A stretch of DNA of 49,393 nucleotides. Origin: an uncultured Anaerofilum sp. GTDB taxonomy: Bacteria; Bacillota; Clostridia; Oscillospirales; Ruminococcaceae. The stretch lies in assembly GCA_944385945.1 (NCBI GenBank), contig CALWZD010000017.1, positions 1 to 49,393 of the forward strand, written 5' to 3'. Under the pieces are notes generated by a model, which was not told the DNA's origin, ran no database searches, and saw only the letters and a program-made list of their open reading frames with translations. The position numbers were made by a program, and so were the translations under genes. Numbering within the stretch: the first letter of the stretch is position 1; each line of letters starts with the position of its first letter. Below, piece by piece: positions 1 to 49,393 of this stretch.

Positions 1-209
1 TATTCTTCCGGATCGCCATTCAAAATCAATTCTGCATAGGACAGCGGATCGTTGTAGATGAGCCAGTCCAGTTCAGACCGCTGGAAACGACTATTCGCCA
101 CCTCATCCTCAACAGCGGTGCAGTTGAGGGAAACCATGCTGCCGTCGGAATATCTTAGTTCAACGCAACCGGTATCCATGTTAAATTCACAGGAAAGTAA
201 TGTTTTCAT
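1..209 (-). CDS. DUF6061-like small protein (partial, runs off the left edge)
   Basis: The reverse strand starts with ATG at 209 behind a clear GGAGG site 7 bases upstream and stays open to the window edge, giving 69 visible residues. The start MKTLLSCEFNMDTGCVEL, the following DGSM, and a later ERSELDWLIYNDP-like stretch (here QRSELDWLIYNDP) match my memory of DUF6061, a family of short proteins of unknown function in Clostridia. No membrane segment or catalytic motif is visible. It points away from everything else here and is separated from it by two hairpins, so it may belong to a different element, possibly a mobile one. Family assignment is from memory; the function is unknown. Confidence 0.65.
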   Translation of the reverse strand, partial: MKTLLSCEFNMDTGCVELRYSDGSMVSLNCTAVEDEVANSRFQRSELDWLIYNDPLSYAELILNGDPEE

Positions 210-240
210 AATGTTATCCTCCAATATAAACTCTGTTAAC

Positions 241-286
241 AAGAAAAACTCCCGCCTAATTCCTGTTAGGAATCAGACGGGAGTTT
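241..286 (-). terminator. Terminator-like hairpin upstream of the DUF6061-like gene
   Basis: Arms AAACTCCCG and CGGGAGTTT enclose a further partly paired core with TTCCT/AGGAA. On the minus strand the stem is followed by TTTTTCTT, so it reads as a terminator for minus-strand transcripts entering from the right. No gene in that direction is visible nearby, which is odd. It lies in the 5' leader region of the small gene and could alternatively act as an attenuator. Confidence 0.6.
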
Positions 287-310
287 CGTATGCACCCGAA
301 AACCGTCAGC

Positions 311-348
311 TAACAGTTGATAAGTGATTTAGTTCCTTATCACTGTTA
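311..348. repeat. Inverted repeat at the break point of the solute-binding-protein remnant
   Basis: TAACAGT(T)GATAA at 311-323 pairs with TTATCACTGTTA at 337-348, a 12-bp stem with one bulged T. The open frame of the truncated solute-binding protein begins immediately to its right. This is the kind of position expected for the end of an inserted element or for a recombination scar. There is no T-run, so it is not an obvious terminator. Confidence 0.55.
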
Positions 349-1047
349 AGCCAACCTGTTGCAGGTGTTTTTTCCACATGGTCGACCTATCAGGTAAACG
401 CAGCGATCACCAACGGCGATGAATATGTATACCTGCCTCCCATTACTTCCGAAAACGGAAAAACCCCCACTTGGCAGTATCGTTCCTTCTCTTACAACCG
501 TATTCCTGCATTCCTCATCAGTGCCGATTCTGAGCATATCGAAGAATTGGTGAAGTGGGCAGATATGTGGTATGATGTTGACACCAGCATTCAGGCTTTG
601 TATGGCAAATTCGAAGACCATGTGACCAGCTTGGGCGATGGTAAATTCCAGATGGTTCCCAACGCAGAAGGCAAAGATACCACCTATGCCGACCGTTCGT
701 ATTATTGCCCCGGAAACGATTCACTGGCGTGTGTTCTGCCGGATGATTTCGTGATCGAGCCTCGCAAGCAGAGCTTGCTGGAAAAAGATGCAGCAGGTGA
801 GCTGTACGGCCCGTACATCCCCGAAAAGGTTTACAATGAGATGTGGTACGCAACCACCGAGGAAAGCGAGAATATCATCAACTACCGCACCGATTTCGAC
901 AGCTACCTCGACCAAATGGCTGCTGATTTCATCACCAAGGGCGATGTGGATGGCAAATGGGATAGCTATATCCAGAATTTGAACAACCTGAATATGCCCG
1001 CCTTGCTGGAAATCTATCAGGGTATCTACGACCGCAACGCTCAGTGA
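346..1047 (+). pseudogene. C-terminal remnant of an ABC sugar-transporter solute-binding protein
   Basis: The frame is open from 328 to the TGA at 1045-1047, but there is no start with a ribosome site before the first recognisable residues, SQPVAGVFSTWSTYQ. The sequence resembles the C-terminal half of large LplA/YtcQ-like extracellular solute-binding lipoproteins (usually about 500-560 aa): a WADMWYD helix, YIPEKVYNEMWYATTEE, and a closing LNNLNMPALLEIYQGIYD helix. The signal peptide, lipobox and first lobe are missing. An internal ATG at 547 has no convincing ribosome site. Such proteins normally sit beside two permease genes and a YesN-like regulator. The regulator is present downstream, so this looks like the broken end of a carbohydrate importer. 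I infer that it is non-functional. Confidence 0.72.
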
Positions 1048-1120
1048 TCCTCTTACAAAATGCCCCCTTTGTGTCGAAGATTTTGCCATTATACCGCACG
1101 GTGTTCGCCATGCAAAATGC

Positions 1121-1149
1121 TGGAAAACATTGTAAAGATATGATATAAT
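1121..1149 (+). promoter_or_regulatory. Candidate promoter ahead of a structured leader
   Basis: TGGAAA at 1121-1126 and a perfect TATAAT at 1144-1149 are separated by 17 bases. The -35 is weak (4 of 6). Transcription would start near 1156 and meet a terminator at 1217-1262 before the AraC-type gene at 1334. It could make a short RNA or a leader for that gene. Confidence 0.5.
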
Positions 1150-1216
1150 GGCTAACAGCTGTTTTTGCAGCAGTATGCCGCAAAATGCAGCCTTCGACAT
1201 TAAAAAAACCAGATAG

Positions 1217-1262
1217 ACCGCACCTTTTTGCTGGTTGGCATAAGGTGCGGTATTATCTTTTA
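1217..1262 (+). terminator. Intrinsic terminator
   Basis: The perfect 10-bp arms ACCGCACCTT (1217-1226) and AAGGTGCGGT (1242-1251) are followed by ATTATCTTTTT. It ends transcripts from the solute-binding-protein remnant, or attenuates those starting at about 1156. Confidence 0.75.
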
Positions 1263-1280
1263 CTGATGATCAAAACCGAT

Positions 1281-1304
1281 GCCTGCCACATCACTGTGGC
1301 AGGC
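1281..1304 (+). other. Second leader hairpin before the AraC/YesN gene
   Basis: GCCTGCCACA, a TCAC loop and TGTGGCAGGC form a perfect 10-bp stem that ends 29 bases before the GTG start. There is no good T-run after it, so it may be an mRNA structure rather than a terminator. Confidence 0.5.
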
Positions 1305-1333
1305 AATCTTCGCTTTGAAAAGGGGAATGAAGC

Positions 1334-3613
1334 GTGGTGCGAGAACATATCCGAAAAAAGAGTACGTTGTTTCGCAAATTTTTGCTTTCTTATATCATTA
1401 TTTTGATTTTGCCGCTGCTTATGGTGTTTTCTTTTTTAAACCAAAAAGTGTTCTTTGTCATGGAGGAGCAGCTGTTTCAAAATCAGGCAAACACGATGGC
1501 ACGGTTGGAAAGTGCCATCGACCTCAGTGCACAACAGGTAATGTCCATCCACACCGAACTTTCGCTTAATCGGGATCTTACCACATTTCAAAGTATGCAA
1601 GATGTCACGCAGGCAAAGCAACTGATCCATCTGTTAAAAAGCTACACCATCGCCAATAACTGGCTGTACGATATGGTGGTATACTATCCGGGCGACACCT
1701 ATTTGTATACCAACAGCACCAGCAGCACGATAGACGGATATTTCGACCACCTTCTCTCTTTCGAATATCCTGACCAAGGGCGGGCATTGTACGAACTGAT
1801 GAAAAGCCCTGTTTCTATGCGAATGTTTCGGATGCAGACCATCAATTACAATGGGACGACCAAACAGCTCATCCCCTTTTATCTGCCACTTCAGCTGCAA
1901 AACTCCAATCAGGTATGCTCGGTGCTTTACCTCATCGATAGCGAAGTATTGCAAGAACTGGTCGTGTCCAAAACAAGCGGTGTCGAAGAACAGTATCTGC
2001 TTTTGGATGCTGATTCCAATGTGGTGGCGACTTTTACCAGTGGAACATCCGTTGCGCAGGTCGACCTGCAACCCTATCTGCAAGGCGAATGGAAGATACA
2101 GGATGGTGTGGAGTATCAGATCATCACCGAACAGGGAAAACAGTACCTGCTCTGTCACGAAAAATCGGAAGAAAGTGGGTTCACCTATCTGTCTATCTCC
2201 TCCATGAAAGAGATATATGCTGCCATCGATCGATTGAAGCTGCAACTGATCGTCATTACTGCCATTGCAGGCGTGATTGGGCTTGCGATCGTGGCGTACA
2301 GCATGAAAACAACCTATGGACCGATTGGAAAGCTAAGCCAATATGCCAAAACATTTTTACCGCAGGATGGCGACGAGGAACCGGACGAGCTGAAAGCCAT
2401 CCATTCCTCGATGGAGCATATCTCTACCCAGTATACCAAGCTGAAAGAAAATTCCTGTGCAGCTTTCCAAAACCATTTTTTGCAGCGGCTTTTGCAAGGC
2501 GAATATAAGGACTCCAGCTATCTCGATGCCATCGGCGGGGTGAGCAATGTGCGTTTTGAATGGAACAGCTTCGTCGTGCTGATGCTGCTGTTTTCCAAAC
2601 AAGACCTGCTTTGCTCCGACAGCCAGTTAGAACGCCTATGCCGTGCGCATTTGGCGGGATATTTGCAGCGCACAAGCGAGCGGAATCAGTATGTGTATAT
2701 CGCAAACTTTTCCCAAGAGGAAAATGGAACACTGAAACAGGCGGTACAGGCACTGTACGACGAACTGGAACAGACCTTTGAGGGCTATAATCTGGTGATT
2801 GCAGTAGGGGAATGCTGCGATGGGATCGCAGGGGTTTCGCAATCCTATGAAACAGCGGTTCTGGCAGCCGACTATCGGTTTGTACAAGGCAACCACTGTC
2901 TTATTTGGCACGATCAGCTTTCGCTGGATACTGCCATGATGGAGGCGTATCCCAAAAAGCTGTTCGAGCAACTGCGCTATGCTTTGCAGCGTGGCGAAAC
3001 CGAAAACGTTTATCCCGCATTGAACGACATCATTGCATACTTAAAAAACGGAAATCTTCCGCTGTTCTATGTGCGCAGCCTTGCCTACGAAACTATCAAT
3101 ATTCTGGCAGAAACGCTGATGAAGGTGGGCGATGAAAAATTCAGCAAAGAATTTTTAAAGACCTATTCGGGTTTCTTTACTGATTTTGATACCATCGACG
3201 AGTTGGCAGATGCGCTCAATCAGCTAAGCGTGAACATCTGTCTGTATATCGTAGAGGGCATTTTACAGGAAAAGGACGAAAAGCTGTACCGCATCAAACG
3301 AGAGATCGAAACCGATTATTCCGATATGAACTTTTCGATACAGGCTTTGGCAGAACGGCATGGAATGACCTCCGCAGCACTTAGCCAGTATTTTAAGGCA
3401 CAGACCGGTATGACGGTCATGGATTACCTTACCCAGTGTCGAATGGAAAAGGCAAAACAACTGCTGCGAGAGGGTAAGCTGACTTTGAACGAGATCACCG
3501 AAAAAATCGGATACATCAACACATCCAGCTTTATCCGGCGGTTTAAATCGCTGTATGGGCTTACTCCACGCCAGTATGTGGCAAGCCATCCCGAACAGGA
3601 ACAGCATCTGTAA
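1334..3613 (+). CDS. Membrane-anchored AraC-family regulator (YesN-like, sensor plus HTH)
   Basis: This 759-aa protein starts with GTG at 1334 behind AGGGG. It has an N-terminal transmembrane helix (about residues 16-37), an extracellular sensor region to about 300, a second helix (about 301-325, LIVITAIAGVIGLAIVAYS), a cytoplasmic linker, and a C-terminal double helix-turn-helix of AraC type (about 655-755), ending in the typical INTSSFIRRFKSLYGLTPRQY. This is the layout of regulators that sense sugars outside the cell and switch on ABC importers and polysaccharide-degrading enzymes in Firmicutes. It lies between a broken solute-binding-protein gene and a polysaccharide lyase, which fits control of that locus. 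The ligand is unknown. Confidence 0.9.
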   Translation: MVREHIRKKSTLFRKFLLSYIIILILPLLMVFSFLNQKVFFVMEEQLFQNQANTMARLESAIDLSAQQVMSIHTELSLNRDLTTFQSMQDVTQAKQLIHLLKSYTIANNWLYDMVVYYPGDTYLYTNSTSSTIDGYFDHLLSFEYPDQGRALYELMKSPVSMRMFRMQTINYNGTTKQLIPFYLPLQLQNSNQVCSVLYLIDSEVLQELVVSKTSGVEEQYLLLDADSNVVATFTSGTSVAQVDLQPYLQGEWKIQDGVEYQIITEQGKQYLLCHEKSEESGFTYLSISSMKEIYAAIDRLKLQLIVITAIAGVIGLAIVAYSMKTTYGPIGKLSQYAKTFLPQDGDEEPDELKAIHSSMEHISTQYTKLKENSCAAFQNHFLQRLLQGEYKDSSYLDAIGGVSNVRFEWNSFVVLMLLFSKQDLLCSDSQLERLCRAHLAGYLQRTSERNQYVYIANFSQEENGTLKQAVQALYDELEQTFEGYNLVIAVGECCDGIAGVSQSYETAVLAADYRFVQGNHCLIWHDQLSLDTAMMEAYPKKLFEQLRYALQRGETENVYPALNDIIAYLKNGNLPLFYVRSLAYETINILAETLMKVGDEKFSKEFLKTYSGFFTDFDTIDELADALNQLSVNICLYIVEGILQEKDEKLYRIKREIETDYSDMNFSIQALAERHGMTSAALSQYFKAQTGMTVMDYLTQCRMEKAKQLLREGKLTLNEITEKIGYINTSSFIRRFKSLYGLTPRQYVASHPEQEQHL

Positions 3614-3643
3614 AAAAATGCATTGCTGTGCAAAAATCGCATA

Positions 3644-3672
3644 TAGAAAAGGGAACGGGTTTGCAGTATAAT
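3644..3672 (+). promoter_or_regulatory. Promoter of the polysaccharide lyase gene
   Basis: TAGAAA at 3644-3649, a 17-base spacer and a perfect TATAAT at 3667-3672 predict a transcript start near 3679. That excludes the upstream GTG at 3677 as the lyase start and supports ATG 3716. Confidence 0.6.
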
Positions 3673-3715
3673 AGCCGTGAAAATTTCCCCCTTGGGGACA
3701 GTCGAGGTGGCAACT

Positions 3716-6076
3716 ATGCGTGAACGATGGATCGAGCGTGTGACCGGAAATTCTCATTGGAACGGTGCGCACATCGATAAAGATTATCAAACGATCATAT
3801 GCAAGTTCGAACGGCAGGCACAAACGATTTTAGACTTATTTGTAGAAAACAGCGGCGAACAGTTGTTTTCGGACTTAAATCTGCACAGACCTGCCAATAT
3901 GTTGTCGATGGATACCAACGACAGCTTCGATTTCGATATGGCGTTTAGCCGTATCTGTAAACTTTCGGTGGCATGGGCGACAAAAGGCAGTCGATACTTT
4001 GATAACGAATCGTTGAAAAACAAAATTTTATACGCTTTGGAATGGTGCCATGAGCATTTTTATAACGAAGATTGCAGCTACGCCGAAATGTTCGGCAACT
4101 GGTGGCACTGGTGGATCGGCATCCCACGCAATCTTGGAACAACGGCAATTTTGATGCACGATGTTCTGCCCGCACCGCTTGCGCAAAAGTTGGCAGCCGT
4201 CCTGCGCCATTTCAACCGTGATCCGCTGTATATCTACTCCAACCGTGGTGCCGGAGAGCAGAAAAAAGAAATGACCAGTGGCAATTTGGCAGATACCTGT
4301 CTGATCTCGGCACTGCGTGGAGTCGCTTTCGACGATAGCGAAGCACTGCAAAACAGCGTGAAATATATGCGGGAGATGGCGTCGACTATTACACAAGGCG
4401 AGGGATTTTATCCCGACGGTTCCTTTATCCAACACACCAACCTTGCCTACACCGGCGGTTACGGTGCGACTTTGCTGAATGGAGTGGAACAGCTATTTTA
4501 CCTCACCGATTCCACCCCTTATCAAATCCCCGACGAGCAAAAACAGCCGGTGTTCGATTGGATCTGGAACGGAGTGCGTCCTTTGTATGCCGACGGTGCG
4601 ATTTTCGATATGGTTTCGGGGCGAGGGGTCACTCGTCCGGGCAATAGTGACTATATCATCGCAAAAGGGATTTTACAGGTCATTCTGTTGTTGTCCGACA
4701 GCGCACCTGCTTCCATGCGGTCGGGAATGAAAGCATTTTGCAAAGCACAGCTGCAAGCAGCGATTGCGGTATTTGGCGAAGACCGCTATTTTTCCGGTAT
4801 GAATACCGCTGCAATGATGCAAGCAAAACAGTTGTTGCAGGATGCTTCGGTAACTGCAAAGCCAAACGACGACTACGCCAAAATGTTTGGCAGCATGGAT
4901 AAAACGGTCGCACACCATCGCCGTTTCAGCTTTGGTGTGAGCATGGCGTCGCAGCGCACAGGACGCTTTGAATATGGCAACCATGAAAACAAAAAAGGTT
5001 GGCATCAATCCGACGGTGCGACATACCTTTACAACGGCGACGGTACACAATATTCGGACAACTATTGGAATACCGTTGACCCGCATCGTCTGGCAGGAAT
5101 CACCACCGACCACAGCAGCTGTCCGTTGGTGGATTGGGTCAATCCGTTGGGTGCATCGAACTGCACAGGCGGTGCTGTTTTGGATGCCGACGCAGTATTT
5201 GCAATGCAATTTGCAGCCTGCCCTGACAGCGAAAATCCGTACTTGACCGCCAAAAAAGCGTGGTTCGTACTCAATGGCACCATCGCTGCATTGGGTGCCG
5301 ACATCAAAGGCATTTGCCCCGACCGCACCACCGAAACCATCGTGGAAAATAAAAAGCTGTGTGCAGAACCGACCAAGCAGCTGCTATTGGATGGAACTTC
5401 TACTGCTCTTTGCCCGTCGTTTTATGCCAAGCGACAGTTGCAATGGGTATGGTTGGAGGGCAACACCTCTGCCGATGCTGTGGGATATTATTTCCCGCAG
5501 CCCACAGTGCTGACCATGAAACGGGAAAAACGAGTGGGCAGTTGGTATGAGGTAAATGGAGTATCGGGTGTAAGCAATGAACCTGTGGAGCGGGAATATT
5601 TCAGTATGGCGATTCCCCACAGTGCCGACGCACAGCCCGAAAGTTACTGCTACCTGTTGCTGCCCAGTGTGTCGCAAAGTGAGATGCGTACTTTTGTGCA
5701 GCAGAAGCCCGTTCAAATTTTGTTCAATACCGAACAGGTGCAGGCGGTTGCAGAACAGACCACCCAGACATTGGGTGTTCAGCTGTGGCAGGCAGGCGAA
5801 TGGGAACTTCCCCAGCTCGTTTTGGGCATTACGGCGATTTCGGTCGATGGAGCTGCCAGCCTGCTTTTGCGACAAGAGGGCGGTCAGCTGCGTGTCGCAC
5901 TTGCCGACCCCACCCAGACGGCGGAACGCATCACTGTCCGCATCAAAGGGCGATTTGCTGCGCTTCAAACCACACAGGGAAAAGTACAGATTTGCGCCGA
6001 TGAAACAGGTGCCGTCCTGACCGCTGAAACTGCCGGTTTACAGGGAGCAACTTTACAAGTCGTGCTAAACGGATAA
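3716..6076 (+). CDS. Polysaccharide lyase family 8 (hyaluronate/chondroitin/xanthan lyase type), cytoplasmic
   Basis: This 786-aa protein is chosen to start at ATG 3716, preceded by GAGGTGG, since the longer GTG form would begin at the predicted transcript start. PL8 hallmarks are clear: the aromatic patch NWWHWWIGIP (128-137), candidate catalytic N190, H240 and Y249, the arginine pair R303/R307 in GRGVTR, then a GWHQSDGATYLYNGDGTQYS segment of the central beta domain. The spacings 190/240/249/303/307 equal those I recall for pneumococcal hyaluronate lyase (349/399/408/462/466). PL8 enzymes cleave uronic-acid-containing chains by beta-elimination, leaving 4,5-unsaturated uronates. No signal peptide or anchor is visible, unlike classical secreted members, so it probably acts inside the cell on imported oligosaccharides. 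The exact substrate cannot be read from sequence. Confidence 0.9.
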   Translation: MRERWIERVTGNSHWNGAHIDKDYQTIICKFERQAQTILDLFVENSGEQLFSDLNLHRPANMLSMDTNDSFDFDMAFSRICKLSVAWATKGSRYFDNESLKNKILYALEWCHEHFYNEDCSYAEMFGNWWHWWIGIPRNLGTTAILMHDVLPAPLAQKLAAVLRHFNRDPLYIYSNRGAGEQKKEMTSGNLADTCLISALRGVAFDDSEALQNSVKYMREMASTITQGEGFYPDGSFIQHTNLAYTGGYGATLLNGVEQLFYLTDSTPYQIPDEQKQPVFDWIWNGVRPLYADGAIFDMVSGRGVTRPGNSDYIIAKGILQVILLLSDSAPASMRSGMKAFCKAQLQAAIAVFGEDRYFSGMNTAAMMQAKQLLQDASVTAKPNDDYAKMFGSMDKTVAHHRRFSFGVSMASQRTGRFEYGNHENKKGWHQSDGATYLYNGDGTQYSDNYWNTVDPHRLAGITTDHSSCPLVDWVNPLGASNCTGGAVLDADAVFAMQFAACPDSENPYLTAKKAWFVLNGTIAALGADIKGICPDRTTETIVENKKLCAEPTKQLLLDGTSTALCPSFYAKRQLQWVWLEGNTSADAVGYYFPQPTVLTMKREKRVGSWYEVNGVSGVSNEPVEREYFSMAIPHSADAQPESYCYLLLPSVSQSEMRTFVQQKPVQILFNTEQVQAVAEQTTQTLGVQLWQAGEWELPQLVLGITAISVDGAASLLLRQEGGQLRVALADPTQTAERITVRIKGRFAALQTTQGKVQICADETGAVLTAETAGLQGATLQVVLNG

Positions 6077-6093
6077 AATCGCCAACACAAATA

Positions 6094-6228
6094 AAAAGCC
6101 TTCCCTCATCAGTCACGCCGAGCGTGACAGCTTCCCCCCCAGGGGTAAGCCAAAAAGAAAAGATGATTCGCCAATAAAAAAGCCTTCCCCTTGAGGGAGA
6201 GGTGGCTGCACAGCAGCCGGATGAGGTG
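6094..6228. repeat. MITE-like palindromic repeat, copy A
   Basis: A non-coding block starts CCTTCCCTCATCAGTCACGC, contains the palindromes GTCACGC..GCGTGAC and CTTCCCCC..GGGG, and ends with CTTGAGGG..GGTGGCTGC..GCAGCCGGATGAGGTG. The same elements, in inverted orientation, form copy B at 47822-47948. Two half-units begin with similar words (TCGCCAA...ATAAAAAGCCTTCCC). No coding potential is seen. It resembles the short palindromic repeats scattered through many Ruminococcaceae genomes. Confidence 0.75.
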
Positions 6229-6272
6229 AAGTAGCTGCTTGACAAGTTATAAATAGGCTTTTTCTACAAGAG

Positions 6273-6308
6273 AAAACTGCCGACACATTGCGATGTGTCG
6301 GCAGTTTT
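6273..6308 (-). terminator. Terminator of the oligoendopeptidase gene
   Basis: AAAACTGCCGACACA and TGTGTCGGCAGTTTT form a long perfect stem with a TTGCGA loop. It ends just after the minus-strand stop at 6313 and carries A/T tails on both sides, so it may work in both directions. Confidence 0.85.
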
Positions 6309-6312
6309 TGTG

Positions 6313-7998
6313 TTATACCTGATGTTCGGCGATCCAGTTGGCAACATCTTTGGCAACGGGTGCCAGCGAACCGTCCTCGAAAGGAACAGCAAAGTTTGCA
6401 GACTGTACCAGCCCTGCGTAAGTTTTGGTTCCGCCCTGTGCGACCAGTGCCAGATAGCGTTTCCAAGCGTCCTGCGGGTCTTTCAGCCATGCAGCAAAGA
6501 ACTGCAATGCCACCGTCTGTGCCAAGCAATAGTCGATATAATAGAAAGGCATCTCGTAGATGTGCAGCTGACGTTGCCAGCCTGCACCACGACCGTAGAA
6601 AGGCAGAGCATCGAAATCGACCCAGGGACGATATTTTTTCTCAAGCTTCAGCCATTCTTGGTTGCGCTGTTCGGGGGTCAGGTTAGGATTGCCGTAAACG
6701 ATGTGCTGGAATTCGTCAACCATGCAGCCGTAAGGGATAAAGAACAGTGCATCTTCGGCGTGTGCCAGCTCATATTTCGGGGTGTCCTCTCCGAAGAAGT
6801 AGTGATGATACGGGCCGGTCAAAAATTCCATGCTCATCGAGTGGATCTCACAGCTTTCCAATCCGGGGTTCATCAGTTCGTGGGGAAGATCCAATGCATA
6901 TGCAGTGTGTGCTGCAAATGCATGACCGGCTTCGTGGGTCAGTACGTCAACATCACCGCTCGTGCCGTTGAAGTTGGAGAAGATGAACGGGCAGCGGTAG
7001 TTCGGCAGACTGCTGCAATAGCCGCCGGGTGCTTTGCCATGACGGGAAAGCACGTCAAACAAACCGTTGTCCATCATAAGGTCGATGAAAGTTGCAGTTT
7101 CGGGGCTGAGTTCGTGATACATCCGCTTGCCGGCTGCCAAGATCTCCTCGGGGGTGCCGTGCGGAACAGGATTGCCGTCCAAAAATTCGACGGTCAGGTC
7201 GTAGAATTTCGCATCGTCTACCTGAATGCGCTTTAACTTGCGCTGCATGGCTTCGGCTGCCAGCGGTACAACGTCCTGTGCGACCTGACGGCGGAAATTC
7301 TCCACCTCTTTCTGACCATATCCCAGACGCTCCATACGCAGATAGCCCAAAGGGATATAGTTTTCAAAACCCATCATCCGTGCCTGTTGGGTGCGGTTTT
7401 TCACCATTTTGTCGTAGATCTCATCCAGCTTTTCACGGTTTTCGTCAAAGAATTTGCCCTCTGCCTCGAATGCGGCACGGCGAACGGCACGATCACTGCT
7501 TTGCTTGTAGGGGCCAAGCTGGGCAACGCTCAGCACTTTGCCGTCGAACGGAATACGGGCAGAAGCATACAGCTTTTCGTATTCGGTGCTAAGTGCGTTT
7601 TCCTGCTGGCGCAGTTCCAAAATTTCAGGAATAGAGCTTTTTACCAGCACTTCCATCTTTTGCAGCAAAAGTTCACCGTAGTTTTTGCTCAAAATCTCCT
7701 TTGCAGGGTTGGACAGCACGGCACGGTAAAAATCCAGCACGGCATTGTTTACCAACGGGCCGTTTTCGTCATAGAAGGTCTGCTCAGCGTCGTAGAATTC
7801 GTCTTCGGTGTCGCAGGTGTGGCGGATAGCAGCCAGACTGCTGGCGGTTTCGTAGTCGGCACTGAGCTTGCAGTGCTGCTGATAGATAGTATCCAGTGCA
7901 GCGGCATCAGCTGTCTTTGCTTGCTCGGTCAGGGTTTTGTAGTTTGCCAACAGCGCATCCAAATCGGGACGCTGATACGGCATTTCATTGAACTTCAT
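6313..7998 (-). CDS. pepF: M3 family oligoendopeptidase (PepF-like)
   Basis: This 561-aa zinc peptidase is placed at ATG 7998 because TAAGGAG lies 10 bases ahead of it; the upstream in-frame GTG at 8007 is only one base from the same ribosome site. The HEAGH zinc motif is at 355-359 (THEAGHAFAAH), and the downstream glutamate ligand is in ESCEIHSMSMEF (E384). Length and layout match M3B oligoendopeptidases, which cut short peptides in the cytoplasm. It stands alone with its own promoter and terminator. The family is certain; the pepF name is by analogy. Confidence 0.9.
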   Translation of the reverse strand: MKFNEMPYQRPDLDALLANYKTLTEQAKTADAAALDTIYQQHCKLSADYETASSLAAIRHTCDTEDEFYDAEQTFYDENGPLVNNAVLDFYRAVLSNPAKEILSKNYGELLLQKMEVLVKSSIPEILELRQQENALSTEYEKLYASARIPFDGKVLSVAQLGPYKQSSDRAVRRAAFEAEGKFFDENREKLDEIYDKMVKNRTQQARMMGFENYIPLGYLRMERLGYGQKEVENFRRQVAQDVVPLAAEAMQRKLKRIQVDDAKFYDLTVEFLDGNPVPHGTPEEILAAGKRMYHELSPETATFIDLMMDNGLFDVLSRHGKAPGGYCSSLPNYRCPFIFSNFNGTSGDVDVLTHEAGHAFAAHTAYALDLPHELMNPGLESCEIHSMSMEFLTGPYHHYFFGEDTPKYELAHAEDALFFIPYGCMVDEFQHIVYGNPNLTPEQRNQEWLKLEKKYRPWVDFDALPFYGRGAGWQRQLHIYEMPFYYIDYCLAQTVALQFFAAWLKDPQDAWKRYLALVAQGGTKTYAGLVQSANFAVPFEDGSLAPVAKDVANWIAEHQV

Positions 7999-8044
7999 GG
8001 GATTCACACTCCTTATTTGAAAAATAAAATTTCAACTGCCCTTT

Positions 8045-8073
8045 ATTATAGCAAAAAAAGAGAGAAATGTATA
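8045..8073 (-). promoter_or_regulatory. Promoter of the oligoendopeptidase gene (extended -10)
   Basis: On the minus strand TATACA (8068-8073), 17 bases, then TATAAT (8045-8050) preceded by TGC, giving an extended -10 TGnTATAAT. Confidence 0.7.
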
Positions 8074-8143
8074 CAAACAAGAACGACATCTTGGCACAGT
8101 TTGCACAGAAAATTAAAAAAAGATGATGATTCATTGTTTTTTA

Positions 8144-8172
8144 TTGACAATTCGGCAAATGCAAACTATACT
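8144..8172 (+). promoter_or_regulatory. Promoter of the flavodoxin gene
   Basis: A perfect TTGACA at 8144-8149, 17 bases, then TATACT at 8167-8172. The predicted start near 8179 lies upstream of ATG 8208 and overlaps the upstream ATG at 8181, which supports the shorter protein. Confidence 0.8.
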
Positions 8173-8207
8173 AAGGGCACATGAACAGTAAGAAAGGAAG
8201 AAAACCT

Positions 8208-8699
8208 ATGGAATATTCGATCGTATATACAAGCCCCACCGGAAACACCAAACAACTCGCAGATGAGATCCGGCAGACCCTGCCGGCTGCACAATGCTGT
8301 TATTTTGGCAGCCCAGACCCACAAGCGATGCAAGCCGAACTGGTATTCGTTGGATTTTGGACAGACAAAGGTAGCTGTGACCCCAAAACTGCCGAATTTT
8401 TGCAGCAACTGAAAGGAAAAAAGGTCTTTTTGTTCGGCACTGCCGGTTTTGGAATGGAGCAATCCTATTTCGACCGCATTTTGGGCAACGTCAAGCAGAA
8501 TCTTTCGCCAGACAATCAACTGATGGGAACATATATGTGTCAGGGAAAGATGCCGATGGCAGTGCGCAAACGGTACGAGTCCATGCAAGACCTGCCCAAT
8601 CGGGAAATGCTGATCGAAAACTTTGACCGTGCGCTTTCCCACCCGAACCAAGAGGATCTCACAAAGATGCGTCAAGCGGTTGAAAAACTATATCAGTAA
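8208..8699 (+). CDS. Flavodoxin-family protein (BilS-like)
   Basis: A 163-aa protein; ATG 8208 is chosen because GAAAGGAAG lies just upstream and the promoter start is near 8179. The N-terminal YTSPTGNTKQLA is the FMN phosphate-binding loop of flavodoxins. GFWTDKGSCDP and KVFLFGTAGFG fit the later FMN-contact strands. The sequence resembles the short flavodoxin called BilS that is linked to gut bilirubin reductase, but the partner reductase is not in the window, so only the flavodoxin fold is firm. It is monocistronic and faces the folate transporter gene across a shared terminator. Confidence 0.78.
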   Translation: MEYSIVYTSPTGNTKQLADEIRQTLPAAQCCYFGSPDPQAMQAELVFVGFWTDKGSCDPKTAEFLQQLKGKKVFLFGTAGFGMEQSYFDRILGNVKQNLSPDNQLMGTYMCQGKMPMAVRKRYESMQDLPNREMLIENFDRALSHPNQEDLTKMRQAVEKLYQ

Positions 8700-8706
8700 A
8701 AAATAA

Positions 8707-8741
8707 GACCCCGAAAGCGATCTGCTTGCGGGGCCATTTTT
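8707..8741. terminator. Bidirectional terminator between converging genes
   Basis: GACCCCGAAAGC and GCTTGCGGGGCC pair around GATCT with a single mismatch region, followed by ATTTTT on the plus strand. It lies exactly between the stops of the flavodoxin and folate-transporter genes. Confidence 0.75.
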
Positions 8742-9300
8742 AGCGATGGATGAAGATACGGTTTGCCAGTTTGTCTACAAGTTTCGCACAGGCAAACAAG
8801 AGCAATGCTTCAGGCAAAAGCAACAGCAGATTTTTTCCAACCGAAACGAAAAAGCTTGCCGCTGTATATGCTTTGCCGAAGTAGATGAATTTCCAGACGT
8901 TGTTCAGGCAGATGTTCAGCAGCAGGCTGATGGTCAGGCGTGCAGCCAGACAGCGCAGGAATGCCGGCTTTTTTTCGAACAAAAAGATACCCCACACCAT
9001 GCCGGCTAAAATCGCTGTAACGGTAAAACCGGGAAAATAACCGCCTCCGCCCGGATTGACCAGCCAGCCCAAAATATCGCAGGCTGCACCGGCTGTCATA
9101 GCAGGAACAGGCCCGAACAGCATACCGATCATGGCATTGGCGAGAAATCCGACACCGATGCGCAGGTCGGGGGTAAGCTGGATACGCAGATTCAGCAGAT
9201 CAAGCGTCACATTCAGCGCAACGAACATTGCGGTCACGGCAAGGGTGCGGCTGTTTTTCAGCCCCTGAGCCGAACGTGCGAAACGAGTTTCTTTCAACAT
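8740..9300 (-). CDS. folT: Folate-family ECF transporter S component
   Basis: A 186-aa membrane protein; ATG 9300 has GGGAGG 8 bases upstream. It begins with a basic segment, then RTLAVTAMFVALNVTLDLL and LRIGVGFLANAMIGMLFGPVPAMTAG, the typical start of FolT-type substrate-binding components of energy-coupling factor importers. About five to six membrane helices are visible. S components bind the vitamin and dock with a shared ATPase/EcfT module encoded elsewhere. The tetrahydrofolate riboswitch directly upstream supports folate as the substrate. Confidence 0.92.
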   Translation of the reverse strand: MLKETRFARSAQGLKNSRTLAVTAMFVALNVTLDLLNLRIQLTPDLRIGVGFLANAMIGMLFGPVPAMTAGAACDILGWLVNPGGGGYFPGFTVTAILAGMVWGIFLFEKKPAFLRCLAARLTISLLLNICLNNVWKFIYFGKAYTAASFFVSVGKNLLLLLPEALLLFACAKLVDKLANRIFIHR

Positions 9301-9374
9301 AAAAAATACCTCCCTTTTTGCATCTGTTGCTGCAAGTACAGGAAGGCATGAAAAATCCGATTCACTGTATAGGC

Positions 9375-9477
9375 AGCAGCGGGATGCGGCAGATATACCG
9401 CAAGGGAAACTCCCTTTTCGTCCATCGGACAAACTCCCCGTTCCGACAGCACTTGACGCATATCTGCCTACTCTGCT
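9375..9477 (-). promoter_or_regulatory. Tetrahydrofolate (THF) riboswitch
   Basis: Reading the minus strand: AGCAGAGTAG opens the P1 stem, followed by GCAGATAT (P2), GCGTCAAGTG, GTCGGAAC/GTCCGA (P3), ACGAA, a GGGA/TCCC hairpin, GCGGT, ATATCTGC (P2 partner), CGCATCCCGCTGCT closing P1. These are the conserved words of the class I THF aptamer in the right order. Downstream, CCTTCC (9341-9346) could pair with the ribosome site GGGAGG (9309-9314) around a TTGCA/TGCAA hairpin, so control is probably at translation; no terminator is seen. Confidence 0.92.
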
Positions 9478-9488
9478 TATTTTTCATC

Positions 9489-9517
9489 ATTATAAAGGAT
9501 TGCAAAGCGGTTTTCAA
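9489..9517 (-). promoter_or_regulatory. Promoter of the riboswitch-folT transcript
   Basis: Minus strand TTGAAA (9512-9517), 17 bases, perfect TATAAT (9489-9494), placing the start just before the aptamer. The -35 overlaps the stop end of the upstream YcxB-like gene. Confidence 0.8.
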
Positions 9518-10626
9518 GTAACATCCGCTTTCTTTTTTTGTATTTTCAGGTTCAGCCAATCGGCAAAGCGTACCATTTCCTGCGAATCGGCAAAATATTC
9601 GACGGGAATAAACGAAGCGATGCGGTTTCGGCTGACGACCAAAATACCGCTATCTCCTACCGTTGCATAGGAAAGTGTGTGCCACGGAAAATAGGAACGG
9701 TATAGCTGATTCTGGCGGAAAAAACCCTGCTGCGCGATGACCGTTTCCCCCGACAGCACCTGCAATACCCACGGATGCTTGCGGGCGATGCGGTCGGCTC
9801 TGCGCACAGCGACACACGGCAGCAAAGAGAGCGCAGTGACGACGCACAACAAAGTAAGCAAAATGCTCAATGCCAATGTGCCATCCAGCAACAAGTTTAT
9901 AAGCAACACCACTGCAAGCACGAGCAATGCCCTTATGCCGACCGGACGCTGCTGCAAGACCAAAAGTCTGCTTGCAGCACAAAAATGCGAACGATGCAGG
10001 TCGATTTCGGCTTGCCATAAACGCTCCTGTGAAAACATCATCGGGGCAGGCTCGCTCACCATTTCCAGCCGAAGTTTCATTCGGTCGTTTAAAAGCTCCA
10101 ATAAGGCTTCCTGCACATCTTCGTCGACTTCACGGGTACTGACAGAAACAGCATCCCCTGAACGCAGTAGGACAGCGATGCTGTGCCGAAGCCACAATAC
10201 TTTGTCGATCATCGTGTACGGCATGGCACAGAGGAGATTTTTTTGCTCGTCATAGATACAAAACCGCCACTGCGAAAACACTACGGTGTCTTGACCCAAA
10301 TAGCTGGCGTTGTGATACGCTTTTTTAAAGGTGAGCAGCGAAAGTGCGGTAGGGGTACAGCACAGAAACATAGCGAACAGAGCAAAAAAAGTGGGGGGAA
10401 GATAGCCCCGTTCCATCATAAAAAGGGGATAAGTCTGAACCACTTTGCCAAACGGCACGCCGACCTCCAGCCCCATTCCCCACAGCTGAAAAAAGGGGAT
10501 CAATAGCCACAGCCACAAACAGAGCTGGATGCAAAGGCTGAGTGTGAAACGCAGACGATTTGCCCGCAAAACACCGCATCGAAATTCCCGAAAATCACGT
10601 TTTGAAAGTTTAACCTTAAAATCCAC
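9514..10626 (-). CDS. Membrane protein with two tandem YcxB-like units
   Basis: A roughly 370-aa protein. I place the start at GTG 10626 (then DFKVKLSKRDF), where AAGGGG lies 9 bases upstream and the sequence matches how YcxB-like proteins begin; ATG 10647 is an in-frame alternative with a poor ribosome site. Two units are visible, each a pair of membrane helices followed by a beta-rich PH-like module: VVFSQWRFCIYDEQKNLL...VLLRSGDAVSV and VLSGETVIAQQGFFRQ...ILVVSRNRIASFIPVEYF. The function of YcxB-like proteins is unknown. It is transcribed towards folT, but folT has its own promoter. Confidence 0.72.
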   Translation of the reverse strand: MDFKVKLSKRDFREFRCGVLRANRLRFTLSLCIQLCLWLWLLIPFFQLWGMGLEVGVPFGKVVQTYPLFMMERGYLPPTFFALFAMFLCCTPTALSLLTFKKAYHNASYLGQDTVVFSQWRFCIYDEQKNLLCAMPYTMIDKVLWLRHSIAVLLRSGDAVSVSTREVDEDVQEALLELLNDRMKLRLEMVSEPAPMMFSQERLWQAEIDLHRSHFCAASRLLVLQQRPVGIRALLVLAVVLLINLLLDGTLALSILLTLLCVVTALSLLPCVAVRRADRIARKHPWVLQVLSGETVIAQQGFFRQNQLYRSYFPWHTLSYATVGDSGILVVSRNRIASFIPVEYFADSQEMVRFADWLNLKIQKKKADVT

Positions 10627-10790
10627 CTCAACAAACCCCTTATTCATTCGATTGATGTCATTGTAACATAATTTTTTGCAAAAAACTACTCTTTTGTGGC
10701 TGTTTGCGATATACTACTGATAAGGGTACTGACGTTACACAAAAAATATGCAGTCAGACCGAAAAAGGACAAAAGAAAGGAGGCATAGAT

Positions 10791-11063
10791 ATGCCTTTTG
10801 TTACCCATCCCAACAAGATCGAGTACGAGCAGGAGGGCAAAATTCTGGCAGAGATCACCTTTCCTGCACTGGACGAAACCACAGTGAATATCGACCATAC
10901 TTTTGTAGATGATGCACTGCGTGGACAAGGTGTGGCAGGACGTCTGATGGAACTGACCGTAGAGGAATTGGAGAAAACCGGAAGAAAAGCGGTCGCCACT
11001 TGCAGTTACGCAAAAAAATGGATGGAAAAAAATCCCGAGCAGGCACAGAAAGTAAAAAGATAA
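10791..11063 (+). CDS. Small GNAT-like N-acetyltransferase (YjdJ/Acetyltransf_CG type)
   Basis: A 90-aa protein; ATG 10791 follows AAAGGAGG with ideal spacing. It shows the shortened GNAT core: NKIEYEQEGKILAEITFP, NIDHTFVDDALRGQGVAGRLM (the acetyl-CoA pyrophosphate loop RGQGVAG) and a C-terminal CSYAKKWMEKNPE with the conserved Cys. This family (PF14542 from memory) makes minimal acetyltransferases of unknown substrate. It stands alone and is followed by a strong terminator. Confidence 0.88.
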   Translation: MPFVTHPNKIEYEQEGKILAEITFPALDETTVNIDHTFVDDALRGQGVAGRLMELTVEELEKTGRKAVATCSYAKKWMEKNPEQAQKVKR

Positions 11064-11073
11064 TGGAACGAAA

Positions 11074-11118
11074 ACAGCCCTTCACGGCAGATTTTACAAA
11101 ATCTCCGTGAAGGGCTGT
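11074..11118 (+). terminator. Terminator of the small acetyltransferase gene
   Basis: ACAGCCCTTCACGG and CCGTGAAGGGCTGT enclose a further AGATTTT/AAAATCT stem, giving a very long perfect hairpin. There is no U-run directly after it on the plus strand, so it may depend on the next hairpin or act on the opposite strand. Confidence 0.65.
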
Positions 11119-11130
11119 AACCACAAAAGA

Positions 11131-11160
11131 AAAACTCCTCTGCACTTGCAGAGGAGTTTT
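11131..11160 (-). terminator. Terminator of the tRNA operon
   Basis: AAAACTCCTCTGCA, a CT loop and TGCAGAGGAGTTTT, followed on the minus strand by TCTTTTG. It lies directly behind the 3' end of tRNA-Asn. Confidence 0.85.
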
Positions 11161-11161
11161 A

Positions 11162-11237
11162 TGGCGCCTCTTGTTGGGCTCGAACCAACGACCTACGGAT
11201 TAACAGTCCGGCGCTCTACCGACTGAGCTAAAGAGGC
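11162..11237 (-). tRNA. tRNA-Asn (GTT)
   Basis: The minus strand gives GCCTCTT acceptor, TAGCTCAGTCGGTAGAGC D arm, CCGGACTGTTAATCCG anticodon arm (anticodon GTT), GTTCGAAC in the T arm and AAGAGGC-G-CCA. The CCA end is encoded. All stems close. Confidence 0.96.
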
Positions 11238-11242
11238 AAACA

Positions 11243-11317
11243 TGGTGACCCGTAGGAGAATCGAACTCCTGTTTACGGCGTGAGAGGCCGTCGTCTTGAC
11301 CGCTTGACCAACGGGCC
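11243..11317 (-). tRNA. tRNA-Glu (CTC)
   Basis: The minus strand starts GGCCCGT, has GTCAAGCGGTCAAGAC, an anticodon loop CTCTCAC giving anticodon CTC, GTTCGATTC in the T arm, and ACGGGTC-A-CCA. The acceptor has one G-U pair. It is the first tRNA of a two-gene transcript; the more common TTC glutamate isoacceptor must be elsewhere. Confidence 0.94.
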
Positions 11318-11334
11318 ATGTTTGATGCTTGTCT

Positions 11335-11363
11335 ATTATATCGCAGAAAATGATGTTTGTCAA
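11335..11363 (-). promoter_or_regulatory. Strong promoter of the tRNA-Glu/tRNA-Asn operon
   Basis: Consensus on both boxes: TTGACA (11358-11363), 17 bases, TATAAT (11335-11340), minus strand, 18 bases before tRNA-Glu. Confidence 0.92.
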
Positions 11364-11553
11364 CAACTTTTTCAAAATTTTTTTATCTTTTTGCGGTTTT
11401 CTTAAAAACAAACGCCATAGCGATGGAAATTTACAAAAAGATGCTCAGCGAGAATCCCTGTAAAGAAATATGCATATGCATAATATAGAGCGGGCAGGAT
11501 AGATAGGGAAAAAGCAATTTGCATAATTGTGTAAAAAATTTGTATTTTAGGGA

Positions 11554-11582
11554 TTGAAAGTGATTCGTAAACTGTGTATAAT
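11554..11582 (+). promoter_or_regulatory. Promoter of the hexapeptide-repeat protein/glmM operon
   Basis: TTGAAA at 11554-11559, 17 bases, TATAAT at 11577-11582; the coding start follows at 11615. Confidence 0.85.
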
Positions 11583-11614
11583 GAGAGAAATTGCATAAAA
11601 TGGGAGGGCTTTGT

Positions 11615-12280
11615 ATGCACCAATGCACCACAGCGCAGCTTTTTGATTTGAATCACACTGCCGCAAGATCGCTTTTGCAGCAGTTCGAATATCCTTGGCA
11701 GGCACTCGATGGGATCTCGGCTTTTATTTTGCAACTCGGCGAGCAGCTTTCCCCACAGGAATATGACCACCCCGCCCCCGATGTATGGATCGCAAAATCG
11801 GCAACAGTGGCACCGACCGCAAGCATCAGCGGCCCTTGTATCATTCAGCCGAACGCTGAAGTTCGCCATTGTGCATTCATTCGTGGAAGTGCTTTGGTGG
11901 GCGAAGGTGCAGTGGTGGGAAATTCCACCGAACTGAAAAACTGCATCTTGTTCGACGGTGCGCAGGTGCCTCATTTCAACTATGTCGGCGATTCCATTTT
12001 GGGGTATAAGGCTCACATGGGGGCAGGTGCGGTCACTTCGAACCTGAAAAGCGACAAGACCCCCGTCACCATCCGCTATCAGGGCGAAACCTTGCAGACC
12101 GGCCGCAAAAAATTCGGTGCAATGGTGGGTGACGAATGCGAAGTAGGCTGCAACAGTGTGCTTTGCCCGGGTACGGTACTGGGCAAACACAGCCAAATTT
12201 ACCCCACAAGCTGTGTGCGTGGCGTGGTAGAGGAAAACCATATTTATAAATCGGCACAACAGATCGTAGAGCGCATTTAA
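11615..12280 (+). CDS. Left-handed beta-helix (hexapeptide-repeat) protein, GlmU-like
   Basis: A 221-aa protein starting at ATG 11615, six bases behind GGGAGGG; the upstream ATG at 11591 lies too close to the promoter. After an N-terminal helical segment it shows hexapeptide repeats (VWIAKSATVAPTASISGPC, VRHCAFIRGSALVGEGAVVG) ending with GYKAHMGAGAVTSNLKSD and CEVGCNSVLCPGTVLG, as in the acetyltransferase half of GlmU. The nucleotidyltransferase half is absent. Its position 20 bases ahead of glmM suggests a role in amino-sugar nucleotide or cell-wall precursor synthesis, but its exact reaction is not shown. Confidence 0.82.
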   Translation: MHQCTTAQLFDLNHTAARSLLQQFEYPWQALDGISAFILQLGEQLSPQEYDHPAPDVWIAKSATVAPTASISGPCIIQPNAEVRHCAFIRGSALVGEGAVVGNSTELKNCILFDGAQVPHFNYVGDSILGYKAHMGAGAVTSNLKSDKTPVTIRYQGETLQTGRKKFGAMVGDECEVGCNSVLCPGTVLGKHSQIYPTSCVRGVVEENHIYKSAQQIVERI

Positions 12281-12300
12281 TGACTGGGAGGATATGAGAG

Positions 12301-13647
12301 ATGGCACGATTGTTTGGCACCGATGGGGTGCGTGGTGTAGTAGGGCAGGAGATCACCTGCGAATTGGCGATGGAACTGGGCAAAGCGGCAGCACAGGTGC
12401 TGGCGGATGGCTGCACCCATACACCGCTGGTGGTTTTGGGCAAGGATACCCGTATTTCGGGCGAGATGTTGGGGGCAGCATTTTCGGCAGGTCTGTGTGC
12501 AGCAGGTGCGAATGTGCTGGATCTGGGCGTGATCTCTACGCCGGCAGTTGCTTGTTTGATTAAAAAGTATAACGCCGACGCCGGTGTAATGATTTCGGCT
12601 TCTCACAACCCGTGGCAGTTCAACGGCATCAAATTGTTCAATAAAAACGGCTTCAAGCTGCCCGACGAACTGGAAGACAAAATCGAAGAATTGGTACGCA
12701 ACGGCTCGAGCAAAGAAATCCAATCTGGCATGACCGGCACCATCTCCCACAGCGCAACAGCGGTGCAGGATTATGTGTACTACCTGCGCACTACCGCCGA
12801 ATGCTCGCTCGATGGTATGAAAATCGCAGTGGACTGCGCAAACGGTTCGGCTTCGGTCAGTGCGGCACAGCTTTTGGAGGCACTTGGCGCACAGCCGGTA
12901 TTTTTTGGCTGTCAGCCCAACGGAACCAACATCAATTTGAACTGCGGCTCTACCCATATGGAAAGTCTGAAAGAGTATGTCCGTTCCCACGACGACATCG
13001 TGGCAGGTGTTGCCTTTGACGGCGATGCCGACCGCTGTCTGTTCGTGGACGAAAAGGGCGAAGAAGTGGACGGCGATTTCATCATGGCGATCTGCGGTCT
13101 GCACCTGATGCAGAAAAACGAACTGAACGGCAATACCATCGTGGGTACCGTGATGACCAATTTGGGCTTTGTGCAGTTCTGCGACAAAAACGGTATCCGC
13201 TTTGAGGCAACCAAGGTGGGCGACCGCTATGTGCTGGAAAAAATGGAACAGGAAGGCTATGTACTGGGCGGTGAGCAATCCGGTCATATCATTTTCCGCC
13301 GTTATGCGACCACCGGTGACGGTCAGCTTACCGCTGTGCAGTTGCTATGTATGATGAAACAGCAGGGGAAACCACTGTCCGAAATGGCATCGGTGATGAA
13401 AAAGATGCCGCAGGTGATGGTGAATGTGCAGGTATCTGCCGAGGGCAAGTTGCGCTTTTACAACGACCAGACCATCGCCGAGGAAATCGAAGCAGCCAAA
13501 GCACAGTTGGGCAGCCGTGGACGGGTTTTGGTACGTCTGTCCGGTACCGAACCCCTGATTCGTGTCATGGCAGAGGGCGAAGACCTGCAAGAGATCGACG
13601 CACTCACCAAAAAAATCGCAAAATGTATTGCGACTCAACTTGTATAA
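12301..13647 (+). CDS. glmM: Phosphoglucosamine mutase GlmM
   Basis: A 448-aa enzyme that converts glucosamine 6-phosphate to glucosamine 1-phosphate for UDP-GlcNAc synthesis. FGTDGVRG at 5-12 and the active-site loop ISASHNP with phosphoserine S101 are intact, as are the metal-binding DGDADR and the phosphate-binding RLSGTEPLIRVMAEG near the C-terminus. The length is standard. GGGAGG precedes the ATG and it is co-transcribed with the hexapeptide-repeat gene 20 bases upstream. Confidence 0.97.
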   Translation: MARLFGTDGVRGVVGQEITCELAMELGKAAAQVLADGCTHTPLVVLGKDTRISGEMLGAAFSAGLCAAGANVLDLGVISTPAVACLIKKYNADAGVMISASHNPWQFNGIKLFNKNGFKLPDELEDKIEELVRNGSSKEIQSGMTGTISHSATAVQDYVYYLRTTAECSLDGMKIAVDCANGSASVSAAQLLEALGAQPVFFGCQPNGTNINLNCGSTHMESLKEYVRSHDDIVAGVAFDGDADRCLFVDEKGEEVDGDFIMAICGLHLMQKNELNGNTIVGTVMTNLGFVQFCDKNGIRFEATKVGDRYVLEKMEQEGYVLGGEQSGHIIFRRYATTGDGQLTAVQLLCMMKQQGKPLSEMASVMKKMPQVMVNVQVSAEGKLRFYNDQTIAEEIEAAKAQLGSRGRVLVRLSGTEPLIRVMAEGEDLQEIDALTKKIAKCIATQLV

Positions 13648-13660
13648 ACCTTGCTGTGTG

Positions 13661-13689
13661 TTGACAGTACCCCATCGGTATGCTATGCT
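13661..13689 (+). promoter_or_regulatory. Promoter of the 53-aa membrane protein gene
   Basis: Perfect TTGACA at 13661-13666, 17 bases, TATGCT at 13684-13689, 27 bases before the ATG at 13716. Confidence 0.75.
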
Positions 13690-13715
13690 GAGAAAAAACG
13701 AAGGGGTGTTGGAGT

Positions 13716-13877
13716 ATGAATTTGATTGCAGGTTTGCTTTCGATTGTGTTTGGGATTCTTTTATCTTTGCTTTCGCTTGCAATCGTTGCGGTGGTGGCGT
13801 ATTTCGTCATTAAAAAAGCGGTAAAGACGCCCTGCGTGAACACGAGCAGCAAAAAGGACTTTACGATAAGTAAATGA
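13716..13877 (+). CDS. Small single-pass membrane protein, 53 aa
   Basis: The frame encodes MNLIAGLLSIVFGILL, then SLLSLAIVAVVAYFVIKKAV and a polar tail ending DFTISK. One long hydrophobic helix (about residues 4-33) is followed by a basic stretch, so the tail should face the cytoplasm. AAGGGG lies nine bases before the ATG, a near-consensus promoter drives it and a strong terminator follows, so it looks like a complete tiny gene rather than chance. I do not recognise a family. Confidence 0.7.
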   Translation: MNLIAGLLSIVFGILLSLLSLAIVAVVAYFVIKKAVKTPCVNTSSKKDFTISK

Positions 13878-13884
13878 TAAAAAT

Positions 13885-13929
13885 AGCAGTGGTCTTTCGT
13901 CGAACAAAGCGAAAGGTCACTGCTTTTTT
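13885..13929 (+). terminator. Terminator of the small membrane protein gene
   Basis: AGCAGTGGTCTTTCG and CGAAAGGTCACTGCT (one mismatch-type pair) with loop TCGAACAAAG, followed by TTTTTT. Confidence 0.88.
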
Positions 13930-13980
13930 GCGCAAAAACAGAAAAAGGTTGCCTAAAAACAACGGTAGAGGAGAAATTGG

Positions 13981-15456
13981 ATGATACAAAAAGGAACACA
14001 GGGAATATTGACTGCCTTTGGGGCGGTGTTCTGCGGATTGTTTGCTTTTTTGACAGTGGATGTCATTGTGAATAACCGTGTGCCGTACTACGAATATTCA
14101 CCGCTGCTTTTGCTTTTATTTGGGGCTTTTATAACGGCAGTCTTGGCGGGGGGTCGATTTGTCTGGGATAAGTTGGACTTTTCAAGGCTTGCAAAGCATG
14201 AAAGGATCGTACTGGCGATATGGCTGGGACTGTATCTCGTGTTGCAGCTGGTCGTTGGATTGACGCTTCAGGTAGAGGCAACCCAAACATGGGATTTTGG
14301 TATCGTGTTCGATGCAGCCTATCGGCAGGCGTATTTTGGGGAAACCGCCGGAGAATATTTTCAAAGCTTTCCCAACAATGCGCCGTTATACTTGGTGCTG
14401 ACCGCATTGTTCCGTCTGTTTCGTTTGTTTGGGGTAGAAAATGTAATGCCCCTTGCCGTGGCGATCAATGCAGTGTGCGTCAACTTGTCACTGCTGGGAA
14501 TGTATCTGTGCGCCCGCAAAGTGGCAGGCAGAAAAGCAGCGGGCTTTGTGTTGCTGTGCGGTTGTTGTTTCCCGATATTTCTGCTGTATGTCCCCATCGT
14601 CTACACTGATACGCTCACGATGCCGTTTCCTGTCTGGAGTTTGTACCTGTATCTCTCGATTCGCTCGCAGCCGTTCAACCGCAGTACTTTGGCAAAAGCG
14701 GTCGGCATCGGGGTGCTGTGTGCAGTAGGAGGATGGGTCAAAATCACGGTGCTGATTGTGGGCATCGCCATTTTACTGGACATGGTGCTTGGCACAGATG
14801 TCCGTGACCGACTGAAAAAAGCTGGTTGTATGCTGGCAGCGTTGTTCGTGGTCTATGCAGCTGCCACAGTTTACACAAAGACGTCGCAAGCATTGCCTGA
14901 AGAAAATCGTGATATGCAGTATCCATACACCCACTGGATCATGATGGGCTTGCAAGGCGATGGCGGATACAACGACGACGACTACAAATATACGCAGCAG
15001 GGGGAAACCTATGCCGAGCGGGCAGAATTGACCCGAAGCGAAATTTTTCGGCGTCTTTTCGAAATGGGTGTAGGAGGATTTTTAAGCCACTGTGCCGACA
15101 AGCTCAGCTTTATTTTTGGGGATGGTCTGTACTATGCCCCAATCAAGCTGGATATACGTCCGGTACATATGGGCAATCCGTTACAGGAATATTGTATTCA
15201 GGGAATGCCGCATCTGGGCAGAACGGGGTATGCAGCAATGGGAATGCAGATCGCATTACTGGTTGCCATCACATTGTCGGCTGCCAAAGCAGTATGGAAA
15301 AAGGAAAACAGCCTGATCGTCGTACGATTGGCAGTGTTTGGTGTCGCACTGTTTTTGCTGCTGTGGGAAGCTCGCAGCCGTTATTTGGTGAACTATCTGC
15401 CCTTGCTGCTGCTCGCAGGGCTGGTATGGCAGCCGACCGAGAAAAAAGCAAGATGA
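13981..15456 (+). CDS. GT39/PMT-like polytopic membrane glycosyltransferase
   Basis: A 491-aa protein with GAGGAG seven bases before ATG 13981. Roughly ten to twelve membrane helices alternate with short loops. The first large extracellular loop contains QTWDFGIVFDAAYRQAYF and FPNNAPLYLVLTALFRLF, matching the position of the catalytic acidic loop in GT-C enzymes that use lipid-linked sugars. Later, an extracellular HWIMMGLQGDGGYNDDDY segment resembles the loop of dolichyl-phosphate-mannose-type transferases. It probably adds sugars to surface polymers or proteins. Acceptor and donor are unknown, and no other glycan genes adjoin it. Confidence 0.75.
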   Translation: MIQKGTQGILTAFGAVFCGLFAFLTVDVIVNNRVPYYEYSPLLLLLFGAFITAVLAGGRFVWDKLDFSRLAKHERIVLAIWLGLYLVLQLVVGLTLQVEATQTWDFGIVFDAAYRQAYFGETAGEYFQSFPNNAPLYLVLTALFRLFRLFGVENVMPLAVAINAVCVNLSLLGMYLCARKVAGRKAAGFVLLCGCCFPIFLLYVPIVYTDTLTMPFPVWSLYLYLSIRSQPFNRSTLAKAVGIGVLCAVGGWVKITVLIVGIAILLDMVLGTDVRDRLKKAGCMLAALFVVYAAATVYTKTSQALPEENRDMQYPYTHWIMMGLQGDGGYNDDDYKYTQQGETYAERAELTRSEIFRRLFEMGVGGFLSHCADKLSFIFGDGLYYAPIKLDIRPVHMGNPLQEYCIQGMPHLGRTGYAAMGMQIALLVAITLSAAKAVWKKENSLIVVRLAVFGVALFLLLWEARSRYLVNYLPLLLLAGLVWQPTEKKAR

Positions 15457-15457
15457 T

Positions 15458-15495
15458 AAAAACGGACAACGTCACACAATGGCGTTGTCCGTTTT
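15458..15495. terminator. Bidirectional terminator
   Basis: AAAACGGACAACG and CGTTGTCCGTTTT pair perfectly around an 11-base loop, between converging genes, with A and T tails for both strands. Confidence 0.88.
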
Positions 15496-15506
15496 CTCGT
15501 AAAAAA

Positions 15507-16853
15507 TTATTTTATCCGTTCCAGATAGCCACGTCCGTTTTTGGCAAGCCCTGCCCATTCCAAAACGGCAGCCAGAACAAACACAGGGTCGTAGACCGAG
15601 TCGCCGACCTTGGCACCGAAATACTCTTTTGCCAGTATGCCGACAACCGTGGTTTCGTTGCATTTTGCGTCGCCAAAGCGGGTGCCTTTTCCTGTGCCTT
15701 TATCGGCTCTGCCTCCCTGACGGTCGAGCAAAGAGCAGATAATATCGAACACCTCATAGTCGCATTCAAAGGGCAATTTGTCGCAGGAAAAACTCTTTCC
15801 GTCCTCGTTTGCGGTGATGGTGTATGTCTTTTTGCTCACCGAAGACACTTCTGCACTGCCACCGCTTGCAAGCAGTTTTTGCTTGACCCATTCGGAGGGC
15901 TTGTCCTGAACGGTGGGGCAAGCCGATACCACCGAAGCCGAAACGTCCGACGCAGATATTGGTGCGGAAAGAGAAGTTTCTTTCTGGTAGGGCAAAAATT
16001 CTTCGAATGTACCACCGACAGGCTCGGTTTCAACCACAGGTTGGGAAACAACAGGTGTCACCGATGGTTGCTGCATGGTTTGCGGTTGGTTGGGCTGTGG
16101 TTCTTCTTCTGACTTTGGATTGGGGCTGAATGCGACCTCCTCCCGTTTCACGACCGGCGGGCAGAACGGCAGAATACGGTGTCCTGCCATCGGTTCGGGC
16201 TGTGCAACAGCAGGTTGCGGTGCAGATGGTTCCGGCTCGGGGGAAGGTTCGGGCTTGGTGGGTTCTTGTACGATGGTATCTTGCTCAAACTGTTCCATGG
16301 CAGTACCCGGCACTTCCTCCTGCACCGGTATCGTTTCGGGCGATGCCGTTTGTTCAACGGTTTTTCGTTCAGCCATGTTTTGCTGCATTTTTTCCATGAA
16401 CTTTTTCATCAGTTCTTCGCTGATAGGAGCATCCAACGGTAACAAGAAAGGTGCTTCTTCTTCCTGCTCGGTCGGTTCGTCCACCACGGGCAAAGCGGGG
16501 ACGGGATCGGGTTCGATAGGCTGTATTGGTTCTTCCGAAATGACGGGGGTCGGTTCCGGTTCGACGGGTTCGGCTGCCGGCATAGGAACGGCTTGCAGCT
16601 TCAGGTCGAACAGCAAACGGTCAAAACAGCTTTCGATCTCCTGTCCGGTCAGCCCTAAATGCTGCGCCATCAGCGCATGGTTTCCCTTGCAGCGAACAAG
16701 TGCAGACAAAAATTCGGTCTGGGCAGGGGAAAGCTGTGCAAACATACTGTGCGCAATATTTTGCTCAAACACCTGCTGCTGGGATTTTTCTTCCAGTGCA
16801 ATGGCGGTCAGACGATATTTACAAGTGGGGCAAAAGCCAACGATTTTTTTCAT
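15507..16853 (-). CDS. DUF2089-like zinc-ribbon/HTH domain fused to an acidic proline-rich linker and an unknown C-terminal domain
   Basis: A 448-aa protein starting at ATG 16853 behind GAGGTG. Residues 1-80 have one CxxC knuckle (FCPTC) and then AQLSPAQTEFLSALVRCKGNHALMAQHLGLTGQEI, resembling the DUF2089 helix-turn-helix. Only one of the usual two zinc knuckles is present. Residues about 90-330 are a long low-complexity linker rich in Pro, Glu and Gln. The last 110 residues form a compact domain (KTYTITANEDGKSFSC..., then CNETTVVGILAKEYFG and FVLAAVLEWAGLAKNGRGYLERI) that I do not recognise. It may be a cytoplasmic regulator. It ends a region without an operon partner. Confidence 0.7.
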   Translation of the reverse strand: MKKIVGFCPTCKYRLTAIALEEKSQQQVFEQNIAHSMFAQLSPAQTEFLSALVRCKGNHALMAQHLGLTGQEIESCFDRLLFDLKLQAVPMPAAEPVEPEPTPVISEEPIQPIEPDPVPALPVVDEPTEQEEEAPFLLPLDAPISEELMKKFMEKMQQNMAERKTVEQTASPETIPVQEEVPGTAMEQFEQDTIVQEPTKPEPSPEPEPSAPQPAVAQPEPMAGHRILPFCPPVVKREEVAFSPNPKSEEEPQPNQPQTMQQPSVTPVVSQPVVETEPVGGTFEEFLPYQKETSLSAPISASDVSASVVSACPTVQDKPSEWVKQKLLASGGSAEVSSVSKKTYTITANEDGKSFSCDKLPFECDYEVFDIICSLLDRQGGRADKGTGKGTRFGDAKCNETTVVGILAKEYFGAKVGDSVYDPVFVLAAVLEWAGLAKNGRGYLERIK

Positions 16854-16948
16854 TTTTTACACCTCGACACCTTTAGCGGTTTGCTGCGGGAGATTGCGGC
16901 ACCTTTCTATATAATAATGCAAAATCCCTCGCTTGAAAAGAGGAAACC

Positions 16949-17728
16949 TCACAGTCCCAGATCTCGCAGAATGGCTGCTTGTGTTTCCAAACTGATACGA
17001 GCGATCTTTTCGATGCGTTGCTCGTTCATGTGGGGAACCAAACTGGAAATAGAAAACGCTGCTTCGGCAATACCACCCGGCCCGGGCAATGCCACGGCAA
17101 CACAGCGAATCCCCAGTTCGTTCTCCTCGTCGTCGATCGCATACCCTTTGCTGCGTACGGCTTTCAGTTGGTCACAAAGCTGGTGGAAGTCGATGATGGT
17201 GTGTTCGGTGATCTGCTCGATCGGGCTTTTTTTCCAGATGCGCTCTACTTCGGTATAGGGCAGCGTGGCAAGGATCGCCTTTCCCACACCGGTGCAGAAT
17301 AAAGGAGCACGAAGCCCTACTTGGCTGGACATCCGCCGTGCGCCGCTTGCCTCGGATTTGTGCAAATAAACGATGTCCACGCCGTCCCGCAGCACAAGAT
17401 GCACAGCTTCGCCGGTGTGACGGCTGAGCCTGTCCAGATGCGGACGGGCAACTGCCAAAATGTCCATATCGTTCACAACACCGCTGCCCAGTTCGAACAT
17501 TTTCAGGGTAAGGCGATAACGGGCAGAAAAACTGTCCTGTACCACATAGCCCAACTCTACAAGACTGGTGAGCATTCGGTGAGCAGTGCTTTTGGCAAGC
17601 CCTGTTTCTGCGCTGAGCGTTTGCAGCGAAATACCACCGGTATGTTTTGCCAGAACTTCGATGACATGGAAAATACGCTGGATGCTTTGGGTCCCGTTGC
17701 GGGACGAGGACGGTTGATTGGTTGGCAT
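16949..17728 (-). CDS. IclR-family transcriptional regulator (KdgR-like)
   Basis: A 259-aa protein; ATG 17728 is chosen because AGGAGG lies seven bases upstream, while the longer TTG form has none. The N-terminal winged helix (GTQSIQRIFHVIEVLAKHTGGISLQTLSAETGLAKSTAHRML) is followed by the IclR effector domain with VHLVLRDGVDIVYLHK, RAPLFCTGVGKAILA and DDEENELGIRCVAVAL. It is divergent from the KDPG aldolase/KDG kinase operon. An IclR-consensus operator lies at that promoter, so it probably represses the operon and responds to a ketodeoxyuronate such as KDG. Confidence 0.92.
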   Translation of the reverse strand: MPTNQPSSSRNGTQSIQRIFHVIEVLAKHTGGISLQTLSAETGLAKSTAHRMLTSLVELGYVVQDSFSARYRLTLKMFELGSGVVNDMDILAVARPHLDRLSRHTGEAVHLVLRDGVDIVYLHKSEASGARRMSSQVGLRAPLFCTGVGKAILATLPYTEVERIWKKSPIEQITEHTIIDFHQLCDQLKAVRSKGYAIDDEENELGIRCVAVALPGPGGIAEAAFSISSLVPHMNEQRIEKIARISLETQAAILRDLGL

Positions 17729-17886
17729 AAATTTCCTCCTGCTAGGGGTCAAAAATCTTCTCTATTCCACATTGTAAAACGCTTTTGCCCCAAAAGCAAG
17801 CAAAATCGACTTTTTGTGCAAATGCTGTGGTCAATATCGACAAAATAAACGAGTGATTTTCTGGAAAATATTCGATGCCAAACGCA

Positions 17887-17914
17887 TTGACTTTCGATGG
17901 GGCAAGATTATAAT
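17887..17914 (+). promoter_or_regulatory. Promoter of the KDPG aldolase/KDG kinase operon
   Basis: TTGACT at 17887-17892, 16 bases, perfect TATAAT at 17909-17914. The start should fall near 17921, directly before the operator. Confidence 0.8.
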
Positions 17915-17932
17915 ATTATATTACAAGGATTT

Positions 17933-17957
17933 TGGAATCGAGTTCCACAATATGGAA
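17933..17957. promoter_or_regulatory. Candidate IclR operator with three alternating half-sites
   Basis: TGGAA-N5-TTCCA-N5-TGGAA. The first 15 bases match the TGGAA-N5-TTCCA spacing of the classical IclR box. The site is just downstream of the predicted transcript start, a repressing position, and the gene of an IclR regulator is divergent. Confidence 0.72.
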
Positions 17958-17995
17958 TGGTAAATCTGAAATTGCAAAAAGAAGGAGTAAAGATT

Positions 17996-18958
17996 ATGAG
18001 TTCGGTAATCGACAGAATTTATGGCATTGGTATTGTGCCCGTAATCGCATTCAACAGTGTTGACGAAGCAGTGCCCCTGTGCAAAGCTTTGGTTGCAGGC
18101 GGTCTGCCCGCTGCTGAGGTAACCTTCCGCACCGCTTGTGCAGAAGATTGCATCCGCAAGATCAAGGCAGAAGTTCCCGAGATGCTGCTGGGCGCAGGCA
18201 CCGTTTTAACCAAAGAGCAGGTCGATCGTGCAATCGACGCAGGCGTTGAGTTCATCGTAAGCCCCGGCTTCAACCCCGAGATCACCAAGTATGCTATCTC
18301 CAAAGGCGCATGCATGATGCCCGGTACTGCTACCCCCGGCGAGATGGAGCAGGCTATGAGCATGGGTCTGGATGTTGTTAAATTCTTCCCCGCAGAGCAA
18401 AACGGCGGCGTTGCAAAGCTGAAAGCTGTTGCAGGTCCTTACTCCAAGCTGCGCTGGATGCCCACCGGCGGCGTAAACGCAAATAACCTGATGGATTACC
18501 TCAGCTTCGACAAGATCATCGCTTGCGGCGGCACCTGGATGTGCAAGAGCGACGACATCAAAGCAGGCAACTGGGAAAAGATCGAAGGTCTGACCCGTGA
18601 GGCTGTAAACAATATGCTGGGCTTTACTCTGGGCCATGTTGGCATCAACTGCGAGAACGCAGACGAAGCTGCTAAGACCGCTAAGCTGATCGCTGCAACC
18701 TTCGGCATGGCTGCAAAAGAGGGCAACAGCTCTTGGTTCACCGGCAAGAACGAGTTCGAAGTAATGAAAGCTACCGGTCGTGGCACCCACGGTCACATTG
18801 CTGTTAAGACCAACACTCTGGATCGTGCAATCGCACACCTGAAGATGCAGGGCGTTGAGTTCGACGACAGCAGCTTGGTAGCCAAGAACGGCAAGAATAT
18901 TGCTATCTACCTGAAAGACGAGATCGCAGGCTTTGCGATCCATCTGGTACAGAAATAA
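17996..18958 (+). CDS. eda: KDPG/KHG aldolase fused to a C-terminal VOC (glyoxalase-like) domain
   Basis: A 320-aa protein; ATG 17996 has AAGGAG eight bases upstream. Residues 1-205 are a class I KDPG aldolase: E41 in AAEVTFRT and the Schiff-base lysine K129 in VVKFFPAEQ keep the 88-residue spacing of the E. coli enzyme (E45/K133). It splits 2-keto-3-deoxy-6-phosphogluconate into pyruvate and glyceraldehyde 3-phosphate. Residues 212-320 (LGHVGINCENADEAAKT..., GHIAVKT..., AGFAIHLVQK) form one VOC/glyoxalase-like module. Ordinary KDPG aldolases are about 205-215 aa. It starts the operon with KDG kinase. The role of the extra domain is unknown. Confidence 0.93.
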   Translation: MSSVIDRIYGIGIVPVIAFNSVDEAVPLCKALVAGGLPAAEVTFRTACAEDCIRKIKAEVPEMLLGAGTVLTKEQVDRAIDAGVEFIVSPGFNPEITKYAISKGACMMPGTATPGEMEQAMSMGLDVVKFFPAEQNGGVAKLKAVAGPYSKLRWMPTGGVNANNLMDYLSFDKIIACGGTWMCKSDDIKAGNWEKIEGLTREAVNNMLGFTLGHVGINCENADEAAKTAKLIAATFGMAAKEGNSSWFTGKNEFEVMKATGRGTHGHIAVKTNTLDRAIAHLKMQGVEFDDSSLVAKNGKNIAIYLKDEIAGFAIHLVQK

Positions 18959-19018
18959 GAAAGTCCCAGCCCTTTGGGGCGTCTGATAAATATTTTTTAC
19001 TTATAAGGAGATTAAACC

Positions 19019-20044
19019 ATGAAAGTTGTTACTTTTGGCGAACTGATGATCCGTCTGCAGCCCTACAACTACGAGCGTTTTGTTCAGGCTGACCACTTGG
19101 AGTTCACCTTCGGCGGTGGCGAGGCAAACGTTGCTGTTTCTCTGGCAAACTACGGCGTTGACGCTGCTTTCGTAAGTAAGCTGCCTGCACACGCAATCGG
19201 TCAGGCTGCTGTAAACAGTCTGCGTCGTTACGGCGTAGACACCAGCAAGATCACCCGTGGCGGTGACCGTGTAGGTATCTACTTCAACGAGAAGGGTGCT
19301 TCTCAGCGTCCCTCCGTTTGCATCTACGACCGTGCTCACTCCGCTATCTCCGAGGCTACTTCCGCAGACTTCAACTGGGATGCTATTTTCGAGGGCGTAG
19401 ATTGGTTCCACTTCACCGGTATCACTCCGGCTCTGGGCAAAAACGTTGTAGAGATCTGCAAAGAGGCTTGTAAGGCTGCTAAGGCTCACGGCGTAAAGAT
19501 CAGCTGCGACCTGAACTACCGTGGCAAGCTGTGGACTCGTGACGAGGCTTGCGAGGCTATGACCGAGTTGTGCCAGTATGTTGACGTTTGCATCTCCAAC
19601 GAGGAGGACGCAAAGGACGTATTCGGCATCGAGGCTGAGAACACCGACATCACCGGCGGTGAGCTGAACCACGAGGGCTACAAGAGCGTTGCAAAGCAGT
19701 TGGCTGACAAGTTCAACTTCGAGATGGTTGCTATCACTTTGCGTGAGAGCAAATCTGCTTTCGACAACGATTGGAGCGCTATGCTGTACAACGTTGCTAA
19801 GGACGAGTACTGCTTCTCCAAGAAATATCACCTGCACATCATCGACCGTATCGGCGGTGGCGACAGCTTCGGCGGTGGCTTGATCTACTCCTTGCTGAAC
19901 GGCAAAGACACTCAGGCAGCTGTTGAGTTTGCAGTTGCAGCTTCTGCACTGAAGCACTCCATCGAGGGCGACTACAACTTTGCAACCGTTCCCGAGGTAG
20001 AGAAACTGGCTGGTGGCGACGGCTCCGGTCGTGTACAACGCTAA
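19019..20044 (+). CDS. kdgK: 2-keto-3-deoxygluconate kinase (PfkB family)
   Basis: A 341-aa sugar kinase; ATG 19019 is preceded by AAGGAG. The N-terminus (MKVVTFGELMIRLQP), the GGGEANVAVSLANYG sugar-binding segment and the DRIGGGDSFGGGLIYSLL active-site signature (catalytic Asp of GDSF) mark a PfkB kinase of the KDG type. It phosphorylates 2-keto-3-deoxygluconate to KDPG, the substrate of the aldolase encoded 60 bases upstream. Codon use is strongly biased, as in highly expressed genes. Confidence 0.92.
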   Translation: MKVVTFGELMIRLQPYNYERFVQADHLEFTFGGGEANVAVSLANYGVDAAFVSKLPAHAIGQAAVNSLRRYGVDTSKITRGGDRVGIYFNEKGASQRPSVCIYDRAHSAISEATSADFNWDAIFEGVDWFHFTGITPALGKNVVEICKEACKAAKAHGVKISCDLNYRGKLWTRDEACEAMTELCQYVDVCISNEEDAKDVFGIEAENTDITGGELNHEGYKSVAKQLADKFNFEMVAITLRESKSAFDNDWSAMLYNVAKDEYCFSKKYHLHIIDRIGGGDSFGGGLIYSLLNGKDTQAAVEFAVAASALKHSIEGDYNFATVPEVEKLAGGDGSGRVQR

Positions 20045-20092
20045 TCAAGGCGTATTCTTCTAATCATTTAGATAGATTTACCTTCCAAGCGG

Positions 20093-20123
20093 AAAGGGAC
20101 AGCAGAAATGCTGTCCCTTTTTG
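20093..20123 (+). terminator. Terminator of the aldolase/kinase operon
   Basis: AAAGGGACAGCA, GAAA tetraloop, TGCTGTCCCTTT, then TTGC. A perfect 12-bp stem. Confidence 0.9.
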
Positions 20124-20152
20124 CAGTTTTGCCCCTAAATTTTAAATTCATC

Positions 20153-20181
20153 TTGCAATCATGTATACAAAATGATATTCT
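20153..20181 (+). promoter_or_regulatory. Promoter of the gntR gene
   Basis: TTGCAA at 20153-20158, 17 bases, TATTCT at 20176-20181. A 31-bp dyad overlaps its spacer and start region. Confidence 0.6.
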
Positions 20182-20190
20182 GAATACAAG
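20160..20190. promoter_or_regulatory. Candidate GntR operator 1 (31-bp dyad)
   Basis: Half-sites CATGTATAC (20160-20168) and GAATACAAG (20182-20190) face each other with 13 bases between. The same geometry and near-identical half-sites recur at 20961-20991 before kduI. Overlap with the gntR promoter suggests autoregulation. Confidence 0.65.
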
Positions 20191-20213
20191 TGAAAGGGAA
20201 AGGGGTGCTGCAT

Positions 20214-20915
20214 ATGAGCAGTGTACCAAGCAATTCCAGCGAAGGCATTTATCAGATCCTCAAACAGGAAATCCTCGACCTGCGGATAAAACCGGGGCAG
20301 CCGCTAAGCGAAAATGAGCTTTGCACCCGTTTTGGTGTTTCCCGTACCCCCATCCGCAGCGTTTTGCAACGGCTGAAAGAAACGGGACTGGTAGATGTGG
20401 TACCCTACAAAGGCACGACCGTAACGCTGCTTAGCATGGACGAGATCGAACAGCGCATTTATATGCGTGTTGCCATCGAAAGCATGGTGTTGCGTGATTT
20501 TATCGACGTATGCACCCCTATTTTATTGGAAAAACTGCGCTATATCATCCGCAAACAGTTGGTTTTGCTGCAACAGCCCGACGTGGAGAGTAGCGAATTT
20601 TATCGTTTGGACAGCCAACTGCACGAGGTCTGGTTTTCCACCACAAAAAAAGAATTGCTTTGGCAGCTGATTCAAAAAACACAGGTAAACTATACCCGTT
20701 TTCGTATGCTGGACATCGTAGCCGTACAAAACTATCACGAGATCGTGGCAGAACATGAGCGGTTGTTTGCAATCATTGAAAAAAAGGACAAGGCAGCGGT
20801 GGAAAGCTGGGTAAAAAGCCATATGTACGGCGGAATTTACCGTCTGGGCGATCGTATTCATACCGAGTTTCGAGAGTATTTTCAGCCGGCTACTTCACAG
20901 CAGCCTTTAAAATGA
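20214..20915 (+). CDS. GntR-family transcriptional regulator (FadR/FCD subfamily)
   Basis: A 233-aa protein; ATG 20214 lies eight bases after AAAGGGG. The N-terminal winged helix (EGIYQILKQEILDLRIKPGQPLSENELCTRFGVSRTPIRSVLQRLKETGLVDVVP) is typical of GntR proteins. The C-terminal all-helical FCD domain (about 80-225) normally binds a metal and an organic acid. Members of this subfamily (UxuR, ExuR, KdgR-like) often control hexuronate genes. It precedes kduI/kduD, and a shared dyad lies at both promoters, so these are its likely targets. Confidence 0.9.
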   Translation: MSSVPSNSSEGIYQILKQEILDLRIKPGQPLSENELCTRFGVSRTPIRSVLQRLKETGLVDVVPYKGTTVTLLSMDEIEQRIYMRVAIESMVLRDFIDVCTPILLEKLRYIIRKQLVLLQQPDVESSEFYRLDSQLHEVWFSTTKKELLWQLIQKTQVNYTRFRMLDIVAVQNYHEIVAEHERLFAIIEKKDKAAVESWVKSHMYGGIYRLGDRIHTEFREYFQPATSQQPLK

Positions 20916-20960
20916 GCCAATCATTGACGGCTTGTACAATTTTTGTTGAAAAAGATTGTG

Positions 20961-20991
20961 CTTGTATCCAGATTGAAAATTAGAATACAAG
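20961..20991. promoter_or_regulatory. Candidate GntR operator 2 (31-bp dyad) at the kduI promoter
   Basis: CTTGTATCC (20961-20969) and GAATACAAG (20983-20991) with 13 bases between, the same length as the site before gntR. It overlaps the -35 box and spacer of the kduI promoter, a repressing position. Confidence 0.68.
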
Positions 20992-21001
20992 GTGGTATAG
21001 T
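20973..21001 (+). promoter_or_regulatory. Promoter of the kduI-kduD operon
   Basis: TTGAAA at 20973-20978, 17 bases, TATAGT at 20996-21001, giving a leader of about 200 bases before ATG 21210. Confidence 0.75.
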
Positions 21002-21089
21002 GGTATACGAGGAATCAAATTGCAGAGTTCGCTTTCTCCGCACTGCATAGCCCTTTCTTCTCCTAGGCTGTGCAGATTTGGGCGGCAGT

Positions 21090-21120
21090 CGGTTTGCGGT
21101 TAGCAAGGGACCGCAAACCG
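21090..21120 (+). other. Hairpin in the long kduI leader
   Basis: CGGTTTGCGGT and ACCGCAAACCG form a perfect 11-bp stem with loop TAGCAAGGG. No T-run follows, so it is an mRNA structure of unknown role in a 200-base leader. Confidence 0.55.
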
Positions 21121-21209
21121 CACTGTTGCTGAATTCTGCTCCTTATATATCGAACGCATCAACCGCCGAAACCCGTTCGGCTGGAATATTTTTTAGGAGG
21201 AACAAACCC

Positions 21210-22052
21210 ATGGATATTCGTTATTCTTGCAATCAGCGTGACTTCAAACGCTACACCACAGAAGAAACCCGTAATGAATTTTTGATCACCGGTCTGTATC
21301 AGGCAGACGAGGTCGTAGCTGTATACAGCCATGTCGACCGTATGGTTACTTTTGGCTGTATGCCGGTCAAGGAAACCGTTTCGCTGGATAAGGGCATCGA
21401 CGTTTGGCATAACTTCGGCACCCATTACATCCTCGAACGCCGTGAGATCGGTATTTTCAACATCGGCGGCAGCGGTAAGATCACCGTGGACGGCACCGTT
21501 TACGAACTGAACTACAAAGATTGCCTGTACATCACTATGGGCGCAAAAGAGGTTCTGTTCAGCAGCGACAGCGCAGATGCACCTGCAAAATTCTACATGG
21601 TTTCGGCACCTGCACATTGCAGCTACGAAACCCGTTTGATCAAAATCGAAGATGCTGCCAAAAAGCCTCTGGGTGCAATGGAAACTGCAAATAAGCGTAC
21701 CATCAATCAGTTCATCCACCCCAGCGTTCTCAAAACCTGCCAGCTGTCCATGGGTATGACCTGCTTGGAGCCGGGCAGCGTTTGGAACACCATGCCTGCT
21801 CATACCCACGAGCGCCGTATGGAAATCTACACCTACTTTGAAATTCCCGAAGGAAACGTTGTTTTCCACATGATGGGCGAAGGCAACGAAACCCGCCACA
21901 TCGTAATGCAGAACGAAGAAGCTGTTATCAGCCCCTCTTGGAGCATCCACTCGGGCGCAGGTACCAGCAACTACACCTTCATTTGGGCAATGGGTGGCGA
22001 AAACCAAGAGTTCGACGATATGGACACCATCCCCACCACCGAACTTCGCTAA
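21210..22052 (+). CDS. kduI: 5-dehydro-4-deoxy-D-glucuronate isomerase KduI
   Basis: A 280-aa cupin-type isomerase; ATG 21210 is behind AGGAGG. It interconverts 5-keto-4-deoxyuronate and 2,5-diketo-3-deoxygluconate. The zinc ligands H198, H200 and E205 (MPAHTHERRMEIYTYFE) and H247 (WSIHSGAGT) match E. coli KduI (196, 198, 203, 245) with a two-residue offset. The long upstream frame from 21078 is leader sequence. KduI acts on the open-chain product of unsaturated uronates made by pectin or glycosaminoglycan lyases, which links it to the PL8 lyase at 3.7 kb. Confidence 0.95.
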   Translation: MDIRYSCNQRDFKRYTTEETRNEFLITGLYQADEVVAVYSHVDRMVTFGCMPVKETVSLDKGIDVWHNFGTHYILERREIGIFNIGGSGKITVDGTVYELNYKDCLYITMGAKEVLFSSDSADAPAKFYMVSAPAHCSYETRLIKIEDAAKKPLGAMETANKRTINQFIHPSVLKTCQLSMGMTCLEPGSVWNTMPAHTHERRMEIYTYFEIPEGNVVFHMMGEGNETRHIVMQNEEAVISPSWSIHSGAGTSNYTFIWAMGGENQEFDDMDTIPTTELR

Positions 22053-22060
22053 GTTTACCG

Positions 22061-22081
22061 AAAACAGCACCCCGCTGTTTT
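22061..22081 (+). other. Intercistronic hairpin between kduI and kduD
   Basis: AAAACAGC, loop ACCCC, GCTGTTTT. An 8-bp perfect stem just after the kduI stop, possibly an mRNA-processing or weak termination signal. Confidence 0.55.
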
Positions 22082-22110
22082 GAATACAATCAATCAAGGA
22101 GGACATAACA

Positions 22111-22911
22111 ATGGATTTGAAAGCATTTGACCTGACTGGTAAAGTTGCTCTGGTGACCGGCGCATCCTACGGCATCGGTTTCGCTATCGCAAAAGGACTG
22201 GCATCCTGCGGTGCTACTATCTGCTTCAACGACATCAACGAAGAATTCCTGAACAAGGGTCTGGCAAACTATAAAGAGGCTGGTATCGACGCACACGGCT
22301 ATGTATGCGACGTTACCGATGAGGCGGCTGTACAGAATCTGGTCAAGACCATCGAAGAAGAAGTTGGCGTGATCGACATTCTGGTAAACAATGCAGGTAT
22401 CATCAAGCGCATCCCCATGATCGAGATGGCAGCTGAAGATTTCCGCAAGGTTATCGACGTTGACCTGAACGCTCCGTTCATCTGTGCAAAGGCTGTTATC
22501 CCCTCGATGATCAAAAAGGGCGGCGGAAAGATCATCAACATCTGCTCCATGATGAGCGAGTTTGGCCGTGAAACCGTTTCTGCTTATGCAGCTGCAAAGG
22601 GCGGCTTGAAAATGCTGACCAAGAACATCGCTTCTGAGTATGGTCAGTACAACATCCAGTGCAACGGCATTGGACCCGGCTACATCGCTACTCCCCAAAC
22701 TGCCCCCCTGCGTGAGGTTCAGCCGGACGGCAGCCGTCATCCCTTCGATCAGTTCATTCTGGCAAAAACCCCCGCAAACCGCTGGGGCGAGCCCGAGGAT
22801 CTGGCAGGCCCCGCTGTGTTCCTGTCTTCCTCCGCTTCCGACTTCGTAAACGGTCTGATCTTGTATGTAGACGGCGGTATCGCTGCTTACATCGGCAAAC
22901 AGCCCTCCTGA
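22111..22911 (+). CDS. kduD: 2-dehydro-3-deoxy-D-gluconate 5-dehydrogenase / gluconate 5-dehydrogenase-like SDR (KduD)
   Basis: A 266-aa short-chain dehydrogenase with AAGGAGG before ATG 22111. The cofactor loop TGASYGIG (17-24), NNAG, catalytic S146, Y159 and K163 are all present. The protein closely resembles streptococcal enzymes first named gluconate 5-dehydrogenase, which reduce 2,5-diketo-3-deoxygluconate to KDG in glycosaminoglycan catabolism. Position directly after kduI favours the KduD role; the product then feeds KdgK. The same hairpin-bounded transcript ends at 22969. Confidence 0.92.
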   Translation: MDLKAFDLTGKVALVTGASYGIGFAIAKGLASCGATICFNDINEEFLNKGLANYKEAGIDAHGYVCDVTDEAAVQNLVKTIEEEVGVIDILVNNAGIIKRIPMIEMAAEDFRKVIDVDLNAPFICAKAVIPSMIKKGGGKIINICSMMSEFGRETVSAYAAAKGGLKMLTKNIASEYGQYNIQCNGIGPGYIATPQTAPLREVQPDGSRHPFDQFILAKTPANRWGEPEDLAGPAVFLSSSASDFVNGLILYVDGGIAAYIGKQPS

Positions 22912-22934
22912 TCTCGGGAACCATTTGTAAAGCC

Positions 22935-22969
22935 AACTGCCCCCTGTGCCAACGGCACAGGGGGCAGTT
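22935..22969. terminator. Terminator of the kduI-kduD operon, shared with tetR
   Basis: AACTGCCCCCTGTGCC, loop AAC, GGCACAGGGGGCAGTT, then TTGTTTT. A perfect 16-bp stem between converging genes. Confidence 0.92.
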
Positions 22970-22978
22970 TTGTTTTAT

Positions 22979-23554
22979 TCAGCTTTCCGGATAACTACCA
23001 TACAGCAGGTTTCGAATCATCTGAAAGGTGATGGCGGTCATGTGTTGGGGCGATTCTACGCATCCACCCAAAAGCCAATCTTTGATCAATCCAAAGCAGC
23101 CAACGGCACAGAAAGAAAAGGTATATTTCATATCCTCCTTACGTGCAGGAAATGCCGCTTGCAATGCTCTCATGCTGTAACCGGAGATCATTTCCTCAAT
23201 GCGCCGCAAGAATGCAACGCTCCCGTTTGGCCCCACCAATGCAACGCAAATTTCACGATGCTCGAATAAAATGTTGAAAACATCCTCAAAAAACGGCAGC
23301 CCGCTTTCGCTGAACGGCAAACCTAAATGCTGTTGAACCGCAAGTTCCAACTCGTCGAACAACTCGCTTTCGATGCTTTCCAACAGGTCGTAAATGTCGG
23401 CGTAATGTAAGTAAAAGGTAGACCGATTGATGTCCGAACGTTCTACCAGTTCGGTCACGGTGATCTCGTTGATGGGTTTTGTCTGTAACAGCTCGGCAAG
23501 CCCGTGCCGCAAAAGGGACTTGGTTCGGCGAATACGACGTTCGATAGCAGCCAC
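22979..23554 (-). CDS. TetR/AcrR-family regulator
   Basis: About 191 aa. The first possible start is GTG 23554; a GAGGTG overlaps it, so the exact start is uncertain, but the frame contains no nearby ATG. The helix-turn-helix reads RTKSLLRHGLAELLQTKPINEITVTELVERSDINRSTFYLHYADIYDLLE, and the C-terminal half resembles TetR_C_8/DhaS-like effector domains. It is divergent from a YhgE/Pip membrane protein gene with an overlapping promoter, a pairing often seen in Firmicutes, so it probably represses that gene and itself. Confidence 0.88.
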   Translation of the reverse strand: MAAIERRIRRTKSLLRHGLAELLQTKPINEITVTELVERSDINRSTFYLHYADIYDLLESIESELFDELELAVQQHLGLPFSESGLPFFEDVFNILFEHREICVALVGPNGSVAFLRRIEEMISGYSMRALQAAFPARKEDMKYTFSFCAVGCFGLIKDWLLGGCVESPQHMTAITFQMIRNLLYGSYPES

Positions 23555-23637
23555 CTCGCAGTTGTAAACTTTTTTTGAAAACTAGACACTTGCCACCTGC
23601 ATCGTCCATTTATAGACAAATGCAAAAAAGCTGTTGG

Positions 23638-23666
23638 TTGTGCAGGATGCCTGAAACAAGTATAAT
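23638..23666 (+). promoter_or_regulatory. Promoter of the YhgE/Pip gene
   Basis: TTGTGC at 23638-23643, 17 bases, perfect TATAAT at 23661-23666; start near 23673, about 100 bases of leader. Confidence 0.75.
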
Positions 23667-23687
23667 TCTCTTTGCCATAAAATGCAA
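23659..23687 (-). promoter_or_regulatory. Divergent promoter of the tetR gene
   Basis: Minus strand TTGCAT (23682-23687), 17 bases, TATACT (23659-23664). Its -10 overlaps the -10 of the opposite promoter, so the two genes compete for polymerase. Confidence 0.65.
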
Positions 23688-23770
23688 GTAAAAGCAGATG
23701 ACGGCAATAGAGGCGTAGCAGATGCCACTGAAAAAGCGATGCAAACGCCTCGGAAGGGAAGCGATAGACA

Positions 23771-26629
23771 ATGCTCAAACGTGAATGGAAAAGCTTATTG
23801 AGCAACCGATTATTGGTAGTGGTCATGGCTGCCATCGTGGCGATCCCAACCATCTATACCACCTTGTTTCTTGGCTCCATGTGGGACCCTTACGGCAAAG
23901 TAGAGCAACTGCCGGTAGCGGTGGTGAACCGTGACGTACCAGTGGACTATGCGGGCAAAAAGCTGGAGGTCGGGCAGCAACTGGTGGATAAACTCGAGCA
24001 AGACCGTTCGCTCGACTTCGACTTCGTGGACAGCCAGACCGCAAAGCAGGGGCTTGCTGATGGTAAATATTATATGGTCATCACCATCCCAGAAAACTTT
24101 TCGGCAAATGCAGCCACACTCACCGATCCGCAGCCGAAAAAAATGCTGCTGGAGTACCAAACCAACCCCGGCACCAATTACATTGCATCGAAATTAGGGG
24201 AAACAGCGATGAAAGAGATGCAGGCGTCGGTGCGTGAGGAGATCACAAAAACCTACACCCAGACCGTATTCGAACAGTTGGATACCCTTTCGGACGGGAT
24301 GCAGACGGCAGCCGACGGAGCGCAACAGCTTGCAGACGGCACCGACACATTGGCAGATGGCAACCGAACGGTAAGCGACAATTTAAAGGTGCTTGCCGAC
24401 AGCACCCTTACCTTTTCGGACGGAAGTCAACAACTGGTAGAGGGTATCGGCAAATACACCGAAGGTGTCGCAGCATTAAACAGTGGCGCACAGCAGCTCG
24501 ACAGCGGTGCTTCGGCATTACAGCAGGGTATGAACGACCTGCAAGCGTCGGTACCGGCACTGTCACAGGGGGTGCAAGCACTGGACGGTGGCGCACAGAC
24601 CTTGCAGCAGGGGATCGAGTCTGCCCAAAAGGGCAGTGACGATCTGCAACAAGGAACGTTCCAGTTAGACGAAAAAATGAAAGAACTCAGTGGCGGACTG
24701 GATCAGCTGCGTTCCCAAACCCAGCAACTACCCGCAGCAGTACAGCAGTTGAACGGCGGTAGCCAAGCGGCATTGGAGGGCGCACAGAAGTTGAACGGTG
24801 GCGCACAAGGGCTTTTTCAAGGTACCGTGCAACTGCAAACCGGTGCCGACCAGCTTTCCAATGCAATGCAGCAGATCTCTGCAAAATCACAGGAACTGCG
24901 CCAAGCAACACAAGGGCTGAAACAGGGCATGGAGCAGCTTTCGGGTGCAATACAGGCAATGCCGTCGGGCGGTGGCGAACTGCAAGCCCAGCTGCAACAG
25001 GCAGCGCAGCAGACCGCCGCAGCCATCGGTCAGCCGCAGGACGCCAGCGCACTGGCGGCACAAATCGCCCAAACCGCACAGGCAGCCCAGAGCGGTGATG
25101 CGCAGGCAGTGGCCACATTGGCAGAACTTGCAAATCAGGCGGCTGCTATGGCACAGACAAACTATGTGGCAGCCAGCACGGCGAATGCAGGCTGTGAAAA
25201 TGCTGTCCAGGCATTTGAAAGCATCGGCAGCGCAGTAGCAGACACCGGTGGGCTGGACCAGTTGAAAACCGCCGCTGCTCAGTTGCAGCAAGCAGCCGTT
25301 CAACTGGAAAGCGGTACCGCAAATTACACCACTTCCGTTGACCAAGCAGCACAAGCATCGCAATCGCTGGCAGACAAAGCACCTGCACTGGTACAAGGGG
25401 CAGATGCTCTGGCGCAAGGCTCACAGCAGTTGGAAAGCGGTCTGAATGCTCTGCAAGCAGGCACACAGCAACTGAATGACCAAGCACCGCAGCTTACCGA
25501 CGGCGTGGCACAGCTTGCATCGGGCGCACAACAGCTGCAACAACAAGGGACTGCACCTGTGCGCAGCGGTGCAGAACAGCTTTCGGGCGGTCTGGGACAA
25601 CTGGTAGCAGGTTCTCAGGCACTCAAGCAGGGAACAGGAGAACTTTCCGCAAAGATCCCTGCCCTGACCGACGGTGTCGGAAAATTGAAAGTCGGCACCG
25701 ATTCGCTAAAACAGGGAACCACTCAGCTCGCCGCAGGTACCGCTCAGTTGCAGCAAAACAGCGCAGCACTGAACCAAGGCGCAACCGCTTTGCAGGACGG
25801 CGCAGGTAAAATTCAGGACGGCGCACAAAAACTGTATGATGGCAGCTTGAAACTGGGCGACGGCATTTTGCAACTGCAAAACGGAAGCAACACCTTGCAG
25901 CAGTGTCTGGCAGAGGGCGCACAGCAGTTGCAGCAAACCAACACCAGCCAACAGACGGTAGAGATGTTCGCTGCACCTGTTCAAACCGAGGAAACCATGC
26001 TGACCAGTGTCCCCAACAACGGCCACGCAATGGCACCATATATGATGTCGGTCGCATTATGGGTGGGCTGCATCGCATTCAGCCTCATGTATCCGCTCAC
26101 AGCTTACCAAGGCGAACTGAAAAGCGGTACCGCATGGTGGATAAGCAAGGCATCTGTCCTGTATCCGCTGGCGATCCTACAGGCACTTGTCATGCTGTTT
26201 GCCCTCAATCAAATCGACGGCTTACAGCCCGCTCAAATGGCAAACACCGTATTGGTCGCCTGTGTAGCAGCCGTAACGTTTATGTCGGTCATGTATTTCT
26301 TCACTTGTCTGCTCGGAAAAGTCGGCAGCTTCTTGATGCTCATCTTCATGGTGGTACAGCTTGCCGGCTCGGTAGGCACCTATCCATTGGAGATCTCAGG
26401 CGATTTCGTCAAAAATCTGTATCCATGGGTTCCCTTTACCTACACCGTAAAGGCATTCCGCAGTACCGTCGCAGGTGGCGAAAGTGTGGCAGGTTGCTTG
26501 CAGTATTTGATAATGTGGCTCATCGTGTTCTCGCTGCTGACCATCGTTGTGTTCCAGATCCGCAGTTACAGGATCAAACAACAAAAACCTACCTTGATGG
26601 ACTGGCTGGAACATCATCACCTTGCATGA
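23771..26629 (+). CDS. YhgE/Pip family membrane protein with a long Gln/Gly-rich repeat region
   Basis: A 952-aa protein starting at ATG 23771 with GGAAGGGAAG upstream. One N-terminal helix (about 12-35) is followed by a Pip-type extracellular domain (VVNRDVPVDYAGKKLEVGQQLVDKL), then some 600 residues of imperfect ten- to twelve-residue repeats around GAQQLxxG, predicted helical, and about five C-terminal helices from residue 757 of the ABC-2-like type. The family includes the lactococcal phage infection protein and EsaA/YueB-like type VII secretion parts and phage receptors. No secretion genes adjoin it; its function here is unknown. A TetR gene divergent to it is the probable regulator. Confidence 0.9.
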   Translation: MLKREWKSLLSNRLLVVVMAAIVAIPTIYTTLFLGSMWDPYGKVEQLPVAVVNRDVPVDYAGKKLEVGQQLVDKLEQDRSLDFDFVDSQTAKQGLADGKYYMVITIPENFSANAATLTDPQPKKMLLEYQTNPGTNYIASKLGETAMKEMQASVREEITKTYTQTVFEQLDTLSDGMQTAADGAQQLADGTDTLADGNRTVSDNLKVLADSTLTFSDGSQQLVEGIGKYTEGVAALNSGAQQLDSGASALQQGMNDLQASVPALSQGVQALDGGAQTLQQGIESAQKGSDDLQQGTFQLDEKMKELSGGLDQLRSQTQQLPAAVQQLNGGSQAALEGAQKLNGGAQGLFQGTVQLQTGADQLSNAMQQISAKSQELRQATQGLKQGMEQLSGAIQAMPSGGGELQAQLQQAAQQTAAAIGQPQDASALAAQIAQTAQAAQSGDAQAVATLAELANQAAAMAQTNYVAASTANAGCENAVQAFESIGSAVADTGGLDQLKTAAAQLQQAAVQLESGTANYTTSVDQAAQASQSLADKAPALVQGADALAQGSQQLESGLNALQAGTQQLNDQAPQLTDGVAQLASGAQQLQQQGTAPVRSGAEQLSGGLGQLVAGSQALKQGTGELSAKIPALTDGVGKLKVGTDSLKQGTTQLAAGTAQLQQNSAALNQGATALQDGAGKIQDGAQKLYDGSLKLGDGILQLQNGSNTLQQCLAEGAQQLQQTNTSQQTVEMFAAPVQTEETMLTSVPNNGHAMAPYMMSVALWVGCIAFSLMYPLTAYQGELKSGTAWWISKASVLYPLAILQALVMLFALNQIDGLQPAQMANTVLVACVAAVTFMSVMYFFTCLLGKVGSFLMLIFMVVQLAGSVGTYPLEISGDFVKNLYPWVPFTYTVKAFRSTVAGGESVAGCLQYLIMWLIVFSLLTIVVFQIRSYRIKQQKPTLMDWLEHHHLA

Positions 26630-26647
26630 ATCCTTTCTCCCTTTTTT

Positions 26648-26677
26648 CGGTCGATGCAATCGCATCGGCCGTTTTTG
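26648..26677 (+). terminator. Terminator of the YhgE/Pip gene
   Basis: CGGTCGATGC, loop AATC, GCATCGGCCG (one G-U pair), then TTTTTG. Confidence 0.82.
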
Positions 26678-26719
26678 TGAAAACCGCCCTTTTTGCAACC
26701 AGATTCGCAAGAATATGCA

Positions 26720-26749
26720 AGGACAAAACGGCATCATTTGCGTTATACT
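26720..26749 (+). promoter_or_regulatory. Probable promoter of the aldose epimerase gene
   Basis: AGGACA at 26720-26725, 18 bases, TATACT at 26744-26749. The -35 box is weak. Confidence 0.45.
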
Positions 26750-26807
26750 GATAAAAAGGTCTGGAGAATAAGGCTGTTTCAGACTATGAAAAAAGGAGAC
26801 GATGAAT

Positions 26808-27689
26808 ATGTTCACCATTACAAAACAACATCTGTCGCATGAGGGTGCCGAATACGACCAGTATGTTCTGGCTGACAGTGCTGCAAACACTACCGTTACC
26901 GTTACCCCCTGTAAAGGCGGTATGATCACCGGTATGACCCTGAATGGCGAAGAATTCAGCTGGCTGCGTGACCCCAATTTCTACCTGCCCGAGCGTCCTC
27001 GCTGCGCCGTGCCGGTGCTGTTCCCTTGCTGCGGTCGTTGCGCTGACGGAAAAAATACCTTCGAGGGTAAGGAATATCCCATGGACATCCACGGTATGGC
27101 ACATAGCCTGCCTTGGAACGTAGTAGCAGAAAACTGCGAGGACGGTGCTGCTTTGACCATCGAATTGACCGACAGCGAAGCGACCCGTGAGTTCTACCCC
27201 TATGCCTTCTCGGTTCGCATCACTTACCGCCTGAAAGGTAACACTGTATCGCTGGAGCAGGAGTATCATAACGCCGACAGCAAGCCCATGCCTTTCGCAT
27301 TTGGTTTCCATCCCTATTTCGCTTGCACCGACGTGCGCAACCTGAAATGGGAATTGAACGCAGCAACACAGGAAGACCCCGACACCGGCGCATCTGTTGC
27401 AGCCCCTGCCGAGGTAGACTTCCCCTATGACCCCGACCAGACCACCCGTTACTACAAGGGCGTACAAAGCCCGATGGCATTCACCGACACCCAAAGCGGT
27501 CATAAAGTAAGCATCGACTTTGACGAGCATTTTGGCAATGTTGTACTGTGGAGCCAGTGCGATTTGGGCTTCATCTGCATGGAGCCTTGGAACGGCTGGC
27601 CCAATAGCCTGAATACCGGCGATTGCGAAGTGCTGGAGGCAGGCAAAACATTGGCAGCGGTTTGCTCTTTCACGATGCAAAAGGTATAA
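26808..27689 (+). CDS. Aldose 1-epimerase family protein (mutarotase)
   Basis: A 293-aa protein; ATG 26808 lies nine bases after AAGGAG, better than ATG 26802, which is only three bases away. The sequence shows the galactose-mutarotase-like beta-sandwich: DIHGMAHSLPW, FGFHPYFACTD with the conserved histidine, and a closing EPWNGWPNSLN segment. Such enzymes speed the alpha/beta conversion of free hexoses or hexose 6-phosphates. It has its own promoter and terminator. The substrate could be a sugar or an uronate released in this region, but this is inference. Confidence 0.88.
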   Translation: MFTITKQHLSHEGAEYDQYVLADSAANTTVTVTPCKGGMITGMTLNGEEFSWLRDPNFYLPERPRCAVPVLFPCCGRCADGKNTFEGKEYPMDIHGMAHSLPWNVVAENCEDGAALTIELTDSEATREFYPYAFSVRITYRLKGNTVSLEQEYHNADSKPMPFAFGFHPYFACTDVRNLKWELNAATQEDPDTGASVAAPAEVDFPYDPDQTTRYYKGVQSPMAFTDTQSGHKVSIDFDEHFGNVVLWSQCDLGFICMEPWNGWPNSLNTGDCEVLEAGKTLAAVCSFTMQKV

Positions 27690-27718
27690 TTGGTCAAACT
27701 GTATATTAAAAAAGCTTT

Positions 27719-27762
27719 GGCAGAAGTGCGCCACTCAAAGGTGGTGTATTTCTGCCTTTTTT
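27719..27762 (+). terminator. Terminator of the aldose epimerase gene
   Basis: GGCAGAAGTGCGCCAC and GTGGTGTATTTCTGCC pair, with G-U pairs, around TCAAAG, then TTTTTT. Confidence 0.82.
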
Positions 27763-27792
27763 AATAAAATAAGATATTTTTGCCTGCTCCTA

Positions 27793-27823
27793 TTGACTCT
27801 CACGTTGCGTCATGGTTTATAAT
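27793..27823 (+). promoter_or_regulatory. MerR-type promoter with a 19-bp spacer
   Basis: TTGACT at 27793-27798 and a perfect TATAAT at 27818-27823 are 19 bases apart. This overlong spacer is the signature of promoters that MerR-family proteins activate by twisting the DNA. The gene it drives is itself a MerR regulator. Confidence 0.78.
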
Positions 27824-27846
27824 GCCTTTACACGGGAGGGGTTGCG

Positions 27847-28572
27847 ATGCGAACAGTAAACGAAGTAAGCAAGCTTGTAGGTGTAAGTGTGCGCACCTTG
27901 CACCATTATGACGCCATCGGGCTTTTAAAGCCCACAAAGGTGACGCAGGCGGGCTATCGACTGTACGACGATGCGGCACTGTGGCGATTGCAAAGTATTT
28001 TGCTGTTTCGAGAATTGGAATTTCCGCTGAAAGAAATTAAAACGATTCTCAACAGCCCCAATTTCGATACATCACAGGCATTGGCGCAGCAGATTGAATT
28101 ACTGGAATTAAAGCATAAACATATCGGGCAGTTAATCTCTTTTGCCCGTGAGATACAGAAAAAAGGAGTAGAAAAAATGAATTTTCAGGTTTTTGACAAA
28201 AGCGAGATCGAACAGTACAAGGCAGAAGCTAAGGAAAAATGGGGACACACCAAAGAATATCAGGAGTACGAGCAACGGCAAAGCGAAAAACAAGGATTTG
28301 ACGATGCCGCCATGCAGATGATGGAGTTATTTTGTCAGCTTGGGGCATTGAAAGACCTGCCTCCTGCCGACAAAGCTGTGCAGGAAAAAATCGGCAGCCT
28401 GCAAAGCTTTATTACAGAGAATTACTATACCTGTACCAAGCAAATTATGCACGGATTGGGTCAGATGTATATTCAGGATGAACGCTTTCGAAAAAATATC
28501 GACAAAGCGGGCGGTGAGGGAACAGCAGAATTTGTCAGTCGTGCAATCGAGATATATTGCACAAAGGGATAA
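27847..28572 (+). CDS. MerR-family regulator with TipAS ligand-binding domain
   Basis: A 241-aa protein; ATG 27847 follows GGGAGGGG. The N-terminal MerR winged helix (TVNEVSKLVGVSVRTLHHYDAIGLLKPTKVTQAGYRLYDDAALWRLQSIL) is followed by a dimerisation coiled coil and a TipAS domain (about 130-240, EYQEYEQRQSEKQGFDDAAMQMMELF). TipAS binds thiopeptide-like and other cyclic drugs in the streptomycete TipA. Full length suggests the long, DNA-binding form. The promoter with a 19-bp spacer indicates positive autoregulation. An internal ribosome site before the methionine at residue 111 could allow a short form, as in TipA. Confidence 0.9.
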   Translation: MRTVNEVSKLVGVSVRTLHHYDAIGLLKPTKVTQAGYRLYDDAALWRLQSILLFRELEFPLKEIKTILNSPNFDTSQALAQQIELLELKHKHIGQLISFAREIQKKGVEKMNFQVFDKSEIEQYKAEAKEKWGHTKEYQEYEQRQSEKQGFDDAAMQMMELFCQLGALKDLPPADKAVQEKIGSLQSFITENYYTCTKQIMHGLGQMYIQDERFRKNIDKAGGEGTAEFVSRAIEIYCTKG

Positions 28573-28617
28573 AAGAACATTTTTTGAGGTTTGGAAAAAC
28601 AAAGCAAAACTTTTATC

Positions 28618-28646
28618 TTGACTTTAATAAAATTCAATGTTATATT
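28618..28646 (+). promoter_or_regulatory. Promoter of the DUF2089/membrane protein pair
   Basis: TTGACT at 28618-28623, 17 bases, TATATT at 28641-28646. It rules out the upstream ATG at 28637 as a start. Confidence 0.7.
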
Positions 28647-28675
28647 TAATTATATTAAAGAAAGGCGGTGAAAAG

Positions 28676-28969
28676 ATGGACGTTTTGCCCGAATGGCTCG
28701 CAACGCTAGAGGAGGAAGAAGTGGTGTTTATCAAAAAATTCCTGCTTGCTTCGGGGTCGCTGAAAGAAATCGCTCAACAGTACGGCGTGACCTATCCTAC
28801 GGTGCGATTGCGATTGGATAAACTCATCCAAAAAATCAAAATCAGCGAGGACAGCGCAAACGACCCCTATATTGCATTGGTCAAACGCCTTGCGGTAAAG
28901 GATAAACTCGACTTCGACACCGCAAAAATCCTTATCACCGAGTATAAAAAGCAAACAGGAGGAAAGTAA
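28676..28969 (+). CDS. DUF2089 family protein (HTH)
   Basis: A 97-aa protein starting at ATG 28676 behind GGCGGTG. It reads WLATLEEEEVVFIKKFLLASGSLKEIAQQYGVTYPTVRLRLDKLIQKI, the helix-turn-helix of DUF2089, and lacks the zinc ribbon found in longer members. The C-terminus (AVKDKLDFDTAKILITEYKKQ) is typical of the short group. It probably binds DNA. It is one base from a small membrane protein gene, and this pair probably forms a regulator/membrane unit of unknown role. Confidence 0.85.
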   Translation: MDVLPEWLATLEEEEVVFIKKFLLASGSLKEIAQQYGVTYPTVRLRLDKLIQKIKISEDSANDPYIALVKRLAVKDKLDFDTAKILITEYKKQTGGK

Positions 28970-28970
28970 T

Positions 28971-29321
28971 ATGGAAATGCAAGCCGTTACATTTGCTGCA
29001 CAAATGTTCAACCTTATTCTTGTTCTTTTTTTAACGGCACTCATCATCGGTGGCACGGTCGCCCTGCAAATTTTTCTGTCAAATAAAAAAATCAAATGGT
29101 TGGGGCTGATTTTGCCGATGCTTACATTTTTACCCTCGCTGTTTATCTTGCTGCAAATTGCCACAGTAGGGCAGGATACAAATGCGATTCTTGCGATGCT
29201 GTTACCAATCTTTTTGGTTCTCAACATTCCTACCGCTATTTTGTTGATAATTTACGCCGTTTGCCGCCAAAACTACAAAGCAAAACAGGAAATTGAAAAA
29301 ATGAATATCCAAGACCTATAA
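28971..29321 (+). CDS. Small membrane protein, three helices
   Basis: A 116-aa protein; ATG 28971 is behind GGAGG inside the upstream gene's last codons, one base after its stop, so the two are translationally linked. Three hydrophobic helices are visible (about 9-33, 42-62, 73-97), and the tail KQEIEKMNIQDL is charged. I do not recognise a family. Pairing with a DUF2089 gene is its best clue. Confidence 0.78.
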   Translation: MEMQAVTFAAQMFNLILVLFLTALIIGGTVALQIFLSNKKIKWLGLILPMLTFLPSLFILLQIATVGQDTNAILAMLLPIFLVLNIPTAILLIIYAVCRQNYKAKQEIEKMNIQDL

Positions 29322-29325
29322 AACA

Positions 29326-29368
29326 ACAAACCCCATGCCGAAAAACTAGCATGGGGTTTGTGTTTTTT
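29326..29368 (+). terminator. Terminator of the DUF2089 pair
   Basis: ACAAACCCCATGC and GCATGGGGTTTGT, loop of ten bases, then GTTTTTT. Confidence 0.9.
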
Positions 29369-29426
29369 GTCAATAGGACTTTTTCAATAAACAATTTATA
29401 ATATAAGTGTGGAACAGCGTCTTTAC

Positions 29427-30317
29427 TTAATTCGCTCCGCCTGTACTGCGTTCGATCTTTAGGCTGGTCACAAATTCTTTGGGGCTGATGTGATATTCCG
29501 ACTTGAACGCACGGTAGAAGTTCGCATAATCACCAAACCCGCAATGTTGATATACGTCGGTGGGCGGTGTGCCGTCGCTCAGCATCTGCTTTGCAATCAC
29601 CAACCGCTTTTGAATGATGTAGCGGTAGACCGACGTCCCCACCAACCGATTGAACTCATGCGAGAGGTGGTATTTGCTGATGAAAAACTTGCCTGCCAGC
29701 AAGTCCAGCGACAAGTCTTCGCTGTAATGCTCGTTGATGTAGGCAAGCACGTTGGAAACCACCGGACCCGATTTGTCCTTTACCTCGTGGTGCTGTGGGC
29801 TTCGTTCGGCAAGGCGATTGACCAATATCAGCAGTTCGATGAGGTATGCGGCTGCCGCAAGGTCGCTGGCAAATTCGTGCGATTCGGTTTCGGTGATAAG
29901 CCGTTCCATCAGGTTGGTCACGTGCTGACGGGTTGCAGCGTCAGGGCGAATCATATTGGTATGGTAGGGATGACCCGTGTCGAAGCAACGGGTGAGGTCG
30001 TGACCGGTTTTGTTCAAGTCCTTGATGAATGCTTTGTCGATCCACAAAACGATGCGCTCATATGGCTGTTTTTCCCATGTAAACATCGGCTGATGCAGCT
30101 CCAGGGGACTGATGAGCAAAATGTCGCCCGGCATTAGGTGGTAGTTGCGGCTCTCGATGCTGTAATTGACATTCCCCGACAAAAACAGATAAATTTCATA
30201 AAAATCGTGGTGGTGAAGGGCAACTTCATTCAGGTAAGAATCCCGATAGCGATAAATTTCGTAGTTACGGCGAAGCATATACTGGCGGGAGATAAAATTT
30301 TGAACTTTTGCCGGCAA
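29427..30317 (-). CDS. AraC-family regulator with cupin sensor domain
   Basis: About 296 aa. AAGGAGG at 30326-30332 overlaps the GTG at 30326, so I prefer TTG 30317, eight bases downstream of it; GTG 30326 remains possible. The N-terminal cupin (HHHDFYEIYLFLSGNVNYSIESRNYHLMPGDILLISPLELHQP) binds a sugar-like ligand, and the C-terminal double helix-turn-helix (SLDLLAGKFFISKYHLSHEFNRLVG... HCGFGDYANFYRAFKSEYHISPKEF) binds DNA. It is divergent from the isomerase/oxidoreductase/uxaC operon and is its likely activator. Confidence 0.9.
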   Translation of the reverse strand: MPAKVQNFISRQYMLRRNYEIYRYRDSYLNEVALHHHDFYEIYLFLSGNVNYSIESRNYHLMPGDILLISPLELHQPMFTWEKQPYERIVLWIDKAFIKDLNKTGHDLTRCFDTGHPYHTNMIRPDAATRQHVTNLMERLITETESHEFASDLAAAAYLIELLILVNRLAERSPQHHEVKDKSGPVVSNVLAYINEHYSEDLSLDLLAGKFFISKYHLSHEFNRLVGTSVYRYIIQKRLVIAKQMLSDGTPPTDVYQHCGFGDYANFYRAFKSEYHISPKEFVTSLKIERSTGGAN

Positions 30318-30387
30318 AATCTCCACCTCCTTAGCGTGATTGTAAAAAAAGAGTGCAACGGCAGATAGAAAAAGTTATATTATTAAC

Positions 30388-30416
30388 AGCATAAAACAAT
30401 TTACGCAATGTGTCAA
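30388..30416 (-). promoter_or_regulatory. Promoter of the araC-type gene
   Basis: Minus strand perfect TTGACA (30411-30416), 17 bases, TATGCT (30388-30393). Confidence 0.78.
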
Positions 30417-30497
30417 GCAATAATCGCATTGAACATTGCAAATAAGTGTGATAGTATTGGAAATATAAACAAAAACAGCCTTTTTTTATTACGTTCC

Positions 30498-30531
30498 TTG
30501 TACAAATGTACAATATGCACAAATTCGTGCA
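30498..30531. promoter_or_regulatory. Two adjacent palindromes before the uronate operon
   Basis: TTGTACA-AA-TGTACAA (30498-30513) and TGCAC-N6-GTGCA (30516-30531), centres 18 bases apart, located 43 bases ahead of the first gene of the operon. They are candidate regulator or repressor sites. A candidate promoter just upstream is TTGAAC (30429) with TAGTAT (30452). Confidence 0.55.
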
Positions 30532-30573
30532 AATTTTTTAGAATAAACAACAAAAACGAAAGGGGTAATACCA

Positions 30574-31452
30574 ATGACTTCTAAAATTGTAATTTCCGGT
30601 TTTGCGGATGAAATCAGCGCACAGCTGGACGAACAGCTGAAAGTTGTGACCCAGCTGGGAATGAACCACATCTCCTTGCGTGCAGCCGACGGAAAAGGCA
30701 TTGCAGAATATACACTCGACGAGGTAAAAGAAAGCATTTTGCCCCGCTTGAATGCAGCAGGCGTAAAGGTTTCCAGCTTGGGCAGCCCCATCGGTAAAGT
30801 GAATGTGGACGACGAAGAAGGCTTTGAAAAACAGCTCGTTCAGTTGGACACTCTGTGCCAGATCTGCCACCTGTTGGACTGCAAATACATCCGTATGTTC
30901 AGTTTCTACATCCCCAAAGACAAAGATGCTGACGATTACCGTGACATCGTGTTGGAAAAATTGAAAAAGTTTGCAGCCATTGCAGAAAAATATGACGTCA
31001 TCCTCATCCACGAAAACGAAAAAGACATCTACGGTGACATTGCCCGTCGCTGTAAAGTGGTTCTGGACGAACTGGCAAGCCCGCACTTCAAAGCTGCGTT
31101 CGACTATGCAAACTTCGTTCAGTGTGGCGAGGATACCGCCGCTGCGTGGGAAATGCTGAAAGAACACGTGGTCTACATCCACATTAAAGACGCTGTATAC
31201 GGCAAGGGCGAAAACGTTGTTTGCGGTACCGGCGACGGAAAAATTGCACAGCTGCTTGAGCAGGCAATCGTGAAAGAGGGCTACGAGGGCTTTTTGACTT
31301 TGGAACCGCATTTGGTTCTGTTCGACACTCTGCAAAGCCTCGAAACCGAGGATGCCACCGACATCATCACCGAGAACAAGGCAAAAGACGGTGCAGAAGG
31401 CTACGCAATGCAGTATAACGCATTGAAAAACATTTTAAGCAAATTCATGTAA
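30574..31452 (+). CDS. Sugar phosphate isomerase/epimerase-like TIM barrel
   Basis: A 292-aa protein of the xylose-isomerase-like TIM-barrel family (PF01261 type); AAAGGGG precedes the ATG. The four metal ligands can be read as E147 (LIHENEKD), D177 (AAFDYANF), H203 (VYIHIKD) and E244 (LTLEPHL). This family includes epimerases, inosose dehydratases and enzymes that cleave 3-keto-glycosides. It opens an operon with two Gfo/Idh/MocA dehydrogenases, a second member of its own family, and UxaC. The exact reaction is not known. Confidence 0.88.
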   Translation: MTSKIVISGFADEISAQLDEQLKVVTQLGMNHISLRAADGKGIAEYTLDEVKESILPRLNAAGVKVSSLGSPIGKVNVDDEEGFEKQLVQLDTLCQICHLLDCKYIRMFSFYIPKDKDADDYRDIVLEKLKKFAAIAEKYDVILIHENEKDIYGDIARRCKVVLDELASPHFKAAFDYANFVQCGEDTAAAWEMLKEHVVYIHIKDAVYGKGENVVCGTGDGKIAQLLEQAIVKEGYEGFLTLEPHLVLFDTLQSLETEDATDIITENKAKDGAEGYAMQYNALKNILSKFM

Positions 31453-31488
31453 TCCAATTTACATAAAAACTAAAGGAGAATCTTCAAC

Positions 31489-32679
31489 ATGGACAAGAAA
31501 ATTCGCTTCGGTCTTATCGGTATCGGCGCACAGGGCGGTGCTTACGCCGGCTTTTTGACCGGCAAAGCAGGTTTCCCCGGAATGCCCGCACCGGAATGCC
31601 CTCCCCACTGCGCACTGGGCGCACTGTGTGACATCGACCCCGCAAAAGAGGCGATGTGCAAAGAAAAATACCCCGAGTATCCTTTCTTCAGCGATTGGAA
31701 AGAGATGGTAGCTTCCGGCACTGTAGACGCAGTTATCACCACCGTTCCCCACTACCTGCACACCGAGATCGCTATCTACTGCATCGAGCATGGTATGCCT
31801 GTTTTGGTAGAAAAACCCGCAGGTGTATATGCAAAATCGGTTCGTGAGATGAACGAGTGCGCTGCTGCACATCCCGAAGTTCCTTTCGGCATCATGTTCA
31901 ACCAGCGTACCAATAAACTGTATCAGCGTATCAAAGAAATCATCGCTTCGGGCGAGATGGGCGAGATCCGCCGTTCGAACTGGATCATCAACACTTGGTG
32001 GCGTCCCGACAGCTACTACCGTCAGAGCGACTGGCGTGCTACCTGGGGCGGCGAAGGCGGCGGTGTTCTGGTAAATCAGGCTCCCCACCAGCTCGACCTG
32101 TGGCAGTGGATGTGCGGTGTACCCACCAAGGTATACTCCAAAATCAAATACGGCTGCCATCGTGACATCGTTGTAGACAACGACGTTACCATCCTGACCG
32201 AGTATGCAAACGGTGCAACCGGTTCTTTCATCACCTGCACCCACGACGCTTGCGGTACCGACCGCTTGGAGATCGACTTCGATAAGGGTAAGATCGTTGT
32301 GGACAACAGCAAGACCGCAACCGTTTATCGCCTGAACAAGAGCGAGCAGGAAATGAACGACACCATGAGCATGATGGAAGTTGCAAAACTGACCAGCGGC
32401 AACGGCGGCGGCGGACTGTTTACCACCGAAACCTTCGAAAACACCGACGGTTGGGGCTATCAGCACACCACCGTTATGGAGAACTTTGCTTGCCACATCC
32501 TCGAGGGTACCCCGCTGCTGGCTCCCGGTAGCGATGGAATCAACGGCGTGACCTTGGCAAACTCTACCCTGCTGTCCAGCTGGTTGGGTCGTGAGGTGGA
32601 GAATCCCTGCGATGAGGAGCTGTTCTTGGCAGAGCTGAACAAGCGTATCGCCGAAGAAGGCAAGTTCCCCACCCGCTAA
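31489..32679 (+). CDS. Gfo/Idh/MocA-family oxidoreductase 1
   Basis: A 396-aa NAD(P)-dependent dehydrogenase; AAAGGAG precedes ATG 31489. The Rossmann start RFGLIGIGAQGGAY, the conserved VLVEKPAG with the catalytic lysine, and QAPHQLDLWQW with the active-site histidine are clear. Compared with typical 330-350-aa members, it has an extended middle with WWRPDSYYRQSDWRATWGGEGGG and a DGWGYQHTTVMENF segment, common in sugar/glycoside oxidising branches. It lies 36 bases after the isomerase gene. The substrate is probably a sugar, glycoside or uronate. Confidence 0.9.
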   Translation: MDKKIRFGLIGIGAQGGAYAGFLTGKAGFPGMPAPECPPHCALGALCDIDPAKEAMCKEKYPEYPFFSDWKEMVASGTVDAVITTVPHYLHTEIAIYCIEHGMPVLVEKPAGVYAKSVREMNECAAAHPEVPFGIMFNQRTNKLYQRIKEIIASGEMGEIRRSNWIINTWWRPDSYYRQSDWRATWGGEGGGVLVNQAPHQLDLWQWMCGVPTKVYSKIKYGCHRDIVVDNDVTILTEYANGATGSFITCTHDACGTDRLEIDFDKGKIVVDNSKTATVYRLNKSEQEMNDTMSMMEVAKLTSGNGGGGLFTTETFENTDGWGYQHTTVMENFACHILEGTPLLAPGSDGINGVTLANSTLLSSWLGREVENPCDEELFLAELNKRIAEEGKFPTR

Positions 32680-32694
32680 TTCAAAAAAGTGGCT

Positions 32695-32721
32695 GACAGG
32701 GCGTTGCATTTCTGCCCTGTC
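32695..32721 (+). other. Intercistronic hairpin between the two dehydrogenase genes
   Basis: GACAGGGC and GCCCTGTC, an 8-bp perfect stem with an 11-base loop; no strong T-run follows. It may affect mRNA stability or partial termination. Confidence 0.55.
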
Positions 32722-32750
32722 CATGCCCTTTTATAGGAGGCAGTCATAAA

Positions 32751-33746
32751 ATGAAACGAGTTGCTGTAATCGGTTTGGGCGAAATCGCAAAAGTACACGT
32801 TCCCATCTTGTCGAAGTTGGAAACCGTGGAACTTTGCGCAGTATGTGATTTGAGAGAGGAACGCAGGAACCTTGCACCCAACGTTCCGTTCTACACAGAT
32901 TACAAAGAAATGTTGGAAAAGGAAAAGCCGGATTGTGTCCACCTGTGCTTGCCGCACTGGCTGCATTATCCGGTGGCAAAAGATGTTGCCGAAGCAGGCG
33001 TGAACATCTTCTGCGAAAAACCCCTTGCCCTCAACGCCGAGCAGGCACGACAGTTCGAGCAGCTGGAACAGCAGCACCCCGAGATTAAAATCGGTCTGTG
33101 TTTGCAGAACCGCTACAACGAAACCACCGAGGCATTGATGCGCATCATCGAAAGTGGCTTGGAGGGTGCAGTGACCAGCGTAAAAGCAAATGTGGTATGG
33201 GCACGTTCGAAAGAATATTACGATGCCGAGCCTTGGCGTGGCAAGATGAACACCGCCGGCGGTGGTGCGATGATCAACCAGAGCATCCACACGTTGGACT
33301 TGATGTCCCAGTTTGGCGGTGAGATCGACACCATCCGTGGCAACATTTGCCAGTTGCTGGAATATGGCATCGAAGTAGAAGACACCGCAGTGGCACACAT
33401 CCTGTACAAAAACGGTGCAGTAGGTACCTTCTTTGCAACCGTTTCCCATGCAGTAAACACCAGCGTGGAGATTGCTGTGGAAATGGAAAAAGGCAGCTAC
33501 CGCATTCAGGACAACAAGCTGTGGAAACTGGAGGGCAGCGAAATGACCTTGCTGGCAGAAGATGCCCGTTTGCCCGGCGCAAAGTTCTACTACGGCGCAA
33601 GCCATGCCAAACTGATCCGTATGTTCTACGAGGACTTGGAAAGCGGCGAGTGCCGTTATCCCCGTGCTGCTGACGGCGTGATGAGTATGCGAATGATCGA
33701 CGCTGTTCGTGCATCTTCCCAAAGCGGAAAGCCCGAAACCGTATAA
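32751..33746 (+). CDS. Gfo/Idh/MocA-family oxidoreductase 2
   Basis: A 331-aa dehydrogenase with AGGAGG before ATG 32751. It starts MKRVAVIGLGEIAKVHVP, has the CEKPLALN motif with the catalytic lysine and NQSIHTLDLMSQFGG with the histidine. It is shorter than the first copy and clearly a different branch, so the two are unlikely to be recent duplicates. It may act on a different intermediate of the same pathway, for example re-reducing a keto sugar. Confidence 0.9.
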   Translation: MKRVAVIGLGEIAKVHVPILSKLETVELCAVCDLREERRNLAPNVPFYTDYKEMLEKEKPDCVHLCLPHWLHYPVAKDVAEAGVNIFCEKPLALNAEQARQFEQLEQQHPEIKIGLCLQNRYNETTEALMRIIESGLEGAVTSVKANVVWARSKEYYDAEPWRGKMNTAGGGAMINQSIHTLDLMSQFGGEIDTIRGNICQLLEYGIEVEDTAVAHILYKNGAVGTFFATVSHAVNTSVEIAVEMEKGSYRIQDNKLWKLEGSEMTLLAEDARLPGAKFYYGASHAKLIRMFYEDLESGECRYPRAADGVMSMRMIDAVRASSQSGKPETV

Positions 33747-33837
33747 AAAATCCCGACTGCCGCCCAAATAGGAGAAAGCGTAGATTGCGCTGTTATCAGG
33801 AGAAGATAAAACTAAACAGTAAAGGAGTTTGAACCCA

Positions 33838-34704
33838 ATGAGCAAAAAAGGCTTGATCGGTATTCAGATGAGTACCATTAAAAATAAGATCAACGAACTG
33901 GGCGCATACGACACCTTGAAAGCCTGTGCAGAACTGGGCTACCACTGTGTAGAGGTAAGCCAGATCCCAATGACCCCAGAAAACGTTGCCGAAATGAAAC
34001 GTGCCTGCGACGAGTTCGGCATTAAGATCGCTGCTCTGTCGGCTGGTTTGGAGCCGATGATACCCGGTATGCCCGGCGAGTGGCTGACCACCGATTTCGA
34101 CAAGATCGTTGCCGATTGTAAAGCACTGGATTGCGATATGCTGCGCATCGGTATGCTGCCGATGAACTGCATGGGCAGCCGTGAGAAAGCTTTGGACTTT
34201 GTAAAACGTGCCGACGAGATGGCAGCACGTCTGAAAGAACATGGCATCGACCTGTACTACCATAACCACCACATCGAGTTCACCAAATACGACGGTGAAT
34301 ATCTGCTGGACATCATCAAGAACAACACCAAGCACATGGGCTTCGAGTTGGACATCCACTGGATCCAGCGTGGTGGTGAAAATCCCGTTGAGTTCATCAA
34401 GAAATACGACGGTCGCATCCGTCTGCTGCATCTGAAAGATTACCGCATCGGCGAAGTGAAGATGCCCGAAGCTCCTTTCGACCCCAAAACCTTTATGGAT
34501 GCATTCACCGGTGTGGTAGAGTTTGCAGAGGTCGGAGAGGGTACTTTGCCCATCAAAGAGTGCATCGAAGCAGGTCTTGCAGGTGGCAGTGAGTACTTCC
34601 TCATCGAGCAGGATGATACTTATGGTCGTGATCCCTTTGAGTGCCTCAAAACCAGCCGCGAAAACCTCATCAAACTGGGCTACGCAGACTGGTTTGAACT
34701 GTAA
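33838..34704 (+). CDS. Sugar phosphate isomerase/epimerase-like TIM barrel 2
   Basis: A 288-aa protein; ATG 33838 follows AAAGGAG, the upstream TTG being too close. The motif YYHNHHIEF holds ligand E147, ELDIHW holds D172, RLLHLKD holds H198 and FLIEQDD holds E257. The YHNHHxEF form is common in family members encoded beside Gfo/Idh/MocA dehydrogenases. The two TIM-barrel genes flank the two dehydrogenase genes symmetrically, suggesting two oxidation/isomerisation steps. The substrate is not established. Confidence 0.88.
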   Translation: MSKKGLIGIQMSTIKNKINELGAYDTLKACAELGYHCVEVSQIPMTPENVAEMKRACDEFGIKIAALSAGLEPMIPGMPGEWLTTDFDKIVADCKALDCDMLRIGMLPMNCMGSREKALDFVKRADEMAARLKEHGIDLYYHNHHIEFTKYDGEYLLDIIKNNTKHMGFELDIHWIQRGGENPVEFIKKYDGRIRLLHLKDYRIGEVKMPEAPFDPKTFMDAFTGVVEFAEVGEGTLPIKECIEAGLAGGSEYFLIEQDDTYGRDPFECLKTSRENLIKLGYADWFEL

Positions 34705-34713
34705 TTCGACACA

Positions 34714-34750
34714 ACAAAAAGTGTGGCATGAAAGATGCTGCACTTTTTGT
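34714..34750 (+). other. Intercistronic hairpin before uxaC
   Basis: ACAAAAAGTGTGGCAT and ATGCTGCACTTTTTGT pair over 16 positions with two G-U pairs and a short loop. It resembles an attenuating terminator but the T-run lies inside the stem. Confidence 0.6.
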
Positions 34751-34784
34751 GCTGTAAACAATGTAAAAGGAGAGAATATTCGTT

Positions 34785-36188
34785 ATGAAAGCATTTATGG
34801 ATAAAGACTTTTTGCTGACCACCGAAACCGCTCGCACACTGTACCACGAGCACGCAGCAAAAATGCCTATCATTGACTATCACTGCCACATCAATCCGCA
34901 GGAGATCGCCGAGGATCGCCGTTTTGAAAACATCACTCAGGTATGGCTGGGCGGCGACCACTACAAATGGCGTGTAATGCGCTCCAATGGTGTAGACGAG
35001 AAATACATTACCGGCGATGCTTCTGACCGTGAGAAGTTCCAGAAATTCGCCGAGGCTCTGCCCAAGGCAATCGGTAACCCCATGTACCACTGGTGCCATC
35101 TGGAATTGCAGCGTTATTTTGGCTACAACGGCGTTTTGAACGGTGAAACTGCTGAGGAAGTTTGGAACCTGTGCAACGAGAAATTGCAGAACGACCCCAA
35201 CACCACTGTTCGTGGCTTGGTAAAATCGAGCAACGTTTACATGGTAGGTACCACCGACGATCCTTGCGACAGCTTGGAGTGGCACAAGAAAATCGCTGAG
35301 GACGCAAGCTTCGAAACCAAAGTTTGCCCCAGCTTCCGCCCCGATAAGGCTTTGAACATCGACAAGCCCGGCTTCGTAGAGTATATCCATCAGCTGGAAA
35401 AAGTAGTTGGCAGCGAGTTCAGCTGCATCCACTGTGTACGTGACGCTCTGGGTCAGCGCATCGACTTCTTTAACGAGATGGGCTGCCGTGCTTCTGACCA
35501 CGGTCTGGACTACATCATGTATCGTCCCGCAGATGACGCTACCGTTTCTGCTATCTTCCAGAAAGCAATGAAGGGCGAAACCATTACCGTCGAAGAAGCA
35601 GAGATGTACAAAACCGCTCTGTTGCTGTTCTGCGCACGTAAATATGCCGAACTGGGCTGGGCAATGCAGCTGCACTACTCCTGTATGCGTAACCCCAACG
35701 CAAAAATGTTCGCAAAGCTGGGCCCCGACACCGGTTATGACGTAATCGGCATCACTTCCAGCGGCAGCGCATTGGCTGCACTGCTGAGCCAGCTGGACAG
35801 CGAAAACAAGCTGCCCCGTACCATCCTGTACAGCCTGAACCCCGCTGACAATGCACAGCTGGGCACCATCATCGGCGCATTCCAGGGCGTTGAGGTTGCC
35901 GGCAAAATGCAGCACGGCAGCGCATGGTGGTTCAACGACAACAAAACCGGTATGTTCGAGCAGATGACCAGCCTTGCAAATCTGGGCTTGTTGGGCAACT
36001 TCATCGGTATGCTCACCGACAGCCGCAGCTTCCTGTCCTACACTCGTCACGAGTACTTCCGCCGCATCCTGTGCGAACTGATCGGCAACTGGGTAGAGAA
36101 CGGCGAGTACCCCGCTGATATGAAGGCATTGGGTGCAATGGTAGAAGATATTTGCTTCAACAACGCAAAACGTTATTTTGGCATCTAA
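34785..36188 (+). CDS. uxaC: Glucuronate isomerase UxaC
   Basis: A 467-aa enzyme of the amidohydrolase-like superfamily; AAAGGAGAG precedes ATG 34785. DYHCHINPQEIAEDRRFENITQVWLGGDHYKWRVMRSNG is the classical N-terminal signature with the HxH metal ligands. It converts D-glucuronate to D-fructuronate (and galacturonate to tagaturonate). Its length is standard. It ends the operon that begins at 30574 and is followed by a strong terminator. Together with the downstream uxuA and SDR it completes the glucuronate-to-KDG route. Confidence 0.97.
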   Translation: MKAFMDKDFLLTTETARTLYHEHAAKMPIIDYHCHINPQEIAEDRRFENITQVWLGGDHYKWRVMRSNGVDEKYITGDASDREKFQKFAEALPKAIGNPMYHWCHLELQRYFGYNGVLNGETAEEVWNLCNEKLQNDPNTTVRGLVKSSNVYMVGTTDDPCDSLEWHKKIAEDASFETKVCPSFRPDKALNIDKPGFVEYIHQLEKVVGSEFSCIHCVRDALGQRIDFFNEMGCRASDHGLDYIMYRPADDATVSAIFQKAMKGETITVEEAEMYKTALLLFCARKYAELGWAMQLHYSCMRNPNAKMFAKLGPDTGYDVIGITSSGSALAALLSQLDSENKLPRTILYSLNPADNAQLGTIIGAFQGVEVAGKMQHGSAWWFNDNKTGMFEQMTSLANLGLLGNFIGMLTDSRSFLSYTRHEYFRRILCELIGNWVENGEYPADMKALGAMVEDICFNNAKRYFGI

Positions 36189-36227
36189 TTCCTGACCGGA
36201 ATTTAAAAACAAACGATGTTTTTTGCT

Positions 36228-36273
36228 GCGGCGTGTCGCTTTGAGCTTTTTCAAGGCGGTGCGCCGCTTTTTT
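36228..36273 (+). terminator. Terminator of the isomerase-dehydrogenase-uxaC operon
   Basis: A 17-position stem formed by GCGGCGTGTCGCTTTGA and TCAAGGCGGTGCGCCGC with several G-U pairs, loop GCTTTT, then TTTTTT. Confidence 0.85.
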
Positions 36274-36327
36274 GGCAAAAGTACGAAAAAATAGCGATTG
36301 TTTTGGTGAATGTTGAAATTTACAGCA

Positions 36328-36374
36328 ATATTTACAATCCAAATAACAATATTAGATATATTGATTGTAAATAT
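36328..36374. promoter_or_regulatory. Perfect 12-bp inverted repeat upstream of uxuA (operator candidate)
   Basis: ATATTTACAATC (36328-36339) and GATTGTAAATAT (36363-36374) are exact inverse copies 23 bases apart, in the AT-rich stretch between the uxaC terminator and uxuA. Promoter-like words (TATAGT at 36372, TATGCT at 36382) overlap or follow the right arm, so a bound regulator would control uxuA-uxuB transcription. Confidence 0.65.
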
Positions 36375-36518
36375 AGTGTGGTATGCTATGAATAGTCAAT
36401 AAAAAGTTTTTCTGTTTTTCTTGAAGCGGTGTGCAAAATGCGTTACAATAAAAACAGGAAGTCTGAAGATGGACGTTATATAATCAAATCAGAAAGCTTA
36501 ATAAGGAGGATGATACCA

Positions 36519-37568
36519 ATGAAACTTTCGTTCCGCTGGTATGGTGATTCTGACCCCATTTCGCTGGAGTATATCAGCCAGATCCCCGGTATGCGCAGCA
36601 TCGTTTCCGCTGTTTACGATGTAAAGCCCGGCGAGGTATGGCCCGAGGAAAGCCTTGCTAAAATGAAGCAGCAGTGTGAGGCACACGGCTTGGTATTCGA
36701 CGTTGTAGAGTCGATTCCTGTTCACGAGGACATCAAACTGGGCCGCAACAATGTTGAGGAGTTGCTCGATGTTTACTGCGAGAATATCCGTCGCTGCGCA
36801 AAGCACGGCGTAAAATGCGTGACCTACAACTTCATGCCCGTATTCGACTGGACTCGTACCCAGCTGGATAAAAAAGCCGCTGACGGTTCTACCAGTCTGG
36901 TAATGTATTGGGATCAGATGAAAGGTCTGGACCCCCTGAAAGACGACATCCACCTGCCCGGTTGGGATTCCAGCTACACGCAGGACGAGGTTCGTGAGCT
37001 GATCCAGGCTTACGGCGAGCTGGGTGAGGAAGGTCTGTGGAAGAATCTGGAGCACTTCCTGAAGAAGGTCATCCCTGTTGCTGAGGAGTGCGGCGTTGTG
37101 ATGGCAATTCATCCCGACGATCCTCCATACCCCATTTTTGGTCTGCCCCGCATCATCACCTGCGAGGCAAACCTCGACCGCTTCCTGAAGCTGGTCGACA
37201 GCCCCGCAAACAGCCTGTGCCTGTGCACCGGTTCGCTGGGTTGCGCTGCTTCCAACGACGTTGTTGCAATGGTTCGCAAGTACTCTGCAATGGGTCGCAT
37301 CGGCTTCATGCATATGCGTAACGTAAAGATCATGGAAGATGGCAGCTTCGAGGAGCGTGCGCATCTGTCCAGCTGTGGCAGCTTGGATATGTACGACATC
37401 GTGAAAGCTTTGGTAGAAACCGGCTTTGACGGCTATGTACGTCCCGACCACGGTCGCATGATCTGGGGCGAGACCGGTAAGCCCGGCTATGGTCTGTATG
37501 ACCGTGCTTTGGGTGCTACCTACATCAACGGTCTGTTCGAGGCCTGCGAGAAGAACCTGAAGAAATAA
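36519..37568 (+). CDS. uxuA: Mannonate dehydratase UxuA
   Basis: A 349-aa protein; ATG 36519 follows AAGGAGG, while the longer frame from 36429 is leader. [25 protein letters not shown] is the typical UxuA start, and the TIM-barrel metal sites are seen in [26 protein letters not shown] and FMHMRNVK. It dehydrates D-mannonate to 2-keto-3-deoxygluconate, joining the KdgK/aldolase route of the other operon. It has its own regulatory region and is followed by a hairpin and the reductase gene. Confidence 0.96.
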
Positions 37569-37580
37569 TTTGCCTTGTAT

Positions 37581-37626
37581 CAACGGCAGGAGAAGTGGGT
37601 GTGCCTGCTGCCTGCCGTTGCTTTTT
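37581..37626 (+). terminator. Intercistronic terminator-like hairpin between uxuA and the SDR gene
   Basis: CAACGGCAGG (37581-37590) and CCTGCCGTTG (37611-37620), followed by CTTTTTC. It probably stops part of the transcripts, lowering expression of the reductase relative to UxuA, since no promoter is obvious between them. Confidence 0.65.
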
Positions 37627-37663
37627 CACACATCATCTACATAAATAGAAGGAGAAGATTCCA

Positions 37664-38515
37664 ATGAACAAGAATGTTTTGGATACCGATTTGACCGGAA
37701 AAGTTGCTGTTGTTACCGGTGCAGGTGGCGTTTTGTGCTCCGCTTTTGCAAAAACTCTGGCTCGTGCAGGCGCAAAGGTTGCTTTGCTGGACTTGAATGA
37801 GGCTGCTGCACAGACCTTTGCTGACGAGATCGTTGCAGAGGGTGGCGTTGCTAAGGCTTACAAATGCAACGTTTTGGAGAAAGAGTCCTGCTACGCTGTT
37901 GCAGAGCAGGTTGCAGCAGACTTGGGCAGCTGCGACATTCTGGTAAACGGTGCAGGCGGCAACAACCCCAAAGCTACCACCGACAAAGAGTATTTTGAGA
38001 TTGGCGACATCGACGCTGACACCAAGAGCTTCTTTGATTTGGACGCTGACGGCGTAGGTTTCGTATTCAACCTGAACTTCTTGGGAACCTTGATCCCCAC
38101 TCAGGCTTTTGCACGTCAGATGATTGGCAAAGCAGGCTGCAACATCATCAACATCAGTTCGATGAATGCTTACACTCCGCTTACCAAGATCCCCGCTTAC
38201 TCCGGCGCAAAAGCTGCGATCTCCAACTTCACCCAGTGGTTGGCTGTTCACTTCAGCAAGGTCGGCATTCGTGTAAATGCTATCGCTCCCGGTTTCTTCT
38301 CCACCAAGCAGAATGCTGCTCTGCTGTTTAATGCAGACGGCACTCCCACCGCTCGTACCGGCAAGATTTTGGCTGCTACTCCGATGGGTCGTTTCGGCGA
38401 GAGCGAGGAGCTGGACGGCAGCTTGCTGTTCCTGTTGAACAACAAAGCAGCTTCTTTCATCACCGGCGTTGTTATCCCTGTTGACGGTGGTTTCTCCGCT
38501 TACTCTGGCGTATAA
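37664..38515 (+). CDS. uxuB: SDR-family D-mannonate oxidoreductase (fructuronate reductase, UxuB/YjmF type)
   Basis: A 283-aa short-chain dehydrogenase with AAGGAGAAG before ATG 37664. The cofactor loop TGAGGVLCSAFA, NGAGG, the catalytic SSMNAY region and Y179/K183 (YSGAK) are present. The long insert around residues 100-135 (GNNPKATTDKEYFEIGDIDADTKSFFDLD, written in part) is typical of the Bacillus YjmF type, which reduces fructuronate to mannonate and is unrelated to the long-chain E. coli UxuB. It is placed between UxaC and UxuA in the pathway. Confidence 0.92.
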   Translation: MNKNVLDTDLTGKVAVVTGAGGVLCSAFAKTLARAGAKVALLDLNEAAAQTFADEIVAEGGVAKAYKCNVLEKESCYAVAEQVAADLGSCDILVNGAGGNNPKATTDKEYFEIGDIDADTKSFFDLDADGVGFVFNLNFLGTLIPTQAFARQMIGKAGCNIINISSMNAYTPLTKIPAYSGAKAAISNFTQWLAVHFSKVGIRVNAIAPGFFSTKQNAALLFNADGTPTARTGKILAATPMGRFGESEELDGSLLFLLNNKAASFITGVVIPVDGGFSAYSGV

Positions 38516-38532
38516 TCTACGCTTCGTCTTTT

Positions 38533-38566
38533 GCACTCCGCTTTTTACAAGCGGAGTGCTTTTTTG
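38533..38566 (+). terminator. Terminator after the reductase gene
   Basis: GCACTCCGCTT, loop TTTAC, AAGCGGAGTGC, then TTTTTTG. Confidence 0.92.
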
Positions 38567-38664
38567 TTCTGAGGCACCAAAGTTGCTTTGAGAAGCTTTC
38601 TCCTTACTGAAAAAAGAAACGGAAATTTTTCTGTGTTGCAACATCCAAGCGGGATATTTTTGCG

Positions 38665-38693
38665 TTACTATATTTGAAAACAAAATATAGTAA
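38665..38693. promoter_or_regulatory. Perfect 11-bp inverted repeat upstream of the first GPH symporter
   Basis: TTACTATATTT and AAATATAGTAA, seven bases apart, in the 311-base AT-rich gap between the terminator at 38566 and ATG 38878. It has no T-run, so an operator is more likely than a terminator. The rest of the gap is AT-rich and I see no convincing promoter with both boxes. Confidence 0.6.
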
Positions 38694-38877
38694 ATATGCA
38701 CATAAAAATGAGGATTTTTTGAACTGAAAAAGAAGAAATGCACAATTACAACAATAAACGCAATTTTAACCGCAAGAAATATATGGAAAAGATGCCGAAA
38801 AAGTGGTAGGATATGTTTGTGGATTTTGTTGAAAAACAAAAACAGTTTCGGATTCTATTAAAAGGAGCGAGTATCTT

Positions 38878-40362
38878 ATGGCAACATCTAAGTATGATGT
38901 AGGAAACGGTATTCACCGTGTTCCGCTGTGGCGCATTGCGGGCTATGCGCTAAACAACTCTGCAACCAACCTGTATATGTTCTTTATGGGCTACGTTGCG
39001 TATTATCTGAATGGCTTCGTTGGTATGGCTGCAATTTTGGCAGGTAGCTTCTCCATGATGATGCGTATTTGGGACGGCGTCACCGATCCGTTCGTGGGCT
39101 ACATGGTTGACCGTACTACGACCCGTTTTGGTAAAAACCGTCCGTTCATCGTGATCGGTCAGATTATCCTGTGCGTGTCCAGCTACATCATGTTCCATGT
39201 CACCCATATGCTGCCCGAAAACACTTTACTGCGCAGCGTATTCTTTATCATCATGAGCATGATTTATTATATTGGATACACCTGTCAGTGTGTTGTTACC
39301 AAGTCTGCACAGACCTGCGTTACCAACGACCCCAAACAACGCCCCTTGTTCTCGGTGTTCGATGGTATGTACAATCTGGTTATTTTCTCCGGTTTGGCTA
39401 TCGTGGTTGCCGGTCCGATGTACAATAAGTACGGCACCTTTGTTGCCGAAGGTTTCTTCCATGATATGTGGCTGATGACTGCGATCGCTTCTGCTGTTTG
39501 CACCGTAATTGCTGTTATCTCTATCTCTCCCAAGGATAATCCCAAATACTTTGGTACCGGTAAAGTAGTTAAAGTTGGCTTCAAAGACTACTGGGATGTA
39601 TTGAAAAATAACCGTGCGATCCAGATGCTGGTTCTGTCGGCATCTACCGATAAACTCGGTTCTTCCGCAAAAACGACTGCTGTTACCGCAGTTATGTTCG
39701 GTGTAGTTGTTGGCAACTTCTCTTTGAGCGGTGGTTTCACCCTGTACACCTCTATCGCAAACATCGTGTTGCTTGTTCTCGGTATCGGTGTTTTGGCTAC
39801 CCGTTTGGGTCAGCGTAAGGCAATGCTGGTTGGCTCTTGGGGTGCTTTGATCGGTAATGGATTGTTGGTTTGTCTGTGGACATTCGGCGACCCCACCACT
39901 TTCTCGCTGCCTGGTTACAAGGGCTTCATCGTTTGGAACTTCTTCAGCGTTGCACTGCTCGTTTTGACCATGCTCACCGGTGGTTTGCAAAATATTGCAG
40001 GCAGCATCGTTATCCCCATGACCGCCGACTGTGCCGACTACGAAGTATACCGCTCGGGTCGATATGTTCCCGGTTTGATGGGTACCTTGTTCAGCTTTGT
40101 TGATAAGCTTATTTCTTCGTTGGCACCGATGGTTGCAGGCGTTGTGTTTGCAATGGTTGGTTACGCCGAGCAAATGCCCGACATGAACTCCCCGTATAGC
40201 ACCGGTTTGAAATTTGCAGGTATCTTCCTGATGTATGGTCTGATCATGGTAGGTCTGGTATGTAACGTTATAGCGATGAAGTTCTACCCCCTGACCAAGG
40301 AAAAGATGGAGGAGATCCAAGACAAGATCGCAGAAATCAAAAGCCAGGCTATGAAAGCTTGA
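38878..40362 (+). CDS. GPH-family sugar:cation symporter 1 (glycoside-pentoside-hexuronide)
   Basis: A 494-aa transporter; AAAGGAG precedes ATG 38878. About 12 membrane helices are visible. The conserved IWDGVTDPFVGYMVDRTTTRFGKNRPF after helix 2 is the GPH/MelB signature, and the PMTADCADYEVYRSGRYVPGLMG block is common in uronide-type members. It imports a glycoside or hexuronide with H+ or Na+. Location after the glucuronate genes makes a glucuronide or glucuronate a likely substrate. It is followed by a TM2 protein gene. Confidence 0.93.
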   Translation: MATSKYDVGNGIHRVPLWRIAGYALNNSATNLYMFFMGYVAYYLNGFVGMAAILAGSFSMMMRIWDGVTDPFVGYMVDRTTTRFGKNRPFIVIGQIILCVSSYIMFHVTHMLPENTLLRSVFFIIMSMIYYIGYTCQCVVTKSAQTCVTNDPKQRPLFSVFDGMYNLVIFSGLAIVVAGPMYNKYGTFVAEGFFHDMWLMTAIASAVCTVIAVISISPKDNPKYFGTGKVVKVGFKDYWDVLKNNRAIQMLVLSASTDKLGSSAKTTAVTAVMFGVVVGNFSLSGGFTLYTSIANIVLLVLGIGVLATRLGQRKAMLVGSWGALIGNGLLVCLWTFGDPTTFSLPGYKGFIVWNFFSVALLVLTMLTGGLQNIAGSIVIPMTADCADYEVYRSGRYVPGLMGTLFSFVDKLISSLAPMVAGVVFAMVGYAEQMPDMNSPYSTGLKFAGIFLMYGLIMVGLVCNVIAMKFYPLTKEKMEEIQDKIAEIKSQAMKA

Positions 40363-40481
40363 TAAAGTTAAGGATTTTGTAGGATAGATCATGCGGTAAA
40401 GAAAAGGTATTTTGAAAAACGATTTTCATTGTGGCGGTTTTAGGAGAGGTCGCCCAGTGCAAAATGGTTCAACCGCTGCTA

Positions 40482-40513
40482 AAAGGCTCTGCGGAAAAGT
40501 TCGCAGAGCCTTT
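40482..40513 (+). terminator. Terminator between symporter 1 and the first TM2 gene
   Basis: AAAGGCTCTGCG and CGCAGAGCCTTT, a perfect 12-bp stem with loop GAAAAGTT. The T-run is short, so read-through is possible. Confidence 0.75.
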
Positions 40514-40600
40514 ATCTGTTGTAACACCATAAAATACTGCTAAAAAACAGTTATGCGATTGCGCTTGCAAAAAGCGTCGACCACCACAAGGAGCATCAGT

Positions 40601-40969
40601 ATGCAAAAAGATGAAAAACAAAAAAATCTTGCACCGCAGGAGATCAGTGAACTGATAAAGCTGGAAGAAGAACTGTATCAACTGAAAGAGCAGAATAATA
40701 TTCCGATTGAGCGCAGCAGATTCCATCGCTTTATGGATTGGTTGATGGAAATAAAGGAGCGTCCTCATCCGGTGCGACGAAAGAAATACCTTTGGCTGGC
40801 ATTGCTTACCGGCTGGATGGGTGGGCATCGTTTTTATGCAAAACAGTATATTACGGCAGTAATCTATCTTGCACTGTTTTGGACAGGTGTACCGGCAGCA
40901 ATGACCATCATCGACCTGATGGCAGCGTTGCCTAAGCAGGCAGACGAGCAGGGCATGATAAGCGTTTGA
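40601..40969 (+). CDS. TM2-domain membrane protein A
   Basis: A 122-aa protein; ATG 40601 follows AAGGAG, the upstream ATG at 40553 has no ribosome site. A charged helical N-terminus (ISELIKLEEELYQLKEQNN) is followed by the TM2 domain: RRKKYLWLALLTGWMGGHRFYAKQYITAVIYLALFWTGVPAAMTIIDLMAALPKQAD, with two helices and the GGHRFY turn. TM2 proteins have no settled function in bacteria. It pairs with symporter 1, and the same pairing recurs with symporter 2. Confidence 0.88.
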   Translation: MQKDEKQKNLAPQEISELIKLEEELYQLKEQNNIPIERSRFHRFMDWLMEIKERPHPVRRKKYLWLALLTGWMGGHRFYAKQYITAVIYLALFWTGVPAAMTIIDLMAALPKQADEQGMISV

Positions 40970-41050
40970 CCCAGCAAAAAGCCAACTCGTTTTGTTTGCT
41001 TTGCACTTACGCTAACTCGATTTTGAACAACAGCTTTATTCCATACACCG

Positions 41051-41091
41051 AAGGCACAAGTTCTTTTTACAAAAAGGACTTGTGCCTTTTT
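41051..41091 (+). terminator. Terminator after TM2 protein A
   Basis: AAGGCACAAGTTCTTTTT and AAAAAGGACTTGTGCCTT (one mismatch), loop AC, then TTT. The stem is long. Confidence 0.82.
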
Positions 41092-41457
41092 GTAAGAATA
41101 AAATGAAAGATACAGGCAACACTAGCAACAGCAATAAGAGAACTTTGTACTCAACAATTACAATATTGTAAAAAATGTGATTTTCATATACGTACAAAAA
41201 AACGCATGGCAAAGTTAAAAAAATCACGAAGAAAACAGCAGTCAAAAAATCAATATCATTTTTTATGCTTTTTTGGAAAGTGAAAGCTTTTAAAAAGCTA
41301 TAAGCATAAACGGAAATCAAATAAATTATGCAACATTTATAAAAAATAAATAAAAAAGTATACAATTTAAATAGAAAATAAGCGCAGACTTTTTTGTGTA
41401 AATTGTGCAAAATGTATAAAAATAGCAAGAAACGCAATCCCTGACGCAATTTTTGCA
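41092..41457. other. AT-rich gap with no gene I can support
   Basis: About 365 bases of strongly A-rich plus-strand sequence between the TM2-A terminator and the promoter of symporter 2. The reverse strand has a 140-codon open frame rich in Phe, Leu and Ile, but no ribosome site, no recognisable family, and its end runs through the terminator hairpin. I see no RNA structure. Confidence 0.6.
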
Positions 41458-41486
41458 TTGGAAACGACGGGCGAAAGTGTTAATAT
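41458..41486 (+). promoter_or_regulatory. Probable promoter of symporter 2
   Basis: TTGGAA at 41458-41463, 17 bases, TAATAT at 41481-41486; the start codon is at 41556. Confidence 0.55.
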
Positions 41487-41555
41487 ATTATCAATGCGGG
41501 TCGTTTTGTGCCGCAAACAGCAATATCCACACTTTTAACTAGAGGAGAAGAAACC

Positions 41556-43172
41556 ATGAGCGACTTGAAACATTCAAGTGGTGTACATCGTGCCCATACA
41601 TGGGAAATCGGTTTGTACGCTTTGAACAACACCTCTACCAACCTGTATCTTACCATGGTAGGCTACATTGCTTACTTCTTGGCAGGTATCGTTGGTGTAA
41701 CCACCGTTTTGGCTGGTTCTATCATCACCATCATGCGCATTTGGGACGGCGTTACCGACCCCTTTGTAGGCTATCTGGTTGATAAGACCAATACCAAGTT
41801 TGGTAAAAACCGTCCATATATCGTGATCGGTAATGTGATCCTGTTCGTGATGACTTGGCTGATGTTCAACATCCTACCCAGCATGAGCACTGCTATCCGT
41901 TTCCCCGTGTTTATCCTGATGTACATGGTTTACATCATCGGATACACTTTCCAGTGCGTTGTTACCAAGTCTGCACAAAGCTGCTTGACCAACGACCCCA
42001 AACAGCGTCCCGTATTTACCATGTTCGATTCCGTTTACAACGTTTTGGCAATGAGCTTGATCATCCCTGTTTACGTTTCGAACACTTTGGTTCCCAAGTA
42101 CACCCTTACCAGCACAAACAATGCTGCTGAGATCGACGCTTTGGTTGCACAGAACCCCGGTATCGCAGCCAGCTTGACCGTAAAAGACGGCATCACCACT
42201 TTGTCCGGTTTGTATCATCCGGAACTGTACAAAGAAATGCAGCTGGTTTTGGGCATTGTAGCTGCCGTATTTGCAGTGTGTGCGATCATTGGTCTGTGGC
42301 GTAAAGATAATGTGAAATACTTCGGCACCGGTAAGGTCACCCGTGTTGGATTTAAGGATTATGTTGACGTTATGGCACATAACCGTGCGATCCAGATGCT
42401 GGTCGTTTCGGCTTCTTCCGATAAGCTCAGCTCTACGATGATGACCAATGCTACCATCATGGTATGCTTGTTCGGTATCATCTGCGGCAACTACGCAATG
42501 TTTGGTTCCAACTCTGCAATCACCACCATTCCCATTGCTGTGCTGACCATTTTAGGCGTTAACTTTATCGCTCGCCGCATGGGTCAGAAGAAAGCGTTGG
42601 TAATCGGTACTTGGGTTTCGCTGGCAAGTGCAGCACTGCTGCTGGCTCTGTTCGTCTTCTTGGAGCCGCTCACCATGAAGCTGCCTACCTTCAGCCTCAC
42701 CAAACCCGAAACCTTTGCAAACTTGGTAATGCCTTCTAACTGGAGCTTGTTCGGCGTTCTCTTTGTTGTGCTGTACTGTGTAATGCGTGCGGCTGCCGGC
42801 GTTGCAGGCAACATCGTTATCCCCATGACCGCTGACTGTGCCGACTACGAAGTATATCGTTCGGGTCGCTATGTTCCCGGTTTGATGGGTACCCTGTTCA
42901 GCTTTGTTGACAAGCTGATCAGCTCTCTGGCAACTACCTTTGTCGCTCTGTTCTTCGCAGCGATCGGCTACACCGACGTTCTGCCCACTCCTGAAAGCCC
43001 CTACTCCACCGGAATCTTCTGGGTGACTATGGCTTGCTTCTTGGGCGCACCGGTAATCGGCTGGATTTTGAACATCGTTTCCATGAAGTTCTATCCCTTG
43101 ACTAAGGAGAAGATGGAAGAAATTCAGGATCGCATCGCTCAGATCAAGGCAGAGGCTGCAAAAGAGCAGTAA
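41556..43172 (+). CDS. GPH-family sugar:cation symporter 2
   Basis: A 538-aa paralogue of symporter 1; ATG 41556 lies after GAGGAG. It shares the IWDGVTDPFVGYLVDKTNTKFGKNRPY signature and PMTADCADYEVYRSGRYVPGLMG with the first copy, so they come from a duplication. It differs by an insert of about 45 residues (TLTSTNNAAEIDALVAQNPG and following) between helices in the first half, predicted outside the membrane, which may alter substrate choice. It is followed by a second TM2 gene. Confidence 0.93.
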   Translation: MSDLKHSSGVHRAHTWEIGLYALNNTSTNLYLTMVGYIAYFLAGIVGVTTVLAGSIITIMRIWDGVTDPFVGYLVDKTNTKFGKNRPYIVIGNVILFVMTWLMFNILPSMSTAIRFPVFILMYMVYIIGYTFQCVVTKSAQSCLTNDPKQRPVFTMFDSVYNVLAMSLIIPVYVSNTLVPKYTLTSTNNAAEIDALVAQNPGIAASLTVKDGITTLSGLYHPELYKEMQLVLGIVAAVFAVCAIIGLWRKDNVKYFGTGKVTRVGFKDYVDVMAHNRAIQMLVVSASSDKLSSTMMTNATIMVCLFGIICGNYAMFGSNSAITTIPIAVLTILGVNFIARRMGQKKALVIGTWVSLASAALLLALFVFLEPLTMKLPTFSLTKPETFANLVMPSNWSLFGVLFVVLYCVMRAAAGVAGNIVIPMTADCADYEVYRSGRYVPGLMGTLFSFVDKLISSLATTFVALFFAAIGYTDVLPTPESPYSTGIFWVTMACFLGAPVIGWILNIVSMKFYPLTKEKMEEIQDRIAQIKAEAAKEQ

Positions 43173-43197
43173 TTGAAATTGGCAATATGACCTGAAA

Positions 43198-43247
43198 CAA
43201 TCAGCGTTTCTGCAAGAAAAATTTTCCTTGTGGAAACGCTGATTTGA
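43198..43247 (+). terminator. Terminator-like hairpin after symporter 2
   Basis: AATCAGCGTTTC..CAAG pairs with CTTG..GAAACGCTGATT around AAAAATTTTC. It lacks a clean T-run (TTGATATTTT follows) and its end overlaps the promoter of the next gene. Confidence 0.65.
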
Positions 43248-43272
43248 TATTTTACGGAAAATTGTATACAAT
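43244..43272 (+). promoter_or_regulatory. Promoter of TM2 protein B with a palindromic -10 region
   Basis: TTGATA at 43244-43249, 17 bases, TACAAT at 43267-43272. The perfect palindrome ATTGTATACAAT (43261-43272) covers the -10, a likely protein-binding site. Confidence 0.7.
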
Positions 43273-43298
43273 ACTTTTAACAGAAGGAAGGTGAAAAT

Positions 43299-43733
43299 AT
43301 GGCAAAAGGAAAATACCGCAATCGAAATGCCCAAAAAGAAGTAGACGCTCCAAACGAGCAACCGATACAAGCGATGTCGGAAAGTAAAAAAGACACTTTG
43401 CTGGACGAAATGGCACGGTTGGACTTTGAAAACCAGATGGCACATGAACAGGCTGGAAAAGAAGCACCGACCTACGGTTTTTGGGGATGGGTATACCGAA
43501 TGCAGCAAAAGTACGGCAATCGCCCGCTGCACGGGGTGAATAAGAAAAAATACATCTTGCTTGCCATTTTTACCGGCTGGTGCGGTGGACACCGTTTTTA
43601 CGAAAAGCGATATATGTTGGCAGCTTTTTATCTGCTGTTTTTCTGGACTTTGATCCCACTTACAATGGTCGTTATTGATTTGATGATCGTACTGCCAAAA
43701 CAGGCAGATGCAGACGGCACCATTGAATTGTAA
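43299..43733 (+). CDS. TM2-domain membrane protein B
   Basis: A 144-aa paralogue of TM2-A; GAAGGAAGGTG precedes ATG 43299. After a charged N-terminal 85 residues it reads NKKKYILLAIFTGWCGGHRFYEKRYMLAAFYLLFFWTLIPLTMVVIDLMIVLPKQAD, the same TM2 core as copy A including the closing DLMxxLPKQAD. The N-terminal regions differ. It has its own promoter and terminator but keeps the same place relative to a GPH symporter. Confidence 0.88.
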   Translation: MAKGKYRNRNAQKEVDAPNEQPIQAMSESKKDTLLDEMARLDFENQMAHEQAGKEAPTYGFWGWVYRMQQKYGNRPLHGVNKKKYILLAIFTGWCGGHRFYEKRYMLAAFYLLFFWTLIPLTMVVIDLMIVLPKQADADGTIEL

Positions 43734-43751
43734 AAAGAAAATCATCATACA

Positions 43752-43788
43752 AAAAAGCTCGAGATGCTGCAAACATCTCGAGCTTTTT
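43752..43788. terminator. Bidirectional terminator after TM2 protein B
   Basis: AAAAAGCTCGAGATG and CATCTCGAGCTTTTT, a perfect 15-bp stem with loop CTGCAAA, between converging transcripts. Confidence 0.9.
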
Positions 43789-43831
43789 GTATGGAAATAG
43801 GTTTCTACTTACTGGGATTATAAATTGAAAT

Positions 43832-44329
43832 CTACGAATGCCGAAGATTCGGTACGTAAAAAACTACCATCCAAGGCAGTGGGCAGTATCGTTTGCGAAA
43901 ATCAGATAGGGTACAGCGCAGATGTTTGTCGCCATAAACAGCGTTGAAAAAATGGAATTTTCCACCGCCGCAGTTTGAAAATGCCGCATAGTGCAACCCT
44001 TTGCCGGTAAAATACCACACGATGCCCCCTTTGGAACGTTTTAGCCGAACGGGTGTGTAATTCGAAATCAAGGCTATGCGCAACGGGGTATGTTTTCGCA
44101 GCCAGATAAAAAGTGGCAGAACGTGTGTCCCAATCAATCCGCCAAAAGGCAGCCAAGCTGCCATCGTGGCACAAACGGCGGTGGGCAGATAATCAAACCC
44201 AAGCAGGTGCAGCAGGTTGTAACAGGCGATCCACCCACAACCTGTTTTTGCAGAGTCAGTCCAGCCATAACGCAATCCCTTGCAGCGTCGCTGGTCGTAA
44301 ATGAAACCGTCCGAGCCTAAGAACTCCAT
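43832..44329 (-). CDS. Unrecognised protein with papain-like Cys/His pattern
   Basis: A 165-aa protein; GAGGTG lies seven bases before ATG 44329. GLRYGWTDSAKTGCGWIACYNLLHLLG places a cysteine (C31) at the start of a helix, as in papain-like and C39-like folds, and GKGLHYAAFSNCGGGKFHFFNA carries a histidine followed by a beta strand. A short hydrophobic helix (CATMAAWLPFGGLIGTHVLP) lies between. No signal peptide. It is the last gene of a three-gene minus-strand operon after exoA. I do not recognise a named family, and protease activity is only a guess from the pattern. Confidence 0.62.
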   Translation of the reverse strand: MEFLGSDGFIYDQRRCKGLRYGWTDSAKTGCGWIACYNLLHLLGFDYLPTAVCATMAAWLPFGGLIGTHVLPLFIWLRKHTPLRIALISNYTPVRLKRSKGGIVWYFTGKGLHYAAFSNCGGGKFHFFNAVYGDKHLRCTLSDFRKRYCPLPWMVVFYVPNLRHS

Positions 44330-44346
44330 TTGTCTACACCTCGTTG

Positions 44347-45102
44347 TTACAAATCAATTTCGATGCCTACGGGGCAGTGGTCGCTGCCCAAAATCTCGCT
44401 GTAAATGCTGCTTTCCTTTAGCTGGGGAACCAGACGGTCGGACAAAACGAAGTAGTCGATACGCCAACCTACATTTTTATCCCGTGCTTGACGCATATAA
44501 CTCCACCAAGAATAAGCCCCTTCTTTGTCGGGGTACAAGCTGCGAAAACTGTCGGTAAAGCCGGAACGCAGCAAAACAGAAAATTTTTCACGCTCTTGGT
44601 CGGAAAAACCGGCGTTGCCACGATTGGACTTTGGATTTTTTAGGTCGATCTCATTGTGTGCCACGTTCAAGTCACCACAGTAAATGACCGGCTTTTTGGC
44701 ATCCAGTTCTAACAGATAGCTTCGCAGATCGTCTTCCCATTGCATCCGATAGTCGATTCGTGCCAGTTCACGCTGTGCATTCGGGGTGTAAACGTTCACC
44801 AGATAAAAATATTCAAACTCCAGTGTGATCGCCCGTCCCTCGTGGCTGTGTTCTTCTTTTCCAATGCCGTAAGTCACCGAAAGAGGCGGGATTTTGGTAA
44901 AAACGGCGGTGCCGGAATACCCCTTTTTTTCTGCCGAATACCAGTATTGTTGATACCCCTCGGGCGAAAAATCTGCCTGCCCAAATTGCATCTTTGTTTC
45001 TTGCAGACAAAAGATGTCAGCATCAAGCGTTGCAAAACTTTCGGCAAATCCTTTTGTCAAACAGGCTCGCAGCCCGTTCACGTTCCAAGAAATCAGTTTC
45101 AT
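44347..45102 (-). CDS. exoA: Exodeoxyribonuclease III
   Basis: A 251-aa DNA repair nuclease; ATG 45102 is behind AGGAGG. MKLISWNVNGLRACL, DIFCLQETKMQ (catalytic Glu), YCGDLNVAHNEIDL (Asp/Asn), YSWWSYM and LGSDHCPVGIEI (Asp-His) are the full set of exonuclease III/AP endonuclease motifs. It nicks DNA at abasic sites and trims 3' ends. The gene lies 38 bases after the GNAT-methyltransferase gene, in one operon. Confidence 0.96.
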   Translation of the reverse strand: MKLISWNVNGLRACLTKGFAESFATLDADIFCLQETKMQFGQADFSPEGYQQYWYSAEKKGYSGTAVFTKIPPLSVTYGIGKEEHSHEGRAITLEFEYFYLVNVYTPNAQRELARIDYRMQWEDDLRSYLLELDAKKPVIYCGDLNVAHNEIDLKNPKSNRGNAGFSDQEREKFSVLLRSGFTDSFRSLYPDKEGAYSWWSYMRQARDKNVGWRIDYFVLSDRLVPQLKESSIYSEILGSDHCPVGIEIDL

Positions 45103-45140
45103 AGTTCCTCCTCTTGTGGGATATAATAAAATGTAGCCCG

Positions 45141-46112
45141 TTACTGGGTCTGTACAAGTATAACGATCGGGTCTTTGCCTTGCCGATTCAAAAAACTGCA
45201 CTGCAAAACAGTGTATCGGGCAGGGTCGAGAGCCGCAAACCACGGCAAAAGACAATCACGCTCGGTCGTGCCGTTTGCTCCGCCGTGGTAGATGCTTGCC
45301 ACCAAAAAAGCGCCCGGTTTCAGCAGCGAAAGTGCCGCTTGCAGTGCAGGGATACTGGTGGCGGGGGTGGTGAAAAGAGAATGGTCTGCCCCCGGCAGCC
45401 AGCCAAAATTGAACACTACAGCATCGACACTTTCGGGCGCAGCGTAGGCTGATAGGTCGGCATGGTCGGCAAGAATGGCTTTGCCGATGCTGTCCAGCTT
45501 TTTTTCGGCAAGTAGGCGGTTGGTGGCATCGACGGCAGATGGCTGAATGTCCATCGCCAAAACCTTTCCGCTTTCACCGACCAGCCGACACAGATAGGCG
45601 GTGTCCCGTCCAAGTCCGGCGGTAGCGTCGATGACGAAATCGCCCGGTCGAATGCGCTGTGCAAGCAGTTGATGCGATACGGTAAGCGAGGTGAGTTGTT
45701 TGGGGGTATAGCGCAGGAATGCGTCGAGAAGCTGACCGTTTTCGGTGGTGATGGCAGTGCGTGGTGCAAAGCCCAATTTGCGTAATAATGCAGCGGCAGG
45801 TGCGTTGTTTTGCGACGTGGCTGCAAATACGGAACAGCCCTGATAAGCCCCCATATGGTGCAGAGCTTTACGCAGCAGATAGCTGCCATAGCCTTTTGAT
45901 TGCCATTGTGTAGCGATGCAAAGAGCGGTGAGGGTAAGGTCGGCATATTCCGGGCAACTGCAATAGCGACATACACCGATGATCTGACCGTTTTTCTCCA
46001 ATACGAGTGTATGGCATTCATCGCATATGTGTGGAACACGGGCACTGTCGCATAGCAGGAGCAACTGCTGACATTGACCGGCTTCTTGCGGACGCATGGG
46101 GCGAACTTGCAT
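45141..46112 (-). CDS. GNAT acetyltransferase fused to an MnmM/YtqB-like methyltransferase
   Basis: A 323-aa two-domain protein; ATG 46112 follows GAGG nine bases upstream, the longer TTG form at 46133 lacks a site. Residues about 1-130 are GNAT-like (VLEKNGQIIGVCRYCSCPEYADLTLTALCIATQWQSKGYGSYLLRKAL). Residues about 140-323 are a Rossmann methyltransferase (FVIDATAGLGRDTAYLCRLVG, AVVFNFGWLPGADHS, KPGAFLVASIYHGG) like B. subtilis YtqB/MnmM, which methylates tRNA wobble uridine derivatives. In Bacillus the latter is a separate protein of about 190 aa. Fusion suggests that the GNAT half works on the same RNA or product. Confidence 0.85.
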   Translation of the reverse strand: MQVRPMRPQEAGQCQQLLLLCDSARVPHICDECHTLVLEKNGQIIGVCRYCSCPEYADLTLTALCIATQWQSKGYGSYLLRKALHHMGAYQGCSVFAATSQNNAPAAALLRKLGFAPRTAITTENGQLLDAFLRYTPKQLTSLTVSHQLLAQRIRPGDFVIDATAGLGRDTAYLCRLVGESGKVLAMDIQPSAVDATNRLLAEKKLDSIGKAILADHADLSAYAAPESVDAVVFNFGWLPGADHSLFTTPATSIPALQAALSLLKPGAFLVASIYHGGANGTTERDCLLPWFAALDPARYTVLQCSFLNRQGKDPIVILVQTQ

Positions 46113-46150
46113 AAATAAATGCCTCGCTTTCAAAAATATCTGCTGAACCT

Positions 46151-46179
46151 ATTGTACCCGATTTTATTTTATTCGTAAA
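46151..46179 (-). promoter_or_regulatory. Promoter of the GNAT-methyltransferase/exoA operon
   Basis: Minus strand TTTACG (46174-46179), 17 bases, TACAAT (46151-46156). Confidence 0.62.
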
Positions 46180-46208
46180 GAGAAAGCCAAATATGACCGT
46201 GAATCTAG

Positions 46209-46234
46209 GAAAAGAATGCTTTCACATTCTTTTC
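46209..46234. promoter_or_regulatory. Perfect 10-bp inverted repeat upstream of htrA
   Basis: GAAAAGAATG, six bases, CATTCTTTTC. It lies between the divergent promoters and 35 bases before the htrA -10. TTTCAC words follow at about 46221, 46232 and 46254. Probably an operator. Confidence 0.6.
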
Positions 46235-46268
46235 ACGCTCTCCTGCAACCTTTTTCACAATTCACCGA

Positions 46269-46274
46269 TATAAT
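46269..46274 (+). promoter_or_regulatory. -10 element of the htrA promoter
   Basis: Perfect TATAAT with no clear -35 at the right distance, which suggests dependence on an activator. The leader is about 135 bases and includes a possible 18-codon frame at 46308 that I do not call. Confidence 0.5.
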
Positions 46275-46417
46275 GTAGGCATAGCAACAAACAACAGGTG
46301 AAACGTGATGCAACACATTCGATGTCCACAAGGAAAAAGGACGATGATTCGAATGAAACTTTGATTTGATGAAAAACGTCACCGACACCGCCTTGACATA
46401 AAGAAAGGAAGAATTTT

Positions 46418-47731
46418 ATGGAAAACAAATGGGAGTATGATTACAATTCGTTATATCGTGAGCAGCCCCCCAAGCAGCAGGCACAAACGGGAGGCGGTGG
46501 ACATTCTGACCCCAATCAACCGCCTGTGTGGGAAATGCCTTTTGCACCCCAAAAACCGAAAAAACATTGGGTCAGAAAGGCAGTAGCAGGTGTTGCTGCA
46601 CTGGCTGTTGTCGTAGGCGTAGGTGCAGGCAGTGGCTATATGGGCTATCAGCTGGCAGCCCGCAACAGTGGAAACGGAAACGGCACGGTGCTGTATCAAT
46701 CGGTAGAGCGGACCCCCACCAGTACCGGTACCACCGAGGGCATGAGCATTTCGGACGTTGTGAACCAAGTGGCAGACTCGGTCGTAGAGATCACCACCGA
46801 GCAGGTAGTGCGCAACAACTACTTTGCACAGCAGATCGAAAGCGGTGCAGGCAGTGGTGTCATCATTTCTGAAGATGGTTATATCATCACCAACAATCAC
46901 GTCATCGAGGGTGCTTCCAACATCACCGTTACTTTGCACGACAAAACGCAGTACACCGCAACACTGGTAGGTACCGATGTTGCTACCGACATTGCGGTGC
47001 TGAAGATCGACGCTACCGGACTTAGTGCAGCTGTCATGGGAGACAGCAGCACTTTGGCAGTAGGCGAAACCGCCATCGCCATCGGTAACCCGTTGGGCAG
47101 CTTGGGTGGCACCGTTACCAACGGTATCATTTCCGCACTGGATCGTGACATTACCGTTGAAGGGCAGACCATGCGCCTGTTGCAGACCAATGCAGCCATC
47201 AGCCCGGGCAACTCCGGCGGTGGTTTGTTCAACGGAAACGGCGAACTGATCGGCATCGTGAATGCAAAATCCGGCGAGAGCAACAGCGAGGGCTTGGGCT
47301 TTGCGATCCCCATCAACACTGCAAAACAGGTCGCTGAAGATCTGATCAACTCCGGTTATGTCACTGGTCGTCCTGCATTGGGTGTGACCGTTGTCAACGT
47401 GACCGACGCACAGACCGCTTACTATTATGGTGTAAGTTCGCTGGGCGTATATATCGCTGAAGTGAACGAGGGTTCGGGCGCCGAGAAAGCAGGCTTGCAG
47501 GCAGGCGACCGCATCGTTATCATCGACGGAAAGGAAGTTTCGCAGAACTCGGATGTTTCGGGTGCGCTGACCGACAAAAAGGTGGGCGATGTCGTCAACC
47601 TGCAAATTGCCCGTGACGGACAAATTTTGAGCATTGATGTGGAACTGGGCGAACAGAGCCAACAGGCACAGCAATACAACAACGGACAGCTGCAAGAGGA
47701 CAGCAGCACCCAGCAGAATCCTCTGGGTTGA
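46418..47731 (+). CDS. htrA: HtrA/DegP-like serine protease (S1C) with PDZ domain
   Basis: A 437-aa membrane-anchored protease; AAAGGAAG precedes ATG 46418. An N-terminal cytoplasmic segment of about 50 residues, rich in Pro and Gln, precedes one helix (about 54-78). The trypsin-like triad is H161 (TNNHVIEG), D191 (ATDIAVLK) and S266 (GNSGGGLF). One PDZ domain follows (about 315-420, KAGLQAGDRIVIIDGKEVSQNSDV). It degrades or refolds misfolded exported proteins. It is monocistronic with a structured promoter region, consistent with stress control. Confidence 0.95.
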   Translation: MENKWEYDYNSLYREQPPKQQAQTGGGGHSDPNQPPVWEMPFAPQKPKKHWVRKAVAGVAALAVVVGVGAGSGYMGYQLAARNSGNGNGTVLYQSVERTPTSTGTTEGMSISDVVNQVADSVVEITTEQVVRNNYFAQQIESGAGSGVIISEDGYIITNNHVIEGASNITVTLHDKTQYTATLVGTDVATDIAVLKIDATGLSAAVMGDSSTLAVGETAIAIGNPLGSLGGTVTNGIISALDRDITVEGQTMRLLQTNAAISPGNSGGGLFNGNGELIGIVNAKSGESNSEGLGFAIPINTAKQVAEDLINSGYVTGRPALGVTVVNVTDAQTAYYYGVSSLGVYIAEVNEGSGAEKAGLQAGDRIVIIDGKEVSQNSDVSGALTDKKVGDVVNLQIARDGQILSIDVELGEQSQQAQQYNNGQLQEDSSTQQNPLG

Positions 47732-47754
47732 TTTTCAATCAAAAAGTGAAAAGT

Positions 47755-47789
47755 GGGCGGTGCAGAGCGATCTGTACCGCCCCTTTTTA
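47755..47789 (+). terminator. Terminator of htrA
   Basis: GGGCGGT and ACCGCCC with an inner CAGA/TCTG stem, then CTTTTTA. Confidence 0.85.
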
Positions 47790-47821
47790 TAAAAAGCCCA
47801 TTTGAAGCAATCTGAATATTG

Positions 47822-47948
47822 CACCTCATCCGGCTGCTCACGCAGCCACCTTCCCCTCGAGGGGAAGGTTTTTTTCTTGTCAAAACAGCGTTTATTTTTG
47901 GCTTCCCCCTGGGGGGAAGCTGTCACGCAGAGCGTGACTGATGAGGGG
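47822..47948. repeat. MITE-like palindromic repeat, copy B (inverted relative to copy A)
   Basis: Reads CACCTCATCCGGCTGC, GCAGCCACCTTCCCCTCGAG palindrome with GGGGAAGG, an AT-rich middle, GGCTTCCCCCTGGGGGGAAGC, GTCACGC..GCGTGAC and TGATGAGGGG. Each element occurs in copy A at 6094-6228 on the other strand and in reverse order. It lies between the htrA terminator and the manganese riboswitch promoter and has no coding potential. Confidence 0.78.
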
Positions 47949-48013
47949 AACTGCTTCAAAATAGCAAACCTACAAGAGAATAAAATTTTACAAGGAAAAT
48001 CAAAATAAGGTGA

Positions 48014-48042
48014 TTGACGAAGTGAGCAAACTGTGATATAGT
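48014..48042 (+). promoter_or_regulatory. Promoter of the riboswitch/P-type ATPase transcript
   Basis: TTGACG at 48014-48019, 17 bases, TATAGT at 48037-48042, starting transcription near 48049, just before the aptamer. Confidence 0.8.
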
Positions 48043-48053
48043 AAATTCAGTTG

Positions 48054-48146
48054 AAAAGGGAGTAGTTGCAAGGTGTTCTGTCAACATCACGGCGATTTCG
48101 CCTGGCAGGATGCGCCGCCTCTTTATGATTCGGTAACAAGACTTTT
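48054..48146 (+). promoter_or_regulatory. yybP-ykoY (manganese) riboswitch
   Basis: AAAAGGGAGTAG opens the aptamer, followed by TCTGTCAACAT, a GGCGATTTCGCC hairpin, TGGCAGGATGCGCCGCC and the closing CGGTAACAAGACTTTT. The AAAGGGGAGTAG-like start, the GTCAACA loop and the AACAAGACTTT end are the conserved words of this family. It precedes a P-type cation ATPase, one of the usual gene partners, and is followed directly by a terminator. Confidence 0.9.
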
Positions 48147-48188
48147 CGACAGCAGAGTTTTGGTTCTGGCTGTCGGGAGGTCTTTTTT
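48138..48188 (+). terminator. Riboswitch-controlled terminator
   Basis: CGACAGC (48147-48153) and GCTGTCG (48169-48175) form the core stem; the aptamer end AAGAC (48138-48142) can pair with GTCTT (48180-48184), and TTTTTT follows. Aptamer closure and the full terminator share AAGAC, so manganese binding should prevent termination. Confidence 0.82.
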
Positions 48189-48231
48189 GTTTCCCGCAGC
48201 AAGCGAAAAGCAATGAAAAGGAGAGAGTTTG

Positions 48232-49393
48232 ATGGAGAAAACCTATTTCGACAAGACCGCCGAGCAGACCCTATCCGATGTACAGGCAACTGCCGAGGGT
48301 TTGAGCAAAAGCGAAGCGGAAAGCCGTCTTGCCCAGTATGGTCCGAACCAGCTGGCAGAGGGCGAGAAGAAAAGTGCTTTGATGGTATTCCTTGAGCAGT
48401 TCAAGGATCTGCTGGTAGTGATTTTGGTCATTGCAGCGTTGATCTCGATGGCTTCGGGCAACCTTGAAAGTACCATCGTTATCTTTGCAGTGTTGATTAT
48501 GAATGCTGTTTTGGGTACTGTGCAGTACCTGAACGCTGAAAAATCGCTGGAAAGTTTGAAAGCGATGTCGGCACCTACCGCAAAAGTGTTGCGTGACGGT
48601 GTGCGCATGGAGATTCCCGGCCCGCAGGTCGTTCCCGGCGACATCGTTTATCTGGAAGCAGGCGACCTCGTGGTTGCTGACGGTCGTTTGCTGGAGTGCT
48701 ACTCGCTGAAAGTAAACGAAAGCTCGCTGACCGGTGAGTCGGAAGCTGTCGAAAAGACCGCAGAACTTCTTCCCAGTGGCAAAACTGCATTGGGCGACCA
48801 GAAGAATATGGTATTTTCGGCTTCGCTCGTCACTTACGGCCGTGCAGTGATGGTCGTTACCGGTACCGGTATGAATACCGAGCTGGGCAAGATCGCACAG
48901 CTGATGAACCAGACACAGCAGCGCAAAACTCCGCTGCAAAAAAGTTTGGACGATTTCTCGGGCAAGTTGGCAGTTGCTATCATGGCGATCTGTGCTGTGG
49001 TGTTCTGCTTGTCCATCTTCCGCAGCGGTATGGGTCTGCTGGACTCTTTGTTGTTTGCGGTCGCACTGGCAGTTGCGGCTATCCCCGAAGCACTCAGCAG
49101 TATCGTTACCATCGTTTTGGCAATGGGTACCCAGAAAATGGCACACCAAAATGCCATTATCAAAGAGCTGAAAGCGGTAGAAAGCCTTGGTTCGGTGCAG
49201 GTCATCTGTTCGGATAAGACCGGTACTTTGACCCAAAACAAGATGACTACCCAAAACCTGTGGGCAGACGGTCAGTTGGTCGATACTCCCGCAGCCGACA
49301 TGAACAATCCTGTACAAAAGTTGCTGATGCAGATCGGCTTGCTGGCAAGCGATGCTACCGCAGACCTTTCGACCGGTGCTTCGGTCGGTGACC
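48232..49393 (+). CDS. P-type cation-transporting ATPase, Ca2+/Mn2+ type (partial, runs off the right edge)
   Basis: ATG 48232 follows AAAAGGAGAG; 387 residues are visible. The actuator domain has NESSLTGESEAVEK (TGES loop), the membrane helix 4 motif reads AVAAIPEALS (PEAL instead of the PEGL of classic calcium pumps), and the phosphorylation motif ICSDKTGTLTQNKMT is complete. The N-terminal cation ATPase domain (EGLSKSEAESRLAQYGPNQL) marks the P2 group of calcium-type pumps. Control by a manganese riboswitch suggests export of Mn2+ (or Ca2+/Mn2+). The nucleotide-binding domain is cut off by the window end. Confidence 0.93.
   Translation, partial: MEKTYFDKTAEQTLSDVQATAEGLSKSEAESRLAQYGPNQLAEGEKKSALMVFLEQFKDLLVVILVIAALISMASGNLESTIVIFAVLIMNAVLGTVQYLNAEKSLESLKAMSAPTAKVLRDGVRMEIPGPQVVPGDIVYLEAGDLVVADGRLLECYSLKVNESSLTGESEAVEKTAELLPSGKTALGDQKNMVFSASLVTYGRAVMVVTGTGMNTELGKIAQLMNQTQQRKTPLQKSLDDFSGKLAVAIMAICAVVFCLSIFRSGMGLLDSLLFAVALAVAAIPEALSSIVTIVLAMGTQKMAHQNAIIKELKAVESLGSVQVICSDKTGTLTQNKMTTQNLWADGQLVDTPAADMNNPVQKLLMQIGLLASDATADLSTGASVGD

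Follow-up and report, generated by a model that had tools for sequence, protein, structure and literature searches.

The sequence of oxidation, elimination, hydration and reduction has been described for the levoglucosan pathway, with the enzymes LgdA, LgdB1, LgdB2 and LgdC (PMC7676230). A further precedent for the four steps is the Agrobacterium set of GlycDH, AtOGE, AtHYD and a Gfo oxidoreductase, in which the hydratase role of AtHYD is preliminary; the metal ligands and catalytic base of AtOGE are assigned in the same work, which also states that cleavage of C-glycosides requires the CGD beta subunit (PMC10628242). In Escherichia coli, YcjR acts as a 3-keto-glucoside 4-epimerase. Here we compare these systems with a four-gene cluster from an uncultured Anaerofilum sp., found in a stretch of 49,393 nucleotides that is called the window. 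We consider it quite likely that the quartet cleaves glycosides by the same oxidation-elimination-hydration-reduction route, in a form directed at glucuronides.

Layout and setting of the quartet

The quartet occupies positions 30574-34704 on the + strand and consists of a TIM barrel, two Gfo/Idh/MocA proteins and another TIM barrel, named here TIM1, Gfo1, Gfo2 and TIM2, all four in intact frames (Table 1). Pfam reads the series including the next gene as AP_endonuc_2, GFO_IDH_MocA (two), AP_endonuc_2 and UxaC, every one above its cut-off. This agrees with the initial annotation, which had placed two such oxidoreductases between two TIM barrels with intact metal sites upstream of uxaC. For TIM2 the ATG at 33838, preceded by AAAGGAG, was preferred over the mechanical call at 33829. 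Consecutive genes from TIM1 through uxaC are separated by 36, 71, 91 and 80 bases, and every gap contains a GGAG-type ribosome site. Of the terminator-like hairpins in the whole stretch, the longest follows only after uxaC, and + strand matches within the quartet are limited to 5-pair stems (31536, 33414); all of these hairpins are consensus matches, of which 22 were found against 17.1 expected. Given the small gaps with ribosome sites and the long hairpin 3' of uxaC only, the quartet and uxaC look like one transcription unit, which probably ends at that hairpin.

Another Anaerofilum MAG (L026) shows the same gene order, at 79-98% identity, so the quartet is not an assembly artefact. Both share the upstream eda, kinase, gntR, kduI and SDR genes as well as the downstream uxuA, uxuB and gph. 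The divergent AraC-family gene, whose homologues (60-88% identity) hold the same position in four of the 28 relatives surveyed below (L026, L047, L050, L051), is a probable local regulator. Further catabolic genes lie about 10-13 kb upstream; they encode a KDPG aldolase and a sugar kinase, judged from its context to be a KDG kinase. The first of two GPH-family symporters is a probable importer of glucuronide or glucuronate, and a homologue of either one occurs in 10 of 28 related loci.

Table 1. Features of the quartet and neighboring genes (positions in the window)
Feature	Position	Strand	Basis or remark
AraC-family regulator	29427..30326	-	Pfam AraC_binding + HTH_18; divergent from quartet
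TIM1, accessory AP_endonuc_2 TIM barrel	30574..31452	+	292 aa; Pfam
Gfo1, putative glucuronide 3-dehydrogenase (NAD)	31489..32679	+	396 aa; 8TDI kinship
Gfo1 Lys109, EKP motif	31813..31815	+	invariant in 29/29 rows
Gfo1 His200, NQAPHQLDL	32086..32088	+	invariant in 29/29 rows
Gfo2, second Gfo/Idh/MocA enzyme, accessory	32751..33746	+	331 aa; Pfam
TIM2, putative 3-keto-glucuronide beta-eliminase (1,2-lyase)	33838..34704	+	AtOGE profile match, AL1/BT1 fold
TIM2 His142-Asn-His144	34261..34269	+	predicted metal ligand and catalytic base; AtOGE His132/His134; invariant in 36/36 rows
TIM2 Asp172	34351..34353	+	predicted metal ligand; aligned with AtOGE Asp163
TIM2 His198	34429..34431	+	predicted metal ligand; aligned with AtOGE His189
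TIM2 Glu257	34606..34608	+	predicted metal ligand; aligned with AtOGE Glu233
uxaC, glucuronate isomerase	34785..36188	+	Pfam UxaC 690 bits; NCBIfam equivalog 638.5, cut-off 387
Terminator-like hairpin, 3' of uxaC	36228..36267	+	18 pairs, TTTTTT tail; consensus match only
uxuA, mannonate dehydratase	36516..37568 (start approximate)	+	455.3, cut-off 191
SDR, D-mannonate oxidoreductase subfamily, uxuB role	37664..38515	+	PRK08277 433.1 bits, cut-off 281
GPH-family symporter	38878..40362	+	Pfam MFS_2 above cut-off; below NCBIfam cut-offs
Second GPH-family symporter	41508..43172	+	48% identical to the symporter at 38878..40362

A conserved pair of putative dehydrogenase and eliminase

The assignment of Gfo1 as an NAD-dependent glucuronide 3-dehydrogenase comes through PDB entry 8TDI, 'P2B11 Glucuronide-3-dehydrogenase', to which it is identical at 300 of 397 aligned positions (76%, full length). 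In a search of PDB sequences 8TDI scored 717.5 bits and the runner-up 87.6, and in the tree 8TDI falls within the 30-row group of Gfo1 with a support of 100/100. Scores were much lower against the levoglucosan dehydrogenase model (64 bits, cut-off 650) and against the DgpA chains (27-39 bits), the latter at odds with the closeness to DgpA that had been suggested for this locus. K109, H200 and D203 are invariant in 29 of 29 rows, and Gfo2, like Gfo1, retains the lysine of EKP as well as the motif NQxxHxxD; we take Lys109 and His200 to be the catalytic lysine and histidine of the superfamily. The paper behind 8TDI is presumably Nasseri et al. 2024.

TIM2 is predicted to be a 3-keto-glucuronide beta-eliminase, based on active-site identity with AtOGE and on the AL1/BT1 fold. 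A profile search returned AtOGE (8bvk, E 2.6e-34) as the top match, followed by 8tcs, 8tcd and 8tct, and Foldseek placed the 3-keto-beta-glucopyranoside-1,2-lyases AL1/BT1 at ranks 1-4 for a model with a pLDDT of 93.3, with solved members of the eliminase family again at rank 8. All five active-site residues of AtOGE are identical in TIM2 (H142, H144, D172, H198, E257), and none of them varies across the 36 rows aligned. Together with the kinship of Gfo1 and 8TDI, this site and fold lend support to the earlier suggestion of an oxidative, hydrolase-free release of glucuronate.

In a survey of 28 further loci that carry a close Gfo1, the conserved core proved to be Gfo1 and TIM2, with TIM1 and Gfo2 as accessory genes. 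TIM2 is present in 27 of these clusters, the remaining one (L045) stopping at a contig edge, whereas TIM1 occurs in 25 and Gfo2, at 50-79% identity, in 23. Four steps in four genes are thus not general, since Gfo2 is missing from five loci and TIM1 from three. The smallest clusters (L030, L053) hold Gfo1 and TIM2 with a symporter; the genome of L053 (G620) carries a TIM1-like (47%) and a Gfo2-like (38%) gene 1.5 kb apart on another contig. Because some genomes contain such distant copies elsewhere, the sufficiency of Gfo1 and TIM2 alone cannot be taken as given. The genomes belong mostly to Lachnospiraceae (20) and Oscillospiraceae (6) and include named strains. The uxaC gene is found in 27 of the 28, compared to 47 of 398 genomes sampled across the phylum and 65 of 197 sampled across the family, raw counts uncorrected for relatedness and habitat. 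Among the 24 loci with 1 kb or more of sequence beyond TIM2, it directly follows the cluster in three and is not adjacent in the other 21.

In the proposed pathway, a glucuronide would be imported by the GPH symporter and oxidized at its C3 hydroxyl by Gfo1 with NAD. A divalent metal in TIM2, held by H142, D172, H198 and E257, would polarize the 3-keto group, H144 would abstract the C2 proton, and the aglycone would be expelled by beta-elimination to leave a 2-hydroxy-3-keto-glycal uronate. Hydration to 3-keto-glucuronate might be carried out by TIM1 or by TIM2 itself, and reduction to glucuronate, which would regenerate NAD, by Gfo2 or by Gfo1 in reverse, both steps following the levoglucosan and Agrobacterium precedents. 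By analogy, Gfo2 is the probable 3-keto-glucuronate reductase. Glucuronate would then be catabolized by UxaC, the UxuB-type SDR, UxuA, the sugar kinase and the KDPG aldolase. Likely substrates are O-glucuronides.

TIM1 and alternative readings of the cluster

TIM1 may be a hydratase or a 3-keto-uronide epimerase. Its metal ligands are intact (E147/E149, D177, H203, E244), and the residues invariant in 40 rows are H146-E-N-E149, D177, H203 and E244, within the conserved motifs GSPxGK, HENE-xxIxG, FDxAN, YxHxKD and EPHL. An epimerase resembling YcjR, which would bring galacturonides or other uronides into the gluco series either ahead of cleavage or following it while TIM2 both eliminates and hydrates, is possible, though we regard it as the less likely option. 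The best folds for the TIM1 model (pLDDT 92.9) are 3u0h, Art22, UlaE and D-tagatose 3-epimerases, with YcjR at rank 12; its strand 5 carries an invariant E-x-E and lacks the second His of the eliminases two residues past the first ligand; some loci without TIM1 keep the core; and a single lyase may catalyze both steps (PMC13273386; LgdB2, PMC7676230). AtHYD (8ro4) is nevertheless also among the fold matches, at rank 22, the second barrel is a hydratase in two described clusters, in the case of AtHYD on preliminary evidence (PMC7676230, PMC10628242), and a Pfam scan of the 18 window proteins found no uxaA/uxaB-type galacturonate gene. The profile search of TIM1 returned no characterized hydratase, AtHYD being absent from its 15 sequence matches. 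The better fold match to epimerases makes membership in the AtHYD family less likely, while still allowing a hydratase role. Rather doubtful is the further-reaching idea that TIM1 founds an enzyme family of its own, a 3-keto-uronide epimerase that lets the C3-oxidizing module convert galacturonides or other uronide epimers to glucuronate, with dehydrogenase and eliminase modules as a common second way of freeing uronates in Clostridia.

Readings that give up the O-glucuronide route fare worse. Conversion of a free, unusual uronate to glucuronate by oxidation, epimerization and reduction, leaving glycosidic bonds untouched, is within the capacity of two dehydrogenases and TIM barrels in a cluster that continues into uxaC; the complete eliminase site of TIM2, the naming of 8TDI for glucuronides and the minimal clusters of Gfo1 and TIM2 with a symporter make it unlikely. 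Cleavage of C-glucuronides or C-glycosides of the DgpA/DgpBC type is very unlikely: the two superfamilies are the same, DgpB-C and DfgA-DfgB appear among the TIM2 fold matches (ranks 21 and 26), and CGDB occurs in five of 29 genomes searched, including those of L027 and L028, but the DgpA scores of Gfo1 are low, and strand 5 of TIM2 has His142 as in AtOGE where C-glycoside enzymes carry Glu (PMC10628242). TIM1 does have a strand-5 Glu, though no His two residues on. The CGDB model (PF19906), which works as judged by its matches in 5 of 29 searched genomes, had no match in the 14 control genomes or in this 80% complete genome, so the C-glucuronides envisaged in the initial annotation are unlikely substrates.

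That the quartet serves an inositol or other cyclitol pathway (IolG/IolE/IolI) and adjoins uxaC by chance is scarcely credible. NCBIfam ranks IolG first for both Gfo1 and Gfo2 and IolE first for TIM2, and Pfam names the gene at 21078-22052 KduI/IolB. The scores fall far below the cut-offs (IolG 79.1 and 99.6 bits of 355; IolE 47.2 of 290), on which grounds the pathway was rejected; the gene at 21078-22052 is KduI (426 bits, cut-off 250) and not IolB (30 of 205), and Gfo1 groups with 8TDI.

Implications and comparison with known systems

Gut beta-glucuronidases are regarded as the enzymes by which glucuronidated drugs and hormones become active again. If glucuronate catabolism is fed by a hydrolase-free route, that route would be missed by gene surveys and left untouched by inhibitors of glucuronidase. 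The window joins such a predicted route with uxaC in one probable operon, the principle being already in the literature. The claim that glucuronide hydrolases are missing holds for the window but cannot be carried over to the genome, where a LacZ4-like GH2 on contig C76 may be a glucuronidase that could release glucuronate hydrolytically; the claim therefore lends the hydrolase-free route no support. As the core pair occurs in further genomes, named strains included, its physiological substrate is testable. On the further-reaching reading of TIM1, C3-oxidizing modules would be a common alternative to beta-glucuronidase in Clostridia, freeing uronic acids together with their bound partner molecules, and the sister Gfo1 families, seen in 41 of the 197 genomes of the family sample, would widen the range.

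Among known systems, E. coli YcjQRS shares the 3-keto sugar chemistry, and YcjR resembles TIM1 by fold, but YcjS is only 24% identical to Gfo1 and 32% to Gfo2 over 188 residues. The BT_2158 and BT_2159 families (NF058561, NF058563) gave scores below their cut-offs for Gfo1 (42 of 750) and Gfo2 (29.5 of 750; 22.3 of 650). DgpA and DgpB-DgpC have the superfamilies and the logic of C3 oxidation in common with the quartet; they differ in the low similarity to Gfo1 and in the beta subunit, not found in this genome. D3dgpA is reported to be inactive on apigenin-7-O-glucuronide, and hence DgpA-type specificity differs from a glucuronide route (PMC11239390). Closer in composition, the levoglucosan pathway combines a dehydrogenase, two isomerase-like proteins and a Gfo reductase, but acts on an anhydrosugar and yields glucose (PMC7676230). 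The Agrobacterium operon likewise pairs an eliminase with a second TIM barrel and a Gfo oxidoreductase, and AtOGE shares all five active-site residues with TIM2 at 19-21% identity; there, however, the flavoenzyme GlycDH performs the first oxidation, and the substrates are glucosides (PMC10628242). AL1 (8tcd, 8tcr) and BT1 (8tct), the top fold matches of TIM2, align with it in the HNH, D and H residues at 19-22% identity and are named for glucosides, not glucuronides. For 8TDI the substrate is read from the PDB molecule name, and the 76% identity and shared tree group suggest that it probably catalyzes the same first step as Gfo1. The system had been proposed as previously undescribed, but 8TDI, the AL1/BT1 structures and the levoglucosan and Agrobacterium pathways predate it (PMC7676230, PMC10628242). 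Since both its chemistry and a near relative of its key enzyme are already known, the quartet is a fresh example rather than a new system.

The cluster and its surroundings

The quartet TIM1, Gfo1, Gfo2 and TIM2, two Gfo/Idh/MocA oxidoreductases flanked by two AP_endonuc_2 TIM barrels, is a real and well-conserved cluster for glucuronide use via C3 oxidation and elimination, as predicted from sequence, fold and gene pairing. An AraC regulator gene is divergent from it, and uxaC is followed by uxuA, an SDR of the D-mannonate oxidoreductase subfamily and two GPH symporters. These symporters share 48% identity; perhaps one serves glucuronides and the other free uronate. The gaps within the quartet (36, 71 and 91 bases) and to uxaC (80 bases) come with Shine-Dalgarno-like sites, and the longest terminator-like hairpin of the stretch is found only 3' of uxaC, so that quartet and uxaC are probably a single transcription unit. 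Another hairpin lies 3' of uxuB (consensus matches: 22 found against 17.1 expected by shuffling). The genome is a draft in 149 contigs, 80% complete, and the window is its contig C17. Since the closest named relative, an uncultured Anaerofilum MAG (locus L026), keeps the same arrangement at 79-98% identity, the quartet is not an assembly artefact.

Genes discussed in the text, with positions in the window unless a contig is named
Feature	Position	Strand	Remark
AraC-type regulator	1334-3613		beside polysaccharide lyase family 8 gene
Lyase_8 protein, polysaccharide lyase family 8	3677-6076		three Lyase_8 domains; hyaluronate lyase HylB model 401 bits, cut-off 1350
KDPG aldolase	17897-18958		Pfam match residues 44-230 of 353
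KDPG aldolase, PfkB-type kinase, kduI, SDR	17897-22911		upstream of quartet
Quartet	30574-34704	+	four intact genes; runs into uxaC
TIM1	30574-31452	+	AP_endonuc_2 TIM barrel
Gfo1	31489-32679	+	Gfo/Idh/MocA oxidoreductase
Gfo2	32751-33746	+	Gfo/Idh/MocA oxidoreductase
TIM2	33838-34704	+	AP_endonuc_2 TIM barrel
uxaC	34785-36188	+	directly 3' of quartet
GPH symporters	38878-43172		pair
LacZ4-like GH2	contig C76, L101:904-3177	-	LacZ4 beta-glucuronidase model 594 bits, cut-off 950; NNKG in sequence, read by eye

The polysaccharide lyase family 8 gene, kduI and the genes for an SDR, a PfkB kinase and KDPG aldolase give the window the look of a uronate/glycosaminoglycan island. KduI scores 426 bits against a model cut-off of 250, and the upstream SDR clears the gluconate 5-dehydrogenase cut-off and falls short of those of KduD. 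The C-terminal extra stretch of the KDPG aldolase (residues 240-352) gives a weak glyoxalase I model match (20 bits, cut-off 120); judging from the sequence, the gene perhaps encodes an aldolase-VOC fusion.

Assignment of the four enzymes

Compared with all PDB sequences, Gfo1 matches 8TDI, deposited as 'P2B11 Glucuronide-3-dehydrogenase', over its full length at 717.5 bits, the runner-up reaching 87.6 bits; 300 of 397 residues are identical (76%, BLASTP). In a 90-row maximum-likelihood tree, Gfo1 and 8TDI group with the 28 close relatives at a support of 100/100; the branch between this group and the 50 sister sequences, which were fetched at 40-52% identity, measures 1.25 changes per column. 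The tree includes the best Gfo1 match of each sister locus (one each), 8 of the 23 Gfo2 relatives and the window's Gfo2; the rows of L016 and L025 are identical. We take the function of Gfo1 as glucuronide C3 oxidation, following the deposited name of 8TDI. Because of this deposition, the proposal in the initial annotation that the system was previously undescribed fails. The genome has a second Gfo1-family gene (contig C79:57356-58447, locus L023), 49% identical to Gfo1, which the tree puts among the sister families.

In the accessible text of PMC10628242, the Agrobacterium O-glycoside beta-eliminase AtOGE cleaves 3-keto-O-glucosides by beta-elimination, with His132, Asp163, His189 and, weakly, Glu233 as metal ligands and His134 required. 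AtOGE is the best PDB match of the TIM2 profile (36 rows, E 2.6e-34), with 8tcs, 8tcd and 8tct next; 8tcs carries no lyase title in the data examined, and in the alignment it shows the same residues as 8tcd. The lyase structures matching TIM2 presumably belong to the gut pathway described by Nasseri et al. 2024 (Nature 631:199). The AtOGE site residues align with H142, D172, H198, E257 and H144 of TIM2, all five of them invariant in 36 of 36 rows of an alignment (A3) that leaves out L011 (stop in the frame used), L014, L083 and L084; A3, like alignment A2, includes distant relatives in part only. An AlphaFold2 model of TIM2 (pLDDT 93.3) has the solved 3-keto-beta-glucopyranoside-1,2-lyases AL1 and BT1 as its top four Foldseek matches and AtOGE at rank 8. 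Profile match, shared active site and fold matches thus identify TIM2 as a 3-keto-glycoside lyase, a predicted activity. At L051:12316-14172, TIM2 occurs 5' of uxaC as a tandem duplicate, the copies 65% and 58% identical to that of the window (tblastn) and both HNH.

For TIM1 (model pLDDT 92.9) two readings have to be weighed. It carries an E/D/H/E set as in sugar epimerases and is without the eliminase His two residues past the strand-5 ligand; judged by its fold, TIM1 may be an epimerase. By analogy with LgdB2 and AtHYD it may instead be a hydratase; its sequence profile gives 15 PDB matches at E <= 1, headed by AsbF and Art22, with no hydratase of the AtHYD/LgdB2 kind among them. A literature search, with most subscription papers outside its scope, found neither a '2-hydroxy-3-keto-glucal' hydratase nor a glucuronide-3-dehydrogenase by that name. 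All 24 Gfo2 rows retain the catalytic motifs, and the top PDB matches of Gfo2 are 3q2k, 8TDI and 3q2i. We take 3q2k and 3q2i to be WlbA, a 3-dehydrogenase acting on UDP-linked uronic acid. By analogy, Gfo2 may be an LgdC-like 3-keto reductase of the last step.

Cleavage of C-glucuronides, also envisaged in the initial annotation, is unlikely. C-glycoside cleavage is reported, in the source text available, to require a beta subunit; the corresponding family CGDB (PF19906) has no match in the 80% complete genome and is present in 5 of 29 genomes searched. The DgpA chains reach 27-39 bits against Gfo1, and with this low similarity and CGDB not found in the genome, kinship with DgpA/DgpBC is rejected. 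D3dgpA is described as inactive on apigenin-7-O-glucuronide in the accessible part of PMC11239390. An inositol pathway (scores far under cut-offs) and the BT_2158/BT_2159 families (scores under cut-offs) were likewise rejected. The supposed lack of a glycoside hydrolase for glucuronides was dropped as support in view of the LacZ4-like GH2. A search of the draft genome with E. coli UidA gave six matches, the best at 31% identity and with LacZ4 beta-glucuronidase as its top model, under the cut-off. Its NNKG was compared with the glucuronidase motif NxKG, and by sequence this GH2 is a candidate glucuronidase.

Related loci and the tie to uxaC

A pattern scan of 84,980 species genomes yielded 38 loci, 28 with a close Gfo1 (77-96% identity) and 10 distant ones (L054-L063, 22-29% identity) excluded from the 28-locus counts; as two short peptide patterns were sought, close-Gfo1 loci number at least 28. 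TIM2 is in the cluster at 27 of the 28, the remaining locus (L045) stopping at a contig edge, TIM1 at 25 and Gfo2 at 23, so that Gfo1 and TIM2 are the conserved pair. A GPH symporter homologue is present at 10/28, and uxaC lies immediately 3' at 3 of the 24 loci extending at least 1 kb past TIM2. Among the carriers of the cluster are the cultured Faecalimonas umbilicata DSM 103426 (L029) and Faecalicatena orotica (L033).

A universal need for all four genes is rejected, TIM1 being absent at 3/28 loci and Gfo2 at 5/28; the clusters of L030 and L053 consist of Gfo1, TIM2 and a symporter. Genomes of the five loci without Gfo2 have no close copy (two without a match at E 1e-30, three with a best match of 28-38% identity; completeness not given). 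Of the three genomes whose locus is without TIM1, two have a 47%-identical copy at another place and the third has no match (completeness not given). We do not take Gfo1 and TIM2 as sufficient, because TIM1-like or Gfo2-like genes occur elsewhere in the genomes of L053, L030 and L049. The L030 genome has a Gfo2-like gene (35%) and no TIM1 match, that of L049 a TIM1-like gene (47%). In the L053 genome (G620), TIM1-like (47%) and Gfo2-like (38%) genes stand 1.5 kb apart (C59:89650-92899; L108, L111) on a contig that also bears uxaC (134897-136285). These two genes make up a related cluster, and the Gfo1-TIM2 locus of this genome has neither TIM1 nor Gfo2.

Modules built like Gfo1-TIM2 are not rare across the phylum, given that sister Gfo loci have a TIM2-like neighbour in 33/50 cases (H-N/T-H signature in 30) and a TIM1-like one in 27/50 (HENE in 23), counts that are non-independent (L016 and L025 overlap, L018 and L024 share one genome, L023 is from the window's own) and may be low, the loci spanning about 1.5 kb each side of the match. 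At eight sister clusters (L016, L067, L068, L069, L071, L072, L077, L078) two tandem Gfo1-family genes adjoin TIM2-like and TIM1-like barrels. ORF clustering of neighbourhoods, disturbed by long antisense frames, gave leads only, two being AraC and a TM2 protein.

UxaC (PF02614) is encoded in 27 of 28 close-Gfo1 genomes, against 47/398 in a phylum sample and 65/197 in a family sample. In the phylum sample, 14/21 genomes that carry the wider Gfo1 family (E <= 1e-60) have UxaC, compared with 33/377 non-carriers (Fisher p 1e-9); in the family sample the figures are 33/41 and 32/156 (p 2e-12). Both tests ignore kinship and habitat. G415 of the family sample is probably the genome of L026, with uxaC on the same contig at the same coordinates.

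Comparison with known pathways

The identity of the parts, the conservation of their residues and the pairing of genes are established here. The cluster is of value for its tie to uxaC, its conserved core pair, and TIM1 as a family without an assigned role. Substrate, step order, the roles of TIM1 and Gfo2, and import by the GPH symporters are what we infer. Orthology of the Gfo enzymes to YcjS was rejected at 24-32% identity. In the accessible text of PMC7676230, levoglucosan is converted to glucose by LgdA/B1/B2/C, two of which are 'sugar phosphate isomerase' proteins and one a Gfo reductase; LgdB2 also performs some elimination. An Agrobacterium operon holds GlycDH, AtOGE, AtHYD and a Gfo enzyme (PMC10628242). 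The plan in print, as far as these texts go, is C3 oxidation, beta-elimination, hydration and reduction (PMC7676230, PMC10628242).
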